Shown one piece after another: positions 1 to 64,000 of a DNA stretch of 64,000 nt. The notes under the pieces are model-generated. The model was given only the letters and a program-made list of their open reading frames with translations. It had not been told where the DNA came from and did not search any database. The stretch is taken from positions 62,001-126,000 of the forward strand of contig NPFB01000029.1 in the NCBI GenBank assembly GCA_014084085.1, in the 5' to 3' direction. How positions within the stretch are numbered: the stretch's first letter is position 1; every line of letters begins with the position of its first letter. Position numbers and translations under genes: made by a program. The stretch is from Hondaea fermentalgiana. Taxonomy: Eukaryota; Sar; Bigyra; Thraustochytrida; Thraustochytriidae.

Positions 1-145
1 CCATCGAGAACTATTCTAGGAACCATCCCAAGAGAAGGATGCCTTTACAAGCTGGGTGATTAGATTCGTGCGATGTGAGCCACGCCGTCAGCGAGTCCTT
101 CCACAGAAGTCCGAATTTTGAATGGTTTACGGGGAGCTACGACTC

Positions 146-172
146 GCGGACAGGAAATCCATACCTGTCCGC
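146..172. repeat. Perfect hairpin inside the satellite unit
   Basis: gcggacagg (146-154) pairs perfectly with cctgtccgc (164-172) around a 9-base loop. The same hairpin occurs at 395-421, 845-871 and 1095-1121. The copy at 646-689 keeps the outer arms but has a longer interior that can pair further. Confidence 0.85.
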
Positions 173-744
173 ACCGGTCGCCCCGCTCGCAGACGGCATT
201 TCGATACTCGCATTTTCTTCTTTTTTTTTGCTCGCGCAAAAGTTTGCGGAACCATCGAGGATCCCTTTTGCACCATCTCAGAAGAGAGATGCCGTTATAA
301 GCATGGCGAGCAGATTGGTGCAATGTGAGCCACGGCGTCAGTGAGTCATTCACAGAAGCCCGAATTTTGACTGATTCAAGGGGAGCTACGACTTGCGGAC
401 AGGAAATCCATACCTGTCCGCACCGGTCGCCCCGCTCGCAGACGGCATTTCGATACTCGCATTTTCTTCTTTTTTTTTGCTCGCGCAAAAGTTTGCGGAA
501 CCACCAAGGACTATTCTAGGAACTATCCCCCCAAAAGAATGCTTTTATAAGCTGAGTGATTAGATTCGGGCAATGTGAGCCACGCCGTCAGTGAGTTCTG
601 CCTCAGACGTCCCAATTTTGACTGGTTTAAGGGGATCTACGACCCGTGGACAGGGCACCCTACTACTAGCCGTGGTAGTGCCTGTCCGCACCGGTCGCCC
701 CGCTCGCAGGCGGCATTTCGATACTCGCATCTTTCTTTTTTTTT

Positions 745-844
745 NNNNNNNNNNNNNNNNNNNNNNNNNNNNNNNNNNNNNNNNNNNNNNNNNNNNNNNN
801 NNNNNNNNNNNNNNNNNNNNNNNNNNNNNNNNNNNNNNNNNNNN
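745..844. other. Assembly gap (100 N)
   Basis: Exactly 100 unknown bases, the conventional size for a gap of unknown length. The left edge is in the T run of one satellite unit. The right edge is the first base of the inverted repeat of another unit. The copy number across the gap is therefore not known. Confidence 0.99.
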
Positions 845-1190
845 GCGGACAGGAAATCCATACCTGTCCGCACCGGTCGCCCCGCTCGCAGACGGCACTT
901 CGATACTCGCATCTTTCTTTTTTTTTTGCTCGCGTAAAAGTCTGCGGAACCATCGAGGATCCCTTTTTGCACCATCTCAGAAGAGAAATGCCTTTATGAG
1001 CATGGCGAGCAGGTTGGTGCAATGTGAGCCACGGCGTCAGTGAGTCATTTCACAGAAGCCCGAATTTTGACTGATTCAAGGGGAGCTACGACTTGCGGAC
1101 AGGAAATCCATACCTGTCCGCACCGGTCGCCCCGCTCGCAGGCGGCATTTCGATACTCGCACCTTCCTTTTTTTTGTCCTCCCTCGCCTC

Positions 1191-2017
1191 TCTTTTTGAT
1201 GTCCCCGTGAGGTGTCCTCGAATTCGCGCACACCTTCAGTGTGCGCCAGAGATCGGCATGACATTGTAACCCATACCACCTCACCTCATCTCACCTCACC
1301 CAATCCCGTACTCCTCTTCGCCTCTTCGCCCTCGATTCCGCGCACCACCGGCCAGCCAGCCGCCACATTCGCCACGCCCTGTTTCTCCTCCTGCGCACGA
1401 CAGAGTCGCGGCGCTGAGGCCGGAAAGAAACCAACCTGGCCGGCGGAAGCTTTCTCCTTTCTATCCTTGCGCGCAAAAGAGAAAGAAGAAGAAGGAGGAA
1501 AAGAAAAAAAGCCAGGTTTTGCTCCGTCCTGAACCTCCTCTGTATCTTTCTCTTTCTTCATTAAAAGTCTTGTATCTGAAGTCTCTGCTCCTTTCCTAAT
1601 TAGCACCGGCTGCAATAATTACAAGAATATATGCTCAAATCGCGCGCGGCACGGCGGGGCGAAAGGCGACGGGGACCGAGACGGCGCAGGGCGGCCTCGT
1701 CCGACCGTCTGTCCCTGCGTGGCGCTGCGAGCCGTAGGTACCGCGTAGGACCCCGTAGGGCGGGGGCAAGATAGGCCTGACAAGTCTGCACTGACAGAGA
1801 CTGCAAGCGCGGACTCCGATCGCGTAGCGGCAGCAAGCAAACTCGCAACCTGCCGAGCCACGTCAAGCTGAGCCAAGCTAAGCCGAGCCGAGCCGAGCCG
1901 AGCCGAGCCGAGCGTAGAGTTGTTTGTCCGCTCCGCCCCACGGCCGACGCCGCTAGCGCGCGTGCGTGAGTGAACGAGCTCCCGTCGCGAGGCTATACGT
2001 GTAGTACTACAGACACC
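1191..2017. other. Upstream region and leader of the beta-oxidation gene
   Basis: No convincing gene. The first half is pyrimidine-rich and A-rich on alternate stretches. The part from about 1640 on is GC-rich and probably holds the promoter and 5' leader. A pentanucleotide tract (agccg x6, 1881-1910, with degenerate flanks from 1871) lies about 105 bp before the start codon. Confidence 0.6.
1871..1913. repeat. AGCCG pentanucleotide repeat
   Basis: Six perfect agccg units at 1881-1910, with imperfect units before them, in the probable 5' leader of the downstream gene. Confidence 0.95.
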
Positions 2018-4153
2018 ATGAGCGCACCCGGCACGAACCGCGTGGACCTCGAGGTGCGGCCGGACGGCTGCGCGATTGTGACGCTGGACCACTTCCCGCT
2101 GAACACGTTGAGCAACGCCGTCCAGCTGGGCATCGAGGATGCCGCCGACAAGATCGACGCCGACAAGAGCATCAAGGCCGTCGTCGTGCGCGGTGCTGGG
2201 TCCCGTGCTCTGTGCGCCGGTGCCGATATCGTGGACCTGAACAAGAAGCATGACCGGTACCCGCGCAAGGGTTTCATGGAGTACTTTGAGGACCTCAAGG
2301 TCCCCGTTGTGGCGGCCATTCAAGGCTTCACTCTGGGCGGCGGCCTCGAGCTCGCCCTTGGATGCCATTACCGCGTCATGGCCTCCAACGCCATGATCGG
2401 CCTTCCTGAGGTGAACATCGGCCTCCTCCCCGGCGGCCAGGGCACCCAGCGCCTGCCGCGCCTGATCGGTGCCGAGGCCGCTCTCGACTTTATGTGCTCT
2501 GGCGCCCACGTGCCGTCCAAGAAGGCCGCCGAGTGGGGCGTCGCCGACAAGGTGGTCCCCGCCGAGAGCCTTGTCGAGGACGCTGTCGCCTTTGCCCTGG
2601 AAAAGGCGAGCTCTAACCCGAGCAACTCGGGTCGCAAGATCAGCGAGGTTAAGCAGGTCCCGGGCAAGAAGGTCGATGCCGCCTTTTTCAACAAGATGCG
2701 CAAGCAGTACGCCGCCAAGCGCAAGGGCCAGACCGCACCGCAGCGCATCATCGACTGCGTCGAGGCCGCCACCAAGTCATCCTTCAAGGACGGCTGCGAG
2801 ACCGAGCGCAAGCTTTTTGCCACCCTCATTGGCAGTCCCGAGGCGAACGCCCTCCAGCACGTCTTTTTTTCGGAGCGTGGCGCTGCCAAGATCCCGGGCC
2901 TCAAGGCCAAGCCCAACAAGGTCAAGAAGGCCGCTCTCATCGGCTCGGGCCTCATGGCCGGCGGTATCGCCATGTCGCTCGCCGAAGCTGGCATCGCCGT
3001 CACGCTTCTGGATCGCGAGCAAAAGTTCATTGACAAGGGAATGAGCGTCATCAAGGCCAACTACGCCCGTAGCGTCAAGCGCGGCTCCAAGACGCAGGCT
3101 CGCGTCGACCAGATTCTCTCGCTCTTCAGCTCCACCACCTCGTACGAGGACATCGCTGACGCGGACGTTGTCATTGAGGCCGTCTTTGAGGTCATGGAGG
3201 TCAAGAAGGAGATCTTTGCTCTTCTCGACAAGCACTGCAAGCCGGACGCTGTTCTCGCTTCCAACACCTCTTTTCTCAGCATCGACGAGATTGCCAGCGC
3301 CACCAAGCGCCCGGAGAACGTCATTGGCATGCACTTCTTCTCCCCCGCCAATGTTATGCCTCTTCTCGAGAATGTGCGCGGCGCCAAGACCAGCGACGCC
3401 ACCATCGCGACCGCCATGGATGTCGGCTCGCGCATCGGCAAGTGGTGCGTCCTTGCGGGCAACTGCCACGGCTTTATTGCGAACCGCATGATGGCTAACT
3501 ACTCTGCAGAGGCCCGCAGCCTTCTCATGGAGGGTGCTCCTCTTACCGAGATCGATGGCGTCGCTGTCGAATATGGCATGCCTCTTGGGCCCTTTCAGCT
3601 GCGTGACCTTACCGGTGATGTCGGTTTTGAGGCTCGCAAGAAGCGCGGCGAGGTCAACACCGAGACGTCGGTTGACGATTGGCTCGCTGTCAACGGCCGC
3701 CTCGGCCAGAAGAACGGCGCTGGCTACTACGATTACGACGAGAACCGCAAGCGCACTGTGAACCAGTCTGTGCTCGACAAGATCGAGGCCGTTCGCAAGG
3801 TCAAGGGAATCACTGCGCGCAAGGTCGACAAGGAGGAGATTTTGCAGCGTCTCTTTTTGCCCATTGTCAATGAGGGCTTTAAGATCCTCGAAGAGGGCTT
3901 TGCCATTCGTCCTCAGGACATTGATGTTGCTCTTGTGCATGGCTACAACTGGCCGCGCTACCGCGGCGGCCCCATGCACTGGGCTGATGCCTACGGTCTT
4001 CCCAAGATCCTCCAGGCCCTCGAAGAATTCAGCAAGAAGAACCCCAAGGAGCACCTCCGTCCCTCCAATCTGCTCAAGGACTGCGTTGCCGCCAACCAGT
4101 CTCTTGCCGCGTACTGGGCCAAGAACTCCAAAAAGGTCAATGCCAAGCTCTAA
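2018..4153 (+). CDS. Peroxisomal multifunctional enzyme (enoyl-CoA hydratase / 3-hydroxyacyl-CoA dehydrogenase)
   Basis: The 711-residue protein has the MFE-1/EHHADH layout. An N-terminal crotonase domain (about 5-190) has LGGGLELALG with Glu111 and GLPEVNIG with Glu131; the 20-residue spacing of these two acids is that of the catalytic pair in the family. A 3-hydroxyacyl-CoA dehydrogenase part (about 300-690) follows, with the NAD-binding GSGLMAGG from residue 309 and catalytic His439 in GMHFFSP. The last three residues are AKL, a canonical type 1 peroxisomal targeting signal. Known role: steps two and three of peroxisomal fatty acid beta-oxidation. The start is the first ATG, in context acaccATGA; the frame is open further up only from a GTG. 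No intron is seen. Confidence 0.95.
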   Translation: MSAPGTNRVDLEVRPDGCAIVTLDHFPLNTLSNAVQLGIEDAADKIDADKSIKAVVVRGAGSRALCAGADIVDLNKKHDRYPRKGFMEYFEDLKVPVVAAIQGFTLGGGLELALGCHYRVMASNAMIGLPEVNIGLLPGGQGTQRLPRLIGAEAALDFMCSGAHVPSKKAAEWGVADKVVPAESLVEDAVAFALEKASSNPSNSGRKISEVKQVPGKKVDAAFFNKMRKQYAAKRKGQTAPQRIIDCVEAATKSSFKDGCETERKLFATLIGSPEANALQHVFFSERGAAKIPGLKAKPNKVKKAALIGSGLMAGGIAMSLAEAGIAVTLLDREQKFIDKGMSVIKANYARSVKRGSKTQARVDQILSLFSSTTSYEDIADADVVIEAVFEVMEVKKEIFALLDKHCKPDAVLASNTSFLSIDEIASATKRPENVIGMHFFSPANVMPLLENVRGAKTSDATIATAMDVGSRIGKWCVLAGNCHGFIANRMMANYSAEARSLLMEGAPLTEIDGVAVEYGMPLGPFQLRDLTGDVGFEARKKRGEVNTETSVDDWLAVNGRLGQKNGAGYYDYDENRKRTVNQSVLDKIEAVRKVKGITARKVDKEEILQRLFLPIVNEGFKILEEGFAIRPQDIDVALVHGYNWPRYRGGPMHWADAYGLPKILQALEEFSKKNPKEHLRPSNLLKDCVAANQSLAAYWAKNSKKVNAKL

Positions 4154-5442
4154 GTTATATCTATCATAATTCTCCCCACCCCTCCACATACATGTCCATT
4201 CATTTTGCACTTTGATGTCGTTGCTGTTCTCGCTCTCATTTATACTGTTGCCTCAGGCCGTCAAGTCCAGCTTGCGCACGGCTGCGAAATACTTTCATGT
4301 CGTCTGTGGCGCAAGCAGCCATTAAAGATGAAAGTATGCACGCTACTTTTTGTCATGTCGGCAAGCTCGTCTTCTGTCATAGTCGACGGCGGCGACGCGA
4401 CTTGACCATGCCACGATGACTGCATTTCATCGCAGTGCACGCACGCTTGCGTCCCACGTTCGGCCCCAGCTCGGATCGAGCGAGCATCGGAACCGACTGC
4501 GACGGGTAGCGAGAGACTCCCCGCGCCCGAGTCGATGTCACGGTCATCATCCCCGCCTCGCCCATGATTGCCGGCTGGGACGCGGGGAGACTATCGCGTC
4601 CCGGCTGCACTGGCGACACCGGGTCGTTGACGGCAGAATCATCTTCTTCGCGTCACGATTCCGGCGTCGGCGAGGCACACCAAGAAGGCAAGGCATCAAT
4701 CAATCTACTATCTATCTGTCGATCGCCTCGAGTTGCTCCGTGCAGATTCCGCCGCCGCGCGAGGCTCTCCTGCGACCCAGCCGCAGCCCGTGTAGTAGTG
4801 TGGGCCTCGTCTCTTGCATCATCCATGGCATCTTCTGTGCTGCTGGTGCGTCCCAAGCCGGCCCTTGGTGGTGCGGTATAAGTCAGCGTACACCATGGCT
4901 TGCATTCACAGCTCAGCCCGGCTGAGAGCGCAGAGGGGACGCAGCCCAGGCGCGCCCCGGTGAGGCGCAGCCCCGCGGGAGAGAGTCACGAGAGCTGCTG
5001 CGAAGGTTTCCAGAGCTGCGCCGCCCGTGGCTCCGGAGCCGCGCCGCCCGGGCAGGCTGCGAGCGCGAGTGCGTGCGTGCGTGCGTGCGTGCGCGCTTCT
5101 GGCTGCTCGTGCGCAGTCGACGTCGTGGCGTGGCTTTGCCTCGAGCTGGTGGAGGTGCTTGTGGCGCTGCTGCTGCTGCTGCTGCTTGGGAGCGGGTGAC
5201 AGGAGGAAGAAGACTCAGCGGAGCAGGTGGCGCACAGACCCTGGGTGGAGGACTTGGATGATCGACAGAGCGAACGAAATTTTCTCCGCGCACACGAACG
5301 GTCCTGACTGTGAGTCACTGTGACCTCATCAGAACTTGAGTTAGCTGGGCTTGGCTTCTGGCTTGGCGTCTCGGGCAGAACAAAACCGAATTGGAGGCGA
5401 AAAAGGCGACGAGGAAAGACGAAGCTTGCAGAGCAGGCAAGG
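4154..5442. other. Intergenic region before the ThDP-ALDH fusion gene
   Basis: No convincing gene in 1.3 kb. The first ~250 bp is AT-richer and fits the 3' untranslated region of the upstream gene. The rest is GC-rich. A tataag sequence at about 4875 could be a core promoter element. Simple repeats occur at 5069-5092 (gtgc x6) and 5166-5187 (gct/ctg). The fusion-gene frame is open without a stop from 5320, but its first ATG in good context is at 5443. Confidence 0.5.
5069..5092. repeat. GTGC tetranucleotide repeat (x6)
   Basis: Six perfect gtgc units in the probable leader or promoter of the fusion gene, followed at 5166-5187 by a ctg run. Confidence 0.95.
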
Positions 5443-8400
5443 ATGGGCGACGACAAGTCGAAGATCAAGGTCAGCGACCTGCTGGTCAAGGCGCTCGAGA
5501 ATGAGGGCGTCGAGTACGTGGTGGGCATCCCGGGAGAGGAAAACCTGGACGTGCTCGAATCGCTGCGCAAGAGCAAGATCAAGGTGATCCTCACGCGCCA
5601 TGAACAGGCCGCAGGCTTCATCTGCGCCACCGTGGGCAGACTCACGGGCCAAGTCAAGGCCGTCGCTCTCTCCACGCTCGGACCCGGAGCGACAAACTTT
5701 ACCACGGCGGCGGCATTTGCGCATCTTGGCGGCATGCCCTGCGTCTTTCTCACGGGTCAAAAGGGCATCCGTAGCACCAAACAGGCCGAGTTCCAAATTG
5801 TTGATATTGTCTCCATGTACCAGCCCCTGACAAAGTATGCCAAGACCATCACCGACGGCAACCTCGTGCCGTCCATGGTCCGTCGCGCCTTCCGCGAGGC
5901 AACCACCGAGAAGCCCGGCCCGACGCTCCTCGAGCTGCCCGAGGATATTGCCTCCATGCAAACCGAGTTCAATCTCTTTGAGCCCACGCCTGTTCGCCGG
6001 CCCGTCACCGACGAAAAGGGCACGCACGGTGCGGTCGACATCCTCCGCAATGCAAAGAGACCCATCATGATCGTCGGCGCAGCTGCCAACCGCCACCGCG
6101 CACGTCGGGCCATTCGCGAGTTCGTCGACGAGCTCAAGATTCACGTGGTTTCCACTCAAATGGGCAAGGGTGTTGTCGACGAGCGAAGCGAGTTCTTTCT
6201 CGGATGCGCCGCCATCAGCTCCAAAGACTACATCCACGCCGCTCTCGACATTAGCGACGTCATCATCATGGTCGGCCACGACACCACGGAGAAGCCTCCC
6301 TTCATCATGTCTTCGGGCGCCTCGTCCCGAAAGGTCATTCACATCAGCTTTGATCCCGCGCACGTCGACTCGACGTACTTTCCGCAGGTCGAGATTGTGG
6401 GCGACTGCGCCAACGCAGTCTGGCAAATTAAAGAAAAGCTGCGCGCCGACAACAAGGTCTTTGATGCTGCTCCCTTTCGCCGCATCAAAGAGTACACCGA
6501 TGAGTGCATGCAGCCTGGCACCGATGATGATCAGTTCCCCATGAACGTCGCCCGCGTCATCACCGACATGCGCAAGGTGCTTCCTGACGATGCCATTCTT
6601 AGCCTCGATAATGGCCTGTATAAGGTCATGGTCGCGCGCTACTACAAGGCTGTCGAGCCGCTCACCGTGCTTCTCGACAATGCCCTGGCCACTATGGGCG
6701 CCGGTCTGCCAAACGCCATCGGCACCAATCTGGTTAGCCCGGACCAGCCCGTCGTCGCCATTTGCGGCGACGGCGGCTACCTCATGAACAGCGAGGAGCT
6801 CGCCACCGCCGTCCAGTACGGCTTCAACATCACCGTGCTCGTTCTCAACGACAACGCTCTCGGCATGATCAAGTGGAAGCAAGAGGGCATGAACTTTGAC
6901 GAGTACAACTTGGACCTGCGGAACCCCGACTTTGTCAAGCACGCCGAGGCCTTTGGCGCCCAAGGCCATCGCGTGTCCAAGACCGAGGAGTTTGCCGACG
7001 TTCTGCGCCACTGCATCGGAACCAAGGGCGTCCACGTCGTCGAGGTCCCCGTCACCTACCGCTGGGTCTCGGACATGCTCGAAAAAGTGCCATCTGAGGC
7101 TTCGGAGATTTTGCGTCGCATCGTCGACGAATTTGGCGAAGACATTCTCCTCGGAGACTCCCTTCCTCCCTCGTCCAAGGAAGAAGCTGACGAGGCCTCC
7201 AAGGAGGCTTCCGAGGAATGCACCAAGCGTCTTGACAAGGTGCGTCGCTCCAACTCGGAGCGCTCCTCGACATCGGAGACCAAGGGCTGCGAAGAGTCCC
7301 AGCAAGAGAAATCAGCTTCCAGCTCTTCGGCCACCAAGTCCTCCTCGGAGTCGAAGTCAAAGTCTGCTTCGACATCGGAAAAGAGCGAGAACAAGTCCAC
7401 ATCGCAGAGCGACAGCAAGGAGAGCGAGAAGTGGAGCATCAACAAGGGCGACAGCGTCCCCTTTTACCTCGTGGGACGTCCCGTGTACGCCAATGAGGAC
7501 CTCGAGGTGATGGACAAGCACACCAACGAAGTCTTTTGCAAGGTGGCTGTCGCAACCAAGTCCGACATGGAGACCGCCATCCACGAGGTCTCCACCACGG
7601 GAGCCCGCAAGATGGCAGCCCTTCCGCACTACGTGCGCAAGGAGATCCTCATGAACGTTGCGCGGGAAGCGCGCCGCCGCAGCGAAGAGCTTGCCATGAT
7701 GACCACCATCGAAAATGGTAAGGCGATCAGTGACGCTCGCGGCGAGGTCGAACGCCTTGTGCAGACCTTTGAAATCGCTGCCGAAGAAACGGTTCGCATG
7801 TATGGCGAGGCCGGCGACATGGACATTGCCAAGCGTGCCCACGGGTACCAGGGCATCGTCAAGCGCTTCCCGCGCGGTCCGGTCAGCATGATCTCCCCGT
7901 TCAATTTCCCGCTCAACCTTTTGGCCAGCAAGGTTGCACCGGCGATTGCCGCGGGCTGCCCCTTTGTCGTCAAGCCCGCAAGCCGCACTCCGCTTGGTTC
8001 CTTGCTCGTGGGCGAGATTCTCGCCAACGACCCTAACATGCCCAAGGAAGGATTTTCCGTGCTGCCTTGCACGCGTGAGTCCGGCGATGCTCTCACGACC
8101 GATGACCGCTTCAAGCTTCTTTCCTTTACCGGTTCCGCCTCCGTCGGCTGGGAACTCAAAGCGAAAGCGAGCAAGAAGCACGTCGTGCTCGAGCTTGGCG
8201 GTAACGCTGCCTGCGTTGTGGATGATCTCGATGAGGGGCTCGACACAGTCGTCCAGTCCATCACCACGGGTGCGTTCTACCAAAGCGGACAGAGCTGCAT
8301 TTCTGTGCAGCGACTCTTTGTGCACGAGTCCATTTACTCCCGCTTCAAGGATGCCTTTGTCGAAAAAGTAAAGAGTCTCAAAATGGGCGACCCCAAGGAG

Positions 8401-8904
8401 GAGGATACCTTCCTTGGCCCCGTCATCAGCGAGAAAGATGCTGATCGCATCACAGAGTGGATCAAGGAGGCTACCGACAAGGGCGCCAACCTGCTCACGG
8501 GTGGAAACAAGCAGGGCACGAACTTCGTGGAGGCCACCGTGCTCGAGAATGTTTCGCACGATTGTACCATTTACAACGAGGAGCTCTTTGGCCCCGCCGT
8601 CTGCCTCGAGCCGTACTCGGACTTTGCCTCGATCGTCGACGAGGTCAACAACTCCCGCTATGGTCTTCAGGCGGGTGTCTTCACCAACAACCTCTCCAAG
8701 GCCCACTACGCCTTTGAGAACATGCACTGCGGCGGCGTGGTCATTAACAATGTGCCGTCGTACCGCATCGACTCCCAGCCGTATGGTGGCGTGAAGGACT
8801 CCGGCCTTGGCCGTGAGGGTGTGCGCTATGCCATCGAGGACATGACCGAGATGCGCATCATGCTCATGAAGGAGCCTGGCAAGCTCCGAGACACCAAGCA
8901 GTAA
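5443..8904 (+). CDS. Fusion: ThDP-dependent acetolactate-synthase-like enzyme + aldehyde dehydrogenase
   Basis: One uninterrupted 1153-residue frame joins two complete enzymes. Residues ~10-570 are a ThDP enzyme of the acetolactate synthase/IlvB type: the activating Glu54 in TRHEQAAG, the flavin/substrate-region motif STLGPGATN, and the ThDP/Mg motif GDGG at 442-445 followed by LNDNALGM. Residues ~572-664 form a Ser/Lys/Glu-rich, probably disordered linker. Residues ~667-1140 are an NAD(P)-dependent aldehyde dehydrogenase with SFTGSASVG, general base Glu917 in LELGGN and nucleophile Cys952 in GQSC. All key residues are present, so both halves should work. An obvious idea is that the first half forms an aldehyde from a 2-oxoacid and the second oxidises it; the substrate cannot be read from sequence. 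No targeting signal is clear. The ATG has an ideal context (aaggATGG). Confidence 0.95.
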   Translation: MGDDKSKIKVSDLLVKALENEGVEYVVGIPGEENLDVLESLRKSKIKVILTRHEQAAGFICATVGRLTGQVKAVALSTLGPGATNFTTAAAFAHLGGMPCVFLTGQKGIRSTKQAEFQIVDIVSMYQPLTKYAKTITDGNLVPSMVRRAFREATTEKPGPTLLELPEDIASMQTEFNLFEPTPVRRPVTDEKGTHGAVDILRNAKRPIMIVGAAANRHRARRAIREFVDELKIHVVSTQMGKGVVDERSEFFLGCAAISSKDYIHAALDISDVIIMVGHDTTEKPPFIMSSGASSRKVIHISFDPAHVDSTYFPQVEIVGDCANAVWQIKEKLRADNKVFDAAPFRRIKEYTDECMQPGTDDDQFPMNVARVITDMRKVLPDDAILSLDNGLYKVMVARYYKAVEPLTVLLDNALATMGAGLPNAIGTNLVSPDQPVVAICGDGGYLMNSEELATAVQYGFNITVLVLNDNALGMIKWKQEGMNFDEYNLDLRNPDFVKHAEAFGAQGHRVSKTEEFADVLRHCIGTKGVHVVEVPVTYRWVSDMLEKVPSEASEILRRIVDEFGEDILLGDSLPPSSKEEADEASKEASEECTKRLDKVRRSNSERSSTSETKGCEESQQEKSASSSSATKSSSESKSKSASTSEKSENKSTSQSDSKESEKWSINKGDSVPFYLVGRPVYANEDLEVMDKHTNEVFCKVAVATKSDMETAIHEVSTTGARKMAALPHYVRKEILMNVAREARRRSEELAMMTTIENGKAISDARGEVERLVQTFEIAAEETVRMYGEAGDMDIAKRAHGYQGIVKRFPRGPVSMISPFNFPLNLLASKVAPAIAAGCPFVVKPASRTPLGSLLVGEILANDPNMPKEGFSVLPCTRESGDALTTDDRFKLLSFTGSASVGWELKAKASKKHVVLELGGNAACVVDDLDEGLDTVVQSITTGAFYQSGQSCISVQRLFVHESIYSRFKDAFVEKVKSLKMGDPKEEDTFLGPVISEKDADRITEWIKEATDKGANLLTGGNKQGTNFVEATVLENVSHDCTIYNEELFGPAVCLEPYSDFASIVDEVNNSRYGLQAGVFTNNLSKAHYAFENMHCGGVVINNVPSYRIDSQPYGGVKDSGLGREGVRYAIEDMTEMRIMLMKEPGKLRDTKQ

Positions 8905-9011
8905 AATCACCGCTCTGGTATTGCACCCATCACTTTACATACTTTATCCAACTAACAGCTCAATATCCTACATACAATCATCGTCCTCACATCATGTTAC
9001 AACGCATTACA

Positions 9012-9563
9012 TCAGTCGCCCAGCGCGGAGCTCGTCGTGGACATCATAGACCGCGTGCTTGCTTGCGTCTTCGAATCAGGCAGCGGCATCGACCTCGAGG
9101 GGCTTTTCGCAGGCGTCGTTGAGACAGCTCTGACGTCGCGTGAAGCTGGATCGACTTGTAGCTCTGCGAAAGTCTCTTGCAGGTATCGATCAACATTGTC
9201 AATTTTCACGGCATCTGCTGCTACGTTGACACTCTTCCTTGACTGCGAATGCTTGTTTGAGGTGTTTGGCACACCTTTTACCGTGATGAGGTCTTTCGTT
9301 TTGGTCTCCACGTGAGCAGATGTGTCATTGGCATTTTCTTGGGCTCGTTCTCTTGCAAGCTGCTTTAGCAGAGCCACGAGCTGCACGAGCTCGAGGTTGG
9401 CGCGCTGCGTCTTCTCGGCGGTCTCGGCATGGGCGCGTTCGACGTTCTGTAGTTGCGCCCGACCTTGCTTAGCTCGCTTTTCAAGGTCCTTGAGCGTCTC
9501 AGTCAGCTCGTCAATCTCGCCCTTCATATGACGCGGATGACGGTACTCGCGCGCGCTCGCCAT
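9012..9563 (-). CDS. Small coiled-coil protein, function unknown
   Basis: The frame encodes 183 residues. Residues ~12-75 are a heptad-patterned coiled coil rich in Glu, Lys, Leu and Gln (start MASAREYRHPRHMKGEIDEL). The remainder is Ser/Thr-rich and looks disordered, with SPSRS and DSKTQ-type segments. I recognise no family. The start chosen has A at -3 and G at +4; an upstream ATG at 9656 would add 31 less typical residues. It is convergent with the fusion gene (107 bp apart) and divergent from the kinase gene. A coiled coil near flagella-type genes suggests, but does not show, a cytoskeletal role. Confidence 0.6.
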   Translation of the reverse strand: MASAREYRHPRHMKGEIDELTETLKDLEKRAKQGRAQLQNVERAHAETAEKTQRANLELVQLVALLKQLARERAQENANDTSAHVETKTKDLITVKGVPNTSNKHSQSRKSVNVAADAVKIDNVDRYLQETFAELQVDPASRDVRAVSTTPAKSPSRSMPLPDSKTQASTRSMMSTTSSALGD

Positions 9564-10153
9564 CGTGATACGTGTTGTCAATACGATGCAAGATGCTAAT
9601 CTGGGCCATTCTTTGCTCCGAGTCGCTCCGAGCACGAATTCTTTTCTATTTTCCAACTTTTTTCTTTTTTTTTAGTGACCGTTACGAAAGCTGCAGGACT
9701 TGGACTCGGACTCGCCGTGACTCAGATGAGACTGTCAAAGACTGCGTGTCCAAGTCTTGGCATGTACTAGCTTGTTGTTCTTCATGTGACTTGCAAAGCT
9801 TTCGCACTGCCAGTGGACTTCCTGTCTTTCGAAGCTGTAGCTGGCTATACGTTTCCGACCAAGGACGTTTCCCTCCCACGTCTTCAATTCGGGAGGAAGG
9901 GGAAGAAAACTTGGCAAGGTTTTTGGCCAGCAAAACCGGTCGCACCACCGGCGCGCGGCGTTCGCGCTTGCGCGGCCGCTTGAGGCAGACGTGCGGGCAG
10001 GCGCACGTAACGTGACGTAGCGACGAGAGTCGTCGTCGCCGCAATTAAAAAGGTCCCCAAAGAGGTTCAGGAAGGCAGCGCACATTGATCGAAGCGCAGC
10101 AACGCTGGTCGGATTGTGCGTCAGTCACCAAGGTGCAGAGACAGGTTGGGAAC
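9564..10153. promoter_or_regulatory. Divergent promoter region, coiled-coil gene / kinase
   Basis: A 590-bp region between two divergent starts, without a convincing gene. It is less GC-rich in the middle, with a T run at 9657-9674. It must hold both promoters, but no individual element can be named. Confidence 0.5.
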
Positions 10154-12385
10154 ATGGACAAATACGAGGTGGTAAGACACATTGGGCAAGGCGCCTTTGG
10201 CGAGGTGACCGAGTGCATTGAGCGCGTCTCCGGCGACCGCGTGGCCGTCAAGGTCATCTCGAACCGTAGATATGATACCTGGGACGAATGCCTCAAGCTC
10301 CGAGAAGTTCGCGCGTTACGTGCGCTCAAGTCCAACCACAAGAACATCGTAGTGCTGCGGCAGATCGTGCGAGAAAACAAAAAGCTGTACCTTGTCTTCG
10401 ACTACCATCCTCGTAACCTGCACGCACGCATCCAAGAGGTTCGCCAGCGCGGCGGTTGCTTTGGCCTCGACCTTATTGCGCGATGGACATACCAACTTGT
10501 CTCTGCTCTCGCCTATATGCACAGATACGGTTTCTTCCATCGCGACATCAAGCCTGAAAACCTTCTCTTGGATAGTGACGACGGCATCCAAGTCTGTGAT
10601 TTTGGACTGGCGCGGGATGTGCGCTCGAGACCGCCATTCACCTCTTACGTGTCAACCAAATGGTACCGAGCTCCGGAACTTGTGCTGCGCGCGACAATGT
10701 ACAACTCACCGGTTGATATTTGGGCTGCGGCATGCGTCGCAGCAGAGTGTCTGACCCTTAAGCCGCTCTTTCCAGCTCAGGATAAAGTCGAGCACATGCT
10801 CATGATTACAAGTCGCGTCGGGCCCGTGACCTCCAAGTCGTGGCCTCAGGGAAGCGCAATGCTCCTGAAGCAACACCTGCAACTACCTCCAAGCAAAGCT
10901 TCTGCGCCCTTGTCCGCACACCTTGTCTCTGAGTTCGAAAAACTCGAGTCTGCAGAGGCAGTAGCCAGCCCAGCGCTGCGTCATTGCGTCAGTCTCATTG
11001 TAGACATGCTGCAGCTGGACCCACATGCCCGACCGTCAGCGCCGCAATGCTTGGCGCATCCTTTTCTCAAGGAATGCAATGAACGCGTGCAAACCTTGCG
11101 CGATGGCCTGCAACACGACGCAGAACCAGACAATTTCAAGGTGGACACAACCAATTCGCCCAGTGGGCTACAGCGCCAAGCTAAGAAAGAGTCCAAAGTT
11201 ACGTCTAAAAATGTGACGCGTGCAAAGTCCCCTCGTCGCAACATTTGCAGACGTGACAGCGAGCTTAAAATTCTGACGCAAGAAATTGACGAGTTGACGC
11301 GGGAGATTCAAGACATTTCCACGAGTCCTGACGGAGCCAGCAGCGGCAAGGCCACAGCAAGTCAAGCGTTGCTGCCTAGTTCTTCCGTTCTCGACACCTC
11401 ACAGCTGGGGGAATTTGCAGGATCAGCCTCGAGTGATGGAAATGGCGACGACAGCGAGGAAACGAGCTGCACCGACACAGACTCGGAAGGGCTTCCTCCC
11501 TCTCCCATGCGCACAGGCGTAGCTGCGCCGCCTCGTATTCCTTTTGGCAGGACCTCGAGTATGGAGCGACGTAGAGTTGTTTCTGCTTACCTGCAGACGC
11601 TTGATGACGACGACGACGATGACGACGATGGCGATGACGACGATAATGACGAAGGCGACAGTGGGAGCGATAGCACCAGCGAAAAAGCGGAAAGCGACGA
11701 TATTTCGCGCAGGCTTGCTGCACCTCCCACCACCAAGTGGAGTCTTGATCGTGACTGTAGTCAAAAGGTCCAAGAGACCTTGGCGGCGGAAGATGCGGAC
11801 GCTGGACAACAAGGCGCAAGACGAGCTGAATCGGCAAGAGATATGCGAGGGGCGCGGTCCTTTCGTGTGCAGGCGCTTCAGCAGGACATCATCGCGGCCG
11901 AGGAGATACCTGTAAAGGCCTATTCGGCGCGAGAAAGGGTCACCAGCGTGGAGGGACCAACCTCGCCCGTTTCTTTTGCGGATCAACAGCAGCAGCAGCA
12001 GCAGCAAGACGCGATTGAGATTTGCAGCATTGGGTCTGAGTTCTCGCCATTGCAGCAAATGGACGACAGTGAGCGCGAGGCTAATGAGAGCACTGAACAC
12101 GCAGAACAGCCAGCCGAGCAACAACAGGTTTGTCGTCGTGAGTGTGAAGACGATCTGAGCATGCTTATTGAGGGCAAGAGGCCTGATGAGCGTATCGAGT
12201 CAAAGTTTAGTGAAAGCGGCACGAATGGTACTGGGCTTTCAAGTCTCGAGAGCCCTCTTGCGCCGACTTGTGCGAGCAAACGTTGCCGGCAAGCCATCGA
12301 GCAACTGCGAAGGCAGGTTCGTGAGCGCGATGCAATCATTGCTCGTCTGCAAGAGCAGCTGGCAAACGGGCATAACCCCGTATGA
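10154..12385 (+). CDS. MAK/ICK (RCK)-like CMGC protein kinase with long acidic tail
   Basis: The 743-residue protein starts with a full kinase domain (about 1-300): glycine loop GQGAFGEV, Lys33 in VAVKV, HRDIKPEN with Asp131, DFG with Asp149, and STKWYRAPE after the activation loop. The activation loop has TSY at 163-165 where MAPK and MAK-type kinases carry TEY or TDY. The overall shape is closest to the RCK group (MAK, ICK, MOK, LF4), whose known members act at cilia and flagella and control their length. The tail (~300-743) is disordered, with a long Asp run (about 485-505), a Gln run and a short terminal coiled coil. The start has A at -3 and G at +4; the open frame begins earlier only because no stop intervenes. 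Confidence 0.85.
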   Translation: MDKYEVVRHIGQGAFGEVTECIERVSGDRVAVKVISNRRYDTWDECLKLREVRALRALKSNHKNIVVLRQIVRENKKLYLVFDYHPRNLHARIQEVRQRGGCFGLDLIARWTYQLVSALAYMHRYGFFHRDIKPENLLLDSDDGIQVCDFGLARDVRSRPPFTSYVSTKWYRAPELVLRATMYNSPVDIWAAACVAAECLTLKPLFPAQDKVEHMLMITSRVGPVTSKSWPQGSAMLLKQHLQLPPSKASAPLSAHLVSEFEKLESAEAVASPALRHCVSLIVDMLQLDPHARPSAPQCLAHPFLKECNERVQTLRDGLQHDAEPDNFKVDTTNSPSGLQRQAKKESKVTSKNVTRAKSPRRNICRRDSELKILTQEIDELTREIQDISTSPDGASSGKATASQALLPSSSVLDTSQLGEFAGSASSDGNGDDSEETSCTDTDSEGLPPSPMRTGVAAPPRIPFGRTSSMERRRVVSAYLQTLDDDDDDDDDGDDDDNDEGDSGSDSTSEKAESDDISRRLAAPPTTKWSLDRDCSQKVQETLAAEDADAGQQGARRAESARDMRGARSFRVQALQQDIIAAEEIPVKAYSARERVTSVEGPTSPVSFADQQQQQQQQDAIEICSIGSEFSPLQQMDDSEREANESTEHAEQPAEQQQVCRRECEDDLSMLIEGKRPDERIESKFSESGTNGTGLSSLESPLAPTCASKRCRQAIEQLRRQVRERDAIIARLQEQLANGHNPV

Positions 12386-12905
12386 GAAAATCTAAGTTTA
12401 ACCCCCCCCCCCCCCCCCCCCCCCCCAACCTTTCCAGAAAAGTAATAATGATTGATCTCTCTTGTCAGCTATGCGAATGTGTATGCAAAAACTTGGTGAT
12501 TGAAGAATATGAAAACCATTGACCTTTTACCTTTGCTTGTAGGCCCAGCTAGGTGAGACGCTCGTGACTGCGATCGGATGCCTCGCTCTTTGATGAGAGT
12601 CGAATAGACTAATAAAAACAAACCCGATCACGATTCTTCACTTGTCTCACTTTAGCTCCCCTTGCCTCGAGTTGCTTTGTAGTGTGTACGCATTCAATGC
12701 GTCTCCAAAAACCGTTTTCTCTTTGAGCCCCCCGGCCGTCGGCGGCGGCAGTCGGCAGCGACAAAGAGGACGGCGCAAGGCTTGCGCCCACGGGAAGGCC
12801 AGCCTCCCACCCCTCGGTGTCCGTGTACGACAACGTCAAAGCCGTGCGCGCGAGACGAGGTCCGTGTCTTGACAGCCTAGAGGCCGTCTCGACTCGTTTC
12901 GCAGC
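12386..12905. other. Intergenic region with poly-C tract
   Basis: No convincing gene. It holds the kinase 3' untranslated region, AT-richer, with a 25-base C run just after the stop and an ataaaa near 12610 that could act in polyadenylation. From about 12720 it turns GC-rich, probably the promoter of the next gene. Confidence 0.5.
12402..12426. repeat. Poly-C tract (25 bases)
   Basis: Twenty-five consecutive C begin 16 bp after the kinase stop codon. The recorded length may be inexact, since long homopolymers are often misread. Confidence 0.9.
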
Positions 12906-14216
12906 ATGACGCGGGTTTCATCTGCACGTCGTGCGGCTCCCGAGGAGCAAAAGGACACGACGACAACGACAACGACGGCAACGACGACGACGGAGACGAC
13001 GACGCGACCGCGCCCGCAAATCAAGATGAAGGCGAGATGGCTCGACTCGAGACGCGTGGACGACAAGGAAATTGAACGGTCTCTCTTGCCAATTCCAGAG
13101 CCCGTGCATCGACTGCCTGCAGGACGCATTGGAATGTCACTTCGTGCGCGGCGACGAGCCTCCCCAGAAACGCTGCGCGAGACGTGCTGGTTTTACGAGG
13201 AAAAGTGCGCCGGCAAGTACGACTGCAAGAGTCTAGCGGCGCGTTACCTCTTCGAATTAGCGAGAGAAGTTCAGGAACAGGCCGACGATCTTGAGCGTCT
13301 GCACGCACAACAAGAGGACCGCACCAATTATCTTGAGGCTTGCATGCGCGAATGGGACGAAACATTTGGCCCAGTACGGAGTCTTGACAAGTCCTTCGTC
13401 AAGGAAGCCGAACAACTTCGTGTGGTCGATGGCGCGCGCATGCTTGCGAGCTCAATTGGAACGAGGGAGGGCCTCGGCAAACAGCTCGACAGCTTGCAGA
13501 TTGTATCACCAGCGCGTCTCAAGGCGCTCATCGACGAGTACGTAGAAAAGGTGTGTCGTCTTGACGCAGAGCTGAAAACACAGCGTTCCAAGTACGCGGA
13601 GCGAGAGCGCAAGTTCGCCGCAGAAATGGCGGACTACGCGCGTGTTGTGCGCAGCCAGGCCTCTGCAGAACTCGAGCGGCTCTCATCATCCCATCGCGCT
13701 GAAGTAACGCGCCTCGAGAGCAATCATCACAAGGAAGTCTCGAAGCTCGAGGCGGCGCTCAAGGTGCATGACCGGTCGCACGGAGGATTGCATCGGCGAG
13801 TGCGCGACTTGGAGGCCGCCGTCGAAGCGGCAAAACACGAGACCGAGGCGCAGCAAAAGCAAAAGCTCAAGGCAATCGACGACCTACGAGAGCATAAAAA
13901 GCTCGCTGACAATGAATGGGCGGGACTTTACGCCAAGGCACGCACGGCAGCCGAGCATGAGCATGCGAAAAAAATGGAGCAGCTGCGACAGCGAGCGCAG
14001 TCGATGCAACGTCAGATTGACGAAACTCGCGCTCGGGGTGAGCGCCGGTTGGCCGTCTATGAGAGGGACGTGGTCAAACCTCTGGAGGCCAAACTCCTGA
14101 CGCAGGAAAAAACATCTGAGGCCTTGCGCACCGAGAATGCGTACTTGCGGACGCGCGTGAAAGAGCTCAACCGTTTGATGGCCGCGTTCCGAGTCGCAGT
14201 GCAAGATGATTCATAA
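12906..14216 (+). CDS. Coiled-coil protein, function unknown
   Basis: The 436-residue protein begins with a basic segment and a Thr run (about 17-33), then a stretch of ~100 residues with conserved-looking Trp and Cys (CWFYEEKCAGKYDCKSL). From about residue 110 to the end it is almost entirely alpha-helical coiled coil, rich in Glu, Lys, Arg, Ala and Leu. There are no membrane segments and no catalytic motif. I do not recognise the family. Neighbours are a MAK/ICK-like kinase upstream and an outer-arm docking protein downstream on the other strand, so a flagellar or basal-body role is a reasonable guess. The start is an ATG with C at -1 and A-rich context. Confidence 0.75.
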   Translation: MTRVSSARRAAPEEQKDTTTTTTTATTTTETTTRPRPQIKMKARWLDSRRVDDKEIERSLLPIPEPVHRLPAGRIGMSLRARRRASPETLRETCWFYEEKCAGKYDCKSLAARYLFELAREVQEQADDLERLHAQQEDRTNYLEACMREWDETFGPVRSLDKSFVKEAEQLRVVDGARMLASSIGTREGLGKQLDSLQIVSPARLKALIDEYVEKVCRLDAELKTQRSKYAERERKFAAEMADYARVVRSQASAELERLSSSHRAEVTRLESNHHKEVSKLEAALKVHDRSHGGLHRRVRDLEAAVEAAKHETEAQQKQKLKAIDDLREHKKLADNEWAGLYAKARTAAEHEHAKKMEQLRQRAQSMQRQIDETRARGERRLAVYERDVVKPLEAKLLTQEKTSEALRTENAYLRTRVKELNRLMAAFRVAVQDDS

Positions 14217-14436
14217 TCAAGGTTTCCCTGTTCTGTAGAGACAAAAGTGCAAAGGATGCGGGTTCATTGCACGGCCCAAAAAATTCAATGAAAATGTGTT
14301 CAAAATAGACAAAGAGCCCCGAGAACAGATTGAACTCACCGAGGCATATAAAGAATCTCTTGGGGTGCTGCAATGGTGAACTCGCGCAGCAATTTTCTAC
14401 AGAATAACTGAAAACATGAATAAGGTTTGATCACTT

Positions 14437-16518
14437 CTAAGGAGTTGAGGCCTTGGGTTTCGCAGTATCCACAAGCGGAAAATTCTGCTGAATAATTCGA
14501 CGCAAGTCGTCGACTGACTGGATGGAGAGTCTGGGACGAGACTCAAGAGGTGATGCAGGACCACCAAAGTCCTGCTCGTGAAAGCCAGAAGCTCTCGTCT
14601 CTGTCCTTGCCAGAGTGTCCGCTTCGTCGTCAGCTGGGTCCTCTAGCAGTCTGATGTGCGCCGTGAAAAGCTCTTGAATCTTTACGCTGGAAAGCGGCTG
14701 TACACTCGGGATCAGCGCCCTGGTACTTCGGTGTGGCGAGGTCGGGCCGATTCGAATCTTGCCTGCTCGGAAGGTGGCTTGTCGGACAAGTGCAGGGCTC
14801 GGCGTTGTGATCTGCCCGCGAGCTGGCATGCCGCGAAAAGTGCCCAACCGGATGCTCTGCTGGAGCAATTGCGTGAGCTGGAGCGCCTTAAGCTCAACCT
14901 GGCCAAGAACATGCATGACATGATCATCGCAGACCGTGCCGTCGATAAGTCCAATGTGACCGCCGAGTGTGGTGTTGAAACGCGTCATGATGCGTTCGAC
15001 CGTCACAAATGTGAGCTCGCGCGACTTTTCTCGGTCCTGGATGGAATCGTTGAGACGGAGATTTTGTTGGCGAAGCGTTTCGAGCCGCCTTTGCAGCTCT
15101 CGACGAATTCGTTCCTTATTCTGGTCCTCTTTGCCCTGCTGGCTCGTGAGGCGACCCATTTCGTCGCGAAGGTTTGCGATCTCAGTTTCAAGTTGAAAGT
15201 TTTCGTCCTGAATCCCTTGAATATAGCTGAGCAGAGAAAACGCATCGTCATAATCATCAACGTAGTTCTCGACGACTTCGCTGAGCGTCATTGGTTTGTC
15301 GGAGCGTGCTGGAACCTCTGCAAGAATTTTCTCAAAGGCCTCTTCGTAATTGAGAAGCGTGAGTTGATGCGTGGCATCGATCTCGTGCGATTTCTTCTCG
15401 ATCTTTACAGTGAGCGACTGAAGACGCGCCTTGAGCTTGGCCTCTTCCTCGGGGTCAAGACGTCCTCTACCAAGTTGCTCCCGAATTTGATGGGCACGAC
15501 GTTTGAGCGAGGCCGTTTGCATTTCTGTCTGGATGACCTCTTGCTTGCGGACAATGCCTTCGAGACGATCAAGTTCGCTGTTCGCTTTTTCCTTTGCAAT
15601 GCTTTCCTCGCGTTCGACGCGCTTGAGGTCCTTCTCCGCACGGATCCGGTTCGTGATGAGCTCATTGGAAGATCGGAGGAGGTTTGCCATTTCCTTTTGC
15701 TTTTGCTCAAAGTCAGCGCGCAGCTTGCATTGAATGCTCTCAAATGCCATTCGTTCCTTGCGTCGCTCGTTGATTGAGGCCTTGAGGGCGTTGTTTTCCA
15801 CATTGATGTCATTGCGACGTAGATGCAATCTCTCGAGTTTTGTATTGAGGATTTTAGTGCGTTTGGCTGCTTTAAGCTTTTGATCAAGCGTGGCGCGCAC
15901 GCCGCCTACGTTCCGCATGCGCTTCTTCTCCTCGATGATGCGCTGCTGAATCATTTGCTCTTTGAGTCCGAGGCTTTCAAGTCGTCCTCGAAGAATTTCT
16001 GTTTTGCGAAGACACCTTTCGACATTCTCTTGCATTTGTTGACGTTCCAAGAGTGGATCCTTTGGCGGACTCTCATCCTCGTTGGGATTGTTGTTGTTAC
16101 TGCTGTTGCTGTTTTTGTTTCGTCGCTTCGAGGTGGATCCGCGTCGGCGGCCTCCCGATACGATGGAGTTGCGCTGGTCATTGAGGGCTTTCTGCTTTTG
16201 TTCTGCCGCAGCAAGAATGGCCTGCATGACCTCATCCTCGATACCAAGTAGAGAAGCCTTTTTGTCTTTGCGCTTCTTTAGCTTTTTCTTCTTTTTCTTT
16301 ATTAGCTTTTTCACGTGCGTTCCCATCTTTGGCGAATCCGTATCACCATCATATGCAGTCTCTTGCTTCGGAGTTGGCGACGCTTTTGTTGCCCTCAATC
16401 GTTTCTTGCGTTTTGTACGAGCCTCGCCGCAGCGTGCCTCGCGGGCGTACTCATTATCTTCTCGCTCGTCGCGAACAATCTCTCCTTCGCAAAGATCGAG
16501 CGCGTCGCCGTCGTCCAT
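14437..16518 (-). CDS. ODAD1/CCDC114-like outer dynein arm docking protein
   Basis: The 693-residue protein has a charged N-terminus with a very basic Lys run (about 68-88) and an Asn-rich segment. Long coiled coils follow from about 155 to 530. The stretch around residues 215-335 (KILNTKLERLHLRRNDINVE, then LKASINERRKERMAFESI) has the pattern of the ODA1/CCDC63/CCDC114 family: paired short helices, a conserved Leu-Arg-x-x-Arg region and a following NELI/EE segment. Family members anchor outer dynein arms to axonemal doublet microtubules. A disordered tail of ~160 residues ends the protein. It is convergent with the coiled-coil gene upstream, with ~220 bp between the stops. Homology was judged by eye and should be confirmed by a profile. 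Confidence 0.75.
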   Translation of the reverse strand: MDDGDALDLCEGEIVRDEREDNEYAREARCGEARTKRKKRLRATKASPTPKQETAYDGDTDSPKMGTHVKKLIKKKKKKLKKRKDKKASLLGIEDEVMQAILAAAEQKQKALNDQRNSIVSGGRRRGSTSKRRNKNSNSSNNNNPNEDESPPKDPLLERQQMQENVERCLRKTEILRGRLESLGLKEQMIQQRIIEEKKRMRNVGGVRATLDQKLKAAKRTKILNTKLERLHLRRNDINVENNALKASINERRKERMAFESIQCKLRADFEQKQKEMANLLRSSNELITNRIRAEKDLKRVEREESIAKEKANSELDRLEGIVRKQEVIQTEMQTASLKRRAHQIREQLGRGRLDPEEEAKLKARLQSLTVKIEKKSHEIDATHQLTLLNYEEAFEKILAEVPARSDKPMTLSEVVENYVDDYDDAFSLLSYIQGIQDENFQLETEIANLRDEMGRLTSQQGKEDQNKERIRRELQRRLETLRQQNLRLNDSIQDREKSRELTFVTVERIMTRFNTTLGGHIGLIDGTVCDDHVMHVLGQVELKALQLTQLLQQSIRLGTFRGMPARGQITTPSPALVRQATFRAGKIRIGPTSPHRSTRALIPSVQPLSSVKIQELFTAHIRLLEDPADDEADTLARTETRASGFHEQDFGGPASPLESRPRLSIQSVDDLRRIIQQNFPLVDTAKPKASTP

Positions 16519-17055
16519 GTTTCACGCGCCTTGAATTCTTGCAATTCACGATTGAACGCCAAAATCGCCAGCAGCACGCTACGACATTAACTAAATATCT
16601 TTATGTTCGGTCCGTCGCACTCTACTTTCTTTTCTCTCGCGGAACCTCGCTGCCTGCTGTATACACGATTCATGGGTGAGACAGAAGACGCGTCGCCAAG
16701 CTCGGCGCGGCGCGGGGGCCTCGTTCTCATGGGTACGCAGGAAGCTTTGTGCGCGTACACGGTGTGCGAGGACGTAACGGACTTGGCCATATTTTGACCA
16801 TCATACACGGTAAGAGGGGGATAGAAAGGTAAATACGCCAAGATTCGCTTTGTGACTGATGTGAGTCGTCACTCGACATGTTATGCATTGCAAGTGATTG
16901 CACTGCATCGCCACCGCTTTACTTTTGGTGGCATACCGCAACCACAAGCGTCTCCGCGAGGCCAAGGCTGGGGCCAAGGCCAAGCGAGCAGCGGGTGTCG
17001 CGGAAAGGTAGGAGAAGGGGCGCGCTGGCGCGGCGAGAAGGCGTGCACACGAGAG
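16519..17055. promoter_or_regulatory. Divergent promoter region, docking protein / MgtC gene
   Basis: A 537-bp region between two divergent starts. The frame of the MgtC gene is open back to an ATG at 16852, which would add 68 basic, low-complexity residues, but the later ATG begins more naturally. No separate gene is seen. Confidence 0.5.
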
Positions 17056-18328
17056 ATGCGGTTTCCCTCTGATGTCGAAAAGGACCACATCTTTGAGGCC
17101 GTCGTCCTCGTCGGGGCGCTGACGCTGGCGGTGCTAGCGCTCTTTGCGAATCCACTGTGCCGCGTCATGGTGGACGCCAAGACAGGCTGCGGCGTCTCGC
17201 TCGACGATGCAATGTACTACACGCTGGCACATCCGCGGTTCAATAATGAGACTGCCAAAGCAACTTGGCACAACCCCGGTTACATTGCAGATGAAGCCCG
17301 CCTCGAACGGCGGTGGTTTCTGCTAGGAATGACGCTCATGGAGGCAGACCTTGGACGTCGTATGTCAGTCGCGGTTTTTAGTGGCGCCATGATTGGATTC
17401 GAGCGGCGATCCGCAGACAGACCCGCGGGCATTCGTACCATGAGCCTTGCCTCCTTGGGAGCGTGCCTGTTTACAATTGGCGGGACCTGGGCCTTTACCA
17501 ATGGGTGGAATAACTGGGATGCTTCTCGCGTGAGCGCAGCTATTCCGAGGTGAGTGCGAGGTTGAAGTACATGTTTCTTCCCTTTCTTCTAAAAAAGGGG
17601 AGTTAAAAGGGGGAAATATGTTAGAGCGAGAGAGAGCGAGAGAGAAAAGATATTTGACGAGAAACTGACATGATCTGAGTGATGCGATCCGTCTTTGGTA
17701 CATAAACAGTGGTGTAGGCTTTCTTGGATCAGGCATTGTTTGGAAGGGCCAGACGGACCAGGGCCGTCATGCGGTGCGCGGACTCACGACTGCGGCAAGT
17801 GTATGGATTTCTGCGGCCACGGGACTAGCTGCAGGCGGCGGAATGTATTTTCCAAGTATTTTTGGCTCTCTTCTGTCGATACTCGTCCTGCGTTACGGAC
17901 CACGGCTGTATGGCCAGCCGGACTACAAGGATACAGATCATGAAGACGAAGATTGTCGCGACGCGAATGCTGAAGATGAGGATACGGATGCCGAGGTGGA
18001 TGCAGATGCTGACGTTGATGCTGATGCTAATGCGGAAAACCTCGAGGGTAGCGACCAAGTTGCTGATTTGGAGGAGCGTTTACAAATTGGGGATACTGCT
18101 TTAGATCCCTTGCTGCAGTCTGGGGAGTCTGCGCAGTATGGCACGGAGCCACGAGGGGGTCCGCGACGAACAGCATCATCAGCTACACCCCGTCGGGTGC
18201 GATCAGTGGCGCGAATGCCGTCGATGGGTCCCTCGCCAATGACGTCACCAAGGTCAAATTCGGCATCGAGCACTCAGCCCCGTCGGCGCCGATCGAGAAA
18301 CCACTCTGTATTAGATCCTTCAATTTGA
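17056..18328 (+). CDS. MgtC/SapB family membrane protein (two exons)
   Basis: Joining 17056-17549 with 17710-18328 gives 370 residues. Exon 1 has a membrane segment (about 12-32), then ERRSADRPAGIRTMSLASLG, a hallmark of MgtC/SapB. Exon 2 resumes with SGVGFLGSGIV and VRGLTTAASVW, further core motifs, so the splice restores a continuous family domain with about four to five membrane helices. The last ~130 residues are cytosolic-looking: an Asp/Glu/Ala-rich run (about 245-275) and a Ser/Pro/Arg-rich end. Bacterial MgtC acts in Mg homeostasis and modulates ATP synthase; function here is unknown. The family is mainly bacterial, so old gene transfer is possible, though the intron shows that the gene is established. 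Confidence 0.88.
17550..17709 (+). other. Intron in MgtC-like gene
   Basis: 160 bp, with gtgagt at the 5' end and cag at the 3' end (after ataaacag). The junction completes a Ser codon and links IP to SGVGFLG of the MgtC domain, which strongly supports it. Stops occur in the intron in the reading frame. Confidence 0.9.
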
Positions 18329-20133
18329 ATCTTCTTTGGCGCAATAGTTCAGCACAGAATTCTTTTTGACACAAAGAGATAGAAACTCTGTCACCTCGCT
18401 TTGGGTTTCCACTTGATCAGTCTTCTTTTTTTAAAAAAAAAACTCGTTGCTTTTCGAAGAAAGCATTGCCGTACAAAGTGCATGCTAGGACGATACTGCA
18501 AGCTCGTTCTTTCAAACTGGTCGGCAAGATTGTTTGCACTAAAGCAAGCTGATTTTTCGCCAAGTGATTGCGAAGCAAGAAATAGCGCAACATCCAACCA
18601 AAGTGGACAGAATAATCTCCTGAGAGACCAAACACGCTGCATCCGCATCAGAAGGCACTAGGCCTAGAAGGCATGAAGGAATTCTCGTTCCCAGAACCAC
18701 TTTGATAGTGATTTCCACCTGTCCACGCACGTGTGTGTATGCGCTCGCGATTGCGACTGAATTTGGCGCGAAACGGCATCCGGTGCCGATCGCGTCTTTA
18801 TTCAAGTGCAAGATCGTCAACCCCTATCGCTCGTTGACGAGCCTCGACTGGGGTTGACCGAAGTCTGGTCGGGAGGTCAGGTTCGGAGGCTGGGGCCCCA
18901 CACGCGACAAGGCTGCAACGGCCAGGGCAATACGTTTTTTGATACGGTGGAACGTAGGGCATCGCAGGCAGGAGCTGCAGCAAACTAGCCTCCAGCACTC
19001 GAGCCTCCCCGGCGTTGACCCGAGCGCTGACCCAAGCCCGATGAACAGTCGCTGACCGGGCCTCGACCGTTGCGCACGCGGCAGGAGACGGATGGACCCC
19101 CGGGGCGACGCCTGGGTGCGGCCGCAGCTGCCAGTGGGGGTTGCGGAATGCGGAGGGCATGCGGGAAATCTAAGAACCACAGTTTTGAGCGCGAGTGTTG
19201 CAGACTGTGAGTCGAGACCACTTAGGATCACCGGCCTCGCGGACTGCGACTCATTTCAGGCTTGGGACTTCGGAGCCTGGTTACTCGGGCCTGATCTCCT
19301 GGGCCCAGAGAGAGTGTCAATTGCGCTCGTTCGCTTTGCTGCACTGGGCGTTTCTGTCGAATCGCAAGAGAATGAGTTCGGCCTGGACTGTTTCTCGCAC
19401 GAGAAAAGGAAGCCGGCTTGCGCACGACGAACGACGCGATCATGGTCGATTGATCCAACGACGAACCAACGAAACTTTGATCCTCACTCGCGTCCTTGCT
19501 CGCTCGACTGCGACACGCGTCACGAGGCGCAAGTTTTAGAGCCGCGAGTAGCATGTAGTTCACGCGATCCGCGCCATCCCTGCCGGCTGCGCTGCAATTC
19601 AAACGCTCCGTCTCGCGTTCGAGCCTCCCACACCGCCACCATCGCTGTTGGACACCCTCGCAGCCTGCCGCGTGCGCCGTCCCGCACGGCCCCGCATCGC
19701 ACGATTGTCACCACCATTGAGCCCCGGTTCTGTCCCCACCGGCGGCCAACAATAACCCGGACGTACTCGTCTGGCCCGGGATCTGGCCGAGGCTGTTCTC
19801 GTGCGACGCGAATGATGTACGAGCTAGACTCGCTCGACGCAGTGGCGGAGAGCAGGTCGGCAATTAAGTACGTTAGGGGGCTCAAGCATTTTGTCGCCGG
19901 AGGCAACAACCGTGTCGGGGTCCTAGATGCAAGGACAATTCATTCCGCGGTTCGTACAGATTGATGGATACTTGCGCGACCGTTGGCATCGCGGGCGGGG
20001 CTGGGTGAGCAAAGCGAAGGCTGCGGTTCGCTCGAGCCGATCACCGAGCAGGGCGGAATGTAACGAACGCGATGTCTGTTGCAGTGGCTGTTGTGATTGA
20101 TGTGAGGTCGTGCTGGGACGCGGGACGCGTCCC

Positions 20134-20203
20134 AGGGTGATCGCCTCAGGGTGATCGCCTCAGGGTGATCGCCTCAGGGTGATCGCCTCAGGGTGATCAC
20201 CCC
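20134..20203. repeat. 14-bp tandem repeat, five copies
   Basis: agggtgatcgcctc is repeated four times exactly (20134-20189). A fifth copy (20190-20203) ends differently, giving a perfect 12-bp palindrome gggtgatcaccc at 20191-20202. Confidence 0.97.
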
Positions 20204-21149
20204 AGCGTAGGGTGGCTCATCTCGGTTCGTTTCAGTTTGTCTCGTTGCGTTGCGTTGCGTTTCATTTCATTTCATCATTTCGTGTCGTCTCGTTTCGTCT
20301 CGCCACGCGTCGGTCGCGAGACTCTGTCGCCGGCGGTTGCCGCGCGCGTTTCCCGATTGATCGCTCGCTCGCTCGCTCGCACAGACGCGATCGATGCTCG
20401 CGATTGAGCCCTCCGAGGCCGCCGAGCTTCGTAGGGTGGCGCCTTGATCCGCGGCGAGGCGCACCACCCTACGCCGCCGCCTCGCCTTTGATCCGTTCGT
20501 GGAGGCAATCGACGTAGGGGAAACCACCCCTCGCGAGCTCTCGCGCGCTTGCAGTGCGCTGCCGGTTTTGAGCGTCGTGCGAGCTGCGGCGAAATAAATG
20601 GCCACCGAGGACCTGCGCTGCTGACTGCCGCACGCGGCCGATTGCCAGGGCAGCGAGAGTAGCTGCGTACGCACGGCGTACATACGGGGTCGCTATTTGC
20701 TTGCTGGCGCTGCTTGCTGTTGCTTGCTTCTGCAGCTGCTCGCCTGGCTGGCACGGACAAAATTTGGCAGTGAATCGATGTGAAAGTTGCAGTCTCCTGC
20801 GCATCGCTTGCTTACGATAGTCGAATCTTCGTTCTGGCAGCTCGCGGCGCAGCGTGCACCAACCAAGTCGACCTGCAGCGGACACGGAAGCGGGCGCGCG
20901 CTCGGCCGGGACGGACGCGCGGAGAGGAGAGGAGAAAAGAGGGCACATGCAGCGTTTGTTTCGTGCTCTCTGCGATGCGAATTGTCAGGCGCGTGTGTTG
21001 GCTGCACGGGTTGGCTGCAGCTGCTGCTGGTTGCGATTGGGTTCAAGTTTGGAGGCGCGTCAGAGGGGAGAGATCGAATCTTCGTTGGCTTCCAGGCGAG
21101 ACAGACGAGTTCTCAAGTCTTGAGGGGGAAGGGAGGGAGAGGGCCTGCT

Positions 21150-21185
21150 TTTCTTCTTCTTCTTCTTCTTCTTCTTCTTCTTCTT
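21150..21185. repeat. TTC trinucleotide run
   Basis: About eleven ttc units, a homopyrimidine tract able in principle to form triplex DNA. Confidence 0.95.
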
Positions 21186-21232
21186 TTTCTTCTTTGTCGT
21201 GGCGGGGACGACAGTCAATCGGTCGATTAATT

Positions 21233-21260
21233 GATCGATCGATCGATCGATCGATCGATC
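21233..21260. repeat. GATC tetranucleotide repeat (x7)
   Basis: Seven perfect gatc units; each is its own reverse complement, so the whole tract is a palindrome. Confidence 0.97.
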
Positions 21261-22515
21261 TCCATGAAAGGCAAGGCAAGTCACGTCAAGTCACGTCGAG
21301 GCGCAGCCGGTCGAGACGCGGCGCCGGCGCAGGTCGGGTTGGGTGGTAGCAGGCAGGCACCTGTGCCGTGGACCTCGATTGTTCGGCGCCTCCGCGCGAC
21401 GTGCATTCTTTCTCTCGTCACCCCATAATCCCACCCCAAGAAACACCACCCTGCCGGAATCTACCTCGCTCGGCCCCTCACCCTCCCCAGCGACCGACTC
21501 ACCCTCGCTGCCTTCGCTCCGGGCCGCGAGGCTCGCGCCGGCCTCGCCTTGCCTTCGACCCCGAGCCGCGAGGCCAGGGCGCTCGAGCCCGCGGCAGCCT
21601 GCGTCCGTGCCTCCATGGCCATTCAAGTCAAGCCACCATGGCCACATGTGCACGAAAGTCAAGTTGCATTTGCTGGTGTGGCTGGCCGCAGCCGCGTCCC
21701 TCCGCTGCCGCCCTCCCGTCCATCTTGGGCGCCAGCCGCCAGCCACCCTGCGCTAGCGGCGCGCTATGCGAAACCCTAGGCCCAGGCCCCTCCTTGGGGT
21801 GCGGCCCCCACAGCCAGCACCGCCCGCGGTGTGCGCGCCATACACGCACGTACACACACCCTGGGCCGCCGCTGCGGGGCGCGCGAGGCGTCATCTCGCG
21901 CCTGCGTCACCTGGCTGGCTTGGCTGCCCATGCTGCAGGCGGCAGGCTAGAGCTCGAGCTTGCGCTCGGGCTTGGGCTTGCAAAGCTGAGCGCGAGGGCG
22001 AAGAGTGCGGCCGTTGCAGAGAGGCTGCAGCTGTCGCGAGCGAGCGAGCTCTCGTGGCGTGGTGGTTGGCTTTCGACTTGGTTTTGCTTTTTTTTCTTCA
22101 AAATCTCCCGCACCGAGGTCGCGGGCTCGTCGCATCTTGGCTTTTCCTCGCCGGCTGCGGCATGCATGCATCCGCGCTGCAAGCCGAGCCTCCCGCGCAC
22201 CGTACGTAGGCGCTTGAGCTCGAGCTCGAGTCGGGCGATTGGCTCGGGAGCAGCGACGGACGCGACGCGGCACGACGTGATGCGAGGCGAAGCGAGGGTG
22301 ACGGGGGCGCCGAGGCGTCGCATCTACTTGCGCCTCGTATCTGCTTCGCGTTCGTTATCCGCGCCGCGCCGAAAGGGACGCGAAAGACAGACCCCGGCAG
22401 CCCGAAAGAAAGAAATGATCGATGCCGCATGGCTGATGCGGTGCGGTGCGGCGTTGCTGCGACCGCTTTCGATGGGCCATTCAGCCGGGCGCGGGGGGTG
22501 ATCCGAACGCGATTC

Positions 22516-22547
22516 GATCGATCGATCGATCGATCGATCGATCGATC
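22516..22547. repeat. GATC tetranucleotide repeat (x8)
   Basis: Eight perfect gatc units, a second self-complementary tract 1.3 kb from the first. Confidence 0.97.
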
Positions 22548-23774
22548 GCGGGAGGAGAGAAAGTATACGAAAACTTGAAGGCAGGCAGCGCTTGCACGGC
22601 CCGCTGCCGGCCGGGAAATCAGACGGAGGCAGAGGGAGGCAGGGAGCGTAGGCTGAGGGTGGCTCGTTTCCAGTGTCCTCTCTCTGTGTCAGTCGCTTTC
22701 GGGCTGGCTGCCAGTGCCTCGAGTCGTCTCCCTGGCTACTGCAGCTGCCAGCTGCTGCTCCTAACTTTTGGATTCTTTCTTTCTTTCTTGCTTTTCTTTT
22801 CTTTTTCTTTTTCATTTTTTTGCGCGAAAAGGACGAAACCGAGCGCGAGGAGGTTCGAAACCCGTTGGCTCGGCCACGAGCATCCTTGTGGAGGCAGGCC
22901 GCCCCCGGGCGCAGACGGCCGCTACCGGCCGTAACATTGAGGCAGCAGCAGCAGCTGCAGCCCGCGACCGCGAGGGATCAACCCGGGCCCAGTTTCCGCA
23001 GGCTTCGACTTATCATCATTTCTAAATAAAAAACTAAAAATCGCAATCAAACCCTGACGAATTTCAACCGCAGGTTACACCCTCGCGGTAGCCCGCAGCG
23101 ACGCGCTCTGCAGGGGCCTCAAGTCAGGCGTCTCCTCTGCAATTTCACAGTGATAAGATTCGGCCCCCTCAGAGCCGGGGGCGACGAGGGTGGCGTGCAG
23201 GAAGTGAGAGGCTCCGGGAAGATTCGCTCCGCCCGCGGCCAAGGGGCAACGCGCGCGCATAGAAGAGGCCTAGGCCGCGGCTAGGCTCGGGCCGCGCGCC
23301 AGAGGCGGCTCGTGGCGCGCGCTCGTGCCGCCGAGGGTGGCGCCGCTCCCTGCACATTCATTGTCATTCCCTCACGCACTTGGCATCGTTCGTTGGTTCA
23401 TTCCTTCTTGGCGGCGCCGCCACCCTACGGCGCCCGCGGCAGGCCGGGAGAACCGGCCAGGCGGCTGCTGCTGCAGTTTGCTCGGCTCCGGCGGGCTGCT
23501 GCGGCTGCTGGCGGTCCATTTTGGATGGGACGAGTGTCATGCCACTTCGTGGTGCATGTCGTGCGAATGGATGGATGAGTGAATGGAGCAGCCATGGATG
23601 GACGCTGCACGTTGTCACGGTGAAAATGCAGGTGAGGCAAGAACGGAGCCGAGAGAGCGACTTTCTTTTCCCGGCGCATGGCGCGCGCGGCGCTGAAGAG
23701 GCGTGCGCCTTCGCATCTAGCGGCATGCTCCGCCGTCTGTGTCGACTTTTTGTCTGCCGGCCGGCCCGCGCTCG

Positions 23775-23818
23775 CACGGACGCACGCACGCACGCACGCA
23801 CGCACGGACGCACGCACG
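23775..23818. repeat. ACGC tetranucleotide repeat
   Basis: About eleven four-base units, mostly acgc, with two acgg interruptions. Confidence 0.95.
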
Positions 23819-24338
23819 TCGGTCTTTCTGTCCGCGCGGGCGAGTCGAGGCGAGGCGAGTCGAGGGTGGCTTTTCCAAGCTTCCTCTCCTTCCTCCCTTC
23901 TTTGTGCAGGCCCGGCGGCGCCTTCCATTTAGCGGTCGCCTTGCTTTTCTTTTTCCTTGTCTCTCTCGCGGCCTTGCTTCGCCCCGACTCGCCCGACGCC
24001 CCGCCTACCCCCCTCCCCCCCCGGCGCCTCTGAGGGAGTGTGTGGCGCCGAGAGGACAGGCCCACTGCCCCGAGGCCGTGCTGGGCGAGCGAGCGGCCAC
24101 CAGTCCCGCGCGGCGAGGCAGACAAACCCGCAAGGCAAAACCCAAGCCTCGGCAAACCGAAAAAGCAAACCTCGAACTCAATTCAGACTCGCGGCAGCGC
24201 AGCAGCTTGACAGCTTGACAGCTAGTCAGCTTGTGCGGCTGAATCGTGTCTGCTAGAGCTTGATTCGGAAAGCAACAAGCAAGCAAGCACAGGCACGGGT
24301 GTCTCGCAGCGCCCCTGCATTACAACAAAGCAAACAAG

Positions 24339-26096
24339 ATGGACTGCAACGTCAAGGCGTGGCTCAAGGGCTTTGCCCTCTTTGCCGGCGTGCTCTTTTT
24401 TCTGTACTGGTTCCTCGTGGGCCTCGCGCTGCTGGGCGATGGCTTCAAGGTGATCGCCGGTGACTCGGCAGGCTCGCTCTTCGGGTCCGTCGATAATCCG
24501 ATCGCCGGCCTCATGGTCGGTATCCTCGCGACCGTGCTCGTTCAGTCGTCGTCCACGACCACCTCGATCATTGTCGCCGCCGCCGGCGCCGGTGTTCTCC
24601 CTGTCGAGCAAGGCATCCCCATGGTCATGGGTGCCAACATCGGTACCTCGGTGACCAACACTATTGTGTCGATGAGCTTTGTGGGCGACCGCGAGCAGTA
24701 CCGCCGCGCATTTTCGGGCGCCACCGTGCACGACATGTTCAACTACATGAACGTCATCTTTTGGCTGCCCGTCGAGCTCATCTCGTCGGCCATCAACGGC
24801 GGCAACGGCGGCGTGCTCTTCCTCATGACCGAAGCCATGGCCCAGAGCTTCGAGGAATGCTCGGGCGACAACTGCGAGGATTGGGAAGGCCCGCTGAAGA
24901 CCATCACCGCGGCCATTTCCAAGAAGATCATCTCGGTCGATAAGGACGTCATCAAGGACTTTGCCTACGGCCGCCCTGCGCTCAGCCACTGCGAGGATGT
25001 CCTCTGCGACGACGCCGCCTCCACTGGCGTGTGCGACCCGTACGTCTTCCACCAGAAGCGCTGCGCCGAGTCCGAGCTCGCCCTCGAGGGATGGTGCGGC
25101 GACAGCAAGAAGAAGGCCAAGGCCAGCTTTGACTATTGCGTCTATGACAACGGCGTCATCTCGGTGAACCAGACTGTCATGGAAGCTGCCCGCGACCACT
25201 TCAACTCGTACAAGCTCAACAAGGCCGGTGTCTTTGCTGACGCCGGTCTGCAACGCGAGGCTGGCATTATCACGCTTGTCCTCTCCCTCGTCATGCTCAT
25301 CATCTCGCTCCTCTGCATGGTCAAGATCCTGGGCATCGCCGTGCGCGGGGCCGCCGAAGACGTTCTCAAGAAGGCGCTCAATATGAATGGCTACCTCGCC
25401 ATTGTCGTTGGCTGCGGTGTCACCATGTTTGTCCAGTCGTCCTCCATCACTACCTCGGTGCTCACGCCCCTTGTTGCCATCGATGCGCTTTCGGTCGAGG
25501 GTATGCTCCCGCTCACCCTTGGCGCCAACATCGGTACGACCCTCACTGGTGTCTTGGCCTCGCTCGTCAGCGACAGCTCGACTGGCTTCCAGCTGGCAAT
25601 GGTGCATGTCATGTTCAACGTTCTTGGTGTGGTTATGTTTTACCCGCTCCCGGTCATTCGTGCCATTCCGATTCGCGCTGCCAAAAACCTCGGCAACCTT
25701 GCGGCAACCTTCAAGGCCTTCCCCATCTTCTACATTATCATGCTCTTCTTTGTCTACCCGGGCGTGATTCTCGGTATTAGCATTGGCATCCAGATGGGAA
25801 CAGGAGCCATGGCGGGCTGCATTGTCGCCATTATTCTCTTTGTTGTCATTCACGTTCTCATTGCCTTCTGGTACAACCGTCGCAATGGCAGGGCTTGGCT
25901 CGAGCGCCGCTTTGGTCTCTCTGACGATGACTTCACCAAGCCCGAGGGCGAGGACACCAAGGCTGACGTTGAGGCGCCCCAGCTTTCTAAGGCTACCGTG
26001 GAGAATGAGGATGACGACAGCGTCGATGCTCAGCGTGAGTCTTCGGACTCGAGCAACGAGCAGCCCGGCGCCAATGGAGTTGTTGCCCAGGTTTAA
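24339..26096 (+). CDS. SLC34-type sodium/phosphate symporter
   Basis: The 585-residue membrane protein has the two inverted QSSS repeats of type II Na/Pi cotransporters. Gln69-Ser-Ser-Ser is followed by TTTS and MGANIGTSVTNT, and Gln366-Ser-Ser-Ser by ITTS and LGANIGTTLTG. About eight hydrophobic helices flank them. A central Cys-containing loop (about 165-290) probably faces outside, as in the family. The C-terminal ~70 residues are acidic and cytosolic. Expected role: Na-coupled uptake of inorganic phosphate at the plasma membrane or a vacuole. The start has A at -3 and G at +4 (acaagATGG). The gene stands alone between two very long non-coding regions, which suggests an extended control region or leader. 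Confidence 0.95.
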   Translation: MDCNVKAWLKGFALFAGVLFFLYWFLVGLALLGDGFKVIAGDSAGSLFGSVDNPIAGLMVGILATVLVQSSSTTTSIIVAAAGAGVLPVEQGIPMVMGANIGTSVTNTIVSMSFVGDREQYRRAFSGATVHDMFNYMNVIFWLPVELISSAINGGNGGVLFLMTEAMAQSFEECSGDNCEDWEGPLKTITAAISKKIISVDKDVIKDFAYGRPALSHCEDVLCDDAASTGVCDPYVFHQKRCAESELALEGWCGDSKKKAKASFDYCVYDNGVISVNQTVMEAARDHFNSYKLNKAGVFADAGLQREAGIITLVLSLVMLIISLLCMVKILGIAVRGAAEDVLKKALNMNGYLAIVVGCGVTMFVQSSSITTSVLTPLVAIDALSVEGMLPLTLGANIGTTLTGVLASLVSDSSTGFQLAMVHVMFNVLGVVMFYPLPVIRAIPIRAAKNLGNLAATFKAFPIFYIIMLFFVYPGVILGISIGIQMGTGAMAGCIVAIILFVVIHVLIAFWYNRRNGRAWLERRFGLSDDDFTKPEGEDTKADVEAPQLSKATVENEDDDSVDAQRESSDSSNEQPGANGVVAQV

Positions 26097-28224
26097 TTCT
26101 TTGGGTCTGCATTGTCTTTTATCCACACGTAGACTTGACATTCGTAGCATATCGTTTTTGAACTGTAGTTGATTTTTTCATGAAGAAGAATGCTCTGTTT
26201 TCTCTTATTTCTGTGTATACCGCTATAGTGTCGCCTGGTAAAAAACAGATAGGCGCGGAAGACTTTGCTTGAACTCGGTGTGTACGCTGCTTGCAAGTCT
26301 CCGCATGGGGTGAGAGCACAAGAAGAGATTGACCATAGTCTTGTGCTGCTGGAGAAGCAAGCAAGACAGGTCGTAAACGGAGAGCGAGGATTTTTCTAAT
26401 ATACTTTGGAGGCGCGATGTTTGTTCGCTCGTTTAGAAAGAGATTTTCGATCGAGAAGAAGCCGAAGAAACTTTTGGTCCGTCGGAGAGGTCTTCTTTTT
26501 GTCACGCAAACAAACGATTCGAAAAACATTAACTCTCAGACGGAAACTTCAACCGTGCACGATCAGAAGCGCAATAATAACGAGCGAGGAGAAGCAAGAG
26601 CATAAGATTCCGAAAGCGTGCTGACGGCACCTCAAACTTTGCTTGGGCCAACAAAACAAAACGTCTTCTGAACAAAGTCGCAGGAGTAGACCCCCGCATT
26701 TGAGAACGACAGCGTTGGATAGATCGTAAGTCACCTCGCTCCCTTTTGAATGCCAAGTCACTTGAAGCTGATCGGCTGAAATGATTTGCAAAAGGCGGAA
26801 GATCGACCCCCAAAAAGAGCGCGCACAAGGACATCAACCAAAGGAGCGACAAGTCATCCAAGCACCCAAATCTTTATTGCCAACATTCAACCGACAAGCG
26901 ATGTGGCGAGCCCTATCTCCACTGCCAGCGGCCTCTTTTCCGCCCAGCCGCCCCACTCAACCACCATCTCCATCCTCGAGACGTACTCCCGGCCGCCCCA
27001 GGGGATGAAACCGCGACTCGCCCCCCACCTGGACTGTCGGAGTTCGCACGAAACCGTTCACGTGCCGTCGCTCCGCTCACTGGGTGCGGTATCCCCATCG
27101 CAACCACGGCCCCAGCGCCTGCCCGCAACGCGAAAGGCGACACCGACCAGCGAGCGAGCGAGGACTCCGTGGCATGACGCGACGCGGCGCGACGCGCGGG
27201 ATGTGGCCGCAGCCGGTGCTGTGATGACGAGCTGAGCAAGATGGCCGGCCGGCCGTGAGTACGCTCGCACGTGCGCACGCACTGCAGGGCTAACAAGGAC
27301 GGCGGTGACGTCGCGGGGAGACGGCGCGCCGGCTCGTCTTGGAATCTCGGCCCGCACGCCTGACTGCCTGTAGGCCGAAGTCCTTGAGCTGCAGCTGCTT
27401 CTTCGCGGAGCTCGCTGTCCACGATGACGCGCGCTGGAGCTGTTGGTCTCGGCCACAGACGCCAGGAAAATCCCGGGAGCGACTCTCGCTCTCGCTGTCG
27501 CTCTCGCTGTCGCTGCCGCAGTCTGCGCCAAGAAGTTCTGTTGTTGTACACAGCAACGAGTTGCGTTCGCCCTGCAGCTGCTGGTGGTCGCTGTCGCTGG
27601 GTGGCGTGAAATGGTGCGCGAGGTCGATCGATGGCCACGGCGGGAGTTCTCCCTCTCTCCTTTTTCGTTCTCCGTGCTTCCCGGTCAAGTGGAGCAGGAA
27701 GCGCACGCAAGGACGCACGCACGAGGGCGGCGGAGGTGGTGGAGGTGGTGGTTGGCGCCCACGTGATGCGGCCCGGCCGGCGAGCCAGCGAGCGAGCGAC
27801 CACGAGCGAGCGAGGGAATCGAGCGACCCGCACGCGATACGAGGCGATGCGAGGGGAGACTAGGCAATGGGCATGTACTATCCGTGCCACTTGACATCAG
27901 CCAGCTGCAGGCAGCAGGCAGAGCGACGCTGAGCGCAGGCAGGATCGTGAGCCAGTTGAAGTCGCAGTGTCGCGTGCAGTTGGCCGGACGCACGGGCTGA
28001 GGCTCGGCACGCGGGCCTGCGGCTGCGAGAGAAGTATGTACTACTAAAGACGTAGCTCGAGGTGGCCAGCCTCGCAGCGCTGGCGAGATCGAGATCGATT
28101 CGACTCGCAGCCGGTCAACGATCTGCGAATCGCTAGGCGAGGATCGATTCCACTCGCTACTGGCCGGCAGGCAGCCAGTGGCGAGGCTCGCGAACGAGCG
28201 ACCTGGCGCACGCGACGCGACATA

Positions 28225-28225
<1 letters not shown>

Positions 28226-28260
<35 letters not shown>
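28226..28260. repeat. GGAT tetranucleotide repeat
   Basis: About eight ggat units with one ggac change. Confidence 0.95.
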
Positions 28261-28285
28261 AAGACGCAAGCTGCAGCTGCCTGCA

Positions 28286-28310
28286 GAGTGAGTGAGTGAG
28301 TGAGTGAGTG
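28286..28310. repeat. GAGT tetranucleotide repeat (x6)
   Basis: Six perfect gagt units, 26 bp from the ggat tract. Confidence 0.95.
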
Positions 28311-28366
28311 ATGAGTGAGAGAGGAGCGGAGCGGCGCGCGCCCCGGGGCCCGTGCCGGCGGCTGCC

Positions 28367-28429
28367 TATTTTTGAAACTTTTCGAATTTCGAATTTTCGA
28401 ATTTTCGAATTTTGGATTTTGGGGGGGGG
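28367..28429. repeat. AT-rich TTTTCGAA repeat ending in a G9 run
   Basis: About four imperfect units containing ttcgaa, then ggattttggg and nine G at 28421-28429. It is a sharp AT-rich island in GC-rich DNA. Confidence 0.85.
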
Positions 28430-30275
28430 AAACAAGGAAGGAAGTTAGGTCTGAAGGGATTTTGAAAATTCGAAACGAGTTGGCGGCTGCCTCTGCTTGC
28501 TTCCAGAGAGAGACAGACAGACAGACAGAAAAAGAAGAAAGAAAAAGAAGAAAGAAAGGAGGAGAAGCTGAGAGAGGCAGGAAACGCACGGAGAGCACAC
28601 GCGGAGAGCGCGAGACGATAGATCGAAAGAAAACGAAAGAAACTTGAAGTCCTCGTACGCATTGCTTGCTTGCTTGCTCGCTCGCTCGCTTGCTCGCGGG
28701 GCGCGAGCTGCAGTCGGCCGTGGTCGCCGTCTCGGTCTCGGTCTCCGTCTTGTGAATGCTGTTGTTTCTTTGGTGGGTCGTGTTTGGTTCTTGGGTCGCT
28801 TGCTTGCATTGTCGGGTTTGCTTCCCGGGAGGACGGTCGCAGTAAGAGAAAACACCCACCCAGGACGGTCGCATTCGTCTTCACTCTCACTCCCATTGGC
28901 TCAGCCAGCAGCAGCAGCAGCGCAGCATCGCTCGATCAAAGAAAGCAAAATCGATCTGCAGCAGAACCCGAACTTGGAGACCAGGTACGTGGAGAAAGAA
29001 GTCCCCGGGCCGCGGCGCGCTGCGAAGGGCGCCGTGCGCAGCGCATCGGGCGGCTGGAGCGAGCGGGAGAGAGAGCGCGAGAGCGAGAGCGAGAGCGAGC
29101 GGGCCCGGAGGCGGCGCGGGAGGCCGGCCTCTGGAACTTGGAGCGACGAGGCGTGCCTGCGTGCCTGCCTGCCTAGGCGACGATGAGCTCCAGCTGAGGA
29201 AAACGAGGAAGGCTTGCTTTCTTTTTTTTGCTGCAGCTGCTACGCTGCCAGGAGACAGCGCGGCGAGCGCGAAGCCAGGCCGCGCGGACGCACGCGGACA
29301 CGCGGCGACGCGCGGCGAGAGAGCGACGCAGGGCGGAGACGGGCAGGCCGTGCCGAGCTCGCTTGCGAGCCAGGCAAGACGGCGCGAGCGGCGGCGACAC
29401 GGAGCAGGGATGCTTGAGGCGGAGCCGGCCTGCGAAGAAAGAAGCCACGCGAGTCGGCCCGGCCGGCGCGCCAAACGCTCGCTCGCGACACGCGTCCGGA
29501 CGCGCTGGTGACCTCGCGTCGCCTCGCGTCGCGATCGCGTCGCGATCGCTCGTCGCGCTAAGCCGAGCTACGTCGAGCCTCGCGCGCTGGCCTTACATTG
29601 GAGGGAGATACCGTCGCGGCCTCAGGGTTCGCGTCCTCGCGGTGTCCAGGAAGGAAGCGAGTACGCAGACAGTGGAGTGAGCTCGCGAGCCCGGCTGGCC
29701 TAGCTAGAGCTAGAGCTAGCTTGGCACTGCGGACGGAAGCACGCTCCGCTCCGGTCCAGGCTCGGCTCGGCTCGCACAGGCCGAACCTCGACGCGGTCGA
29801 GCAGCCAGTCCTCTGCAGCTGCGTGCGAGCGCGAGAGCGAATGGAAAGCAAAGCAATGGCACGGAATCTCTCGCGCCCGTCCCTCTCCTCTCCTCTCCGT
29901 TGCGAGTTGGCCTTCTTCGTTTCGTTCTCCCGCGCGATCCGTACCAGTTCCGCAGATGTTCCGCGCTAGCCGGCGGGCGGCGGCGTTACGGGTGGCCTAG
30001 TGTGGTGCTAGGCGAAACGCGGGAGGAAGGAGGCGCGCAAGGAGTCAGCCGCGGTCCGCGCATCCCTGGACGCAAGCACAGCGTCTCCTCTGGCGGCGGG
30101 GAGACAGCGGCCGCTGTCTCCTGGTAGCCGGGCGCTAGCGGGGCCTAGCGTGCGGCAGCTGGCTTCTGGCGCGTGCTGAGAGGGGAGAAAGAAGGAAAGG
30201 TAGATGAAAGGAAGCGAGAAAAGAAGGGAAAGCAGAGGAAAGGCGTGACGCGGGAGAGGAGGATGGGTGGCCACG

Positions 30276-30305
30276 ACAGGACAGGACAGGACAGGACATG
30301 ACATG
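30276..30305. repeat. ACAGG pentanucleotide repeat
   Basis: Four acagg units followed by two acatg variants. Confidence 0.95.
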
Positions 30306-30696
30306 CCATGCCATGAGAGATGAGAGGGCACGGGAGAGAGAGAGAAAGAAAGAAAGGAGTTCTCGCAGGTATCTCTCGCCTCTCCTCTGACTCTCTCCCC
30401 CTCTCTCCGTCCCACTCTCTGAGTCGCTCTGTGGGCCTGCCCGCCCGCCTGTCTGGGAGGGAGAGGAGGAAGAAAAGGGGGAGCGGATGGATCGAGTGAA
30501 TGACCGCATGACTGACTGATCGCTCGGGTGACTGACCGCTGACGATGCCCTCTCTATGCTACGCTATGCTCTACCCATGCAACGCGCACGGGAATTCATT
30601 TCATTTCACGTGCTCTTTCTTGACTGTTGTCTGATGTGTGTCGGCTCGGCTCGGCCCGGCCTGCAAACTCGTAAAGCACAGAAGAGCAGCAGCACG

Positions 30697-30720
30697 CAAG
30701 CAAGCAAGCAAGCAAGCAAG
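30697..30720. repeat. CAAG tetranucleotide repeat (x6) just before a start codon
   Basis: Six perfect caag units end 4 bp before the ATG at 30725, so the repeat is in the 5' leader and forms the immediate start context. Confidence 0.97.
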
Positions 30721-30724
30721 GAAG

Positions 30725-32221
30725 ATGGCGCTCACCCAGGACGCCCACGAGGCCAACAACGAGGTCAAGGAGGCCACCGAAAAGGTCGAGGCCGAGGAGA
30801 CGACGGCCGACACTCCCGTCGAGGTGACCGAGGCCGCCACGACGCCCGCCGACACCGAGGAGGGCGCAGAGGCCGCCAAGGAGGCCGAGACCAAGGCTGA
30901 GGCCAAGGCCGAAGAGGCCAAGGAGGCTCTCCAGGAGGCCGCCGAGACTCTCGCCGAAAAGGAAAAGAAGCCCGGATTCTTTGCCAAGATGTTCTCGCCC
31001 AAGAGGGCCAAGTCCAAGAAGTCCGTCGTCGAGACCGCCAAGGCCGACGCTGCCCAGGCCGCCACCGAGGCCCAAGACGCTGCGGCCGAGGCTCAGGACG
31101 CTGCCGACGGCACCAAGGACGCCGCCAAGGATGAGGTCAAGGACGAGGTCCTCGAAAAGGCCCAAGGTGGTGCTGCCGAGGCTGCGGTTACCGCCGCCCC
31201 GGAGGGTGCTGAGACCGAAAAGGTCGAGGCCGCTGCGGCCGAAGCCGCCAACGAGGCCGCCAACGAGACCGCCAACGAGACCACTGAGGAGGTTGCCGCC
31301 GACGTCCACGAAGAGGCCACCGATGCCGTCGTCACGGCCTCGGCCACCGAAATGGTCCAGGAGGTCAAGGACACTGCTGTCGAGACTGCCACGGCTGCTG
31401 CCGAGACTGCCGCCGCCGCCGCCACCGCTGCCGCGACCACCGTCAAGGAAATGGTCGGCTCCGAGGAGGGCACGACCGAGGCCACCGCCACCGAGACCGA
31501 GGCCGAGGCCGAGACGGAGACCGCTGCCACTGCCGCCAAGGCTCCTCCTGCCAAGAAGAAGCAGGAGAACTTTTTTACGCGTCTTTTCACCAAGAAGAGC
31601 AGCGAGAAGAAGCCCGCGGCCGCCGCGGCGACCACCACCACCACGGAGACCCCCGCAGCTGACGAGATTGCTGCTCCTGCCGAGGAGACCACCACTGCTG
31701 CCGCCGAAGAAACCCCTGTCGAGGCTACTGCTGAGCCCACCGCCGAGGCCACGGCGGAGCCCGCCACAGAGGAGGCGACCAAGGAGGACGACCGTGCCAA
31801 CAAGGTCGAAGAGGCAGGTGACGCCGTCACCGAGGCCATGATCCCCGCTGCTGTCGAGACCGACAAGGATGAGGTCGAGCAGACCGCCGAGACCAAGGCT
31901 GAGCAGGACCCCATCGCCGCCAAGATGGCCGCCGAGGAGGAGGCCACCACCGACATTCCCGTCGATGCCGCCGCTACCCCGACTGCGACCCCGGCACCCG
32001 CCAAAAAGGAAAAGAAGCAGAGCCCCTTTTCCAAGGTTTTCGGCAAGCTCTGCGGCAAGAAGGGCCTCGACCAGTCGCTTCAGAACGAGGCTGCTGCTGA
32101 GCGTGCTGCTGACCGCGCCGATGAGGCTGCCCAGGAGGCTGACGTTGCCGCGCAGGAGGTTGCCGAGAAGAACCCGGCCATGCACGACGAGCAGCCCGCT
32201 GCTGAGGAGACCCGCGCGTAA
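30725..32221 (+). CDS. Acidic disordered protein with three MARCKS-like basic-aromatic motifs
   Basis: The 498-residue protein is made mostly of Ala, Glu, Thr, Lys and Asp and should be disordered or weakly helical. Three short islands break the pattern: KKPGFFAKMFSPKR (about 81-94), NFFTRLFTKK (about 281-290) and KKQSPFSKVFGKLCGKK (about 430-446). Each has a Phe-Phe or Phe-x-x-x-Phe core in a Lys-rich setting with nearby Ser or Thr, the pattern of membrane- and calmodulin-binding effector segments in MARCKS-type proteins. No myristoylation signal is present (starts MALTQ). A lipid- or cytoskeleton-binding scaffold is a guess; no homologue is recognised. Codon use is strongly GC-biased, which fits high expression. 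The start lies just after a caag repeat, with G at +4. Confidence 0.85.
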   Translation: MALTQDAHEANNEVKEATEKVEAEETTADTPVEVTEAATTPADTEEGAEAAKEAETKAEAKAEEAKEALQEAAETLAEKEKKPGFFAKMFSPKRAKSKKSVVETAKADAAQAATEAQDAAAEAQDAADGTKDAAKDEVKDEVLEKAQGGAAEAAVTAAPEGAETEKVEAAAAEAANEAANETANETTEEVAADVHEEATDAVVTASATEMVQEVKDTAVETATAAAETAAAAATAAATTVKEMVGSEEGTTEATATETEAEAETETAATAAKAPPAKKKQENFFTRLFTKKSSEKKPAAAAATTTTTETPAADEIAAPAEETTTAAAEETPVEATAEPTAEATAEPATEEATKEDDRANKVEEAGDAVTEAMIPAAVETDKDEVEQTAETKAEQDPIAAKMAAEEEATTDIPVDAAATPTATPAPAKKEKKQSPFSKVFGKLCGKKGLDQSLQNEAAAERAADRADEAAQEADVAAQEVAEKNPAMHDEQPAAEETRA

Positions 32222-32989
32222 GCGTTGACGACTCTCTCGGTCGCGCAACCTGCTGCTGGCCCTATTTCTCGAAAAAGGCTGGTCCCTTTGTGGGGTATAT
32301 ACTATATCAAGCAGCTCTCTCGCGTCGTTTCTATTCCAAACCAAAACGATTGACACGGGACTGTCTCTGCCTTGGCAAGCGAGCCACGATGATAAGATTT
32401 GGGGGAGGGGAGGAAAAACATGAGGATTCAAATCATCATCTAACCTCTTTGGTGAACAAGAGCAATCAAGAAAGAGAGTGCTGAGCGCACTTCGTAGAGT
32501 TCATGGGCGGGTTCATCATTTCAGCGGTCAGCCTCTTTCTTTCTTTGCCCCTCCTAATAAACAATAAATACTTTTTTCTGGTGTTGTGATGAAACTTCAT
32601 GCTCCCAACTAAAGCAGAAACCCAAAAGGTTTGGCTCTTATTTCACAAAGGATTCCCATTGTCGAAAATTCCTGGGCAGTCATCTTCTCATTTTTGGAAA
32701 AGCGCAGTCTCTCACCGACTTTGTAAAAACACAACTGCGAATTGAAAATATCTAGACCAAGCAGCAAAAGGCCACCTTGTCATTCCCGCCTCGGCAGGAC
32801 CGGCCTCACAGCCAAGTCGGTGTGTAACAAACGACAATCTCCAAGAAATAAAAATAAAATTAGATTTGGAATATTATACCCCATCAATGGTCGTAAAATG
32901 ACTGCCGCCGCTCCTCGTGGGCTCGCGACCACTCACTCACTCTCTCGGCAAAATCTCTCAGCAAACCTCGAACCGAGAGAAAAGATATT
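32222..32989. other. Intergenic region before the alanyl-tRNA synthetase gene
   Basis: No convincing gene. It is AT-richer than its surroundings. aataaa-type signals at about 32556-32570 and 32846-32855 are candidates for polyadenylation of the upstream gene. Confidence 0.5.
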
Positions 32990-35900
32990 ATGCGCGCGCG
33001 TCGGCCCAGACCAGTCGCGTGGGCTGCCCGAGCCTCGCCCGCCGCGCTCGGACTTCGAGCCCGAGCGTGGCCTCGCGCGACGAGCAGCATTGCCACACGT
33101 GCGCTGGCGACCAAAGTAAACGTGCCGCCACCACCCACCGCAGCGTCTTCTTCTTCTCCACTATCTTCAGAGGTGCGTGAGCGCTTTCTCGCGAGCTTTG
33201 AGCGCGACGGCCACGCTCGCGTGCCGTCGAGCTCCCTCGTCCCAGATAGCGGGGATGCTTCGCTTCTCTTTACCAACGCGGGCATGGTGCCTTTCAAGGA
33301 GGTTTTTCTCGGACGCGACCAGAGACCTTATACGCGCGCCACGAGCTGTCAGAAATGCGTACGCGCCGGTGGCAAGCACAACGATCTAGACAATGTTGGC
33401 TACACCGCGCGCCACCATACCTTTTTTGAGATGCTTGGTAATTTCTCCTTTGGCGACTACTTCAAAGAAGAAGCCATTGTCAAGGCATGGAACTTTGTGC
33501 GCAACGATCTCGATTTACCCGCTCACCGCCTGAGTATCACCGTCTTTCATGAAGACGACGAAAGTGCCGAGCTTTGGCGAAAGATTCTCCCGCCCGAAGC
33601 CGGTCCCATCACCCGTCTCGGCAAAGAGGACAACTTTTGGTCCATGGGCGATGGCAAAGGCGTGCCCTGCGGCCCTTGCTCAGAAATATTCTTTGACACA
33701 GGGGACACCGAGGCCGCCGATGATGATCGCTATCTCGAAATTTGGAACCTTGTCTTTATGCAATTCCAGGCCGATGGCAACGGTGGTCTTGACGCACTGC
33801 CGCGCCCTTGCGTCGACACTGGCATGGGTCTCGAGCGCGTCTGCTCTGTTTTGCAGGGTGTGCCCACCAACTATGAAACGGACCTCCTGGCCCCGCTGGT
33901 GCAACAGGCTGCTGCCATAGTACCCGTCAAAGACCACCCCAATGCTACCGTCTTTGCCAAAATCGCCGCGGATCATGTGCGGGCTGCGGCTTTTCTCATT
34001 GCCGACGGTGTCGTGCCAAGCAATGTGGGGCGTGGCTACGTCTTACGACGCATCCTTCGCCGAGCTGTAGGATTTGGCCATTCCGTCGGGCTCCGGGAAC
34101 CTTTCCTCGCGGCGCTTCTCCCCACACTTGAGGCGACCTTTGCTGCCTCCAACCAATACCCGGAACTGACGGAGCGTCGCGGTGCTATTGCCTCTGTCGT
34201 TCAGGCCGAGGAAACCAACTTTTTTCAGACGCTGGATCAGGGCATGGACTTTTTGGAAAAGCATCTCCAACGTGCCAGCGCTGGCCAAATCGTGGATGGC
34301 GCCTTTGCCTTTAAAATGTATGACACCTTTGGCTTTCCCGTCGATATCACAACGCGTGTCGCGCAGGACCGCGGTCTCCAGGTCGATCTCGACAGTTTTC
34401 GGGTCCATATGGAGGCTCAACGTGCACGCTCAAGTGCAAACGCTTCCTGGGCCAGCGACAGTGCCTTTGGGATGCGCGATCCGACCGAAGAGGTCCGTGC
34501 CTGGGCCGGCCAGGGCGTTCAGGCTCATTTTTCTGGTCACGAATGTACCCAAGAGGCGCATGCGCATGTCTTGGCCAAGGCCCCTGGGGCCCAGCCCGGA
34601 ACCACGTGGGTTAGTATCTCTCCTTGCCCGCTATATCCAGAGGGAGGTGGTCAGCAGAGCGATCGTGGCACGCTTTCGTGTGCACAGGGCAATGACTTTC
34701 CCGTCCTTCACGTGTGCAAGCCCTTTGAAGACGGTCTCGCCGTGCTCGTTGAGGGATCCCCGGAAAACCTGCCCCCTGTTGGCAGCGCTCTCTCGGCTGT
34801 TGTCGATGCCAGATCACGACGCGGTGCAGCTGCCCACCATACAGCCACGCATCTTTTGCAAGCTGCCTTGCGCGCCGAGCTCGGTGAACATGTTGTGCAG
34901 GCCGGATCGCTCGTCACATCTGATCGCTTGCGCTTTGATTTTACGCATAGTGCTCCACTCTCCACAGACCAGGTAAGTATTCGCGGTGAAGAAGGTAAAA
35001 GTGCTTCTTTGTTCGAGAAAGAGAAGGGCGGTGTGGGGGTGAAGAGGAAGATGTCAAGGAGAATGGCGAGAAAATGCATTCATGTGTAGGGGCACTTCTT
35101 GCTTCCACGTTCGCGTGGATGCCATGTAGAAGATGCCCCAAGGAACGAGTGCGACATTGACTGCCCTGTGCGTCCGCGCCAGACACGCCGTGATGCTTGC
35201 GCGTCTGCATGGTCGCGACTGCAGGGCTCACATATTCCTCCTTGTCCTCAAAGCCTGTTTCGGTTTTGCAACGACAGCAAATGGTTGACTGACATTGACC
35301 ACTTCATTTGTTCGATTGTATGCGTTCATTTACTTGTAATACAGATTCGTCGCATTGAGGCCTGCGTTAACGGTTTCGCAGAGCAAGCGATTGATGTGCA
35401 GACACAGACGGTGAGCCTCGAGGAAGCCAAGAAAATGGATGTTCTCATGCATTTTGGCGAAAAATACGGTCAAGAGGTTCGCGTCGTCCGTGTTGCTGGT
35501 GAGGCCGACCCCAACATGCCCGTGACCCATTCTGCCGAGCTTTGTGGTGGCACGCACGTTACCAACACGGCCGTGCTACACCCCTTTAAAATTGTTGCGC
35601 AGAGCAGCGTGGCCGCGGGGACACGCCGCGTCGAGGCCGTCGTCGGCGCCGCCGCCCGCGTTTGGATGCAAGAGCGTGTTGATACGCTCGAGAACATTGC
35701 CACCGAGCTCAAGGCTGATGTACGACCGGAAGCTGTTCAAGCGGCGATCCGCAAACTTTGCGAAACACAGCAGCGTCAAAAGGCTGACATCAAGGCTTTG
35801 CAGAAACGAATTCTCGAAGCTTCTGCGGCGAATGGCGGCGCCTCGAGCGAGAATGGAAACGCACCCAGCAAAGCGACCTCGGAGACTGTTGCGGTACACG

Positions 35901-36208
35901 AGATCCCTGACCTTGTCCCCGATGATCTCAAGCAAGCCCGCAAATCGCTGCAGACATTCTTGTCCACAGCCGTCAAAGCTGACCCAAATCGCCTGCACGT
36001 GGTCGTTTGCGGGTCCAAGCTGGTGGCTTGTAGCACGCAGAATCCGAGTCTGCACGCTGGAGACATGCTTAAGCGCATCCTTGCTACGGATGGACCACTT
36101 CCAGGCAAAGGTGGCGGTTCGCCAGCGTTTGCGCAAGGCCAGCTTTCAAAGGATCGCACCGCTTCGCCACGCGATATTCTTCAATTTGTACAAAGCAATC
36201 AAGACTAG
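32990..36208 (+). CDS. Alanyl-tRNA synthetase, probably mitochondrial (two exons)
   Basis: Joining 32990-34972 with 35345-36208 gives 948 residues. The N-terminal ~42 residues are Arg/Ala-rich without acids, a likely mitochondrial presequence. The class II catalytic domain follows (LFTNAGMVPFKEVFLG, then CGPCSEIFFD and DTGMGLERV), then the tRNA-recognition part, and the editing domain with His616 in the HHTATHLLQAALR zinc motif and, in exon 2, ELCGGTHV. The C-terminal C-Ala domain ends with the glycine-rich KGGGSPAFAQGQ. The enzyme attaches Ala to tRNA-Ala and clears mischarged Ser and Gly. Whether a second, cytosolic start is used cannot be told from sequence. Confidence 0.95.
34973..35344 (+). 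other. Intron in the alanyl-tRNA synthetase gene
   Basis: 372 bp, with gtaagt at the 5' end and acag at the 3' end. It falls between FDFTHSAPLSTDQ and IRRIEACVN inside the editing domain, in phase 0. The frame runs into stops within the intron, and the joined protein matches the family across the junction. Confidence 0.93.
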
Positions 36209-37219
36209 GAAGAATTATCTGGTTTACGAAAATCCGAGCTGCCGTCATTCTGCGCGCGACGCGGCGCGAGGACGTGAAGACGCAAAGCTCTCCTAGCGAC
36301 CTGCCTCGCGAGGATCATACGGTGTTGGGTGAACCTGACGAAGCCAGCTCCCGCTCAAGCTCAAAGAGTCGGAATCCTCCTCCGTGACGTGATACTTCCG
36401 CACAAAAAGGCGATCCAGGGTAGAGATTGGGTCGCAAGACCCTGCTCCCGCAGAGTTTTCACCGCAGAGTCTGTTTTGGGAGGTGGGTGCCGGTTGCACA
36501 TTGCCATTTTCGTCTTGACTCGCTTGGACTAAGCGAGGGTGGTGAACCCATGTCTTCAGAAGACAGCGAGTCCGTCTCGAGGTGTACTTGCTAGGGTTGG
36601 GGGTGAAAATATGTTTTATAATCTTTTAGTCTGATGATGTCTACTTTCGATACTCACTACGCTTCACTATTTGATTCCTGTGCTACTGGTCCCAACATGC
36701 CACATTTTGTTTGACAGAATGGCAGAGCTGACGATGCAGAACGACGTTGCAAAGGGTAATCACTTTCAGAACAGCCAAAGTCATATTCGAAAGACTTAAC
36801 GCTCGCATTGTGATCTCGAGGGCTGTCCAGAAAATCGACTCGTAGCGATGGCGACTCTGCCTTTGGATAGAAAAGAGTTTTGGCCGCAATATCACGCCGA
36901 AAACGGCCATAGGCTCCGAATACGAGTCCGTTGCGAAACCGTTGCATCATCTCATCGGGTGAGATTAGCACAAAACGATGAATGTGAGTGCGCTTGTCGT
37001 TGCCAAATTCGCGAACTGCATACGCATAAGCTTTCACTTCAAACCCATAGTTTGGGATGTCTTTCTATATTGACCGGCGCGGAATCGGCAACAAAGCACG
37101 CATTTTTGACCCAGGGTTCACATGGAGCCGAGAGATAGGGACATTGCTCGCTGCCCTACTCCTCTCCTTCAAAATAGGGCGGGGTGGGCTTCGTTAAAGA
37201 CGCGAGAGGTGTCAGCCTT
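36209..37219. other. Intergenic region between convergent genes
   Basis: About 1 kb with no convincing gene. Frames on the minus strand near 36657-37037 start with GTG or lack any recognisable domain, and their third-position use is unlike neighbouring genes. AT content is higher around 36600-36700. Confidence 0.5.
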
Positions 37220-37789
37220 TCATGAGCTTGTTGAAGCGGAAGGTGCGTCGACGGGGTCTCGGCCCTCATAACTAAAAGCGCGGTCAATCTTAATTGGCTG
37301 CAGAGGACGATCGTTCTTGTCGCATGGAACCTTGCCGATGCGCTGCACGACGCGCATACCCTGATGCACCCGGCCGAAGATTGTATGCTTGCCGTCAAGC
37401 CAGGGACATGGTTGCAACGTAATAAAAAACTGCGAGCCATTTGTGTTGGGACCTGAGTTGGCCATGCTAAAGATTCCCGCCCCGACGTGCTTGAGCTTGG
37501 GCGTAATCTCGTCCTCAAATTTGCCGCCCCAAATCGACTGTCCACCACGCCCCGTGCCCGTCGGGTCGCCGCCTTGCACCATGAAATTAGCAATGACACG
37601 ATGAAAGTCTAAACCATCGTACCTGCCGGCATTTGCGAGACCTTGAAAGTTCTCGCACGCGCGAGGCGCCTCATCCCAGTACAGCTCCACGACTACGCGG
37701 CCCATGTTGGTCTCCAAGACCACACCGCCCTCTCGTGGTGGTGGTGTTGACGGCGTCGCTGCCGCTGCGTCCGAAACCATCTCCGCCAT
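37220..37789 (-). CDS. Cyclophilin-type peptidyl-prolyl isomerase, PPIL1-like
   Basis: The 189-residue protein is nearly all cyclophilin domain after a short Ala/Pro-rich start. Conserved parts include GRVVVELYWDEAPRACENF, FHRVIANFMVQGGDPTGTGRGG (which supplies the catalytic Arg in FHR), GIFSMANSGPNTNGSQFFI and WLDGKHTIFGRV. The compact form with short loops fits PPIL1, a spliceosome-associated isomerase, and also other single-domain cytosolic forms. The start chosen has A at -3 and G at +4; an upstream in-frame start would add 27 residues. It faces the alanyl-tRNA synthetase gene end to end. Confidence 0.93.
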   Translation of the reverse strand: MAEMVSDAAAATPSTPPPREGGVVLETNMGRVVVELYWDEAPRACENFQGLANAGRYDGLDFHRVIANFMVQGGDPTGTGRGGQSIWGGKFEDEITPKLKHVGAGIFSMANSGPNTNGSQFFITLQPCPWLDGKHTIFGRVHQGMRVVQRIGKVPCDKNDRPLQPIKIDRAFSYEGRDPVDAPSASTSS

Positions 37790-38134
37790 TTTGTCAGTCA
37801 ACCTGCTTGGCGCCGAGCTTGACTCCGCCCGCAAGTCAATAAACAAACGTGCAGGTAGGCACGCAGACACGCGCGCAGGCGCGCACGTAGGTACGCGCGC
37901 CCGAGATATCGGGCGTCAGCGCGTCCACGCCGCTGTCAGGATGTCTCGTTCGTGTCTGGTCAAGAAGGTCCGCAAATAATTTATGTTATCCCTGTGTAGT
38001 TAGTAGGCCTAGAAGGGGCAAATAAACGTAAAGATGATGAGGTCACCAACCACCCGTCCCACAAGCAACTTGGAGGGCTAGCACTTCAGGTGAAAGAGAC
38101 ACACATCCATCAGCTGATTCAAGACGTGAGTAAA
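37790..38134. other. Intergenic region, cyclophilin promoter and PEX2 3' end
   Basis: 345 bp without a gene. It lies between a minus-strand start and a minus-strand stop. An aataaa at about 38020 is on the plus strand and has no clear owner. Confidence 0.4.
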
Positions 38135-39337
38135 CTACAGTCGCTTCGCACGAGTAATAGGCTCATCACAGCGAACGCAGACAAAGGCTGAAGGCTCCGA
38201 GGCCTGCATTTGCGTGGTCTTGAGACAGTAGTAGCAATAGTGATGACCGCAATTCGTTTCGTGCGGCATGCAAGCCGGAGACTTGGCGCAAACTACACAT
38301 GCTGAAGCCCCAGCAGGCCCTGTTAACAAAGATGAGGAAGGATCGTCGGAATCTGCCTCTGCGTCGTCCTCTGCTGGCTCGCCGTCCGCGGCGGCCTCAG
38401 TGAGAAGAGGATCTTCTTGAGCATTAGGGTCTTCAGAAATGGCGCTGCCCCGTCGTGCACGTCGTATCTTCGCACGAATAAAGAGCAGGAGCCCAAGCAT
38501 GCGTTTCCGCAGAAAGCGAAGCCATGGAGCAACTGAGCGTTTGTAAAAAGAAAAGAGCGCAAGCACGGAACGCAGCCCGAAGCGTTGCAAGCGCGTCCAG
38601 TCCACGAGTGGCAGCACGCACATGAGCATGTCACTAAAGCCGTCATAGAGAAGCTGCTGGTTGATAAATTCAAAGCTCACGGGCCGGTGCGCCTCCTTGG
38701 TCGCATACACGACGCGCATCTGCAAAAGGCGATCCAACAGGCTGCGATAGCGGCCATTGTGGAGAAAAAGTACAAAGTTGGCAAGATTTGCAAGCACGTA
38801 GACCCGCTCCGCCTTGTCCATGATTTTTGCCGCTCGGTGTCGCCAGTCGTCCTCGTCCAACGAGGACCACCTATGCACGAGCGAATGCTCTTCGAGTCGC
38901 TCCCAAACCCAGGGCACAACGACGGCGCCCGCGCCATGCAGCAAGCGCTGTAACCGCGTGGGGCCGTCACCAGGCAGCTTGAGGAGCCCGCGTTTATGCG
39001 CCTCGTCAAAGAGGCCCTCGTTGCGGTAGCGCAGGTTTTGCAGCGCGTCCCCGGGCGGCGCTTCGTTGACCCTATAGGAAAAGATCCATACAATCGCGCG
39101 CAGGAGGGCCATCATCTCCGGCTGATACCGTGCGCTGCGCTGTTCGAGCGCCGGCACGCAGGCCAGCACGGCTCCGGCATGCGTCTTGAGCAGCGCCAGC
39201 AGCTCGTCGTCCAGCATGAGCGCGTCAAGCTGCGAGACCCGGCTCACATCGAGCTTGGCGGCGCTGCGCGCGAGCCCCCTCGCGCGCCAGGACGAGGTCA
39301 CCGTCTCCAGCTCGCCCTCGAGCTCCGCATTCCACAT
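38135..39337 (-). CDS. PEX2: Peroxin 2 (RING-finger peroxisome import E3 ligase)
   Basis: The 400-residue protein begins MWNAELEGEL, soon followed by RVSQLDALMLDDELLALL, the typical start of the PEX2/PEX10/PEX12 membrane domain. Helical and membrane segments run to about 265, then a disordered acidic stretch (about 285-340). The C-terminal RING (about 343-393) has CVVC, CGHHYCYYC and CVRC as zinc ligands. In the family PEX2, PEX10 and PEX12 form the peroxisomal retrotranslocation channel and ubiquitinate the import receptor PEX5. PEX2 is preferred over PEX10/12 from the N-terminal pattern and RING spacing. The start has A at -3. The gene is head to head with a PEX26-like gene, 312 bp apart. 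Confidence 0.88.
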   Translation of the reverse strand: MWNAELEGELETVTSSWRARGLARSAAKLDVSRVSQLDALMLDDELLALLKTHAGAVLACVPALEQRSARYQPEMMALLRAIVWIFSYRVNEAPPGDALQNLRYRNEGLFDEAHKRGLLKLPGDGPTRLQRLLHGAGAVVVPWVWERLEEHSLVHRWSSLDEDDWRHRAAKIMDKAERVYVLANLANFVLFLHNGRYRSLLDRLLQMRVVYATKEAHRPVSFEFINQQLLYDGFSDMLMCVLPLVDWTRLQRFGLRSVLALFSFYKRSVAPWLRFLRKRMLGLLLFIRAKIRRARRGSAISEDPNAQEDPLLTEAAADGEPAEDDAEADSDDPSSSLLTGPAGASACVVCAKSPACMPHETNCGHHYCYYCLKTTQMQASEPSAFVCVRCDEPITRAKRL

Positions 39338-39649
39338 GCTCGCGCCCTCGCGTCGCCTCCTCCTCCTCCTCCTCGTCCTGCACCTGCTCCTCCTCCTCCT
39401 CCTTCGGGGTCTGGCCTTGGCCGCTCGCTCGCTCGCCCTCTTCAAGAGCTTGCACGTGCCCCATCTCCGTTTCGCTCGTAGTGCGCTATTACACGTCCAC
39501 CGGAACGGGAAATCGGGAGCTCCCTCGGCCGGGAATCCACGAAGCAATCTGCGCGACCTGACTCGCTCGGCTCGACTCGCAGACCAAACTCGGGCAGGGC
39601 AGGGAAGGGCAGAGCAGAGCAGAGCAGAGCAGAGCGGTCGCGCGGGAGG
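39338..39649. promoter_or_regulatory. Bidirectional promoter between PEX2 and PEX26-like genes
   Basis: 312 bp separate the two start codons. The region is rich in cctcctcc on one side and carries agagc x5 at 39611-39635, just before the plus-strand start. No TATA-like box is clear. Shared control of two peroxisome genes is an inference from layout. Confidence 0.6.
39611..39635. repeat. AGAGC pentanucleotide repeat (x5)
   Basis: Five perfect agagc units in the 5' leader, 14 bp before the start codon. Confidence 0.97.
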
Positions 39650-40787
39650 ATGGCGGACGAGGTCTCGCGCGCCGAGGACGACCTGCTGCTGGGAGACTTT
39701 GCGGCGTGCGCGGCGGCATGCCGCGCCGTGCTCAAGCGCCACCTTGACGAGGGACGCGCGGCCACGGCCAAGCTCGAGATCGCGCCGCAGAGTCGCCAGG
39801 AAGTGCCAGCGTGAGTTTGAGGGGCCGCAGACGGGGGCGAGGGGCGAGGGGAGGCGTTGACGAAGACGGTGATGATTGCTGACCACGATCTGGCTTGATT
39901 GGATGATCTTGATGATGACAAATATGATGATGACGCGCAGCGAGATCAAGGCGGCCATACTCTTCTTGCAAGCCCTTTTTGAGACCGGGGAGCCGGCCAA
40001 CTCGAGCGACATGCAGCTGCTCGACAGGTTCTTGCGCCTCAATGGACCTCTGCCCTTTGAGCTGGTTCTCGCCTGGCTCAACCTCAAATCCCACCTCGGT
40101 CAACACGAGCTCGTCAAAGAGAAACTCGAGGCCTTTATGGGCATGTACGCAGAACGCGTCAAGCGTGGGGGTGTAGCGACCCCGGAAATGTGCGCGCAGT
40201 ATGCCGCGCTTGCCCAGATTTATACAGTGCAAACGCTCCCACGCCTTGGCGAGGTCGACGGCGCGCAGCGCTTTCTTGCAATCCATAACAACAATATCCT
40301 CTTGTCAAGAGAAAAGCGCCAAGAGCTTCTTCATGCCCTCAATGAGGAGATCGAGGCATCTGAGTCACTCAAGACTGCCACTGGCGGCGACATTTCTGTC
40401 GATGGATCCGCCGAAGCTGCAACACCTGGGGCAGAGGCGTCAACGCCAAGCTCTGCTGCTTCAACCGCTGCAGGTGGCTCACCGAGCTCTGCGGCAGGCA
40501 CAGGCGGTAGCAGCGCCTCGCGCTCCGGAATGCGCACGCCTCAACAAGGTGGGCTTTCGGCTTCAAGAGGAGGGCGCAAGTCCTCGAAAAACACAACCAA
40601 CGACGAAAGTAATCCTGCTGACGACGATGACAATGAGCCAGCCCTTGTGCTCACCAAGGACCAGGTTCTCGCTCTCGTTGTCACGTCAGCGGCCGCAGCC
40701 GCCTTATTTTCTCAGCGCAAACGTATTTCCGCCACGGCTTCTTCTCTTGCCGAATCTGTCGGCAACATGCTTTTCGGCGGCACCTAG
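39650..40787 (+). CDS. PEX26-like tail-anchored peroxisomal protein (two exons)
   Basis: Joining 39650-39810 with 39941-40787 gives 335 residues. The N-terminal ~190 residues are helical and match, helix by helix, what I know of PEX26: an LLLGDFAACAAACRAVLKRH segment, a short ALFETGEPAN loop, LPFELVLAWLNLKSHLG, and YAALAQIYTVQTLPRLGEVD. A disordered Ser/Ala/Gly stretch follows (about 200-285). The end has one hydrophobic segment (about 295-312) followed by QRKR, the shape of a peroxisomal tail anchor. PEX26 (APEM9 in plants, Pex15 in yeast) docks the PEX1-PEX6 ATPase that extracts PEX5. Similarity is weak in sequence, but the neighbour is PEX2. Confidence 0.65.
39811..39940 (+). other. Intron in the PEX26-like gene
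   Basis: 130 bp, gtgagt to gcag. Without splicing the frame stops soon after; with it, the Ala codon at the junction joins VPA to EIKAAILF and extends the helical domain to the N-terminus. Confidence 0.85.
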
Positions 40788-41342
40788 GCTTTAGTTTGTT
40801 TCTTTCTTTCTCAATCTATTATTTTTTATCACGATCGTCACCAGGTGCTCATGCACAATCGTCGCGTCGTTCGATCGACTTGCATCGCTCGTTTTTCCTG
40901 TTGCTGACTCCAAACGGCAAGCTTTCGGCCTTTGGCGAAGAAAGCTCATCATCCTTCAGAGAGAACATACCGCCCGTCGGTCTCTGCCCTCGAGTATGCA
41001 ATGTGCGTGCAACCGCTCATTTATTATTTACAGCTGTTACTACCTTCCGTATCTGGACAACATCACCATCAAGAGCAACTCGCACGGATGGAACAAACCT
41101 GCAAACCTGCTCGGCCGCTCGCTTGCAGGCGAGGCGAGGCGAAGCGAGGCGAGGCAAGGTGAGGCGAGCACGCCAGCGAGGCAAGGCAAAGCAAAACAAG
41201 ACGAGGCAAAAAGCAGCAAGGGCGAAGGAAGGAAGATTTGGGACTCCTACGAGGCGGGGCGCTGGCCGTTGAGATTGCAAAGGAAGTTGGACCTGAAGCA
41301 AGAGGCGCGGCACCCGCCCGGACACCAGGCAAAGAGCCTCCA
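40788..41342. other. Intergenic region before the PH-domain gene
   Basis: No convincing gene. A pyrimidine-rich, AT-richer first part fits a 3' untranslated region. The second part has ggcga/aggcg runs around 41130-41200, in the probable leader of the next gene. Confidence 0.5.
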
Positions 41343-43298
41343 ATGAGCAGGACGAACCATCGCAACGACAGCGCAGTCGCCTTCCGTCAAAGCGTGCTGA
41401 CCTTTGCGCTCGTCGTCTCGTCGCTCCTCGTGACGGGCCTCAAGCTTGCCTTTCGAGACCCCAAACAGCTCAACGACTCGCGGTCACGGCCAGCTGCAGG
41501 CCCCACGCCAGAAACGCGAACAGCTCCAGCGGCAGACGCGCAAAGACGCACGGAACCGGAGCCTTCTCGACGCGCGCGATCAGCACGGCGGAGAAGGTCG
41601 CATCCAGACAGAGGAACCAATCTTGACTGCATTCACGAGGCCGTGCCCGCAACCTTGGAGGACCACGACCCGAGCCTTGACGTGCCCCTTGCCGCGGTGG
41701 CCCTGCCGCCCGCACATAGGTCCACCACCATTAAGGCCAGAAGCCAATCAGATCTGACCCTGCGACGCACAAATAGCTTTGTGTCAGACACCAGCTCGGA
41801 GGGCACGACAGCATCAGGACGCGAGTCTTGGGCCATGGAGGAAGTCTGTGGCCACTTGCAAAAACAAGGCGACGTCCTTGGGCTCTGGAAACAACGCTTT
41901 TTCCGGCTCGCCGCCTTTGAATCCTATGAACTCGACAATTTTCCCGACCTACCCAAGGGCATTATCTCTGCCGACACGCACCGCAGATTTCTCTTGCTGT
42001 ACTGGTCGTGTGATGCCCGCATGGCCATGACGGGCGCACAGCGCCTCCGTCCGCGAGGTGCTTTTCTGCTCAGCAACTGCTCCGTCGCCACGGGCAATGA
42101 CGCCGCCAACAGCTCTTTAATTCTGCACAATCTCGTCAATGCCATGAATCCCCAAGCCCCTGTGCCACCTATGCGCCTCAAGGCCTCGGATGCGCGCCGA
42201 GCGCATCGTTGGATGTCAGCGCTTACCTTTGCCAGCATTGCAGAGAGTTTTCCTCGTACTGGTTTCGACCAATTGCGCACGTATCCAATGCCCGACTTGT
42301 GCGAGACGCTGGGCGTTGTTGCAAGCCCTGCGACCGGCCAGGTACTGTGTAACTTTTACTTTCGCCTGTACAAGGCATACGAGTCGCCCGCAGCAGCTGA
42401 TGCTGCTGCCGCTGCCTCAAGCGACGACGCCGACGACGCCGACCTCGTCAACACCTTTCTCTTGTCCTGGGACTCGGAGAAGCAAGCTGTATCCAAGCCG
42501 ATCGCCGCGCAGAGCATGTACGACCTCGCAGCAGCACGTGCGACAGTCACAGATACGGCACCGGGAGTGATCACCCTGCAAGGGGTGAAGAACCTCTTGC
42601 CTGTCAACATGCATCGCTCCAATGGCATGCTTTATCTCAAGGCACCCTCTCAAGCTCTCGCAAATGCGTGGGCGCGCGCCATCGACCCGCGCTGCAAGCT
42701 TCCGGAAACTCTTTGCACCAGCGAAAGCGCGTTGCATCTCGGGCGTGGCGCTGCCAAAACCGTAAACGATGGCGACGACTGTGTGGAAAGCAATGATGAC
42801 GCCGACGACGCCAAAGATACGCGCAAACGAAGGGCCTCCGCAACGGCGGCCCCTTCGGCATCGGCCGAGACCCTCGTCGACGAGCTGACGCTATCACCTT
42901 CGCTGACGACAATGGAAGAGTCAGCACCTTCTCCCGACGCCTCGAACGAGCTCGAAGTTGACTCGCTCTCATGCTTGGACATTCTAAATGCGCAGCAAAG
43001 TCAAGTGTCGGAGAAAGTCGAGGACTCGAACAGTGGTTCTGACCATGAGTACGACGATGACGATGCAGAAGAAGAGGACCAGGACGAAAACGTTGACATT
43101 GACAACATGGATAGCAACAGCTTCGTCTCGCCTTCCCGGCGCAAGCCCTCTCATCTCAACAGCGAGCATTTGCAAGCATGGCAGAGTCCGCGGCCAGAAA
43201 AGCTGTCTCCGGTCATGGAAGAAGCCGAGACGCCTGGCAGCACAACATCGCGGGCATCAAGAGTCTCCCGAGCGTCTCAGCTCTCTCGAATTCGCTAA
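41343..43298 (+). CDS. Membrane-anchored PH-domain protein
   Basis: The 651-residue protein has a hydrophobic segment at about 17-35 (TFALVVSSLLVTGLKLAF), which may be a membrane anchor. A disordered Arg/Ser/Pro-rich stretch follows to about 165. A pleckstrin-homology domain spans about 168-300: CGHLQKQGDVLGLWKQRFFRL opens it, and the C-terminal helix contains the conserved Trp in RRAHRWMSALTF. A second PH-like fold may occupy about 330-455, ending in ALANAWARAI. The tail is acidic, with a Glu/Asp run at about 565-590, and Ser-rich. PH domains bind phosphoinositides or proteins; the partner is unknown. The ATG has C at -3; the frame is open further up only from TTG. Confidence 0.75.
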   Translation: MSRTNHRNDSAVAFRQSVLTFALVVSSLLVTGLKLAFRDPKQLNDSRSRPAAGPTPETRTAPAADAQRRTEPEPSRRARSARRRRSHPDRGTNLDCIHEAVPATLEDHDPSLDVPLAAVALPPAHRSTTIKARSQSDLTLRRTNSFVSDTSSEGTTASGRESWAMEEVCGHLQKQGDVLGLWKQRFFRLAAFESYELDNFPDLPKGIISADTHRRFLLLYWSCDARMAMTGAQRLRPRGAFLLSNCSVATGNDAANSSLILHNLVNAMNPQAPVPPMRLKASDARRAHRWMSALTFASIAESFPRTGFDQLRTYPMPDLCETLGVVASPATGQVLCNFYFRLYKAYESPAAADAAAAASSDDADDADLVNTFLLSWDSEKQAVSKPIAAQSMYDLAAARATVTDTAPGVITLQGVKNLLPVNMHRSNGMLYLKAPSQALANAWARAIDPRCKLPETLCTSESALHLGRGAAKTVNDGDDCVESNDDADDAKDTRKRRASATAAPSASAETLVDELTLSPSLTTMEESAPSPDASNELEVDSLSCLDILNAQQSQVSEKVEDSNSGSDHEYDDDDAEEEDQDENVDIDNMDSNSFVSPSRRKPSHLNSEHLQAWQSPRPEKLSPVMEEAETPGSTTSRASRVSRASQLSRIR

Positions 43299-43682
43299 AA
43301 TGTCGACAGCACTAACATTATACGCACACCACTGTACTCGTATCACTACTTCTTACCCATTACTTGTTCCACACGCACATCACTGTACTTGTATCGCTTT
43401 TTTTGCCCTCGCTTGTTCTGCGCACACCCCTGTGCTCTTCTATCACACATTTTGCCCATTGCTTGTTCTACACGCACACCACCCATTCTGCGCAGTCACT
43501 GCATCTATCTGTCTAGTGGCTGATCTTCAAGCACATCATTGTAGTTCCGTCATTGCCTCTGTTGCCCGTTGCTCTCAATTGTAAGCAAGACCATTCGACC
43601 ATGTCTGGCTCGTTTCCCTTTTCTGGCCATCTGAAACCATCTCGCTCTGACAGCAATTTTCAAATGCGCTCATTCCTCTGCC
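43299..43682. other. Convergent intergenic region with degenerate ~50-bp repeats
   Basis: It lies between two converging stops and has no gene. About four diverged copies of a ~50-bp unit (start cactgtact-tat, end cttgttc-acacgcac) fill 43330-43530. Confidence 0.7.
43330..43530. repeat. Degenerate ~50-bp direct repeats
   Basis: Related units start near 43330, 43381, 43428 and 43477. Shared words are cactgtact, tatcac, gcccattgcttgttct and acacgcacac. Spacing is about 47-51 bp and divergence rises towards the right. Confidence 0.75.
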
Positions 43683-44825
43683 TTACGAGGATGACTGCGA
43701 CGCACTGAGCGCACTTGCACGCTTTCTACACATTGTAGGCGTGCGTTTTCCGGATTTGATGACACGATTGAACTCGTTTGCGATTTTACTCCACTTGCCA
43801 TGTCCATGCTTTGCGAGAAGAGTACGCAAAAGCTCGTCCTCGGAAGCAGACCAGGGGGCTTTGTTCAATGCGCTGTCAAGAACATTCTTGAAACGCTCTC
43901 GGCATTGCATAGCGGAGCGTCCTGAGAGGTGTTTCGACACAAGTGTCCAATTCTCGTCATAGGCCACAGCAAGACGCCGTAATTGATCATCGTCTGCATC
44001 CGTCCATGGGAGTCGAACGCGAGATTGCGCGTTCTCGAGCAACAACGAATCCCCCCGTGCTTCGAGATGCTCTCTATACCTTGCCGCGCATTGGCGAGCT
44101 GTAAAGTTTTGCTTTAATTCGGCGATAAGCTGCCAATCGTTATCTCCGAACACTTGGACGAGTCGATATAATTCGCGATCGTCACTTTCTGTAAAAGAGG
44201 CCGCGGGTCCTTTACGTGTGAATTGTTCGAGGCAAATCCATTCTGTAAAGTTCGTTCCCAAGGAGTCGTTGAGCTCTTTGCAAATGAGATCCCAGCGACG
44301 AAATTTATGCCGCGCTGCAACTTCACGCAAGGCCTTGTCCTGGGCTTTGGTGAAGCTTCCATGCTCAGCGCGGCATGTTTCGTTGGCGTGCTTAATCTCG
44401 AGGCATTGGGTTGAGTATCCAGGAAAATGGGTCCGCTGCACCCTTTCCCAGTCACCGTCAAACTCGTGCGCGACCTCGAGAAGGCGTCTCGTCGCAGCCG
44501 GTGTCCACGGGACGTATCCCGATGACTCTAAAGGCTGTAGTCGCCATTGCATGGCGTCTTGGTTGCTCACAGTTCCTTTATCGAAAATGTCTCGCAGCGT
44601 AAACGTATCGTCATCCTCGTCGTCATCGTCGTCCTCTTCGACATCCTCATTCTCATCCAGGTCATCCTCGTCTTCTGCATCATCCTCGACTCCATCGTCG
44701 GCCAAATCGCGAGCTGCTCCCCAGCGCTCACGCACATGCGCCTCGAGGACCCCGAGGGCTTCCGCGAGTTCATCTCGGGCCTCGCGCAGCTTCTCGCGCG
44801 CTGTCCCCACGGCGGTCGATGCCAT
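43683..44825 (-). CDS. Myb-repeat protein, SNAPC4-like
   Basis: The 380-residue protein has an acidic N-terminal run (Asp/Glu, about 50-75) and then five Myb-type repeats (about 100-365), marked by WTPAATRRLLEVA, FTKAQDKALREV, FTESDDRELYRLV, WTDADDDQLRRLA and WSASEDELLRTLL, each followed by the second and third tryptophan or aromatic of the fold. Four to five Myb repeats in a row are typical of SNAPC4, the DNA-binding subunit of the snRNA activating complex that drives snRNA transcription. Other multi-Myb transcription factors are possible. The start is the first ATG, with A at -3 and G at +4; the frame is open above it only from GTG. Confidence 0.82.
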   Translation of the reverse strand: MASTAVGTAREKLREARDELAEALGVLEAHVRERWGAARDLADDGVEDDAEDEDDLDENEDVEEDDDDDEDDDTFTLRDIFDKGTVSNQDAMQWRLQPLESSGYVPWTPAATRRLLEVAHEFDGDWERVQRTHFPGYSTQCLEIKHANETCRAEHGSFTKAQDKALREVAARHKFRRWDLICKELNDSLGTNFTEWICLEQFTRKGPAASFTESDDRELYRLVQVFGDNDWQLIAELKQNFTARQCAARYREHLEARGDSLLLENAQSRVRLPWTDADDDQLRRLAVAYDENWTLVSKHLSGRSAMQCRERFKNVLDSALNKAPWSASEDELLRTLLAKHGHGKWSKIANEFNRVIKSGKRTPTMCRKRASALSASQSSS

Positions 44826-45267
44826 GCTTGGTGTAATACTCGCTCGCACGAAGACTCCAGCTCTGCGCCTTGCTCTGCGCCTTGCTCTGCGCGAACGAGT
44901 TGGGCCGAGTTTCGCGACAACGCGCAGCAGCGTGGCGCCTTGGGCGGTCGCTTCTCAAAGACAGTGCATCGATCTCGACGGCCGGCGCGGCGCAATCGCG
45001 TTTGATGTCGATTGATGCCCCCCAAATGATGCTGGCCTAGAGAGGCTCGTGCTCCTCCACGGCTGCGAAGGAAAGGAAGGATGGGAGTCACAACAGCCCC
45101 AGCAAATCCCCAAAGATCGCCGTTGCAGCAGAAAGAAGACCGCCGACGCCACCGCCGTCGCCACCGCCGCAGAGTAGAGGCAGCAGCAGGAGCAAGAACA
45201 GCAGCGAGAGAAAGAGCAGAAAGCAGTGGCCGAGCGAGAAGCAAGAAGCAGAGCGGTAAAGAGAACG
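44826..45267. promoter_or_regulatory. Divergent promoter region, Myb gene / parvulin gene
   Basis: 442 bp between two divergent starts, with no gene. A cgccttgctctg direct repeat lies at about 44865-44895, and a gccgccg/cagcag-rich leader precedes the plus-strand ATG. Confidence 0.5.
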
Positions 45268-45639
45268 ATGATGCTCAACAAGGCCAAGACGTTCGCCCTC
45301 GTGGCCCTTTTCGTGGCGGTCGTGGCTGCCTTCGTGGTCGCGCCTGCGCAGGGAGCCAAGGCGAGCGCGTCGCACATTCTCGTGCCGACCGAAGAGGCCG
45401 CGGAAAAGCTCAAGGAACGCATCGCCGGTGGCGAAGACTTTGCTGAGCTCGCCAAGGAACATTCCTCGTGCCCGAGCAAGAACAGGGGCGGCGCGCTTGG
45501 TTCGTTCGGTCCGGGACAAATGGTCCCCGAGTTCAACGATGTCGTCTTTGGCAAGGACTACGAGGTCGGCACTGTGCATGGTCCTGTCAAGACCCAGTTC
45601 GGATACCACCTGATTCTCATCACCGAGCGCGACCTCTGA
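45268..45639 (+). CDS. Parvulin-type peptidyl-prolyl isomerase with signal peptide
   Basis: The 123-residue protein starts MMLNKAKTF and has a hydrophobic stretch (about 9-27) ending in APAQGAKA, a typical signal peptide with likely cleavage after Ala. The rest (about 33-123) is a single parvulin domain: ASHILVPTEEAAEKLKERI, GEDFAELAKEHSSCPSK, GGALGSFGPGQMVPEFNDVV, and GPVKTQFGYHLILITERD. Such enzymes assist folding by isomerising bonds before proline. The signal peptide puts it in the secretory pathway or an organelle; no KDEL-type retention signal is present. Two tandem ATGs (45268, 45271) could both start it. Confidence 0.93.
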   Translation: MMLNKAKTFALVALFVAVVAAFVVAPAQGAKASASHILVPTEEAAEKLKERIAGGEDFAELAKEHSSCPSKNRGGALGSFGPGQMVPEFNDVVFGKDYEVGTVHGPVKTQFGYHLILITERDL

Positions 45640-45844
45640 TCAAATCACGATACCGACCAAGCCATAAAATAAGTTCAAAAAAGAGTCGTGCAAAGCATAT
45701 CCAACGATTCTCCTTGTCGTCTCTTGCCCGCACGAAACCAACAGATCCGCTCTCCTTTCAATATTGAGCGCGTTTCGCGAAAATTGTGGTTCGCGAAAAT
45801 TGATCAAGAAAGAAACTACCCTAAAAGCTTAATAATGAACCATG

Positions 45845-48469
45845 TCAGATGACGAGGTTGATAATGCATCGATCCTTGCGCGGGAAAACAACAATCTCCT
45901 TGCGCACAACGTCCTCACCAAGCGTTTCGCGGACAGCCTCGCGCGCAGCTTCCAGCAGCGCCTCCTGAGATGGCATTTCTGGCTCGCAAGGAATGGTGAG
46001 CACCGCCTTCTTCTTGCCCCGGATCTGCACCACCACATTCAGCGCCGTGACGGCATTGGCAATGGCAGCGTCGGCCTTTGGCCACGTCTGATCATGCACT
46101 GAACTCTGTTGGCCATTGGTGAGCATCTCCCAGAATTCTTCAGCCGCATGCGGAGCAAAGGGGGCCAACATCCGCACCAGCGTGTTCATGACCTCGACTT
46201 TGAGACGATGCGAAGCGGTGTCAAAGTCTGCGAGAGCATTTGAAAGCTTCATGAGATCTGCGATCGCAACATTGAGATGAAACTTGGTGTTCACCTGGTC
46301 CGTCACGCTCATGATAGTCTTGTGCAAAAAGGTTTTCAATTCTGCATCGGCGGCCGCACTGCCGCGGTGGTCCGGGTCGCCCTTGGCCAGTGCTTCGATG
46401 CTGGTGTGAACGCGCTTCAGCCACCGCGTGTGACCTGCAAGCGCAGCGTCATCCCACGCGAGTTCGGCCTCGGGCGCTGTGGCAAAGAGGATGCCAAGAC
46501 GCGTCACGTCGGCGCCGACGGTGCTGAGCAGATCGACAGGACTCACACCGTTATACTTGGACTTGGACATCTTTTCCCAGACCTGAATCCGATCTTCTTC
46601 CTGAACAGAATCAACCTCGTTCGGTTTCAAATAACGGCCCGACTTGGTCTCCTTAAATGTCTTGCCAAGAACCATACCCTGGGTCAACAACGTGTCAAAG
46701 GGCTCAACGCAACGCACGAGGCCTTCGCTGTGAAGAAATCGCGTAATGAAGCGCGAGTACAACAAGTGCAAGATTGCATGCTCCACGCCCCCGATGTAAA
46801 GTCCGACGCCACGTTCTCCCATAAAGTGATCAACTTTGGCTGGATCAAAAGCCATTTGGTCATTCTTGGCGTCACAGAAGCGGAAAAAGTACCAAGAAGA
46901 GTCCACAAAGGTATCGAGTGTGTCGAGATCTCGGCGCGCGTGCGTGCCACCACATGAAGGGCAAGTGACGTCCTCAGCCCATGCCTTCGCCTCTTGTTGG
47001 TCGAAAGGGCGTACGACGGGCAACTGCGATTCAGGGACCTCAACCGGCCCGCACGAGTCACAATGAACGATTGGAATCGGCGCTCCCCACCCACGCTGGC
47101 GCGATACAAGCCAGTCGTGAAGCCGGTACGTCTTGGTGGGCTTGCACACCTTGGCAAGGGTATCAGCGTCGATTGCAGTGCTATCTACTTCCGGCACGCG
47201 GAGGTCGTGCTCTTCGGCGAAACGGGCATCGCGTTCGTCCTCTGCAGGAACGCCCATGACGGCGCCCTCGCCATACGAGCTGAGCACGTAGGCCGCGGCA
47301 AAAACTGGAAGAGGTTCGTTCGTCACAGGGTGTCGTGCTTTGATGGGGAGCAGAACGCCCTCGGCGCCTTCGGCTCCAGCAATGGACTCGAGGGCAATTG
47401 CCAAGTTGACGTCTTGAGCAGCGCTTTGGCGCGACAGCGGATGCTGCGGAGAAAGCGCGACGAAGCTCGCACCCGAGAGCGTATCCGGTCGCGTCGTGAA
47501 CACGGTCACGTCGGTGGTGGCAGCGGAATCGTCTGGCCGAAACATCTCAAAGGTGATGTGCGCGCCTTCGGAGCGCCCGATCCACTGCCGCTGGGCCTTG
47601 CGCACGAGTTCTGGCCATCCTTCCGTCAGAGTGTCAAGGCCGTCGACGAGGTCGTCCTGGTACGCGCAAATGTTGAGAAACCACTGACGGAGGTCGCGCT
47701 TCTCGACGACAGCACCCGAGCGCCAAGAGCGACCTTGCCCATCGACTTGCTCATTGGCAAGAACGGTCTCGTCAACGGGGTCCCAATTCACGGTGGCATC
47801 GGCTTGGTAAGCGAGACCAGCGCGATGCAGGCGAAGAAAGAGCCATTGCGTCCAGCGGTAATAGTCGGGCTTGCAAGTCGCGAGCTCATAGTCCCAGTCG
47901 AAGGCGATGCCCAAATCCTTGAGTTGGCCTTTCATTTGGGAAATGTTCATGTTCGTCCAATCGCCCGGATGCACGCCGCGATCGCGAGCCGCGTTCTCAG
48001 CAGGAAGACCAAAGGCGTCCCAGCCAATCGGAAATAGCACGTCGCGGCCCTGCATCCGCGCTGCCCTCGACAAAGCGTCACCAATGGCGTACACGCGCAC
48101 ATGACCCAGATGCAAGTCGCCCGACGGGTAGGGAAACATGCACAGCACGTACTTGGTTTCCTTGGTCAGCGCCGGCTCCGAAGTGGCCTGCCCCGCGCAG
48201 GCGTCACCCGTGGCGCTGCGTCCGGGTCTCGTCTCCGCCCATTTCGCCTGCCATTTGCGGTCGAGCTCTGTCAAGGTCAAATTCTCGCCCGTGCCGGTGG
48301 GAGCGCCAGAACCGGACGCCGAGGCGAGGGCGCGAACGCCGACCCGCCGCAGGGGCGCCCGCAGACGCGCTGCTGCCAGCGCTGTCCTCACGATCATCGT
48401 CGGTGTTTTCATTTGCCACCCACTCCCCCTGTGGCTGATGCGCGCGCTTTCACACACAGTGGCTTTCAT
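45845..48469 (-). CDS. LARS2: Leucyl-tRNA synthetase, mitochondrial (bacterial type)
   Basis: The 874-residue class I synthetase has PSGDLHLGHVRVYAIGD (HIGH-type motif HLGH), KMSKSKYNG, the CP1 editing domain (TTRPDTL; YGEGAVMGVPAEDERD) and the zinc-type CDSC and CPSC pairs. It aligns with bacterial and mitochondrial LeuRS, not with the longer cytosolic type. The N-terminus is rich in Arg and Ala (IVRTALAAARLRAPLRRVG), a likely mitochondrial presequence. The longest frame from ATG is given; the ATG at 48397 (MIVRT) has the best context (A at -3) and may be the main start, and 48412 is another option. The stop is followed by a gap of ~205 bp to the convergent parvulin gene. Confidence 0.95.
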   Translation of the reverse strand: MKATVCESARISHRGSGWQMKTPTMIVRTALAAARLRAPLRRVGVRALASASGSGAPTGTGENLTLTELDRKWQAKWAETRPGRSATGDACAGQATSEPALTKETKYVLCMFPYPSGDLHLGHVRVYAIGDALSRAARMQGRDVLFPIGWDAFGLPAENAARDRGVHPGDWTNMNISQMKGQLKDLGIAFDWDYELATCKPDYYRWTQWLFLRLHRAGLAYQADATVNWDPVDETVLANEQVDGQGRSWRSGAVVEKRDLRQWFLNICAYQDDLVDGLDTLTEGWPELVRKAQRQWIGRSEGAHITFEMFRPDDSAATTDVTVFTTRPDTLSGASFVALSPQHPLSRQSAAQDVNLAIALESIAGAEGAEGVLLPIKARHPVTNEPLPVFAAAYVLSSYGEGAVMGVPAEDERDARFAEEHDLRVPEVDSTAIDADTLAKVCKPTKTYRLHDWLVSRQRGWGAPIPIVHCDSCGPVEVPESQLPVVRPFDQQEAKAWAEDVTCPSCGGTHARRDLDTLDTFVDSSWYFFRFCDAKNDQMAFDPAKVDHFMGERGVGLYIGGVEHAILHLLYSRFITRFLHSEGLVRCVEPFDTLLTQGMVLGKTFKETKSGRYLKPNEVDSVQEEDRIQVWEKMSKSKYNGVSPVDLLSTVGADVTRLGILFATAPEAELAWDDAALAGHTRWLKRVHTSIEALAKGDPDHRGSAAADAELKTFLHKTIMSVTDQVNTKFHLNVAIADLMKLSNALADFDTASHRLKVEVMNTLVRMLAPFAPHAAEEFWEMLTNGQQSSVHDQTWPKADAAIANAVTALNVVVQIRGKKKAVLTIPCEPEMPSQEALLEAAREAVRETLGEDVVRKEIVVFPRKDRCIINLVI

Positions 48470-48868
48470 TCATTTTCTCGGTTCATCCCGGTGCCTGAAA
48501 GGGGGCTGCAACATAGATAGTAGGCATCAGTGCCTGCGAATTGTTCGAATCAGTGAGGTGAGCCTATTCCTCGAGCAAAGAAGGATACGAGGTCTGCAAG
48601 ACCATACGCAATACGATGTGCTGTGCCATGGCACACCGTTCTTAACACTTTGACCGGAACAGTGAAATCGTCAATCGCAAACAAAATATAGCACATTTCT
48701 CTTTTTCGACCTCCTCTGACAAGTATGGAATAATATTGTGGGTTCATGGCGCTTGCACTTATTTTGTGTTCATTGCTATGATAGTCATCTTTTCCGAATG
48801 GAATTCGCCAACGTCGAAGATCTCTGCATGCTGTGCTACATGCAGTAAGCCTTTGGTTTCAGACGCCA
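48470..48868. other. Intergenic region upstream of the leucyl-tRNA synthetase gene
   Basis: 399 bp without a gene, AT-richer than average. It combines the LeuRS promoter and the 3' end of the next minus-strand gene. ataatattg near 48732 is a possible AT-rich element. Confidence 0.4.
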
Positions 48869-49735
48869 CTAAGGACAGGCGCCTCTCAATTCTTGGACAA
48901 TAGCAGACACAGCTTTGGACGTGCTGCTGTAGACGGTGAGCCCGTGCCGCTTCGCCACATCTGTAAGATATGCGCGTCCGCGCTGAAGATCTTTAACCTC
49001 GTCAGGATGAAAAAGACCTGCATCGAGCTCCTCAATGACCAGAACGACATTTCTTTGACGTGCAATGTGCTCCGCGGCTTCAATCATTGACGAGATGGAT
49101 CGGGTCTGCGCAGCCACAACAAAGAGAAGGGTCTGGGCAGAGGCTTTCATGCGCGCCTCGACATCGACAAGCTCTGGGGACCACTCGTCGACTTGTGGAT
49201 TGTAGAATGTAATGCCCGCAGCTTCAAGAAGTGGTATAGCTTCGTCTTTGCGCCAAGTCGTAGGATTGCAGGCGCCGCCGAGAAAGACTTGAACGCCGTC
49301 ACCCGCCCATGTACATGCTTTGGCTGCAGCGCGGCAAAGTGCAGGTCGTGCGAGCGTGCGAAAGCTTGCAAAGGTACAAATAGAGTCGTCGCGCTCCAGC
49401 GCCGCCCCGGCAGCCAGATCGCTTGACTCGTCGCACTCCAGACCAAGCTTTCGCAGAGACAAGACGAGCTGCGTTTTGCTTGCCTGTGCGTGCTCAAAGA
49501 CCTGTCGCAGCGTGAAATCTACCGCATCCTCCTCGCACATTGTCGAGGACGTGGCCACTTGCGCAGCGGCTTCGTCGTCCATGAACTCCTTGGTCTCCTC
49601 TTCTTGTGACTCGAGCCTTGGTTTCTTGAGCTGTTTGGCACCGTCGCCCTTGGTCTGCTCTTTCTTGGCAGCGCTGCCATCTTTGCTTGCGCGCATGTCG
49701 CCGAGTGCTACATCGCTTCGTGGAAGAAAGTTCAT
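48869..49735 (-). CDS. Nucleoside 2-deoxyribosyltransferase-like protein
   Basis: The 288-residue protein has a charged, disordered N-terminus (about 1-70), a helical segment, and a C-terminal Rossmann-like domain (about 150-285). The motifs VFLGGACNPTTWRKDEAIP, GITFYNPQVDEWSPELVDVE and TRSISSMIEAAEHIARQRNV match the nucleoside 2-deoxyribosyltransferase-like group found in animals and protists. A Glu in the SMIEAAE motif is in the position of the catalytic acid. The classical enzyme swaps bases on deoxyribose; for this group the true substrate is not settled. The start has A at -3. The frame stays open upstream only by lack of stops. Confidence 0.82.
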   Translation of the reverse strand: MNFLPRSDVALGDMRASKDGSAAKKEQTKGDGAKQLKKPRLESQEEETKEFMDDEAAAQVATSSTMCEEDAVDFTLRQVFEHAQASKTQLVLSLRKLGLECDESSDLAAGAALERDDSICTFASFRTLARPALCRAAAKACTWAGDGVQVFLGGACNPTTWRKDEAIPLLEAAGITFYNPQVDEWSPELVDVEARMKASAQTLLFVVAAQTRSISSMIEAAEHIARQRNVVLVIEELDAGLFHPDEVKDLQRGRAYLTDVAKRHGLTVYSSTSKAVSAIVQELRGACP

Positions 49736-50943
49736 CCTCCGGACGCGCGCGAGCGCGCAGAGAGCGGCCGTCGCGTTTGCGCCAGGGCCTCTGTGCCCGC
49801 CCGGCCTGCCAGCACTTCGGGCAGGCAGGCACCCCTGGCTCTCGTTGTAGAACTGAGTCTGGCCGTCCAGAGCTCGCTTGGGCAACGCTCTCCTTCCCCG
49901 CAAAATTCCCCAGCCAAAATCTCGCACGTTCGATCGTGGATGTCCGGGACAGGAATTGTAAGGTAAGGTTCGGTAGTAGTTGGTTACTAGTACATTACCA
50001 CTCGACTGTTGCTGTCTCTCGTATTCTCGTCTGACTGACTGACTGACTGACTGACTGTCTTGGAGGTGAGTGGGTATATACCGTGAACGATCGTTCGTTG
50101 CACTTTTGCTCGCTCGCTCGCTCGGGAGTTGGCAACAAGCAGACGAACTCAATACCGTCGTCGATGTCGTCAACAGGAGTTCGAGCCGTGTTTTCCTATG
50201 TTCGCGCCCAAGTCCGCCATACACTGTCGCTCGTGCTCCCGCTCGCACTTCCTCCTTCGGCCCACGCCGTTCGTTTATTCCCCAAGCGGCCGCCCCGGCT
50301 CGCCTTGCCTCAACGGATCTCCCTACTAGTAGGCCTACCCCACGCTGCGAGCCTCCGAGTCGTGCCCCCGGAAAATAAGTCCCTTTTTCAACAAATTAAG
50401 TCCTTTACGCGAACTCGCGCCGGGCCCTGCGCGTGATAGTGCGCGCGAAAATACCCGTGTTGCGGCGCGCAGCGGCAAGTGCGCTATTCCGCCCCCCTAC
50501 TACCTTTCCCGCCGCGGCCGCCGTTCTGTCTCTGTCTGCCTGCCTGCCCGCTCTCTCCCCCTCCCTCCCTCTCTGAGTCTGTGTCTCGCGCTCTTCGAGG
50601 AGGAGAGGCGAGAAGAGGCGAGTCGTCGCCCCACTCGCAATCCCGCTCGACGCGCACGGGCGCGGCGCGCGGGGAGGGAGGGAGCCGGGCGGGGCCGGCC
50701 CGCTCGCTCGCGCGCCCGCGCGCAGGCCGACGGGCGGCGAGGCCCGTCTGGCGGTCTGTGTTTCTGCCCGGCGAGCGGCCTGTCTGTCTGGGATTCGAAA
50801 GGGGAGGGATTCCTGAGCACGGCCATCATCTTGAGCCCCGGGCGAGAGCCCTCGAGCGATACCTACCCGGCGGCCGGCCGTCCGCGCCGCGCCGCGGGGG
50901 CGGGCCTCGCGCGGACCCCACCTTCTCGACGGAGGCCGCGACG
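49736..50943. promoter_or_regulatory. Divergent promoter region and leader of the large regulator gene
   Basis: 1.2 kb between divergent starts. No convincing gene. It holds a gact repeat (50034-50058), a gctcgctcgctcg run near 50110, and a very GC-rich leader from about 50480 that stays open in frame with the downstream CDS but has no in-frame ATG of quality before 50944. Confidence 0.5.
50034..50058. repeat. GACT tetranucleotide repeat (x6)
   Basis: Six perfect gact units in the divergent promoter region. Confidence 0.97.
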
Positions 50944-53922
50944 ATGAGGGCGTCGGGCCCGGCAAGGGGTGGCAGCGGAGGAGGCGGAGGAGGAGGTCCG
51001 AGAGCGGCAGGACCCGAGCGCCTCGAGGTGCCGCCGGGGCTGCTGCAGGACGCTCCTTTTGTCACGATGCATAGACCGCTCCCGACGCTTCCGAGACACA
51101 TGCAGACCGCGGAGAGCGTCTTCGCGCCGCACGAGCAGAGTCTACAGCCCGAAGACTATAGTCCTGCCGGCGCCGAGACGCGACATCATGAGCTATACAT
51201 GCAGCCTCAGTCCCAGCACCAACAGCACCAGCACCATCCTCATCACCAACACCAGCGACATCAGCACCACGAGCCTCACTTTCATACACATCCTCAGCAT
51301 CAGACCCTGCACGAACCTGGAGGTCAACATGAGAGCCACGTTCGAGCTTCGATGAACCGAAACATCATGCACGACAATAACGAGGAGGGCTTTTACGCTG
51401 AAAGATCCGAACCTCTACCGCAGTCGATCTCGAGGCCGCAGCACTTTGCAGCGCCATATGATCTCGAGCCCGCCGCCTCTTTTGCGTACGAGCCCGCGCA
51501 GGGTATTCCTGTCTCAGACCAGATCCCTTTGCGCGGAAGCTTTGACAACACGATTTTCAAAGCGCGGTATCAGCGGAACAACAAGCGGGGAGGGCTTAAA
51601 AATTTACGATGCTTTCCTTCTTGTGGCTTTCGACACAAAGAAAAAGGATTTTGCGGGCGATCTTTGGAGATTGAATTGGCGCATGGCCCAGACGCACCTT
51701 CGCGACGATTTTACTCGTGGGTTGAGTTTGTTCTCTCTGACGAGCCTTCGCGATATCAGCTGGGGGAGCGCGTGCCAATGTCTTCAGTGCTGGAGCAGGA
51801 ACGAAGCAAAGAGGAACCTATTCGCCCGCTTGTGCGGGGCGAGCGTCTCAATGAAAAGAGCACCGAGACCGCGACAACGTTTGAATTCAATCGCGAACGC
51901 CGTGGATGGCATTACGGCTGGGCTTCAAACAAACACACGTGCAACGCGCAGCACGCGCTTCAGTGCTACGTGTTTGAAGCCTCTCAAGATGAATCGGAGA
52001 GCCTGATCTGCAGGCTTATTGTGCGTTCCCCAAGTTTCATGCTCTTTTGCCGCCGCCGTCGTCGGTTCACGCTCATGCCGTCAGCGCCGACATCGGCTCC
52101 TACGAAGCGAGCCCGCTCTGGGACAAGTCCGGATGCTCAACACGTGAAGCGGGAGCGTTTAGATAACCCTGATGCGACTAATATCACCTCCAGTGCAGAG
52201 TCCAAGCAGGCGCAGGATGGACAGTCAACTGCCCACGTACCGCAAACATCTTCCTCCTCCTCGTCGTCGTCTTCATCATCATCCACTGTCGTGCCGGCGT
52301 ATCAGCCGCGTGCGGTGGTGATCGGGGCCGCAGACTCTTCACGCATGGACACGATTTTTAAACGCCTCGCCGTGGTGATGAGTCGGATCCAGCAACTGCA
52401 ACAGCAACAGCAGCAGCACCAACAGCACCAACGGCAACAAGATCGCGAGAATTCAGACGCGCTTGCACTTTTCCCCGCGGAGAACCCACTTCAAGGATTT
52501 CCAGATGACCATGGACTGGACAACTTGGGAGGACTGCTCTCTGGCCCGGAAAGAGATTCAAATGCAAGCGATGATGCCTTCAATTCGCAAATGCTCGACG
52601 ATGCATTTGAGCTTTTTGCCAAACTACCTGATATCGGCGATGACGCCTTTTCCTTTGGTGCGGACGGTGATCAGGACGTGAGCGCTTTCGGAGAGGATGC
52701 TGCTGCATTTCCAACACCTCCGCCTGCGCCCTTGACGACACCCGACATTGGCGATTCGTATTCAGCAACAACAAATGCTGTCGCGCCGGCTCGCGGGAGT
52801 GCGCAGTCTGACGACACGATGACCACTCCGCAGCAACTTAAGCGGACGATGAGTGATCAAATGATGGATGACGTTGCACAGTATCTTCGCAACGAGTCCA
52901 AGTTTCAGCGCGCCGTCGGCAAAATCACACGTCAGGCGCACAATGGTGCACCGGACTATAATGGCTTCTTACGGATGGTTCAAGATCACCTCGAGTCGTA
53001 TCGTCGGAGTCGCAACATTAGTCGCTCAGAGTTCGAGCGAGCCTTTAATAGCGCGACGGGCCGCTTTTCTCAAGGTCGTTCAGGTCGCACGCAGGCCGAG
53101 GATGCTTCTTTGGATGTGCACCGACGAGACGCCGAAGGCAAAATCACCAATGCGGAGCGAGGCAGCAAGCTGGCGGCGACGGCGCTGGAGCCCACCGGAG
53201 CTCGTGCAGCCTGGCCTGCAAAGGAGCCGGCGGGCGATGCAGCTGGGTCCGAGCCCCCGCCCAAGTCTTCGCTTTTGGGAACGGCATTTGGCGCGCTGAG
53301 CTCGTTTGTATCAACGTCCAGCGTGACGGCGCCGTCCTCCTCCTCCTCCTCCTCCTCCTCCTCCTCCTCCTCCTCCTCCTCGGCGTCATCATCAAGCAGC
53401 GTGCCTGTTCCAAGCCAGCCGCTCTATATTACAGGTCCTGGAAACATCCGCATCCCGAATATTCAAGGGCGCTGGCGGCAAACCGAAGCGTCTGAGAACC
53501 TGATGCAAGAGATGCGCATAAAAATGGGCACGCCGTGGATCTTGAGCAAAATGTTCGAGTTTATGGAGTCCCGTTATGAGATTGAGATTGCAGGTTTGGT
53601 CATGATCATGCGACTCAACCGCAAATGGATCTCCAACACGGCACTTCGTTTCGTGCTGGACGGTGAGGAGCACTCGTGGGGTATCAGTCTCCCTGCTCCC
53701 TTTTCGCAGCTTTCGCAGGGCTGGAATTACCGCGCCTGGATTGAAGACCACAAGATCATCCTCACGCACATGATCGGGGATCAGCGCGTCACGCGGATCA
53801 ATTGGGTCAGCCGTGATCGCCGCATTCTTTATTGCATTGTCATTCTGGAGGTCCAGGACACCCAAACTGGGGCCTATGTAGAAATGGGTCGTGTCAATCA
53901 GCACGCCAACCTCGAGTCGTAA
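50944..53922 (+). CDS. Large putative regulator with unknown Cys/Arg-rich domain and lipocalin-like C-terminus
   Basis: The 992-residue protein begins with Gly- and His/Gln-rich disorder. Residues ~205-375 form a compact-looking domain with several Cys and Trp (CFPSCGFRHKEKGFCGRSLE; FYSWVEFVLSDEPSRY; RRGWHYGWASNKHTC) that ends in the basic IVRSPSFMLFCRRRRR, reminiscent of DNA-binding folds that end in SPxF-basic, but I cannot name it. A Gln-rich coil (about 475-495), acidic patches and a helical segment (about 640-700) with a YNGFLRMVQDHLESYRRS pattern follow, then a long Ser run. The last ~160 residues (GRWRQTEASENLMQEM onward) look like a beta-barrel of the fatty-acid-binding/lipocalin type. 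Function unknown; nuclear role guessed. The start has A at -3. Confidence 0.7.
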   Translation: MRASGPARGGSGGGGGGGPRAAGPERLEVPPGLLQDAPFVTMHRPLPTLPRHMQTAESVFAPHEQSLQPEDYSPAGAETRHHELYMQPQSQHQQHQHHPHHQHQRHQHHEPHFHTHPQHQTLHEPGGQHESHVRASMNRNIMHDNNEEGFYAERSEPLPQSISRPQHFAAPYDLEPAASFAYEPAQGIPVSDQIPLRGSFDNTIFKARYQRNNKRGGLKNLRCFPSCGFRHKEKGFCGRSLEIELAHGPDAPSRRFYSWVEFVLSDEPSRYQLGERVPMSSVLEQERSKEEPIRPLVRGERLNEKSTETATTFEFNRERRGWHYGWASNKHTCNAQHALQCYVFEASQDESESLICRLIVRSPSFMLFCRRRRRFTLMPSAPTSAPTKRARSGTSPDAQHVKRERLDNPDATNITSSAESKQAQDGQSTAHVPQTSSSSSSSSSSSSTVVPAYQPRAVVIGAADSSRMDTIFKRLAVVMSRIQQLQQQQQQHQQHQRQQDRENSDALALFPAENPLQGFPDDHGLDNLGGLLSGPERDSNASDDAFNSQMLDDAFELFAKLPDIGDDAFSFGADGDQDVSAFGEDAAAFPTPPPAPLTTPDIGDSYSATTNAVAPARGSAQSDDTMTTPQQLKRTMSDQMMDDVAQYLRNESKFQRAVGKITRQAHNGAPDYNGFLRMVQDHLESYRRSRNISRSEFERAFNSATGRFSQGRSGRTQAEDASLDVHRRDAEGKITNAERGSKLAATALEPTGARAAWPAKEPAGDAAGSEPPPKSSLLGTAFGALSSFVSTSSVTAPSSSSSSSSSSSSSSSSASSSSSVPVPSQPLYITGPGNIRIPNIQGRWRQTEASENLMQEMRIKMGTPWILSKMFEFMESRYEIEIAGLVMIMRLNRKWISNTALRFVLDGEEHSWGISLPAPFSQLSQGWNYRAWIEDHKIILTHMIGDQRVTRINWVSRDRRILYCIVILEVQDTQTGAYVEMGRVNQHANLES
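53335..53382 (+). repeat. TCC run coding for poly-Ser
   Basis: About sixteen tcc codons in frame, in the linker before the C-terminal barrel-like domain. Confidence 0.95.
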
Positions 53923-54376
53923 GGGCGCTGCGCTTTTGTTGTTTCTTTCCACGTTGACGCGAGCCATCATCATATGGCACTCATTTTCTATAAACGTGTG
54001 CCTGTCAGCGAATGCTTTGCTTGACAGGTCCACTCGGTTCCATCCGGTTTCATGTATGTATACGTATACCTGCTACGTGTTGTTTTCGCTCTTGTGCTTT
54101 TTTTCTTGCTTGCTTTTTGGGGGGGGGGAGAAGGGGTGGAGGGGGAAGGAGAGACCTGGCTCACACGGTGATCATTAATCTTAACCTGGCACGCTCGGCG
54201 AGCGATGAGCCTTTTGCCTTTTGTCGTGCCGTCCGCCTAATCGCGGGCAACTCAAAAGGGCCCCCAAAAGCTCACGAAGCGGGCTCCGCAACCCGCTCAA
54301 GCTGCTCCGCCGACCTCACACAACAAAACCTGAATAGACACACGGCGACGAGGTGCGTGCGGGCGTGCGAGCGATC
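53923..54376. other. Intergenic region before the Ku80 gene
   Basis: 454 bp without a gene. It has a G run at about 54119-54130 in the 3' untranslated region of the previous gene and a mixed leader. Confidence 0.45.
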
Positions 54377-56596
54377 ATGGCGCGGCCAAAGGAGGCCTTG
54401 GCCCTCGTTGTCGATGTAAGCGAGCCCATGGGGGCGGCGTCGCTGCTCGAGCGGGCCCGAGATCTCGCACAGGGTTTCATGAGCAACATGCTTCGGGAGG
54501 GCAAAAAGAACGACGAGGTCTGCGTCCTCGCAAGCGGGGCCGACAGCACCGACAACCCTGAGTTCACAGAGTATGGCGGATGCGAGCACGTCGTCGTCGT
54601 GCGTCCACTCGAAGAGTGCAGCGCCGAGACTCTTCTCAGCGTCGACCAAGAGGATGTCTTTAAGAAATCAAGTACGCAAACCCAGGCGGATCTTGGCGAT
54701 GCCGTGCGCGTGGCCCGCCAAATGATCATCAAGCGTACAGCAAAGAAAAAGTACAATCGTCGTATCATTGTCCTAACCTCGACGCGATCGGCTGGTCTCG
54801 AGACCTTAAGAAGTGCCGTAGACGAGATCAAGGCGCATCCCGAAATCAAGATCACCCTTGTCGCCGTTGACGCTTCGCCAAGTGGTAATGTTGACGACGA
54901 AAGCGATCTACAGAGTTTTGCGCAAAGCATCCCTGACCAACTCTGCGCGTTCCGCTCAGCAAAGCAAGTTGAAGAGCGTCTCCTTCGTGAACACGTGGGC
55001 AGCAAGGGCCAGGTGGCGGCATACCGCGGTGTCTTACGCGTGCTAAACGACGCGGTTGGATTTCACGTCCAGGCGTTCACCAAAACGCGCCGAGAAAGCC
55101 CACCGTCGCTGAAGAAGGTCTCCAAGGTGGTAGTGGACAAAGACGAGACCGCTGCGAATGATGTCAATTTGGCTCAAGTAAGTCGGCAAATCTCGTATAC
55201 CTTGCCAGACAACCCGGACGCAGAGGTAGCGGTCGATGATATTGCCGAGGGTTATCGCTATGGCCGCGAGGTCGTCCCGCTGAGTGGTCATGACGCTGAG
55301 ATTGCTACCTACGCCACAATCAAGGAGCTCACAGTGCTCGGATACCTGGATCGATCCAAGGTGCCATTGTGGATGAACATGGGGTCCGTCAACTTTATTG
55401 AGGCCATGCCAGGTCTCGAGCGGTCTAACCAAGGTTTTCGCGCCTGGGTGCAAGCTCTCTTGGAGCTAAACCGCGTCGCAGTTGCACGCTTTGTTCCTCG
55501 CGACAAGGGGACCCTTTCGATCGTTGCTCTTGTTCCGTACAAGGACGAGGCGCACGGTTATGAGTGTCTCTTCTCGAGAGAGCTTCCCTTTGAGCAAGAT
55601 ACGCGCGACTTCTCTTTTGGAACCATCAAGCTGCAATCGCTCACGCCATCTACGGAGCAAAAGGCTGCCGTCGACGCTCTCGTGACAGCTATGGATCTTA
55701 GCGCAGGCATTAAAGTGGAAGACCAAGCATCGTCCGCAAGTACGCCTGCGCAGGTTCGAAAAGAGCTATTCCGCCCAGAGGACACACTAAACCCTTTTCT
55801 CGAGAGGCTCTTTCGGCTTTTGCTGGAGCGTGCCAAGGCACCGGGATCCGCTCTGCCACAGGACGATCCAGTTGTCACAAGTTTTTACAAACCAAACGAA
55901 ACCATGCTCGAGGCAGCCAAACCCGCGCTCGAGCAAATCCGCTCCTTATTCAAGCTGGAACATGTTGTCGATCCCAAAACGGGACGCAAAGCCGACGGTG
56001 AGCCGGCGGCCAAGCGCGCACGAATCGGAGCTGCCGGGGAATCGAAAGAAAACGATGGGGAACCTCAGGCAACAGGTATTGGTGTTGTGCAAGAAGCGGA
56101 CGCGGACGCATCAGCAAGTGGCTGGTTTGACGCCGACAAACGCATCGATGCTGTTGGAAACGTCAACCCAGAGGGCGACTATAATGCCATGTTGGACCGT
56201 CGGGACAAAGATCTATCTGAGCCAGCGTTTCATGGCATGGTCAAACAGATCGATCTCTTGCTCGGACCCGAAGGCGGCGAGGAGTTTCATCCAAAGGCCC
56301 TGCGCTGCGTCGAAGCACTTCGCAAAGGTTCCCTGCGTGCCAGCACCGAAACGGACTTTAATCATTTTCTGCGCAGGCTCAAGGTCTCTTGCGAGCCTTC
56401 ATTTTGGAAGCGAGTGGCCGCGGCAAATCTCACGCTCATCAGCTCTGACGACGCTGTGGCCGTGTCTGGCGTGTCCGCGAAAGACGCGGCCGATTTTATC
56501 AAGGAGAATGTTTCGCGGAACGATCAAGCTGGCGCTCTTATGGCTCCAGCCCCCGCGGTCCCAGCTCAGGATGCCGATTTCGATGATTTCGATTGA
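54377..56596 (+). CDS. XRCC5: Ku80 DNA end-binding protein
   Basis: The 739-residue protein has the Ku80 layout. An N-terminal von Willebrand A-like domain spans ~5-215 (EALALVVDVSEPMG; RRIIVLTSTRSAGLETL). The Ku core ring domain spans ~225-470 (YRYGREVVPLSG, SVNFIEAMPG, ALLELNRVAVARFVPRDKG). A linker helix and a C-terminal helical domain follow (~590-700, GDYNAMLDRRDKDLSEPAFHGMVKQID). The protein ends in an acidic peptide DADFDDFD, similar in place and character to the DNA-PKcs-binding tail of animal Ku80. With Ku70 it binds broken DNA ends in non-homologous joining. The ATG is in good context (A at -3); the frame is open above it only from GTG. Confidence 0.93.
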   Translation: MARPKEALALVVDVSEPMGAASLLERARDLAQGFMSNMLREGKKNDEVCVLASGADSTDNPEFTEYGGCEHVVVVRPLEECSAETLLSVDQEDVFKKSSTQTQADLGDAVRVARQMIIKRTAKKKYNRRIIVLTSTRSAGLETLRSAVDEIKAHPEIKITLVAVDASPSGNVDDESDLQSFAQSIPDQLCAFRSAKQVEERLLREHVGSKGQVAAYRGVLRVLNDAVGFHVQAFTKTRRESPPSLKKVSKVVVDKDETAANDVNLAQVSRQISYTLPDNPDAEVAVDDIAEGYRYGREVVPLSGHDAEIATYATIKELTVLGYLDRSKVPLWMNMGSVNFIEAMPGLERSNQGFRAWVQALLELNRVAVARFVPRDKGTLSIVALVPYKDEAHGYECLFSRELPFEQDTRDFSFGTIKLQSLTPSTEQKAAVDALVTAMDLSAGIKVEDQASSASTPAQVRKELFRPEDTLNPFLERLFRLLLERAKAPGSALPQDDPVVTSFYKPNETMLEAAKPALEQIRSLFKLEHVVDPKTGRKADGEPAAKRARIGAAGESKENDGEPQATGIGVVQEADADASASGWFDADKRIDAVGNVNPEGDYNAMLDRRDKDLSEPAFHGMVKQIDLLLGPEGGEEFHPKALRCVEALRKGSLRASTETDFNHFLRRLKVSCEPSFWKRVAAANLTLISSDDAVAVSGVSAKDAADFIKENVSRNDQAGALMAPAPAVPAQDADFDDFD

Positions 56597-57547
56597 TGCA
56601 CTATTTCTCCTTTTTTTTCCCCCTTTCTTTCCTTTCTTTCCTTTTCTTTTCTTTGGTTGTAAAACGGTGTGTACCAAAGGACTTTGTGAGATAGATCCGT
56701 TATGCCCATTTTTCCAAACTTCCGGTTCGCGGCGCCGTTTTTAGGCTGACCGAGCCTGGGGCTGGGGCCGGGGCCCGGTCGTCGCTCGAATCCTTAGGAT
56801 GATCCCGAGAGCGAGCGCTCGCGGCCTGGTACGCCACACCACGGCACGCCACCCCGCGACATCCTAGAACCTACCTCCCAACGCACCCACCCGCTGTCGA
56901 CGTTGCTTGCTCCAGCGAGCGAGCGCGCGCGCGACGCGACCGTCCGTCCGTCGGAATCAAGAAGGAAATTGTGTGGCGAGCTGCACCATGCCAGAACTCC
57001 GCAGCCATCTTGGAGAAGGCGATTCTGAGAAGTTCTGAAAGGGGAAGTTTCCGGCGCGGAGGTCGATTTTCTTTTGCTGGCTGGCGTGATGCCCGCAGAA
57101 GCAAGAAACCCTCACCACACGGTCACTAGACTGCCATTCAGGAGTTGGACTCCTTTCCAGCTGAATCAGCCAGAGGTCCGCGACCGGGAAAGCCAACAGC
57201 ATGCTGTGAGGCAGAAACTGCGGCTCTTTTCATCGTTAATTCTGCTGGAGGTGGCGCAGCGGTAGAGTGCTGCCTGCCACTACTGAGAACCTTCTCTCAG
57301 GAGAGAGAGGGTGCAGCAAATCAGCAAGATCATACCGAGCGCTCTCGCTCGTGTGTGCGTGTGCGCGCGCGCACTCCTCGCTTGTGTGTGCCTGCTTTAG
57401 ACCATTGCTCGTTCGCTCGCTCGCTCGCTAGCTTGCCCGCGCGGGTGGCGCACACGCAGCGGGTGTGATAGCGCGTGCGATAGCGCGTGCGTGAGTGCAA
57501 ACGAGTGCGCACACGCACGTCCTCATAATTGGTTGCTGCTCTGCACG
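56597..57547. other. Intergenic region before the adenylate cyclase gene
   Basis: About 950 bp with no convincing gene. It holds a cctttctttc-rich tract right after Ku80, a GC-rich core with aacc and ggcg words, and a cgctcgctcgctcg run at about 57407-57430. The sequence ggtggcgcagcggtagag (about 57249-57266) resembles the A box of a tRNA, but no matching B box or fold is found. Confidence 0.45.
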
Positions 57548-60500
57548 ATGGGTGCTGGGGCATCGGCCTCGAAACAGGATAAATATGCATCCAAGGACCT
57601 GCATGACGCGATGAATAACGATGGCCACGCGTCATTCAAAGGAGCCGACGACAGCACAAGGATGGAGAAACCCGCCCAGCCTGTGCGATCGAACTCGCGA
57701 AAAGCTATTCTCGCTGCGCGAAGGGCCGATCAGGCCGAATACGACTCTGACACGGCCGACAACCAGTCCCAGACGTCTATCGCAAGTCTCGGTCGCGGCG
57801 AGCTGCTCAAGGAAATTGCTCTCGCCACAGAACCCGCACAACTTGATGCGCTGCTCGAAGAATGCAGGGACGACGCCGATGAGCTTGCGCTTGTTGCGCG
57901 CGAGTCGATTGCACAATTGCGAAGACTTTTGCAAGTTAACCACCTTGCCCGAGAGCTCTCACGACAGCACGATAATAAGAGTCAGTACGCGTACATTGTA
58001 CGAAGTCTTTCCCATATCGTCGGCGCAGACCGCGCCATACTTTACAGTGTGGATCCAGGGACCAAGACGCTTCGTATGCAAGTCGCACGACATTTTGATT
58101 TGGACGATGATGAAAATGGAGAAGGGACCTCTTTTGATGCCAAGGCCAAGAGCAAGGTCGCCTTCAATATCAAGTCCCCGCCGATCGCAATTGGCGAGGG
58201 GATTCCCGGCGAGGTAGCACGAACAGGCGTTAGCATCAACTCAAGCGATGCGTACGCTAATCCACGCTTTGACCCGTCCATCGACGCTTCGGCCGAGACA
58301 AAGACGGTGTCACTCCTAACTGTTCCCATCGGACTTCCCGAGACCGCAGCGCCAGTGAAGCTTGGGCGCGGGTTTACCACAACCGATCTAGAGACGGTGC
58401 ATGCCCAAGAGCGGATGCGATGTCAACCAAAGTCCGCGGCAGACCTGCGAGAAGAACGCTTGTTCGTTATTGGTGTGGTTCAAGTCATCAACAAGCGCAA
58501 TGAAGCTGGGGAAATCATCCCCTTTACGGCGGATGATCAGCTGGTTCTTGAGGCCTCGAGCAGCATTATTGCAGGTTATTTGAATCATGTGCAGCTCCGG
58601 GAAAAGGAGGAGAATGAGCGTCGCCGCAAAGAAGCCATTCTCGATATTGCAGTAGCGCTGGGCGGAACACTCGACATTCGCTCGCTCATCTGGACCGTGG
58701 CAGACAGACTCCGGTACACTTTCGCAGTGGAGAGATGCTCGCTCTTTTTCGTGGACGAGGAGACACAAACGTTGTGGACGGTGGCTTCGAGCTTTGCCAA
58801 AGAGTGGGAAAAGCTAGCCGCTGGAAGTGGCATCATTCGCTTACCCTTGGGCAAGGGTATTGCCGGGCACGTTGCGCGCACCGGGGAGATGGTCAACGTG
58901 GAGAATGCCTACGAGGACGAGCGATTCAATCAGGAGTTAGATCGGCAGACACATTTCAAAACGCGCACGATCTTGTGTGGGCCCATCAAGAACTCGGAGG
59001 GCAAGGTCGTAGCTGTTATTCAGCTCATCAACAAGACGAACGGCGACGTGAGCTCCAAGTCGCAAGCTGTCCCAAGCAACACTCCGTCAGACTTGCATCG
59101 AAGCGTGTCTCTCACGGCTCGGCGGCAGCCAGAATGCCCCAAGAATGACGACGCTGCTGAACCAAGCGTTGGCGGGCGACCGTCATCGATAGCAAATCGG
59201 AGCGGCATCAAATCGCTGGCTAGCAGCTTTCGCATTCACGTCTCACCGATGCGGCGGAGGAGCAGCGTCGTGTACGGGACGGGAGATGGATATGAGGCCT
59301 TTGATAAGGACGACGAGCAGCTTTTGAGCGGTCTCTTTTCGATGTTGAGCGTTGCCATTGCAAATACTGAGCTCTTTTCGAATTCTTTCATTGCACGCCA
59401 TAGACTCAAGTGCGTCTTGGAAAACGTGGCTGAGCTTGTGCTTACGGTTGATAAGGAGGGCATGCTGATGGGTTGCAATCGCTCGAGCACCGAGGTAAAT
59501 CAGCTATTTGGAACCGATATTCCGGCGAATGTTATGCGCACCACAAAGGTGACAGAGTGGCTCCCGGACGAGGTTCTTGCCTCTCAGATGCGTCGCTTGC
59601 TGAAGGAAGCCATCTCGGATCAGCGCAGAGCGCGCAACATGGGCGTGACTCAGTCGGATTACACAATACAATCTGGAGGCCACGTGGTCAACTATACGAT
59701 GAAGCCGATGTTTGGAATGGGGACTGGGCTCACGCAACTCATTCGAGCGCAACAAGACGCTCAGCTTGGTGGACAAAGTGTGGTACAGCAGGAGTCCAGT
59801 GCTACACTCACAGCCGCCGCGGATCTGCCAGCAAACATGCCAGCAGGCCTGCCACCAGGCACGCAGGCCTTGTCGAAGCCACCCTTGCTTTCCAAGTCAT
59901 GGAGTAACTTTGGGTCGACGCGGTCCGTCATCACCACCACTTTTGGTGAGGAGGACACTGACTTGATGGAGGCTCAGTTTTTTGCGGGTCCAAGACAACA
60001 GCATGGCAACACGAGCACGGGCCAGGGTAGGGAAGGTATGGGTGACAACGAAGTGATTGGGGCCGTGCTATGCCTGGATGACAAGACTCCAGAGCAGAAA
60101 TTGCGCAGCACACTAAACAAGTATCTGGCCCCGGACTTGGTTGATCATCTCCTGCACGACGGGCAACTCAAGCTTGGAGGTACACGGCAGCAGGTGACCA
60201 TTCTGTTTTCGGATATTCGGGGCTTTACTACCTTTAGCGAGCAGGTTGGGGCACAAGAGATTTTTGGCACGCTCAACGAGTACTTTAGCTGCATGGTGGA
60301 GGTCATTACGCGGTACGGAGGCATTGTGGACAAGTTCATTGGCGACGCGCTCATGGCCGTTTTTGGTGTGCCCAAGCAGAGCGAACATGATGCCTATAAT
60401 GCGTGTCTGGCCGCGAGGGCCATGGAGACTGCCCTTTCTGATTTTAACGCGGCGCGCCGTGCCAAGGGCAAACCCATTATCAAGATTGGCATCGGGATTA

Positions 60501-61468
60501 GCACGGGCGAGGTTTATTGCGGTAATATTGGGTCCGAGAACCGCTTCGAATACACGGTGATTGGTGACGCCGTCAATGTCGCTTCGCGTCTGGAGTCAAC
60601 GACGAAGGAGTTTGCCGTCCCCAACCTCATCAGCGCAGGAACGTACGACGAGATCGTGGAAAGTGGGTGTCCCGTCCAGATTGTGAACGGGGACACCGTC
60701 GCATCGTGCTCCAAAAGTGAGTCGAGAACGGTGGCTTCGGCGGCGGCGGATGTGGAGGAGGGGAAAGAGGAGACCAAAGATGCTGAAGAGCAAAAGCAGG
60801 ATCACAGGGGAGGCTCCACCTCTGAGGACACGAGCATTCTCTGGCTGCGCGAGGTGGATCGTGTGCGCGTGGCTGGCCAAAACGCGCAAACGCAGCTCTT
60901 TGAGATCCTAGGCGTTGGCAGATCTCTTTCCGACGTGATTTCCGAGAAGCAAGTAAGCGCCATACGCGACTACAGTGCTGGACTACGTGCATATCGCGCG
61001 CGTGACATCGAAACGGCACTAAAGCATTTTGGTGCAGCTGCAGACCTGAACGATGGCCCGGCGTGTCTCTTTGAGGAACGCTGCGAATTCCTCATCAAGA
61101 ACCCGCCCGGTGAAAGCTGGGATGGAGTGTGGGATATGCAGAAGGTTTCCGTCTGGACGTACAACCCTGGTGCCGATGCTGCTGGGGCAAGTGCAGAGCC
61201 TAGGGCGATGGACCCGCTCATGCGTCGTCTCTCGCGCAAATCAAGCGTTGCGGAGCCAAAAGCGGGCACCTTTTTGCGACAAACAACAGCCTCAAGCGTG
61301 CACTCGCTCCCGGCGAATACTGGCTCACACTCAACCCAGAGCAACGCTGAGAATCAAGGTGCCAAAGATGCTCAGTCTGAGCAACAAGGCCTGCCCACTC
61401 TTGGCCAAAACAGGATAAAGAGGGCCAAGAGTATCATAGTACGTCCGGGGAATAGTCTTTTGCAGTAG
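57548..61468 (+). CDS. GAF-PAS class III adenylate cyclase, likely N-myristoylated
   Basis: The 1306-residue protein starts MGAGASASK, a good N-myristoylation signal. Two GAF domains follow: GAF1 about 145-345 and GAF2 about 385-605, the second carrying an inserted disordered stretch. A PAS-like segment (about 615-735) and a linker precede the class III cyclase domain (about 875-1045): metal-binding Asp889 in FSDIRGF and Asp933, Lys929 in DKFIGD (the adenine-selecting position), Asp1007 in VIGDAVN, and Asn1010 with Arg1014 (catalysis). These predict ATP rather than GTP as substrate. A C-terminal TPR-like piece (about 1135-1195, YSAGLRAYRARDIETALKHF, ending in PPGESWDGV) also occurs in related cyclases. 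Likely role: membrane-linked cAMP production controlled by small ligands binding the GAF domains. Confidence 0.93.
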   Translation: MGAGASASKQDKYASKDLHDAMNNDGHASFKGADDSTRMEKPAQPVRSNSRKAILAARRADQAEYDSDTADNQSQTSIASLGRGELLKEIALATEPAQLDALLEECRDDADELALVARESIAQLRRLLQVNHLARELSRQHDNKSQYAYIVRSLSHIVGADRAILYSVDPGTKTLRMQVARHFDLDDDENGEGTSFDAKAKSKVAFNIKSPPIAIGEGIPGEVARTGVSINSSDAYANPRFDPSIDASAETKTVSLLTVPIGLPETAAPVKLGRGFTTTDLETVHAQERMRCQPKSAADLREERLFVIGVVQVINKRNEAGEIIPFTADDQLVLEASSSIIAGYLNHVQLREKEENERRRKEAILDIAVALGGTLDIRSLIWTVADRLRYTFAVERCSLFFVDEETQTLWTVASSFAKEWEKLAAGSGIIRLPLGKGIAGHVARTGEMVNVENAYEDERFNQELDRQTHFKTRTILCGPIKNSEGKVVAVIQLINKTNGDVSSKSQAVPSNTPSDLHRSVSLTARRQPECPKNDDAAEPSVGGRPSSIANRSGIKSLASSFRIHVSPMRRRSSVVYGTGDGYEAFDKDDEQLLSGLFSMLSVAIANTELFSNSFIARHRLKCVLENVAELVLTVDKEGMLMGCNRSSTEVNQLFGTDIPANVMRTTKVTEWLPDEVLASQMRRLLKEAISDQRRARNMGVTQSDYTIQSGGHVVNYTMKPMFGMGTGLTQLIRAQQDAQLGGQSVVQQESSATLTAAADLPANMPAGLPPGTQALSKPPLLSKSWSNFGSTRSVITTTFGEEDTDLMEAQFFAGPRQQHGNTSTGQGREGMGDNEVIGAVLCLDDKTPEQKLRSTLNKYLAPDLVDHLLHDGQLKLGGTRQQVTILFSDIRGFTTFSEQVGAQEIFGTLNEYFSCMVEVITRYGGIVDKFIGDALMAVFGVPKQSEHDAYNACLAARAMETALSDFNAARRAKGKPIIKIGIGISTGEVYCGNIGSENRFEYTVIGDAVNVASRLESTTKEFAVPNLISAGTYDEIVESGCPVQIVNGDTVASCSKSESRTVASAAADVEEGKEETKDAEEQKQDHRGGSTSEDTSILWLREVDRVRVAGQNAQTQLFEILGVGRSLSDVISEKQVSAIRDYSAGLRAYRARDIETALKHFGAAADLNDGPACLFEERCEFLIKNPPGESWDGVWDMQKVSVWTYNPGADAAGASAEPRAMDPLMRRLSRKSSVAEPKAGTFLRQTTASSVHSLPANTGSHSTQSNAENQGAKDAQSEQQGLPTLGQNRIKRAKSIIVRPGNSLLQ

Positions 61469-61987
61469 CCATAAAGCCAGATCGACGGAAAAGTAGTGTA
61501 CTACCCCACCAATCTTGAGGAATTCACCATGGCAGATGATCGATCGCCAGCTTCACGACAGTCTGCGCCCTTTTGCATGACTGAAATGCAGAATCATGCT
61601 TTGATCGCGAACATGTGATTGAGTGGCGTGGAGTTGGTCGAGGTGGAGATGTCTTTTGCTGATGAAGTGGACGTGCTTGTATGCACAGGTGACATGAATG
61701 ACATTTCTTCGTGCTTGACTGTAAACGCGAGTGGTCTGTCCCAGGGCCCCGACAACAATTTTTGTATTGCTACTTTTGTCTTGCTATCTTTTGTCTTGCT
61801 ATTTTTGTCTCGCTGCTTTTGTCTTGCTGCTTTTGTCTTGCTGCTTTTGCTTGCTTTCGCCTTTTTTCACCTCGCTCGGTCCTGTCCTTGCGGATTAATG
61901 ATGGTCGATCCGACACCTGCAAATCCCATTCCGGCTGCTGCCGGCGACGCGAGGTGACTGACCCCGAAACATCAACTCCGAGCGACA
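61469..61987. other. Intergenic region with ~14-bp repeats
   Basis: About 520 bp without a real gene; the open frame at 61619 starts with TTG and its Leu-rich part merely translates the repeat. Six imperfect ttttgtcttgctgc units lie at 61766-61856. The region is the promoter of the hydrolase gene. Confidence 0.6.
61766..61856. repeat. TTTTGTCTTGCTGC repeat (~6 copies)
   Basis: Six units of about 14-15 bp, differing by a few bases, pyrimidine-rich on the plus strand. Confidence 0.9.
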
Positions 61988-62977
61988 ATGGAGACGGTCT
62001 TGGTGGGCGGCGTGGAGGCGTGCGTGGTGTGGCCGCGACGCACGGGCGCGAGAAGGTCCAGCAGCGGGGGTAGCAGCAACAGCAGCAGCGCAGATGGGCA
62101 CGTCAATGCAAGCGAGAATGGCGAGGCGACCGCGAAGCCGAAAAAATTGCAAGAGGCAGACTTGGGCGTCCCGAACGCGGAGGACGTGGAAGCTGCGCGC
62201 AAGCGCGGTGTCGAGGTAGTCTTCTTGATGCATGGGCGACTCGGAAAGCGAGAACACGTGCTGCGACATGCAGTGCGATTTGCGGAGCGAGGCTTCATGG
62301 CAGTATACTGGGACAATCCGAATCATGGGCGGCGTATACTGGACGCCTCGCGCAACAATGCGTGGAACGCAGGTAATCTCCAACACGCAACCGACATGTA
62401 CGCGCAAATGCTTGGGGCGCTTCGAGATCTTCAAATGTTTCTGGACTTTTTGCCAGCGCTTCTGAGTGTGAACTTTCTTCGCACAGGTATTTTTGGCATT
62501 AGCCAAGGAGGGCATACCACCCTTGTCATGATGGGTCAGGAGCCGCGCATCGATGTCTGTGTTTCGCTCATCTCTTCAGGGGACTATATGGTCAACATGC
62601 AACGACGCTACGAGGCGTTGCGCGCGAGCGCCTCGGATGCGCAAAAGGACACGAACACATCGCTGCCCTCCTTTGACACGCTGGTTCCGGGCGCCTTGCA
62701 GCGTACTTTGGACCGATATGATCCAATTCGCAACGTGGATGCTGTCGCGACTGGCTGCAGACCGATTCTCATGGTCAATGGTGGCGCCGACGACCTCGTT
62801 CCTCTCGAATGCAACACCAAGCTCCACGCTGCGCTTGAGCCTTTGTACACAAGTAAATCTGGCAACCTTCAGCACCTTGTTTTGGAAGGCGTCAAGCATG
62901 CTACACCTGAGCCCATGATCCAGGCCGCCGAAGACTGGTTCGAGACTCATTTGCGCGAGTCGTCTTCTTTGCTTTAG
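61988..62977 (+). CDS. Alpha/beta hydrolase family protein
   Basis: The 329-residue protein has a Ser/Asn-rich insertion (about 20-50) and then an alpha/beta hydrolase core. VVFLMHGRLGKRE forms the oxyanion-hole region, GISQG holds the nucleophile Ser172, GGADDLVP supplies the acid (Asp268 or 269) and GVKHATPEP the His304. The spacing is normal for a catalytic triad. A prolyl-oligopeptidase/dienelactone-hydrolase-like esterase is likely; the substrate is unknown. There is no signal peptide and no PTS1. The ATG (gcgacaATGG) is in good context. Confidence 0.88.
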   Translation: METVLVGGVEACVVWPRRTGARRSSSGGSSNSSSADGHVNASENGEATAKPKKLQEADLGVPNAEDVEAARKRGVEVVFLMHGRLGKREHVLRHAVRFAERGFMAVYWDNPNHGRRILDASRNNAWNAGNLQHATDMYAQMLGALRDLQMFLDFLPALLSVNFLRTGIFGISQGGHTTLVMMGQEPRIDVCVSLISSGDYMVNMQRRYEALRASASDAQKDTNTSLPSFDTLVPGALQRTLDRYDPIRNVDAVATGCRPILMVNGGADDLVPLECNTKLHAALEPLYTSKSGNLQHLVLEGVKHATPEPMIQAAEDWFETHLRESSSLL

Positions 62978-64000
62978 CTTTCACACCAATGAGCGATTGA
63001 TCGAGCGAGCGAGACGTTCGTCGATGGCGCTTCTAAGCCACCTAAATTGAACTTGCCTTTTCCTTTTTCGCGAGGACGTTGTTCTTGTCGACCTTTTTAG
63101 CCATCCATCATGATCTTCGTATTGCTATACCTTCCAGCTTGCGGGATTCCTTGGGTTGTCCTTTCGGGGAGGGCATCTAAAACTTCTCAAACTATTCAGC
63201 CCACTATTCCCCCGATGCAAATCATCATATTTATGATGGCTACGTTGTCAAGTTTCCCCGATATCGGCCTGTAAGCTCGTTCGCTACCCCTCCGAACGAC
63301 GAGTGGTTTTCTGCCAAATCGCTGGCTCTTGCCGCGCCGCCAGCGCACTCGAAGCAGCTGTAGGCGCAGCCTGCCGACCGACGCAAGCTTGTATACGGAC
63401 GGACGATGCTGGCCCTGATCTGACGCTGGCGTTCGTCCGGCCCGCGCCGCAGACAGAGACTGCCAGTGCGGTCCGGCAGCTCCGGCGAGGGAGGGAGGAG
63501 ATAGGGAGGGAGGGGCTCGAGGTAGCAGGCCCAAGAGGTTCCCTTTTTCACGTGGGGCGCTCGCGCGGGCACGTGCCGCCCTTGCATCATACCGGACCCA
63601 GCAACATACAATGGTTATTACAACCAGCCTGTCGCGTGTTCGGGTCGCGCGCACACTGGCGGTGGGGAAGGAGGACGTACGCGGAAGGTACCCCTGTGAC
63701 CAGCGCGGGCGTCCGCGGGGAGGCGGAGACCGCGCGGGCCAGGGGGGGTAGGGGGCGCGTCTGTGGCCAGGTGCAGAGGGCCGTCGCGAGCCCGAGATCG
63801 AGCGAGGAGACGCGACGGAGCGATCGATCGCCCGACGAGACGCGACGCGCTGCAGAGCCGAAACAGAGTCGCCGCCGCCGCCAGCAGCAGCGCCAACATC
63901 AGCATCAGCAGCAGCATCAGCAGCAGTAGCAGCAGCAGCTGCGTGCCGCCTGTGCGTCTTGGGCAGCGAGCGCCGAGCGAGGGAAGGAGTCCAGGAAGTC
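62978..64000. other. Terminal region with no convincing gene
   Basis: The first ~300 bp fits a 3' untranslated region. From about 63300 the DNA is GC-rich. Frames in it (up to 208 codons) are Arg-rich and overlap on both strands; none has a domain. A cag/cat-rich run (63871-63941) follows near the right end and may be the leader of a gene beyond the window. Confidence 0.45.
63871..63941. repeat. CAG/CAT/GCC trinucleotide repeat
   Basis: About 23 triplets, first gcc, then mostly cag with some cat, caa and one tag. The in-frame stop suggests it is not coding in that frame. Confidence 0.9.

Follow-up and report, generated by a model that had tools for sequence, protein, structure and literature searches.

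In the window, by which we mean the whole 64,000-nucleotide stretch of Hondaea fermentalgiana DNA analysed here, a ThDP-dependent enzyme and an aldehyde dehydrogenase (ALDH) seem to be encoded as one protein. The locus raises the question of whether this joined protein is real and, if it is, which reaction its two halves carry out together.

A single open reading frame encodes both enzymes

Positions 5443-8904 of the forward strand, on which all features described below lie, form one open frame of 1153 codons. The stop-free frame extends back to a GTG at 5320; its first ATG lies at 5443, and the stop codon occupies 8902..8904. Four Pfam domains scored above their cut-offs on the protein: TPP_enzyme_N (residues 9-125), TPP_enzyme_M (197-328), TPP_enzyme_C (389-535) and Aldedh (685-1138). 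The preliminary description had proposed one gene composed of a ThDP enzyme and an ALDH, and the single frame together with these domains confirms this. The alignment of 24 fusions places a Ser/Glu/Lys-rich, low-complexity linker at residues 540-672 (7060..7458), between a ThDP half at residues 1-539 (5443..7059) and an ALDH half at residues 673-1153 (7459..8901). The linker is continuous in frame, as first described, but its length is about 130 residues rather than about 90. Both its length and its composition vary among relatives of the fusion.

The low complexity of the linker would be compatible with two genes joined by an assembly or gene-model artefact. We regard such an artefact as extremely improbable, since the joined order recurs in many other sequences, some of which are transcripts, and the coding signal is unbroken through the linker. 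Third-position GC was 0.79 in 5443-7095, 0.73 in 7096-7440 and 0.77 in 7441-8901, and these levels across the two halves and the linker are the pattern of one coding frame. Furthermore, the relative P0002, 80% identical over 99% of the length, is recorded in MMETSP/EukProt as a complete ORF from a single transcript; its domain order is the same, and its linker is similarly rich in Ser, Glu and Lys. Because P0002 is joined on one transcript, the two outcomes that had been named as refuting the fusion, separate transcripts and an assembly join, are unlikely. A monomer model of the fusion based on 24 sequences (mean pLDDT 74.8, pTM 0.51) has both halves folded and the linker at low confidence, with pLDDT below 50 at residues 600-661; several loops of the halves also fall below 50, and the relative placement of the halves is not readable from this model.

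The ThDP half belongs to a family that includes 2-oxoglutarate decarboxylases

The ThDP half scored 720.7 bits against the NCBIfam model NF006187 (PRK08322), for which the curated cut-off is 509. NF006187 was also the best-fitting model (879 bits) for P0265, a Synechocystis protein found in a search with KGD as bait; cyanobacterial KGD, or OgdA, is reported to decarboxylate 2-oxoglutarate but no other 2-oxoacid that was tried. The term "acetolactate-synthase-like", previously applied to this half, is mainly a database label here; orthologues of established KGDs are assigned to the same family model as well. In a quick tree, in which the outgroup branches are long, the KGD rows formed a clade of their own and the ThDP half fell outside it, in the sister clade; its identity to KGD is 38% on average. 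We refer to ThDP enzymes of the fusion's own subfamily as fusion-type and to those of the KGD kind as KGD-type.

The active site was compared with that of the Microcystis enzyme, MaKGD, for which PMC10418658 gives 17 active-site residues, with 2-oxoglutarate contacts that come from docking and not from a crystal. Of these residues, 11 are kept in the ThDP half, including Glu50, Lys386, Ala408, Asp435, Asp462 and Lys471, and six differ (Q254S, V382N, A384L, H385Y, Y465L and L467M; KGD numbering), covering three of the six docked 2-oxoglutarate contacts. The active-site loop is Asn-Gly-Leu-Tyr-Lys in the fusion versus Val-Gly-Ala-His-Lys in KGD. In the alignment, the ThDP-activating Glu54 (5602..5604) corresponds to MaKGD Glu50, whose replacement in E50A leaves the enzyme inactive, and the ThDP/Mg binding motif Gly442-Asp-Gly-Gly445 (6766..6777) corresponds to MaKGD 434-437. 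Lys394 (6622..6624) corresponds to Lys386, docked to 2-oxoglutarate, and Lys479 (6877..6879) to Lys471, which forms a docked salt bridge to 2-oxoglutarate. Both lysines were kept in 120 of 120 KGD rows, 120 of 120 standalone rows (among those listed) and all 31 fused rows P0002-P0032, and they occurred together in none of 29 AHAS-like rows, most of which have Trp or Gly at the KGD-471 position. Among the 120 listed matches of the KGD bait search, 57 were exactly 550 aa long, those named being cyanobacterial; 48 of the 57 hold all 17 MaKGD residues under the same numbering as in the paper, and the remaining 9 have a single difference each. Overall, the Pfam TPP domains, NF006187, the tree and these residues lead us to predict that the ThDP half is a 2-oxoglutarate decarboxylase.

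It is very improbable that this half is a genuine acetolactate or acetohydroxyacid synthase carrying the ALDH as a passenger, even though NF006187 is so labelled in the database, the fold matches AlsS and the best-scoring solved relative (13bb, 425.8 bits) was deposited as an acetolactate synthase. The score was 354 bits against TIGR00118 (acetohydroxyacid synthase; cut-off 538.35) and 347.4 bits against the AlsS model TIGR02418 (cut-off 551.1). The fusion has Lys where AHAS-like rows mostly have Gln or Phe and Trp or Gly, the family model includes the KGD orthologues, and acetolactate is not an aldehyde. The printed alignment of 13bb shows the second lysine kept and Met at the first lysine position. 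We rejected acetolactate synthase function on the basis of the sub-cut-off family scores and the Lys at the AHAS Trp position. Glyoxylate carboligase lacks the catalytic Glu and has Val instead; this function was ruled out because Glu54 is present, and it is invariant in the 24 fusions.

The ALDH half resembles moss ALDH21

The best solved match of the ALDH half was ALDH21 of the moss Physcomitrella (5mz5; 574.5 bits, 54% identical), and the fold match supports an ALDH21-type assignment. Moss ALDH21 is cytosolic according to published work and is reported to be an NADP-dependent succinic semialdehyde dehydrogenase. From the Pfam, 5mz5, tree and fold evidence, the ALDH half is predicted to have the same activity. 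By alignment, Arg771 (7753..7755) and Arg1108 (8764..8766) correspond to moss Arg121 and Arg457, a numbering that assumes an 18-residue tag on the crystal chain; we take this pair to be the ligands of the substrate carboxylate. Ser847 follows Lys-Pro-Ala, and Lys-Pro-Ala-Ser is presumably the cofactor motif of ALDH21. Glu917 (8191..8193) and Cys952 (8296..8298) are the general base and the nucleophile of ALDH catalysis. These two residues, as well as Glu54 and the motif at 442-445, had been identified correctly in the preliminary description and are invariant in the alignment of 24 fusions.

Against TIGR01780, the model for ALDH5-type succinic semialdehyde dehydrogenase, the ALDH half scored 318.2 bits, below the cut-off of 646.35. 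Another gene of the same genome scored 642.5 bits, just under that cut-off.

The fusion and the paired genes recur in other organisms

The preliminary description knew of no standard eukaryotic enzyme with this order and proposed searching for the same fusion and for adjacent bacterial genes. Both were found. In the protein search, 57 of the 120 matches listed (the Hondaea protein included) contain both domains, so the Hondaea genome is not alone in having the fusion; carriers among these matches include liverworts, ferns, green algae and one red alga. Our literature searches, which covered titles, abstract starts and parts of papers, found no description of a ThDP-ALDH fusion and no assay of a fusion-type enzyme. 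In a second group, 20 of P0033-P0055, the ThDP half is joined to a second type of ALDH. These proteins share with the Hondaea fusion the ThDP family, the order, the Arg pair and, where the row is complete, both lysines, but their ALDH is of the second type and 31-36% identical. Judged from the sequences, they are a separate fusion event.

In bacteria, unfused ThDP and ALDH genes are often adjacent, in the order of the fusion. Among 61 genomes from the order of a Phycisphaeraceae MAG, a ThDP gene at threshold was present in 10, and in all 10 loci it lay directly upstream of an ALDH21-type gene. Three of these ThDP genes are fusion-type and seven KGD-type (L005 alone of the seven was placed in a tree), and the same ALDH partner follows either type. 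The KGD-type operon enzymes have Cys for Ala408 in 7 of 7, Gly for Gln254 in 2 of 7 and an altered GDGG glycine in 4 of 7. Six of the 10 loci (2 fusion-type, 4 KGD-type) also have, upstream, a gene for glutamate dehydrogenase, the enzyme that converts glutamate into 2-oxoglutarate and back. In another phylum sample of 349 genomes, 20 had an ALDH match of 50% identity or more, and in 14 of these the ThDP gene was adjacent, on the same strand and in the same order; 11 of 29 ThDP loci had no ALDH directly downstream. Elsewhere, three plasmid ThDP genes had none within 6 kb. The pairing in bacteria is thus common, not universal. Operons of PRK08322 and ALDH21-type genes (four Burkholderia records and an Alcanivoracaceae MAG) have both partners in the same order as the fusion, and the ALDHs of bacterial operons, including the solved 5j6b, 5jry and 5kf0, are 51-57% identical to its ALDH half; unlike the fusion, these are two separate genes.

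The glutamate dehydrogenase gene, which within one bacterial order lies upstream of both kinds of ThDP gene, argues against the use of a different substrate. The ThDP half might act on another dicarboxylic 2-oxoacid (2-oxoadipate or oxaloacetate), or join a 2-oxoglutarate-derived carbanion to a second carbonyl, with the ALDH oxidising the product. The loop that differs from KGD speaks for such a reaction, and the two retained lysines are compatible with any dicarboxylate; the reported activity of moss ALDH21 speaks against it, and we consider it unlikely. Alternatively, the ALDH half might merely clear succinic semialdehyde of the GABA shunt, the ThDP half being unrelated. Moss ALDH21 was indeed studied as a stand-alone protein and discussed as a GABA-shunt enzyme. 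However, the gene order recurs, fusion has been repeated, also separately with the second ALDH type, and a six-frame search of the genome, blind to introns, with TIGR01788, the sole GAD model tried, gave a best score of 120.5 bits against a curated cut-off of 380.4. This explanation is therefore quite improbable.

Proposed reaction

From the observed fusion, active sites, family and clade, and bacterial operon partners, we infer a substrate and a cofactor. The Hondaea protein is probably a bifunctional 2-oxoglutarate decarboxylase-succinic semialdehyde dehydrogenase, a one-protein bypass. The N-terminal half would decarboxylate 2-oxoglutarate non-oxidatively to succinic semialdehyde and CO2, and the C-terminal half would convert succinic semialdehyde and NADP+ to succinate; the net reaction would be 2-oxoglutarate + NADP+ + H2O -> succinate + CO2 + NADPH. 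The flexible linker may confer a tethering advantage by holding the reactive aldehyde near the half that consumes it. The preliminary description had suggested that an aldehyde passes from a 2-oxoacid decarboxylase or carboligase to an oxidising partner, and the family, the residues and the gene neighbourhood support this; the aldehyde is most likely succinic semialdehyde. Inspection by eye found no N-terminal presequence and no C-terminal peroxisome signal in the protein. Given this, and the reported cytosolic location of moss ALDH21, the fusion probably works in the cytosol.

The protein is best read as a known pathway in fused form, the cyanobacterial 2-oxoglutarate dehydrogenase bypass, whose coupling of KGD to a succinic semialdehyde dehydrogenase appears to recur here as a fused ALDH21-type half and as operons in bacteria. 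According to PMC5160925, the ogdA and ssaD genes of Synechococcus 7002 (A2770-A2771) are organised as an operon; their locus tags run in fusion order. The cyanobacterial pair resembles the fusion in its NCBI ThDP family, semialdehyde dehydrogenase partner, operon order and both lysines. In contrast, it consists of two proteins, the Hondaea ThDP half belongs to a sister subfamily, and the Hondaea ALDH partner is ALDH21-type. Moss ALDH21 is similar in sequence, fold, catalytic residues, Lys-Pro-Ala-Ser motif and Arg pair, but the solved moss protein is unfused, whereas Hondaea has this type as the C-terminal part of a bifunctional protein. The euglenid 2-oxoglutarate decarboxylase bypass has the same net pathway and is eukaryotic, but it is mitochondrial and its enzymes are separate, as stated in PMC6630311; PMC4224347 reports that, in phylogeny, its decarboxylase is separate from the acetolactate-synthase-like enzyme of cyanobacteria.

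Origin of the fusion

These results suggest that many proteins annotated as "acetolactate synthases" carry the wrong name. In most eukaryotes, the conversion of 2-oxoglutarate to succinate is thought to use the mitochondrial dehydrogenase complex. It is quite possible, although we stop just short of favouring it, that the fusion is an ancient eukaryotic one, that it provides a complete, extramitochondrial and NADPH-yielding shortcut from 2-oxoglutarate to succinate in this protist, in many algae and in early land plants, and that moss ALDH21 is a remnant left after loss of the ThDP half. A one-protein bypass of this kind, NADPH-making and probably cytosolic, would change models of carbon, nitrogen and redox flow for algae, ferns, liverworts and protists, and would offer a possible reason why lower plants kept a cytosolic NADP-dependent succinic semialdehyde dehydrogenase. 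In the ALDH trees, the fused halves and moss ALDH21 grouped together against the bacterial operon ALDHs (100/100). The AU test did not reject a clade of all fused rows without the moss protein (p 0.066), and likewise did not reject a clade of streptophyte fusions plus moss (p 0.395). The fused rows stood apart from moss ALDH21 in 0% of 200 bootstrap trees, and a quick tree placed moss ALDH21 beside the streptophyte fusions (SH-aLRT 86).

Gene structure and linker of the fusion

The forward-strand frame from 5443 to 8904 is open without a stop for 1153 residues, in which Pfam places three ThDP-enzyme domains (residues 9–535) and an aldehyde dehydrogenase (ALDH) domain (residues 685–1138). The residues singled out in the preliminary description, Glu54, GDGG at 442–445, Glu917 and Cys952, were invariant in an alignment of 24 fusions. 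Its claim that the linker is continuous in frame was also borne out, by the stop-free frame and by third-position GC that stays high across the linker (0.73, against 0.79 in the ThDP half and 0.77 in the ALDH half). The linker is 133 residues long, with a high content of Ser, Glu and Lys, and residues 600–661 have pLDDT below 50 in the predicted structure; linkers in the other 23 aligned fusions have 56–128 residues, often of different composition. Among 26 candidates scored in the 36-Mb assembly, neither half had a near relative: identity was 35% to the next ALDH and 28% to the next ThDP enzyme. On the reverse strand, two long open frames run antisense to the gene (5341–7305 and 7357–8910); its high third-position GC is their most likely cause.

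Distribution of the fusion

The fusion is widespread. A whole-protein search gave 177 relatives, and 57 of the 120 listed, the window protein counted, have both the C-terminal ThDP-enzyme domain and an ALDH domain, so that the same fusion, which the preliminary description had proposed to seek elsewhere, was indeed found. Named sources among those listed are Riccia, Calypogeia, Ceratopteris, Coccomyxa, Elliptochloris, Ostreobium, Bryopsis and Rhodosorus, with Marchantia and Adiantum present as shorter models; two further fusions are, judging from the style of their gene names, presumably from Mesotaenium and Spirogloea. The closest relative among the matches listed is an 80% identical complete ORF from an MMETSP transcript. 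The 56 listed fusions other than the window protein carry either an ALDH21-type half (36; 47–84% identical) or a second ALDH type (20; 31–36%).

Residues of the ThDP half

The best NCBIfam model for the ThDP half was PRK08322 (NF006187), "acetolactate synthase large subunit", at 720.7 bits (cut-off 509), and the best solved relative (13bb, 425.8 bits) was deposited as an acetolactate synthase; with the AHAS and AlsS models the half scored under cut-off. Excerpts of PMC10418658 report that MaKGD of Microcystis is a 2-oxoglutarate decarboxylase (KGD) for which five other 2-oxoacids yielded no aldehyde; ScKGD (SYNPCC7002_A2770) and StKGD (sll1981) are named as homologues. In a search with a KGD bait sequence, the matches that had names were all cyanobacterial. 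Among the 57 matches of exactly 550 residues, 48 agreed with MaKGD at every one of the 17 published positions, eight differed at the last of these and one at another. One match, P0265 from a Synechocystis, scored 879 bits with PRK08322, so proteins labelled "acetolactate synthase" include orthologues of proven KGDs. The name of NF006187, an equivalog model, is probably wrong for many members.

The window half keeps 11 of the 17 residues, including Glu50, Lys386, Ala408, Met410, the GDGG motif, Asp462, Lys471 and Tyr531, and differs at Gln254, Val382, Ala384, His385, Tyr465 and Leu467. Lys386 and Lys471 are the two lysines docked onto 2-oxoglutarate in MaKGD (excerpts of PMC10418658). With seven rows left out for want of a usable match (ALDH-only proteins, for example), both lysines were kept in all 120 KGD rows, all 120 standalone rows, 31/31 fused rows P0002–P0032, 20 of the 24 fused rows P0033–P0056 (the other four gapped at the first lysine), 36/36 rows from bacterial loci and 11 of 13 further rows. 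They were kept in none of 29 AHAS-like rows (one gapped at the second lysine) and none of three paralogues of the window genome.

Residues of the ALDH half

The best solved relative of the ALDH half was moss ALDH21 (5mz5, 574.5 bits), followed by the Burkholderia enzymes 5j6b, 5jry and 5kf0 (543–557 bits), and a fold search with the predicted model agreed with these sequence-based relatives. The moss enzyme is said, in work of Kopecna et al. 2017, to hold its substrate by Arg121 and Arg457, and the 5mz5 chain has Arg at both numbers if an 18-residue tag is assumed. The Arg pair was present in 35 of 36 ALDH21-type fusions (the exception, P0027, is cut short), 20/20 second-type fusions, 17 of 19 ALDH21-type locus genes (the other two cut by the locus end), 5/5 second-type locus genes, 12 of 17 additional ALDH-containing matches from the whole-protein search (27–58% identical) and none of seven other, distant ALDHs. 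A partial ALDH21-type protein of Perkinsus olseni (P0065, 762 residues, cluster of 13 sequences), listed with an ALDH domain only, is named succinate-semialdehyde dehydrogenase in its source.

Bacterial gene neighbourhoods

Adjacent bacterial genes, likewise proposed as a check, were found: a ThDP gene lies immediately upstream of an ALDH21-type gene in Burkholderia stagnalis, an Alcanivoracaceae MAG and a deltaproteobacterial MAG, and match coordinates give the same arrangement in three more Burkholderia records. Oceanospirillum and Polarisedimenticola had the ALDH alone within the stretches examined. A sample of 349 genomes, all of the same phylum as the Alcanivoracaceae MAG, gave matches in 101; with the two best candidates per genome scored, 20 had an ALDH match of at least 50% identity. 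The ThDP gene was adjacent, on the same strand and in fusion order in 14 of these (match-to-match gaps of −77 to 234 bases); one had the two genes far apart, and five had no ThDP match listed among the candidates scored. In 29 new loci, an ALDH directly followed the ThDP gene in 18 (13 of ALDH21 type, five of the second type) and was not seen directly after it in 11, within about 1.5 kb downstream. Plasmid-borne ThDP genes of Palleronia, Pseudomonas VLB120 and Tistrella had no ALDH within 6 kb; the pairing is therefore common, not universal. The Pseudomonas sp. VLB120 gene (L025), of the window type, lies on the conjugative plasmid pSTY near srp solvent-efflux genes.

The most telling set of neighbourhoods came from 61 genomes of the order of a Phycisphaeraceae MAG. 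An ALDH match was found in 20, and 10 of these also had a ThDP match of E ≤ 1e-90, in every case a short way upstream of the ALDH (nine with at most about 100 bases between matches, one with 641). Residues and identity assign three of the ThDP genes to the window type; the other seven are KGD-type, 45–51% identical to cyanobacterial KGD and 35–41% to the window half. Each of these seven has Cys in place of Ala408; Gln254 is replaced by Gly in two, and a GDGG glycine is changed in four. A glutamate dehydrogenase family gene lies directly upstream of the ThDP gene in six loci, L092 and L093 (window type) and L005, L095, L097 and L098 (KGD type); none was found in L094, L096, L099 or L100. Those of L092, L093 and L097, plus a second copy in L098, scored above cut-off with the NADP-specific glutamate dehydrogenase model; the remaining upstream genes matched glutamate dehydrogenase models best, under cut-off. 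If both ThDP subfamilies turn 2-oxoglutarate into succinic semialdehyde, one would expect to see them in a shared three-gene arrangement of this kind.

Joining and possible later splitting of the two enzymes

In a quick tree of the ThDP half, with long outgroup branches, the 27 ALDH21-type fusions used formed one group, with six standalone proteins lying among them (SH-aLRT 99). A separate group held the nine fusions of the second type that were used (SH-aLRT 99); joining therefore occurred at least twice. The six standalone proteins, P0125 from the diatom Seminavis robusta, P0121–P0123, P0126 and P0129, suggest by their placement that the fusion later split. The second ALDH type accompanies the same kind of ThDP enzyme, fused in 20 of P0033–P0055 and following it in L040, L045, L046, L047 and L048. 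This pairing, with the same Arg pair kept, is separate and convergent. In the same quick tree, KGD and the window family were separate sister groups. Trees of the ALDH half were compatible with moss ALDH21 either inside or beside the fused clade.

Proposed mechanism and relation to known pathways

Most likely, the fusion decarboxylates 2-oxoglutarate at ThDP and then oxidizes the product with NADP+ to succinate. The first half would carry out the decarboxylation, the semialdehyde would leave the ThDP half, and the second half would convert it with NADP+ to succinate. KGD is reported as a tetramer (excerpts of PMC10418658), as is ALDH21, and a joint tetramer of the fusion is therefore possible. 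Neither a presequence nor a peroxisomal tail was evident by eye in the window protein, which points to the cytosol. In the window genome, an ALDH5-like gene scored 642.5 bits against a cut-off of 646.35, and TIGR01788, the one GAD model tried, had no match over its cut-off, although introns could hide one.

The pathway is already known from cyanobacteria. The cyanobacterial bypass uses separate ogdA and ssaD genes in an operon (excerpts of PMC5160925), whereas the window protein would hold both activities in one polypeptide. A 2-oxoglutarate decarboxylase route is also known in euglenids (excerpts of PMC6630311 and PMC8219788). Excerpts of PMC4224347 note that the sequence of the cyanobacterial enzyme is that of an acetolactate synthase and differs from those of Euglena and Mycobacterium; they also report a putative OGDC of land-plant chloroplasts, labelled acetolactate synthase and probably of cyanobacterial origin, and do not mention the fusion. 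In the mostly open-access literature searched, we found no paper on a ThDP-ALDH fusion. A tentative reading, which we hold slightly less probable than its denial, is that algae and early land plants share an ancient cytosolic bypass in fused form, of which moss ALDH21 is the remnant.

Other genes in the window

A bifunctional enoyl-CoA hydratase/3-hydroxyacyl-CoA dehydrogenase (1970–4153, forward; Pfam ECH_1, 3HCDH_N and 3HCDH) ends in Ala-Lys-Leu, which resembles a peroxisomal signal. The forward strand also encodes a protein kinase with a long acidic tail (10085–12385) and a class II (A) tRNA synthetase domain of alanyl type (32990–35089), and the reverse strand a class I tRNA synthetase with a leucyl-type editing domain (45845–48469). 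A domain search identified an ODAD1 (outer dynein arm docking) coiled-coil protein at 14437–16518 on the reverse strand, and the organism may therefore have flagellated cells.
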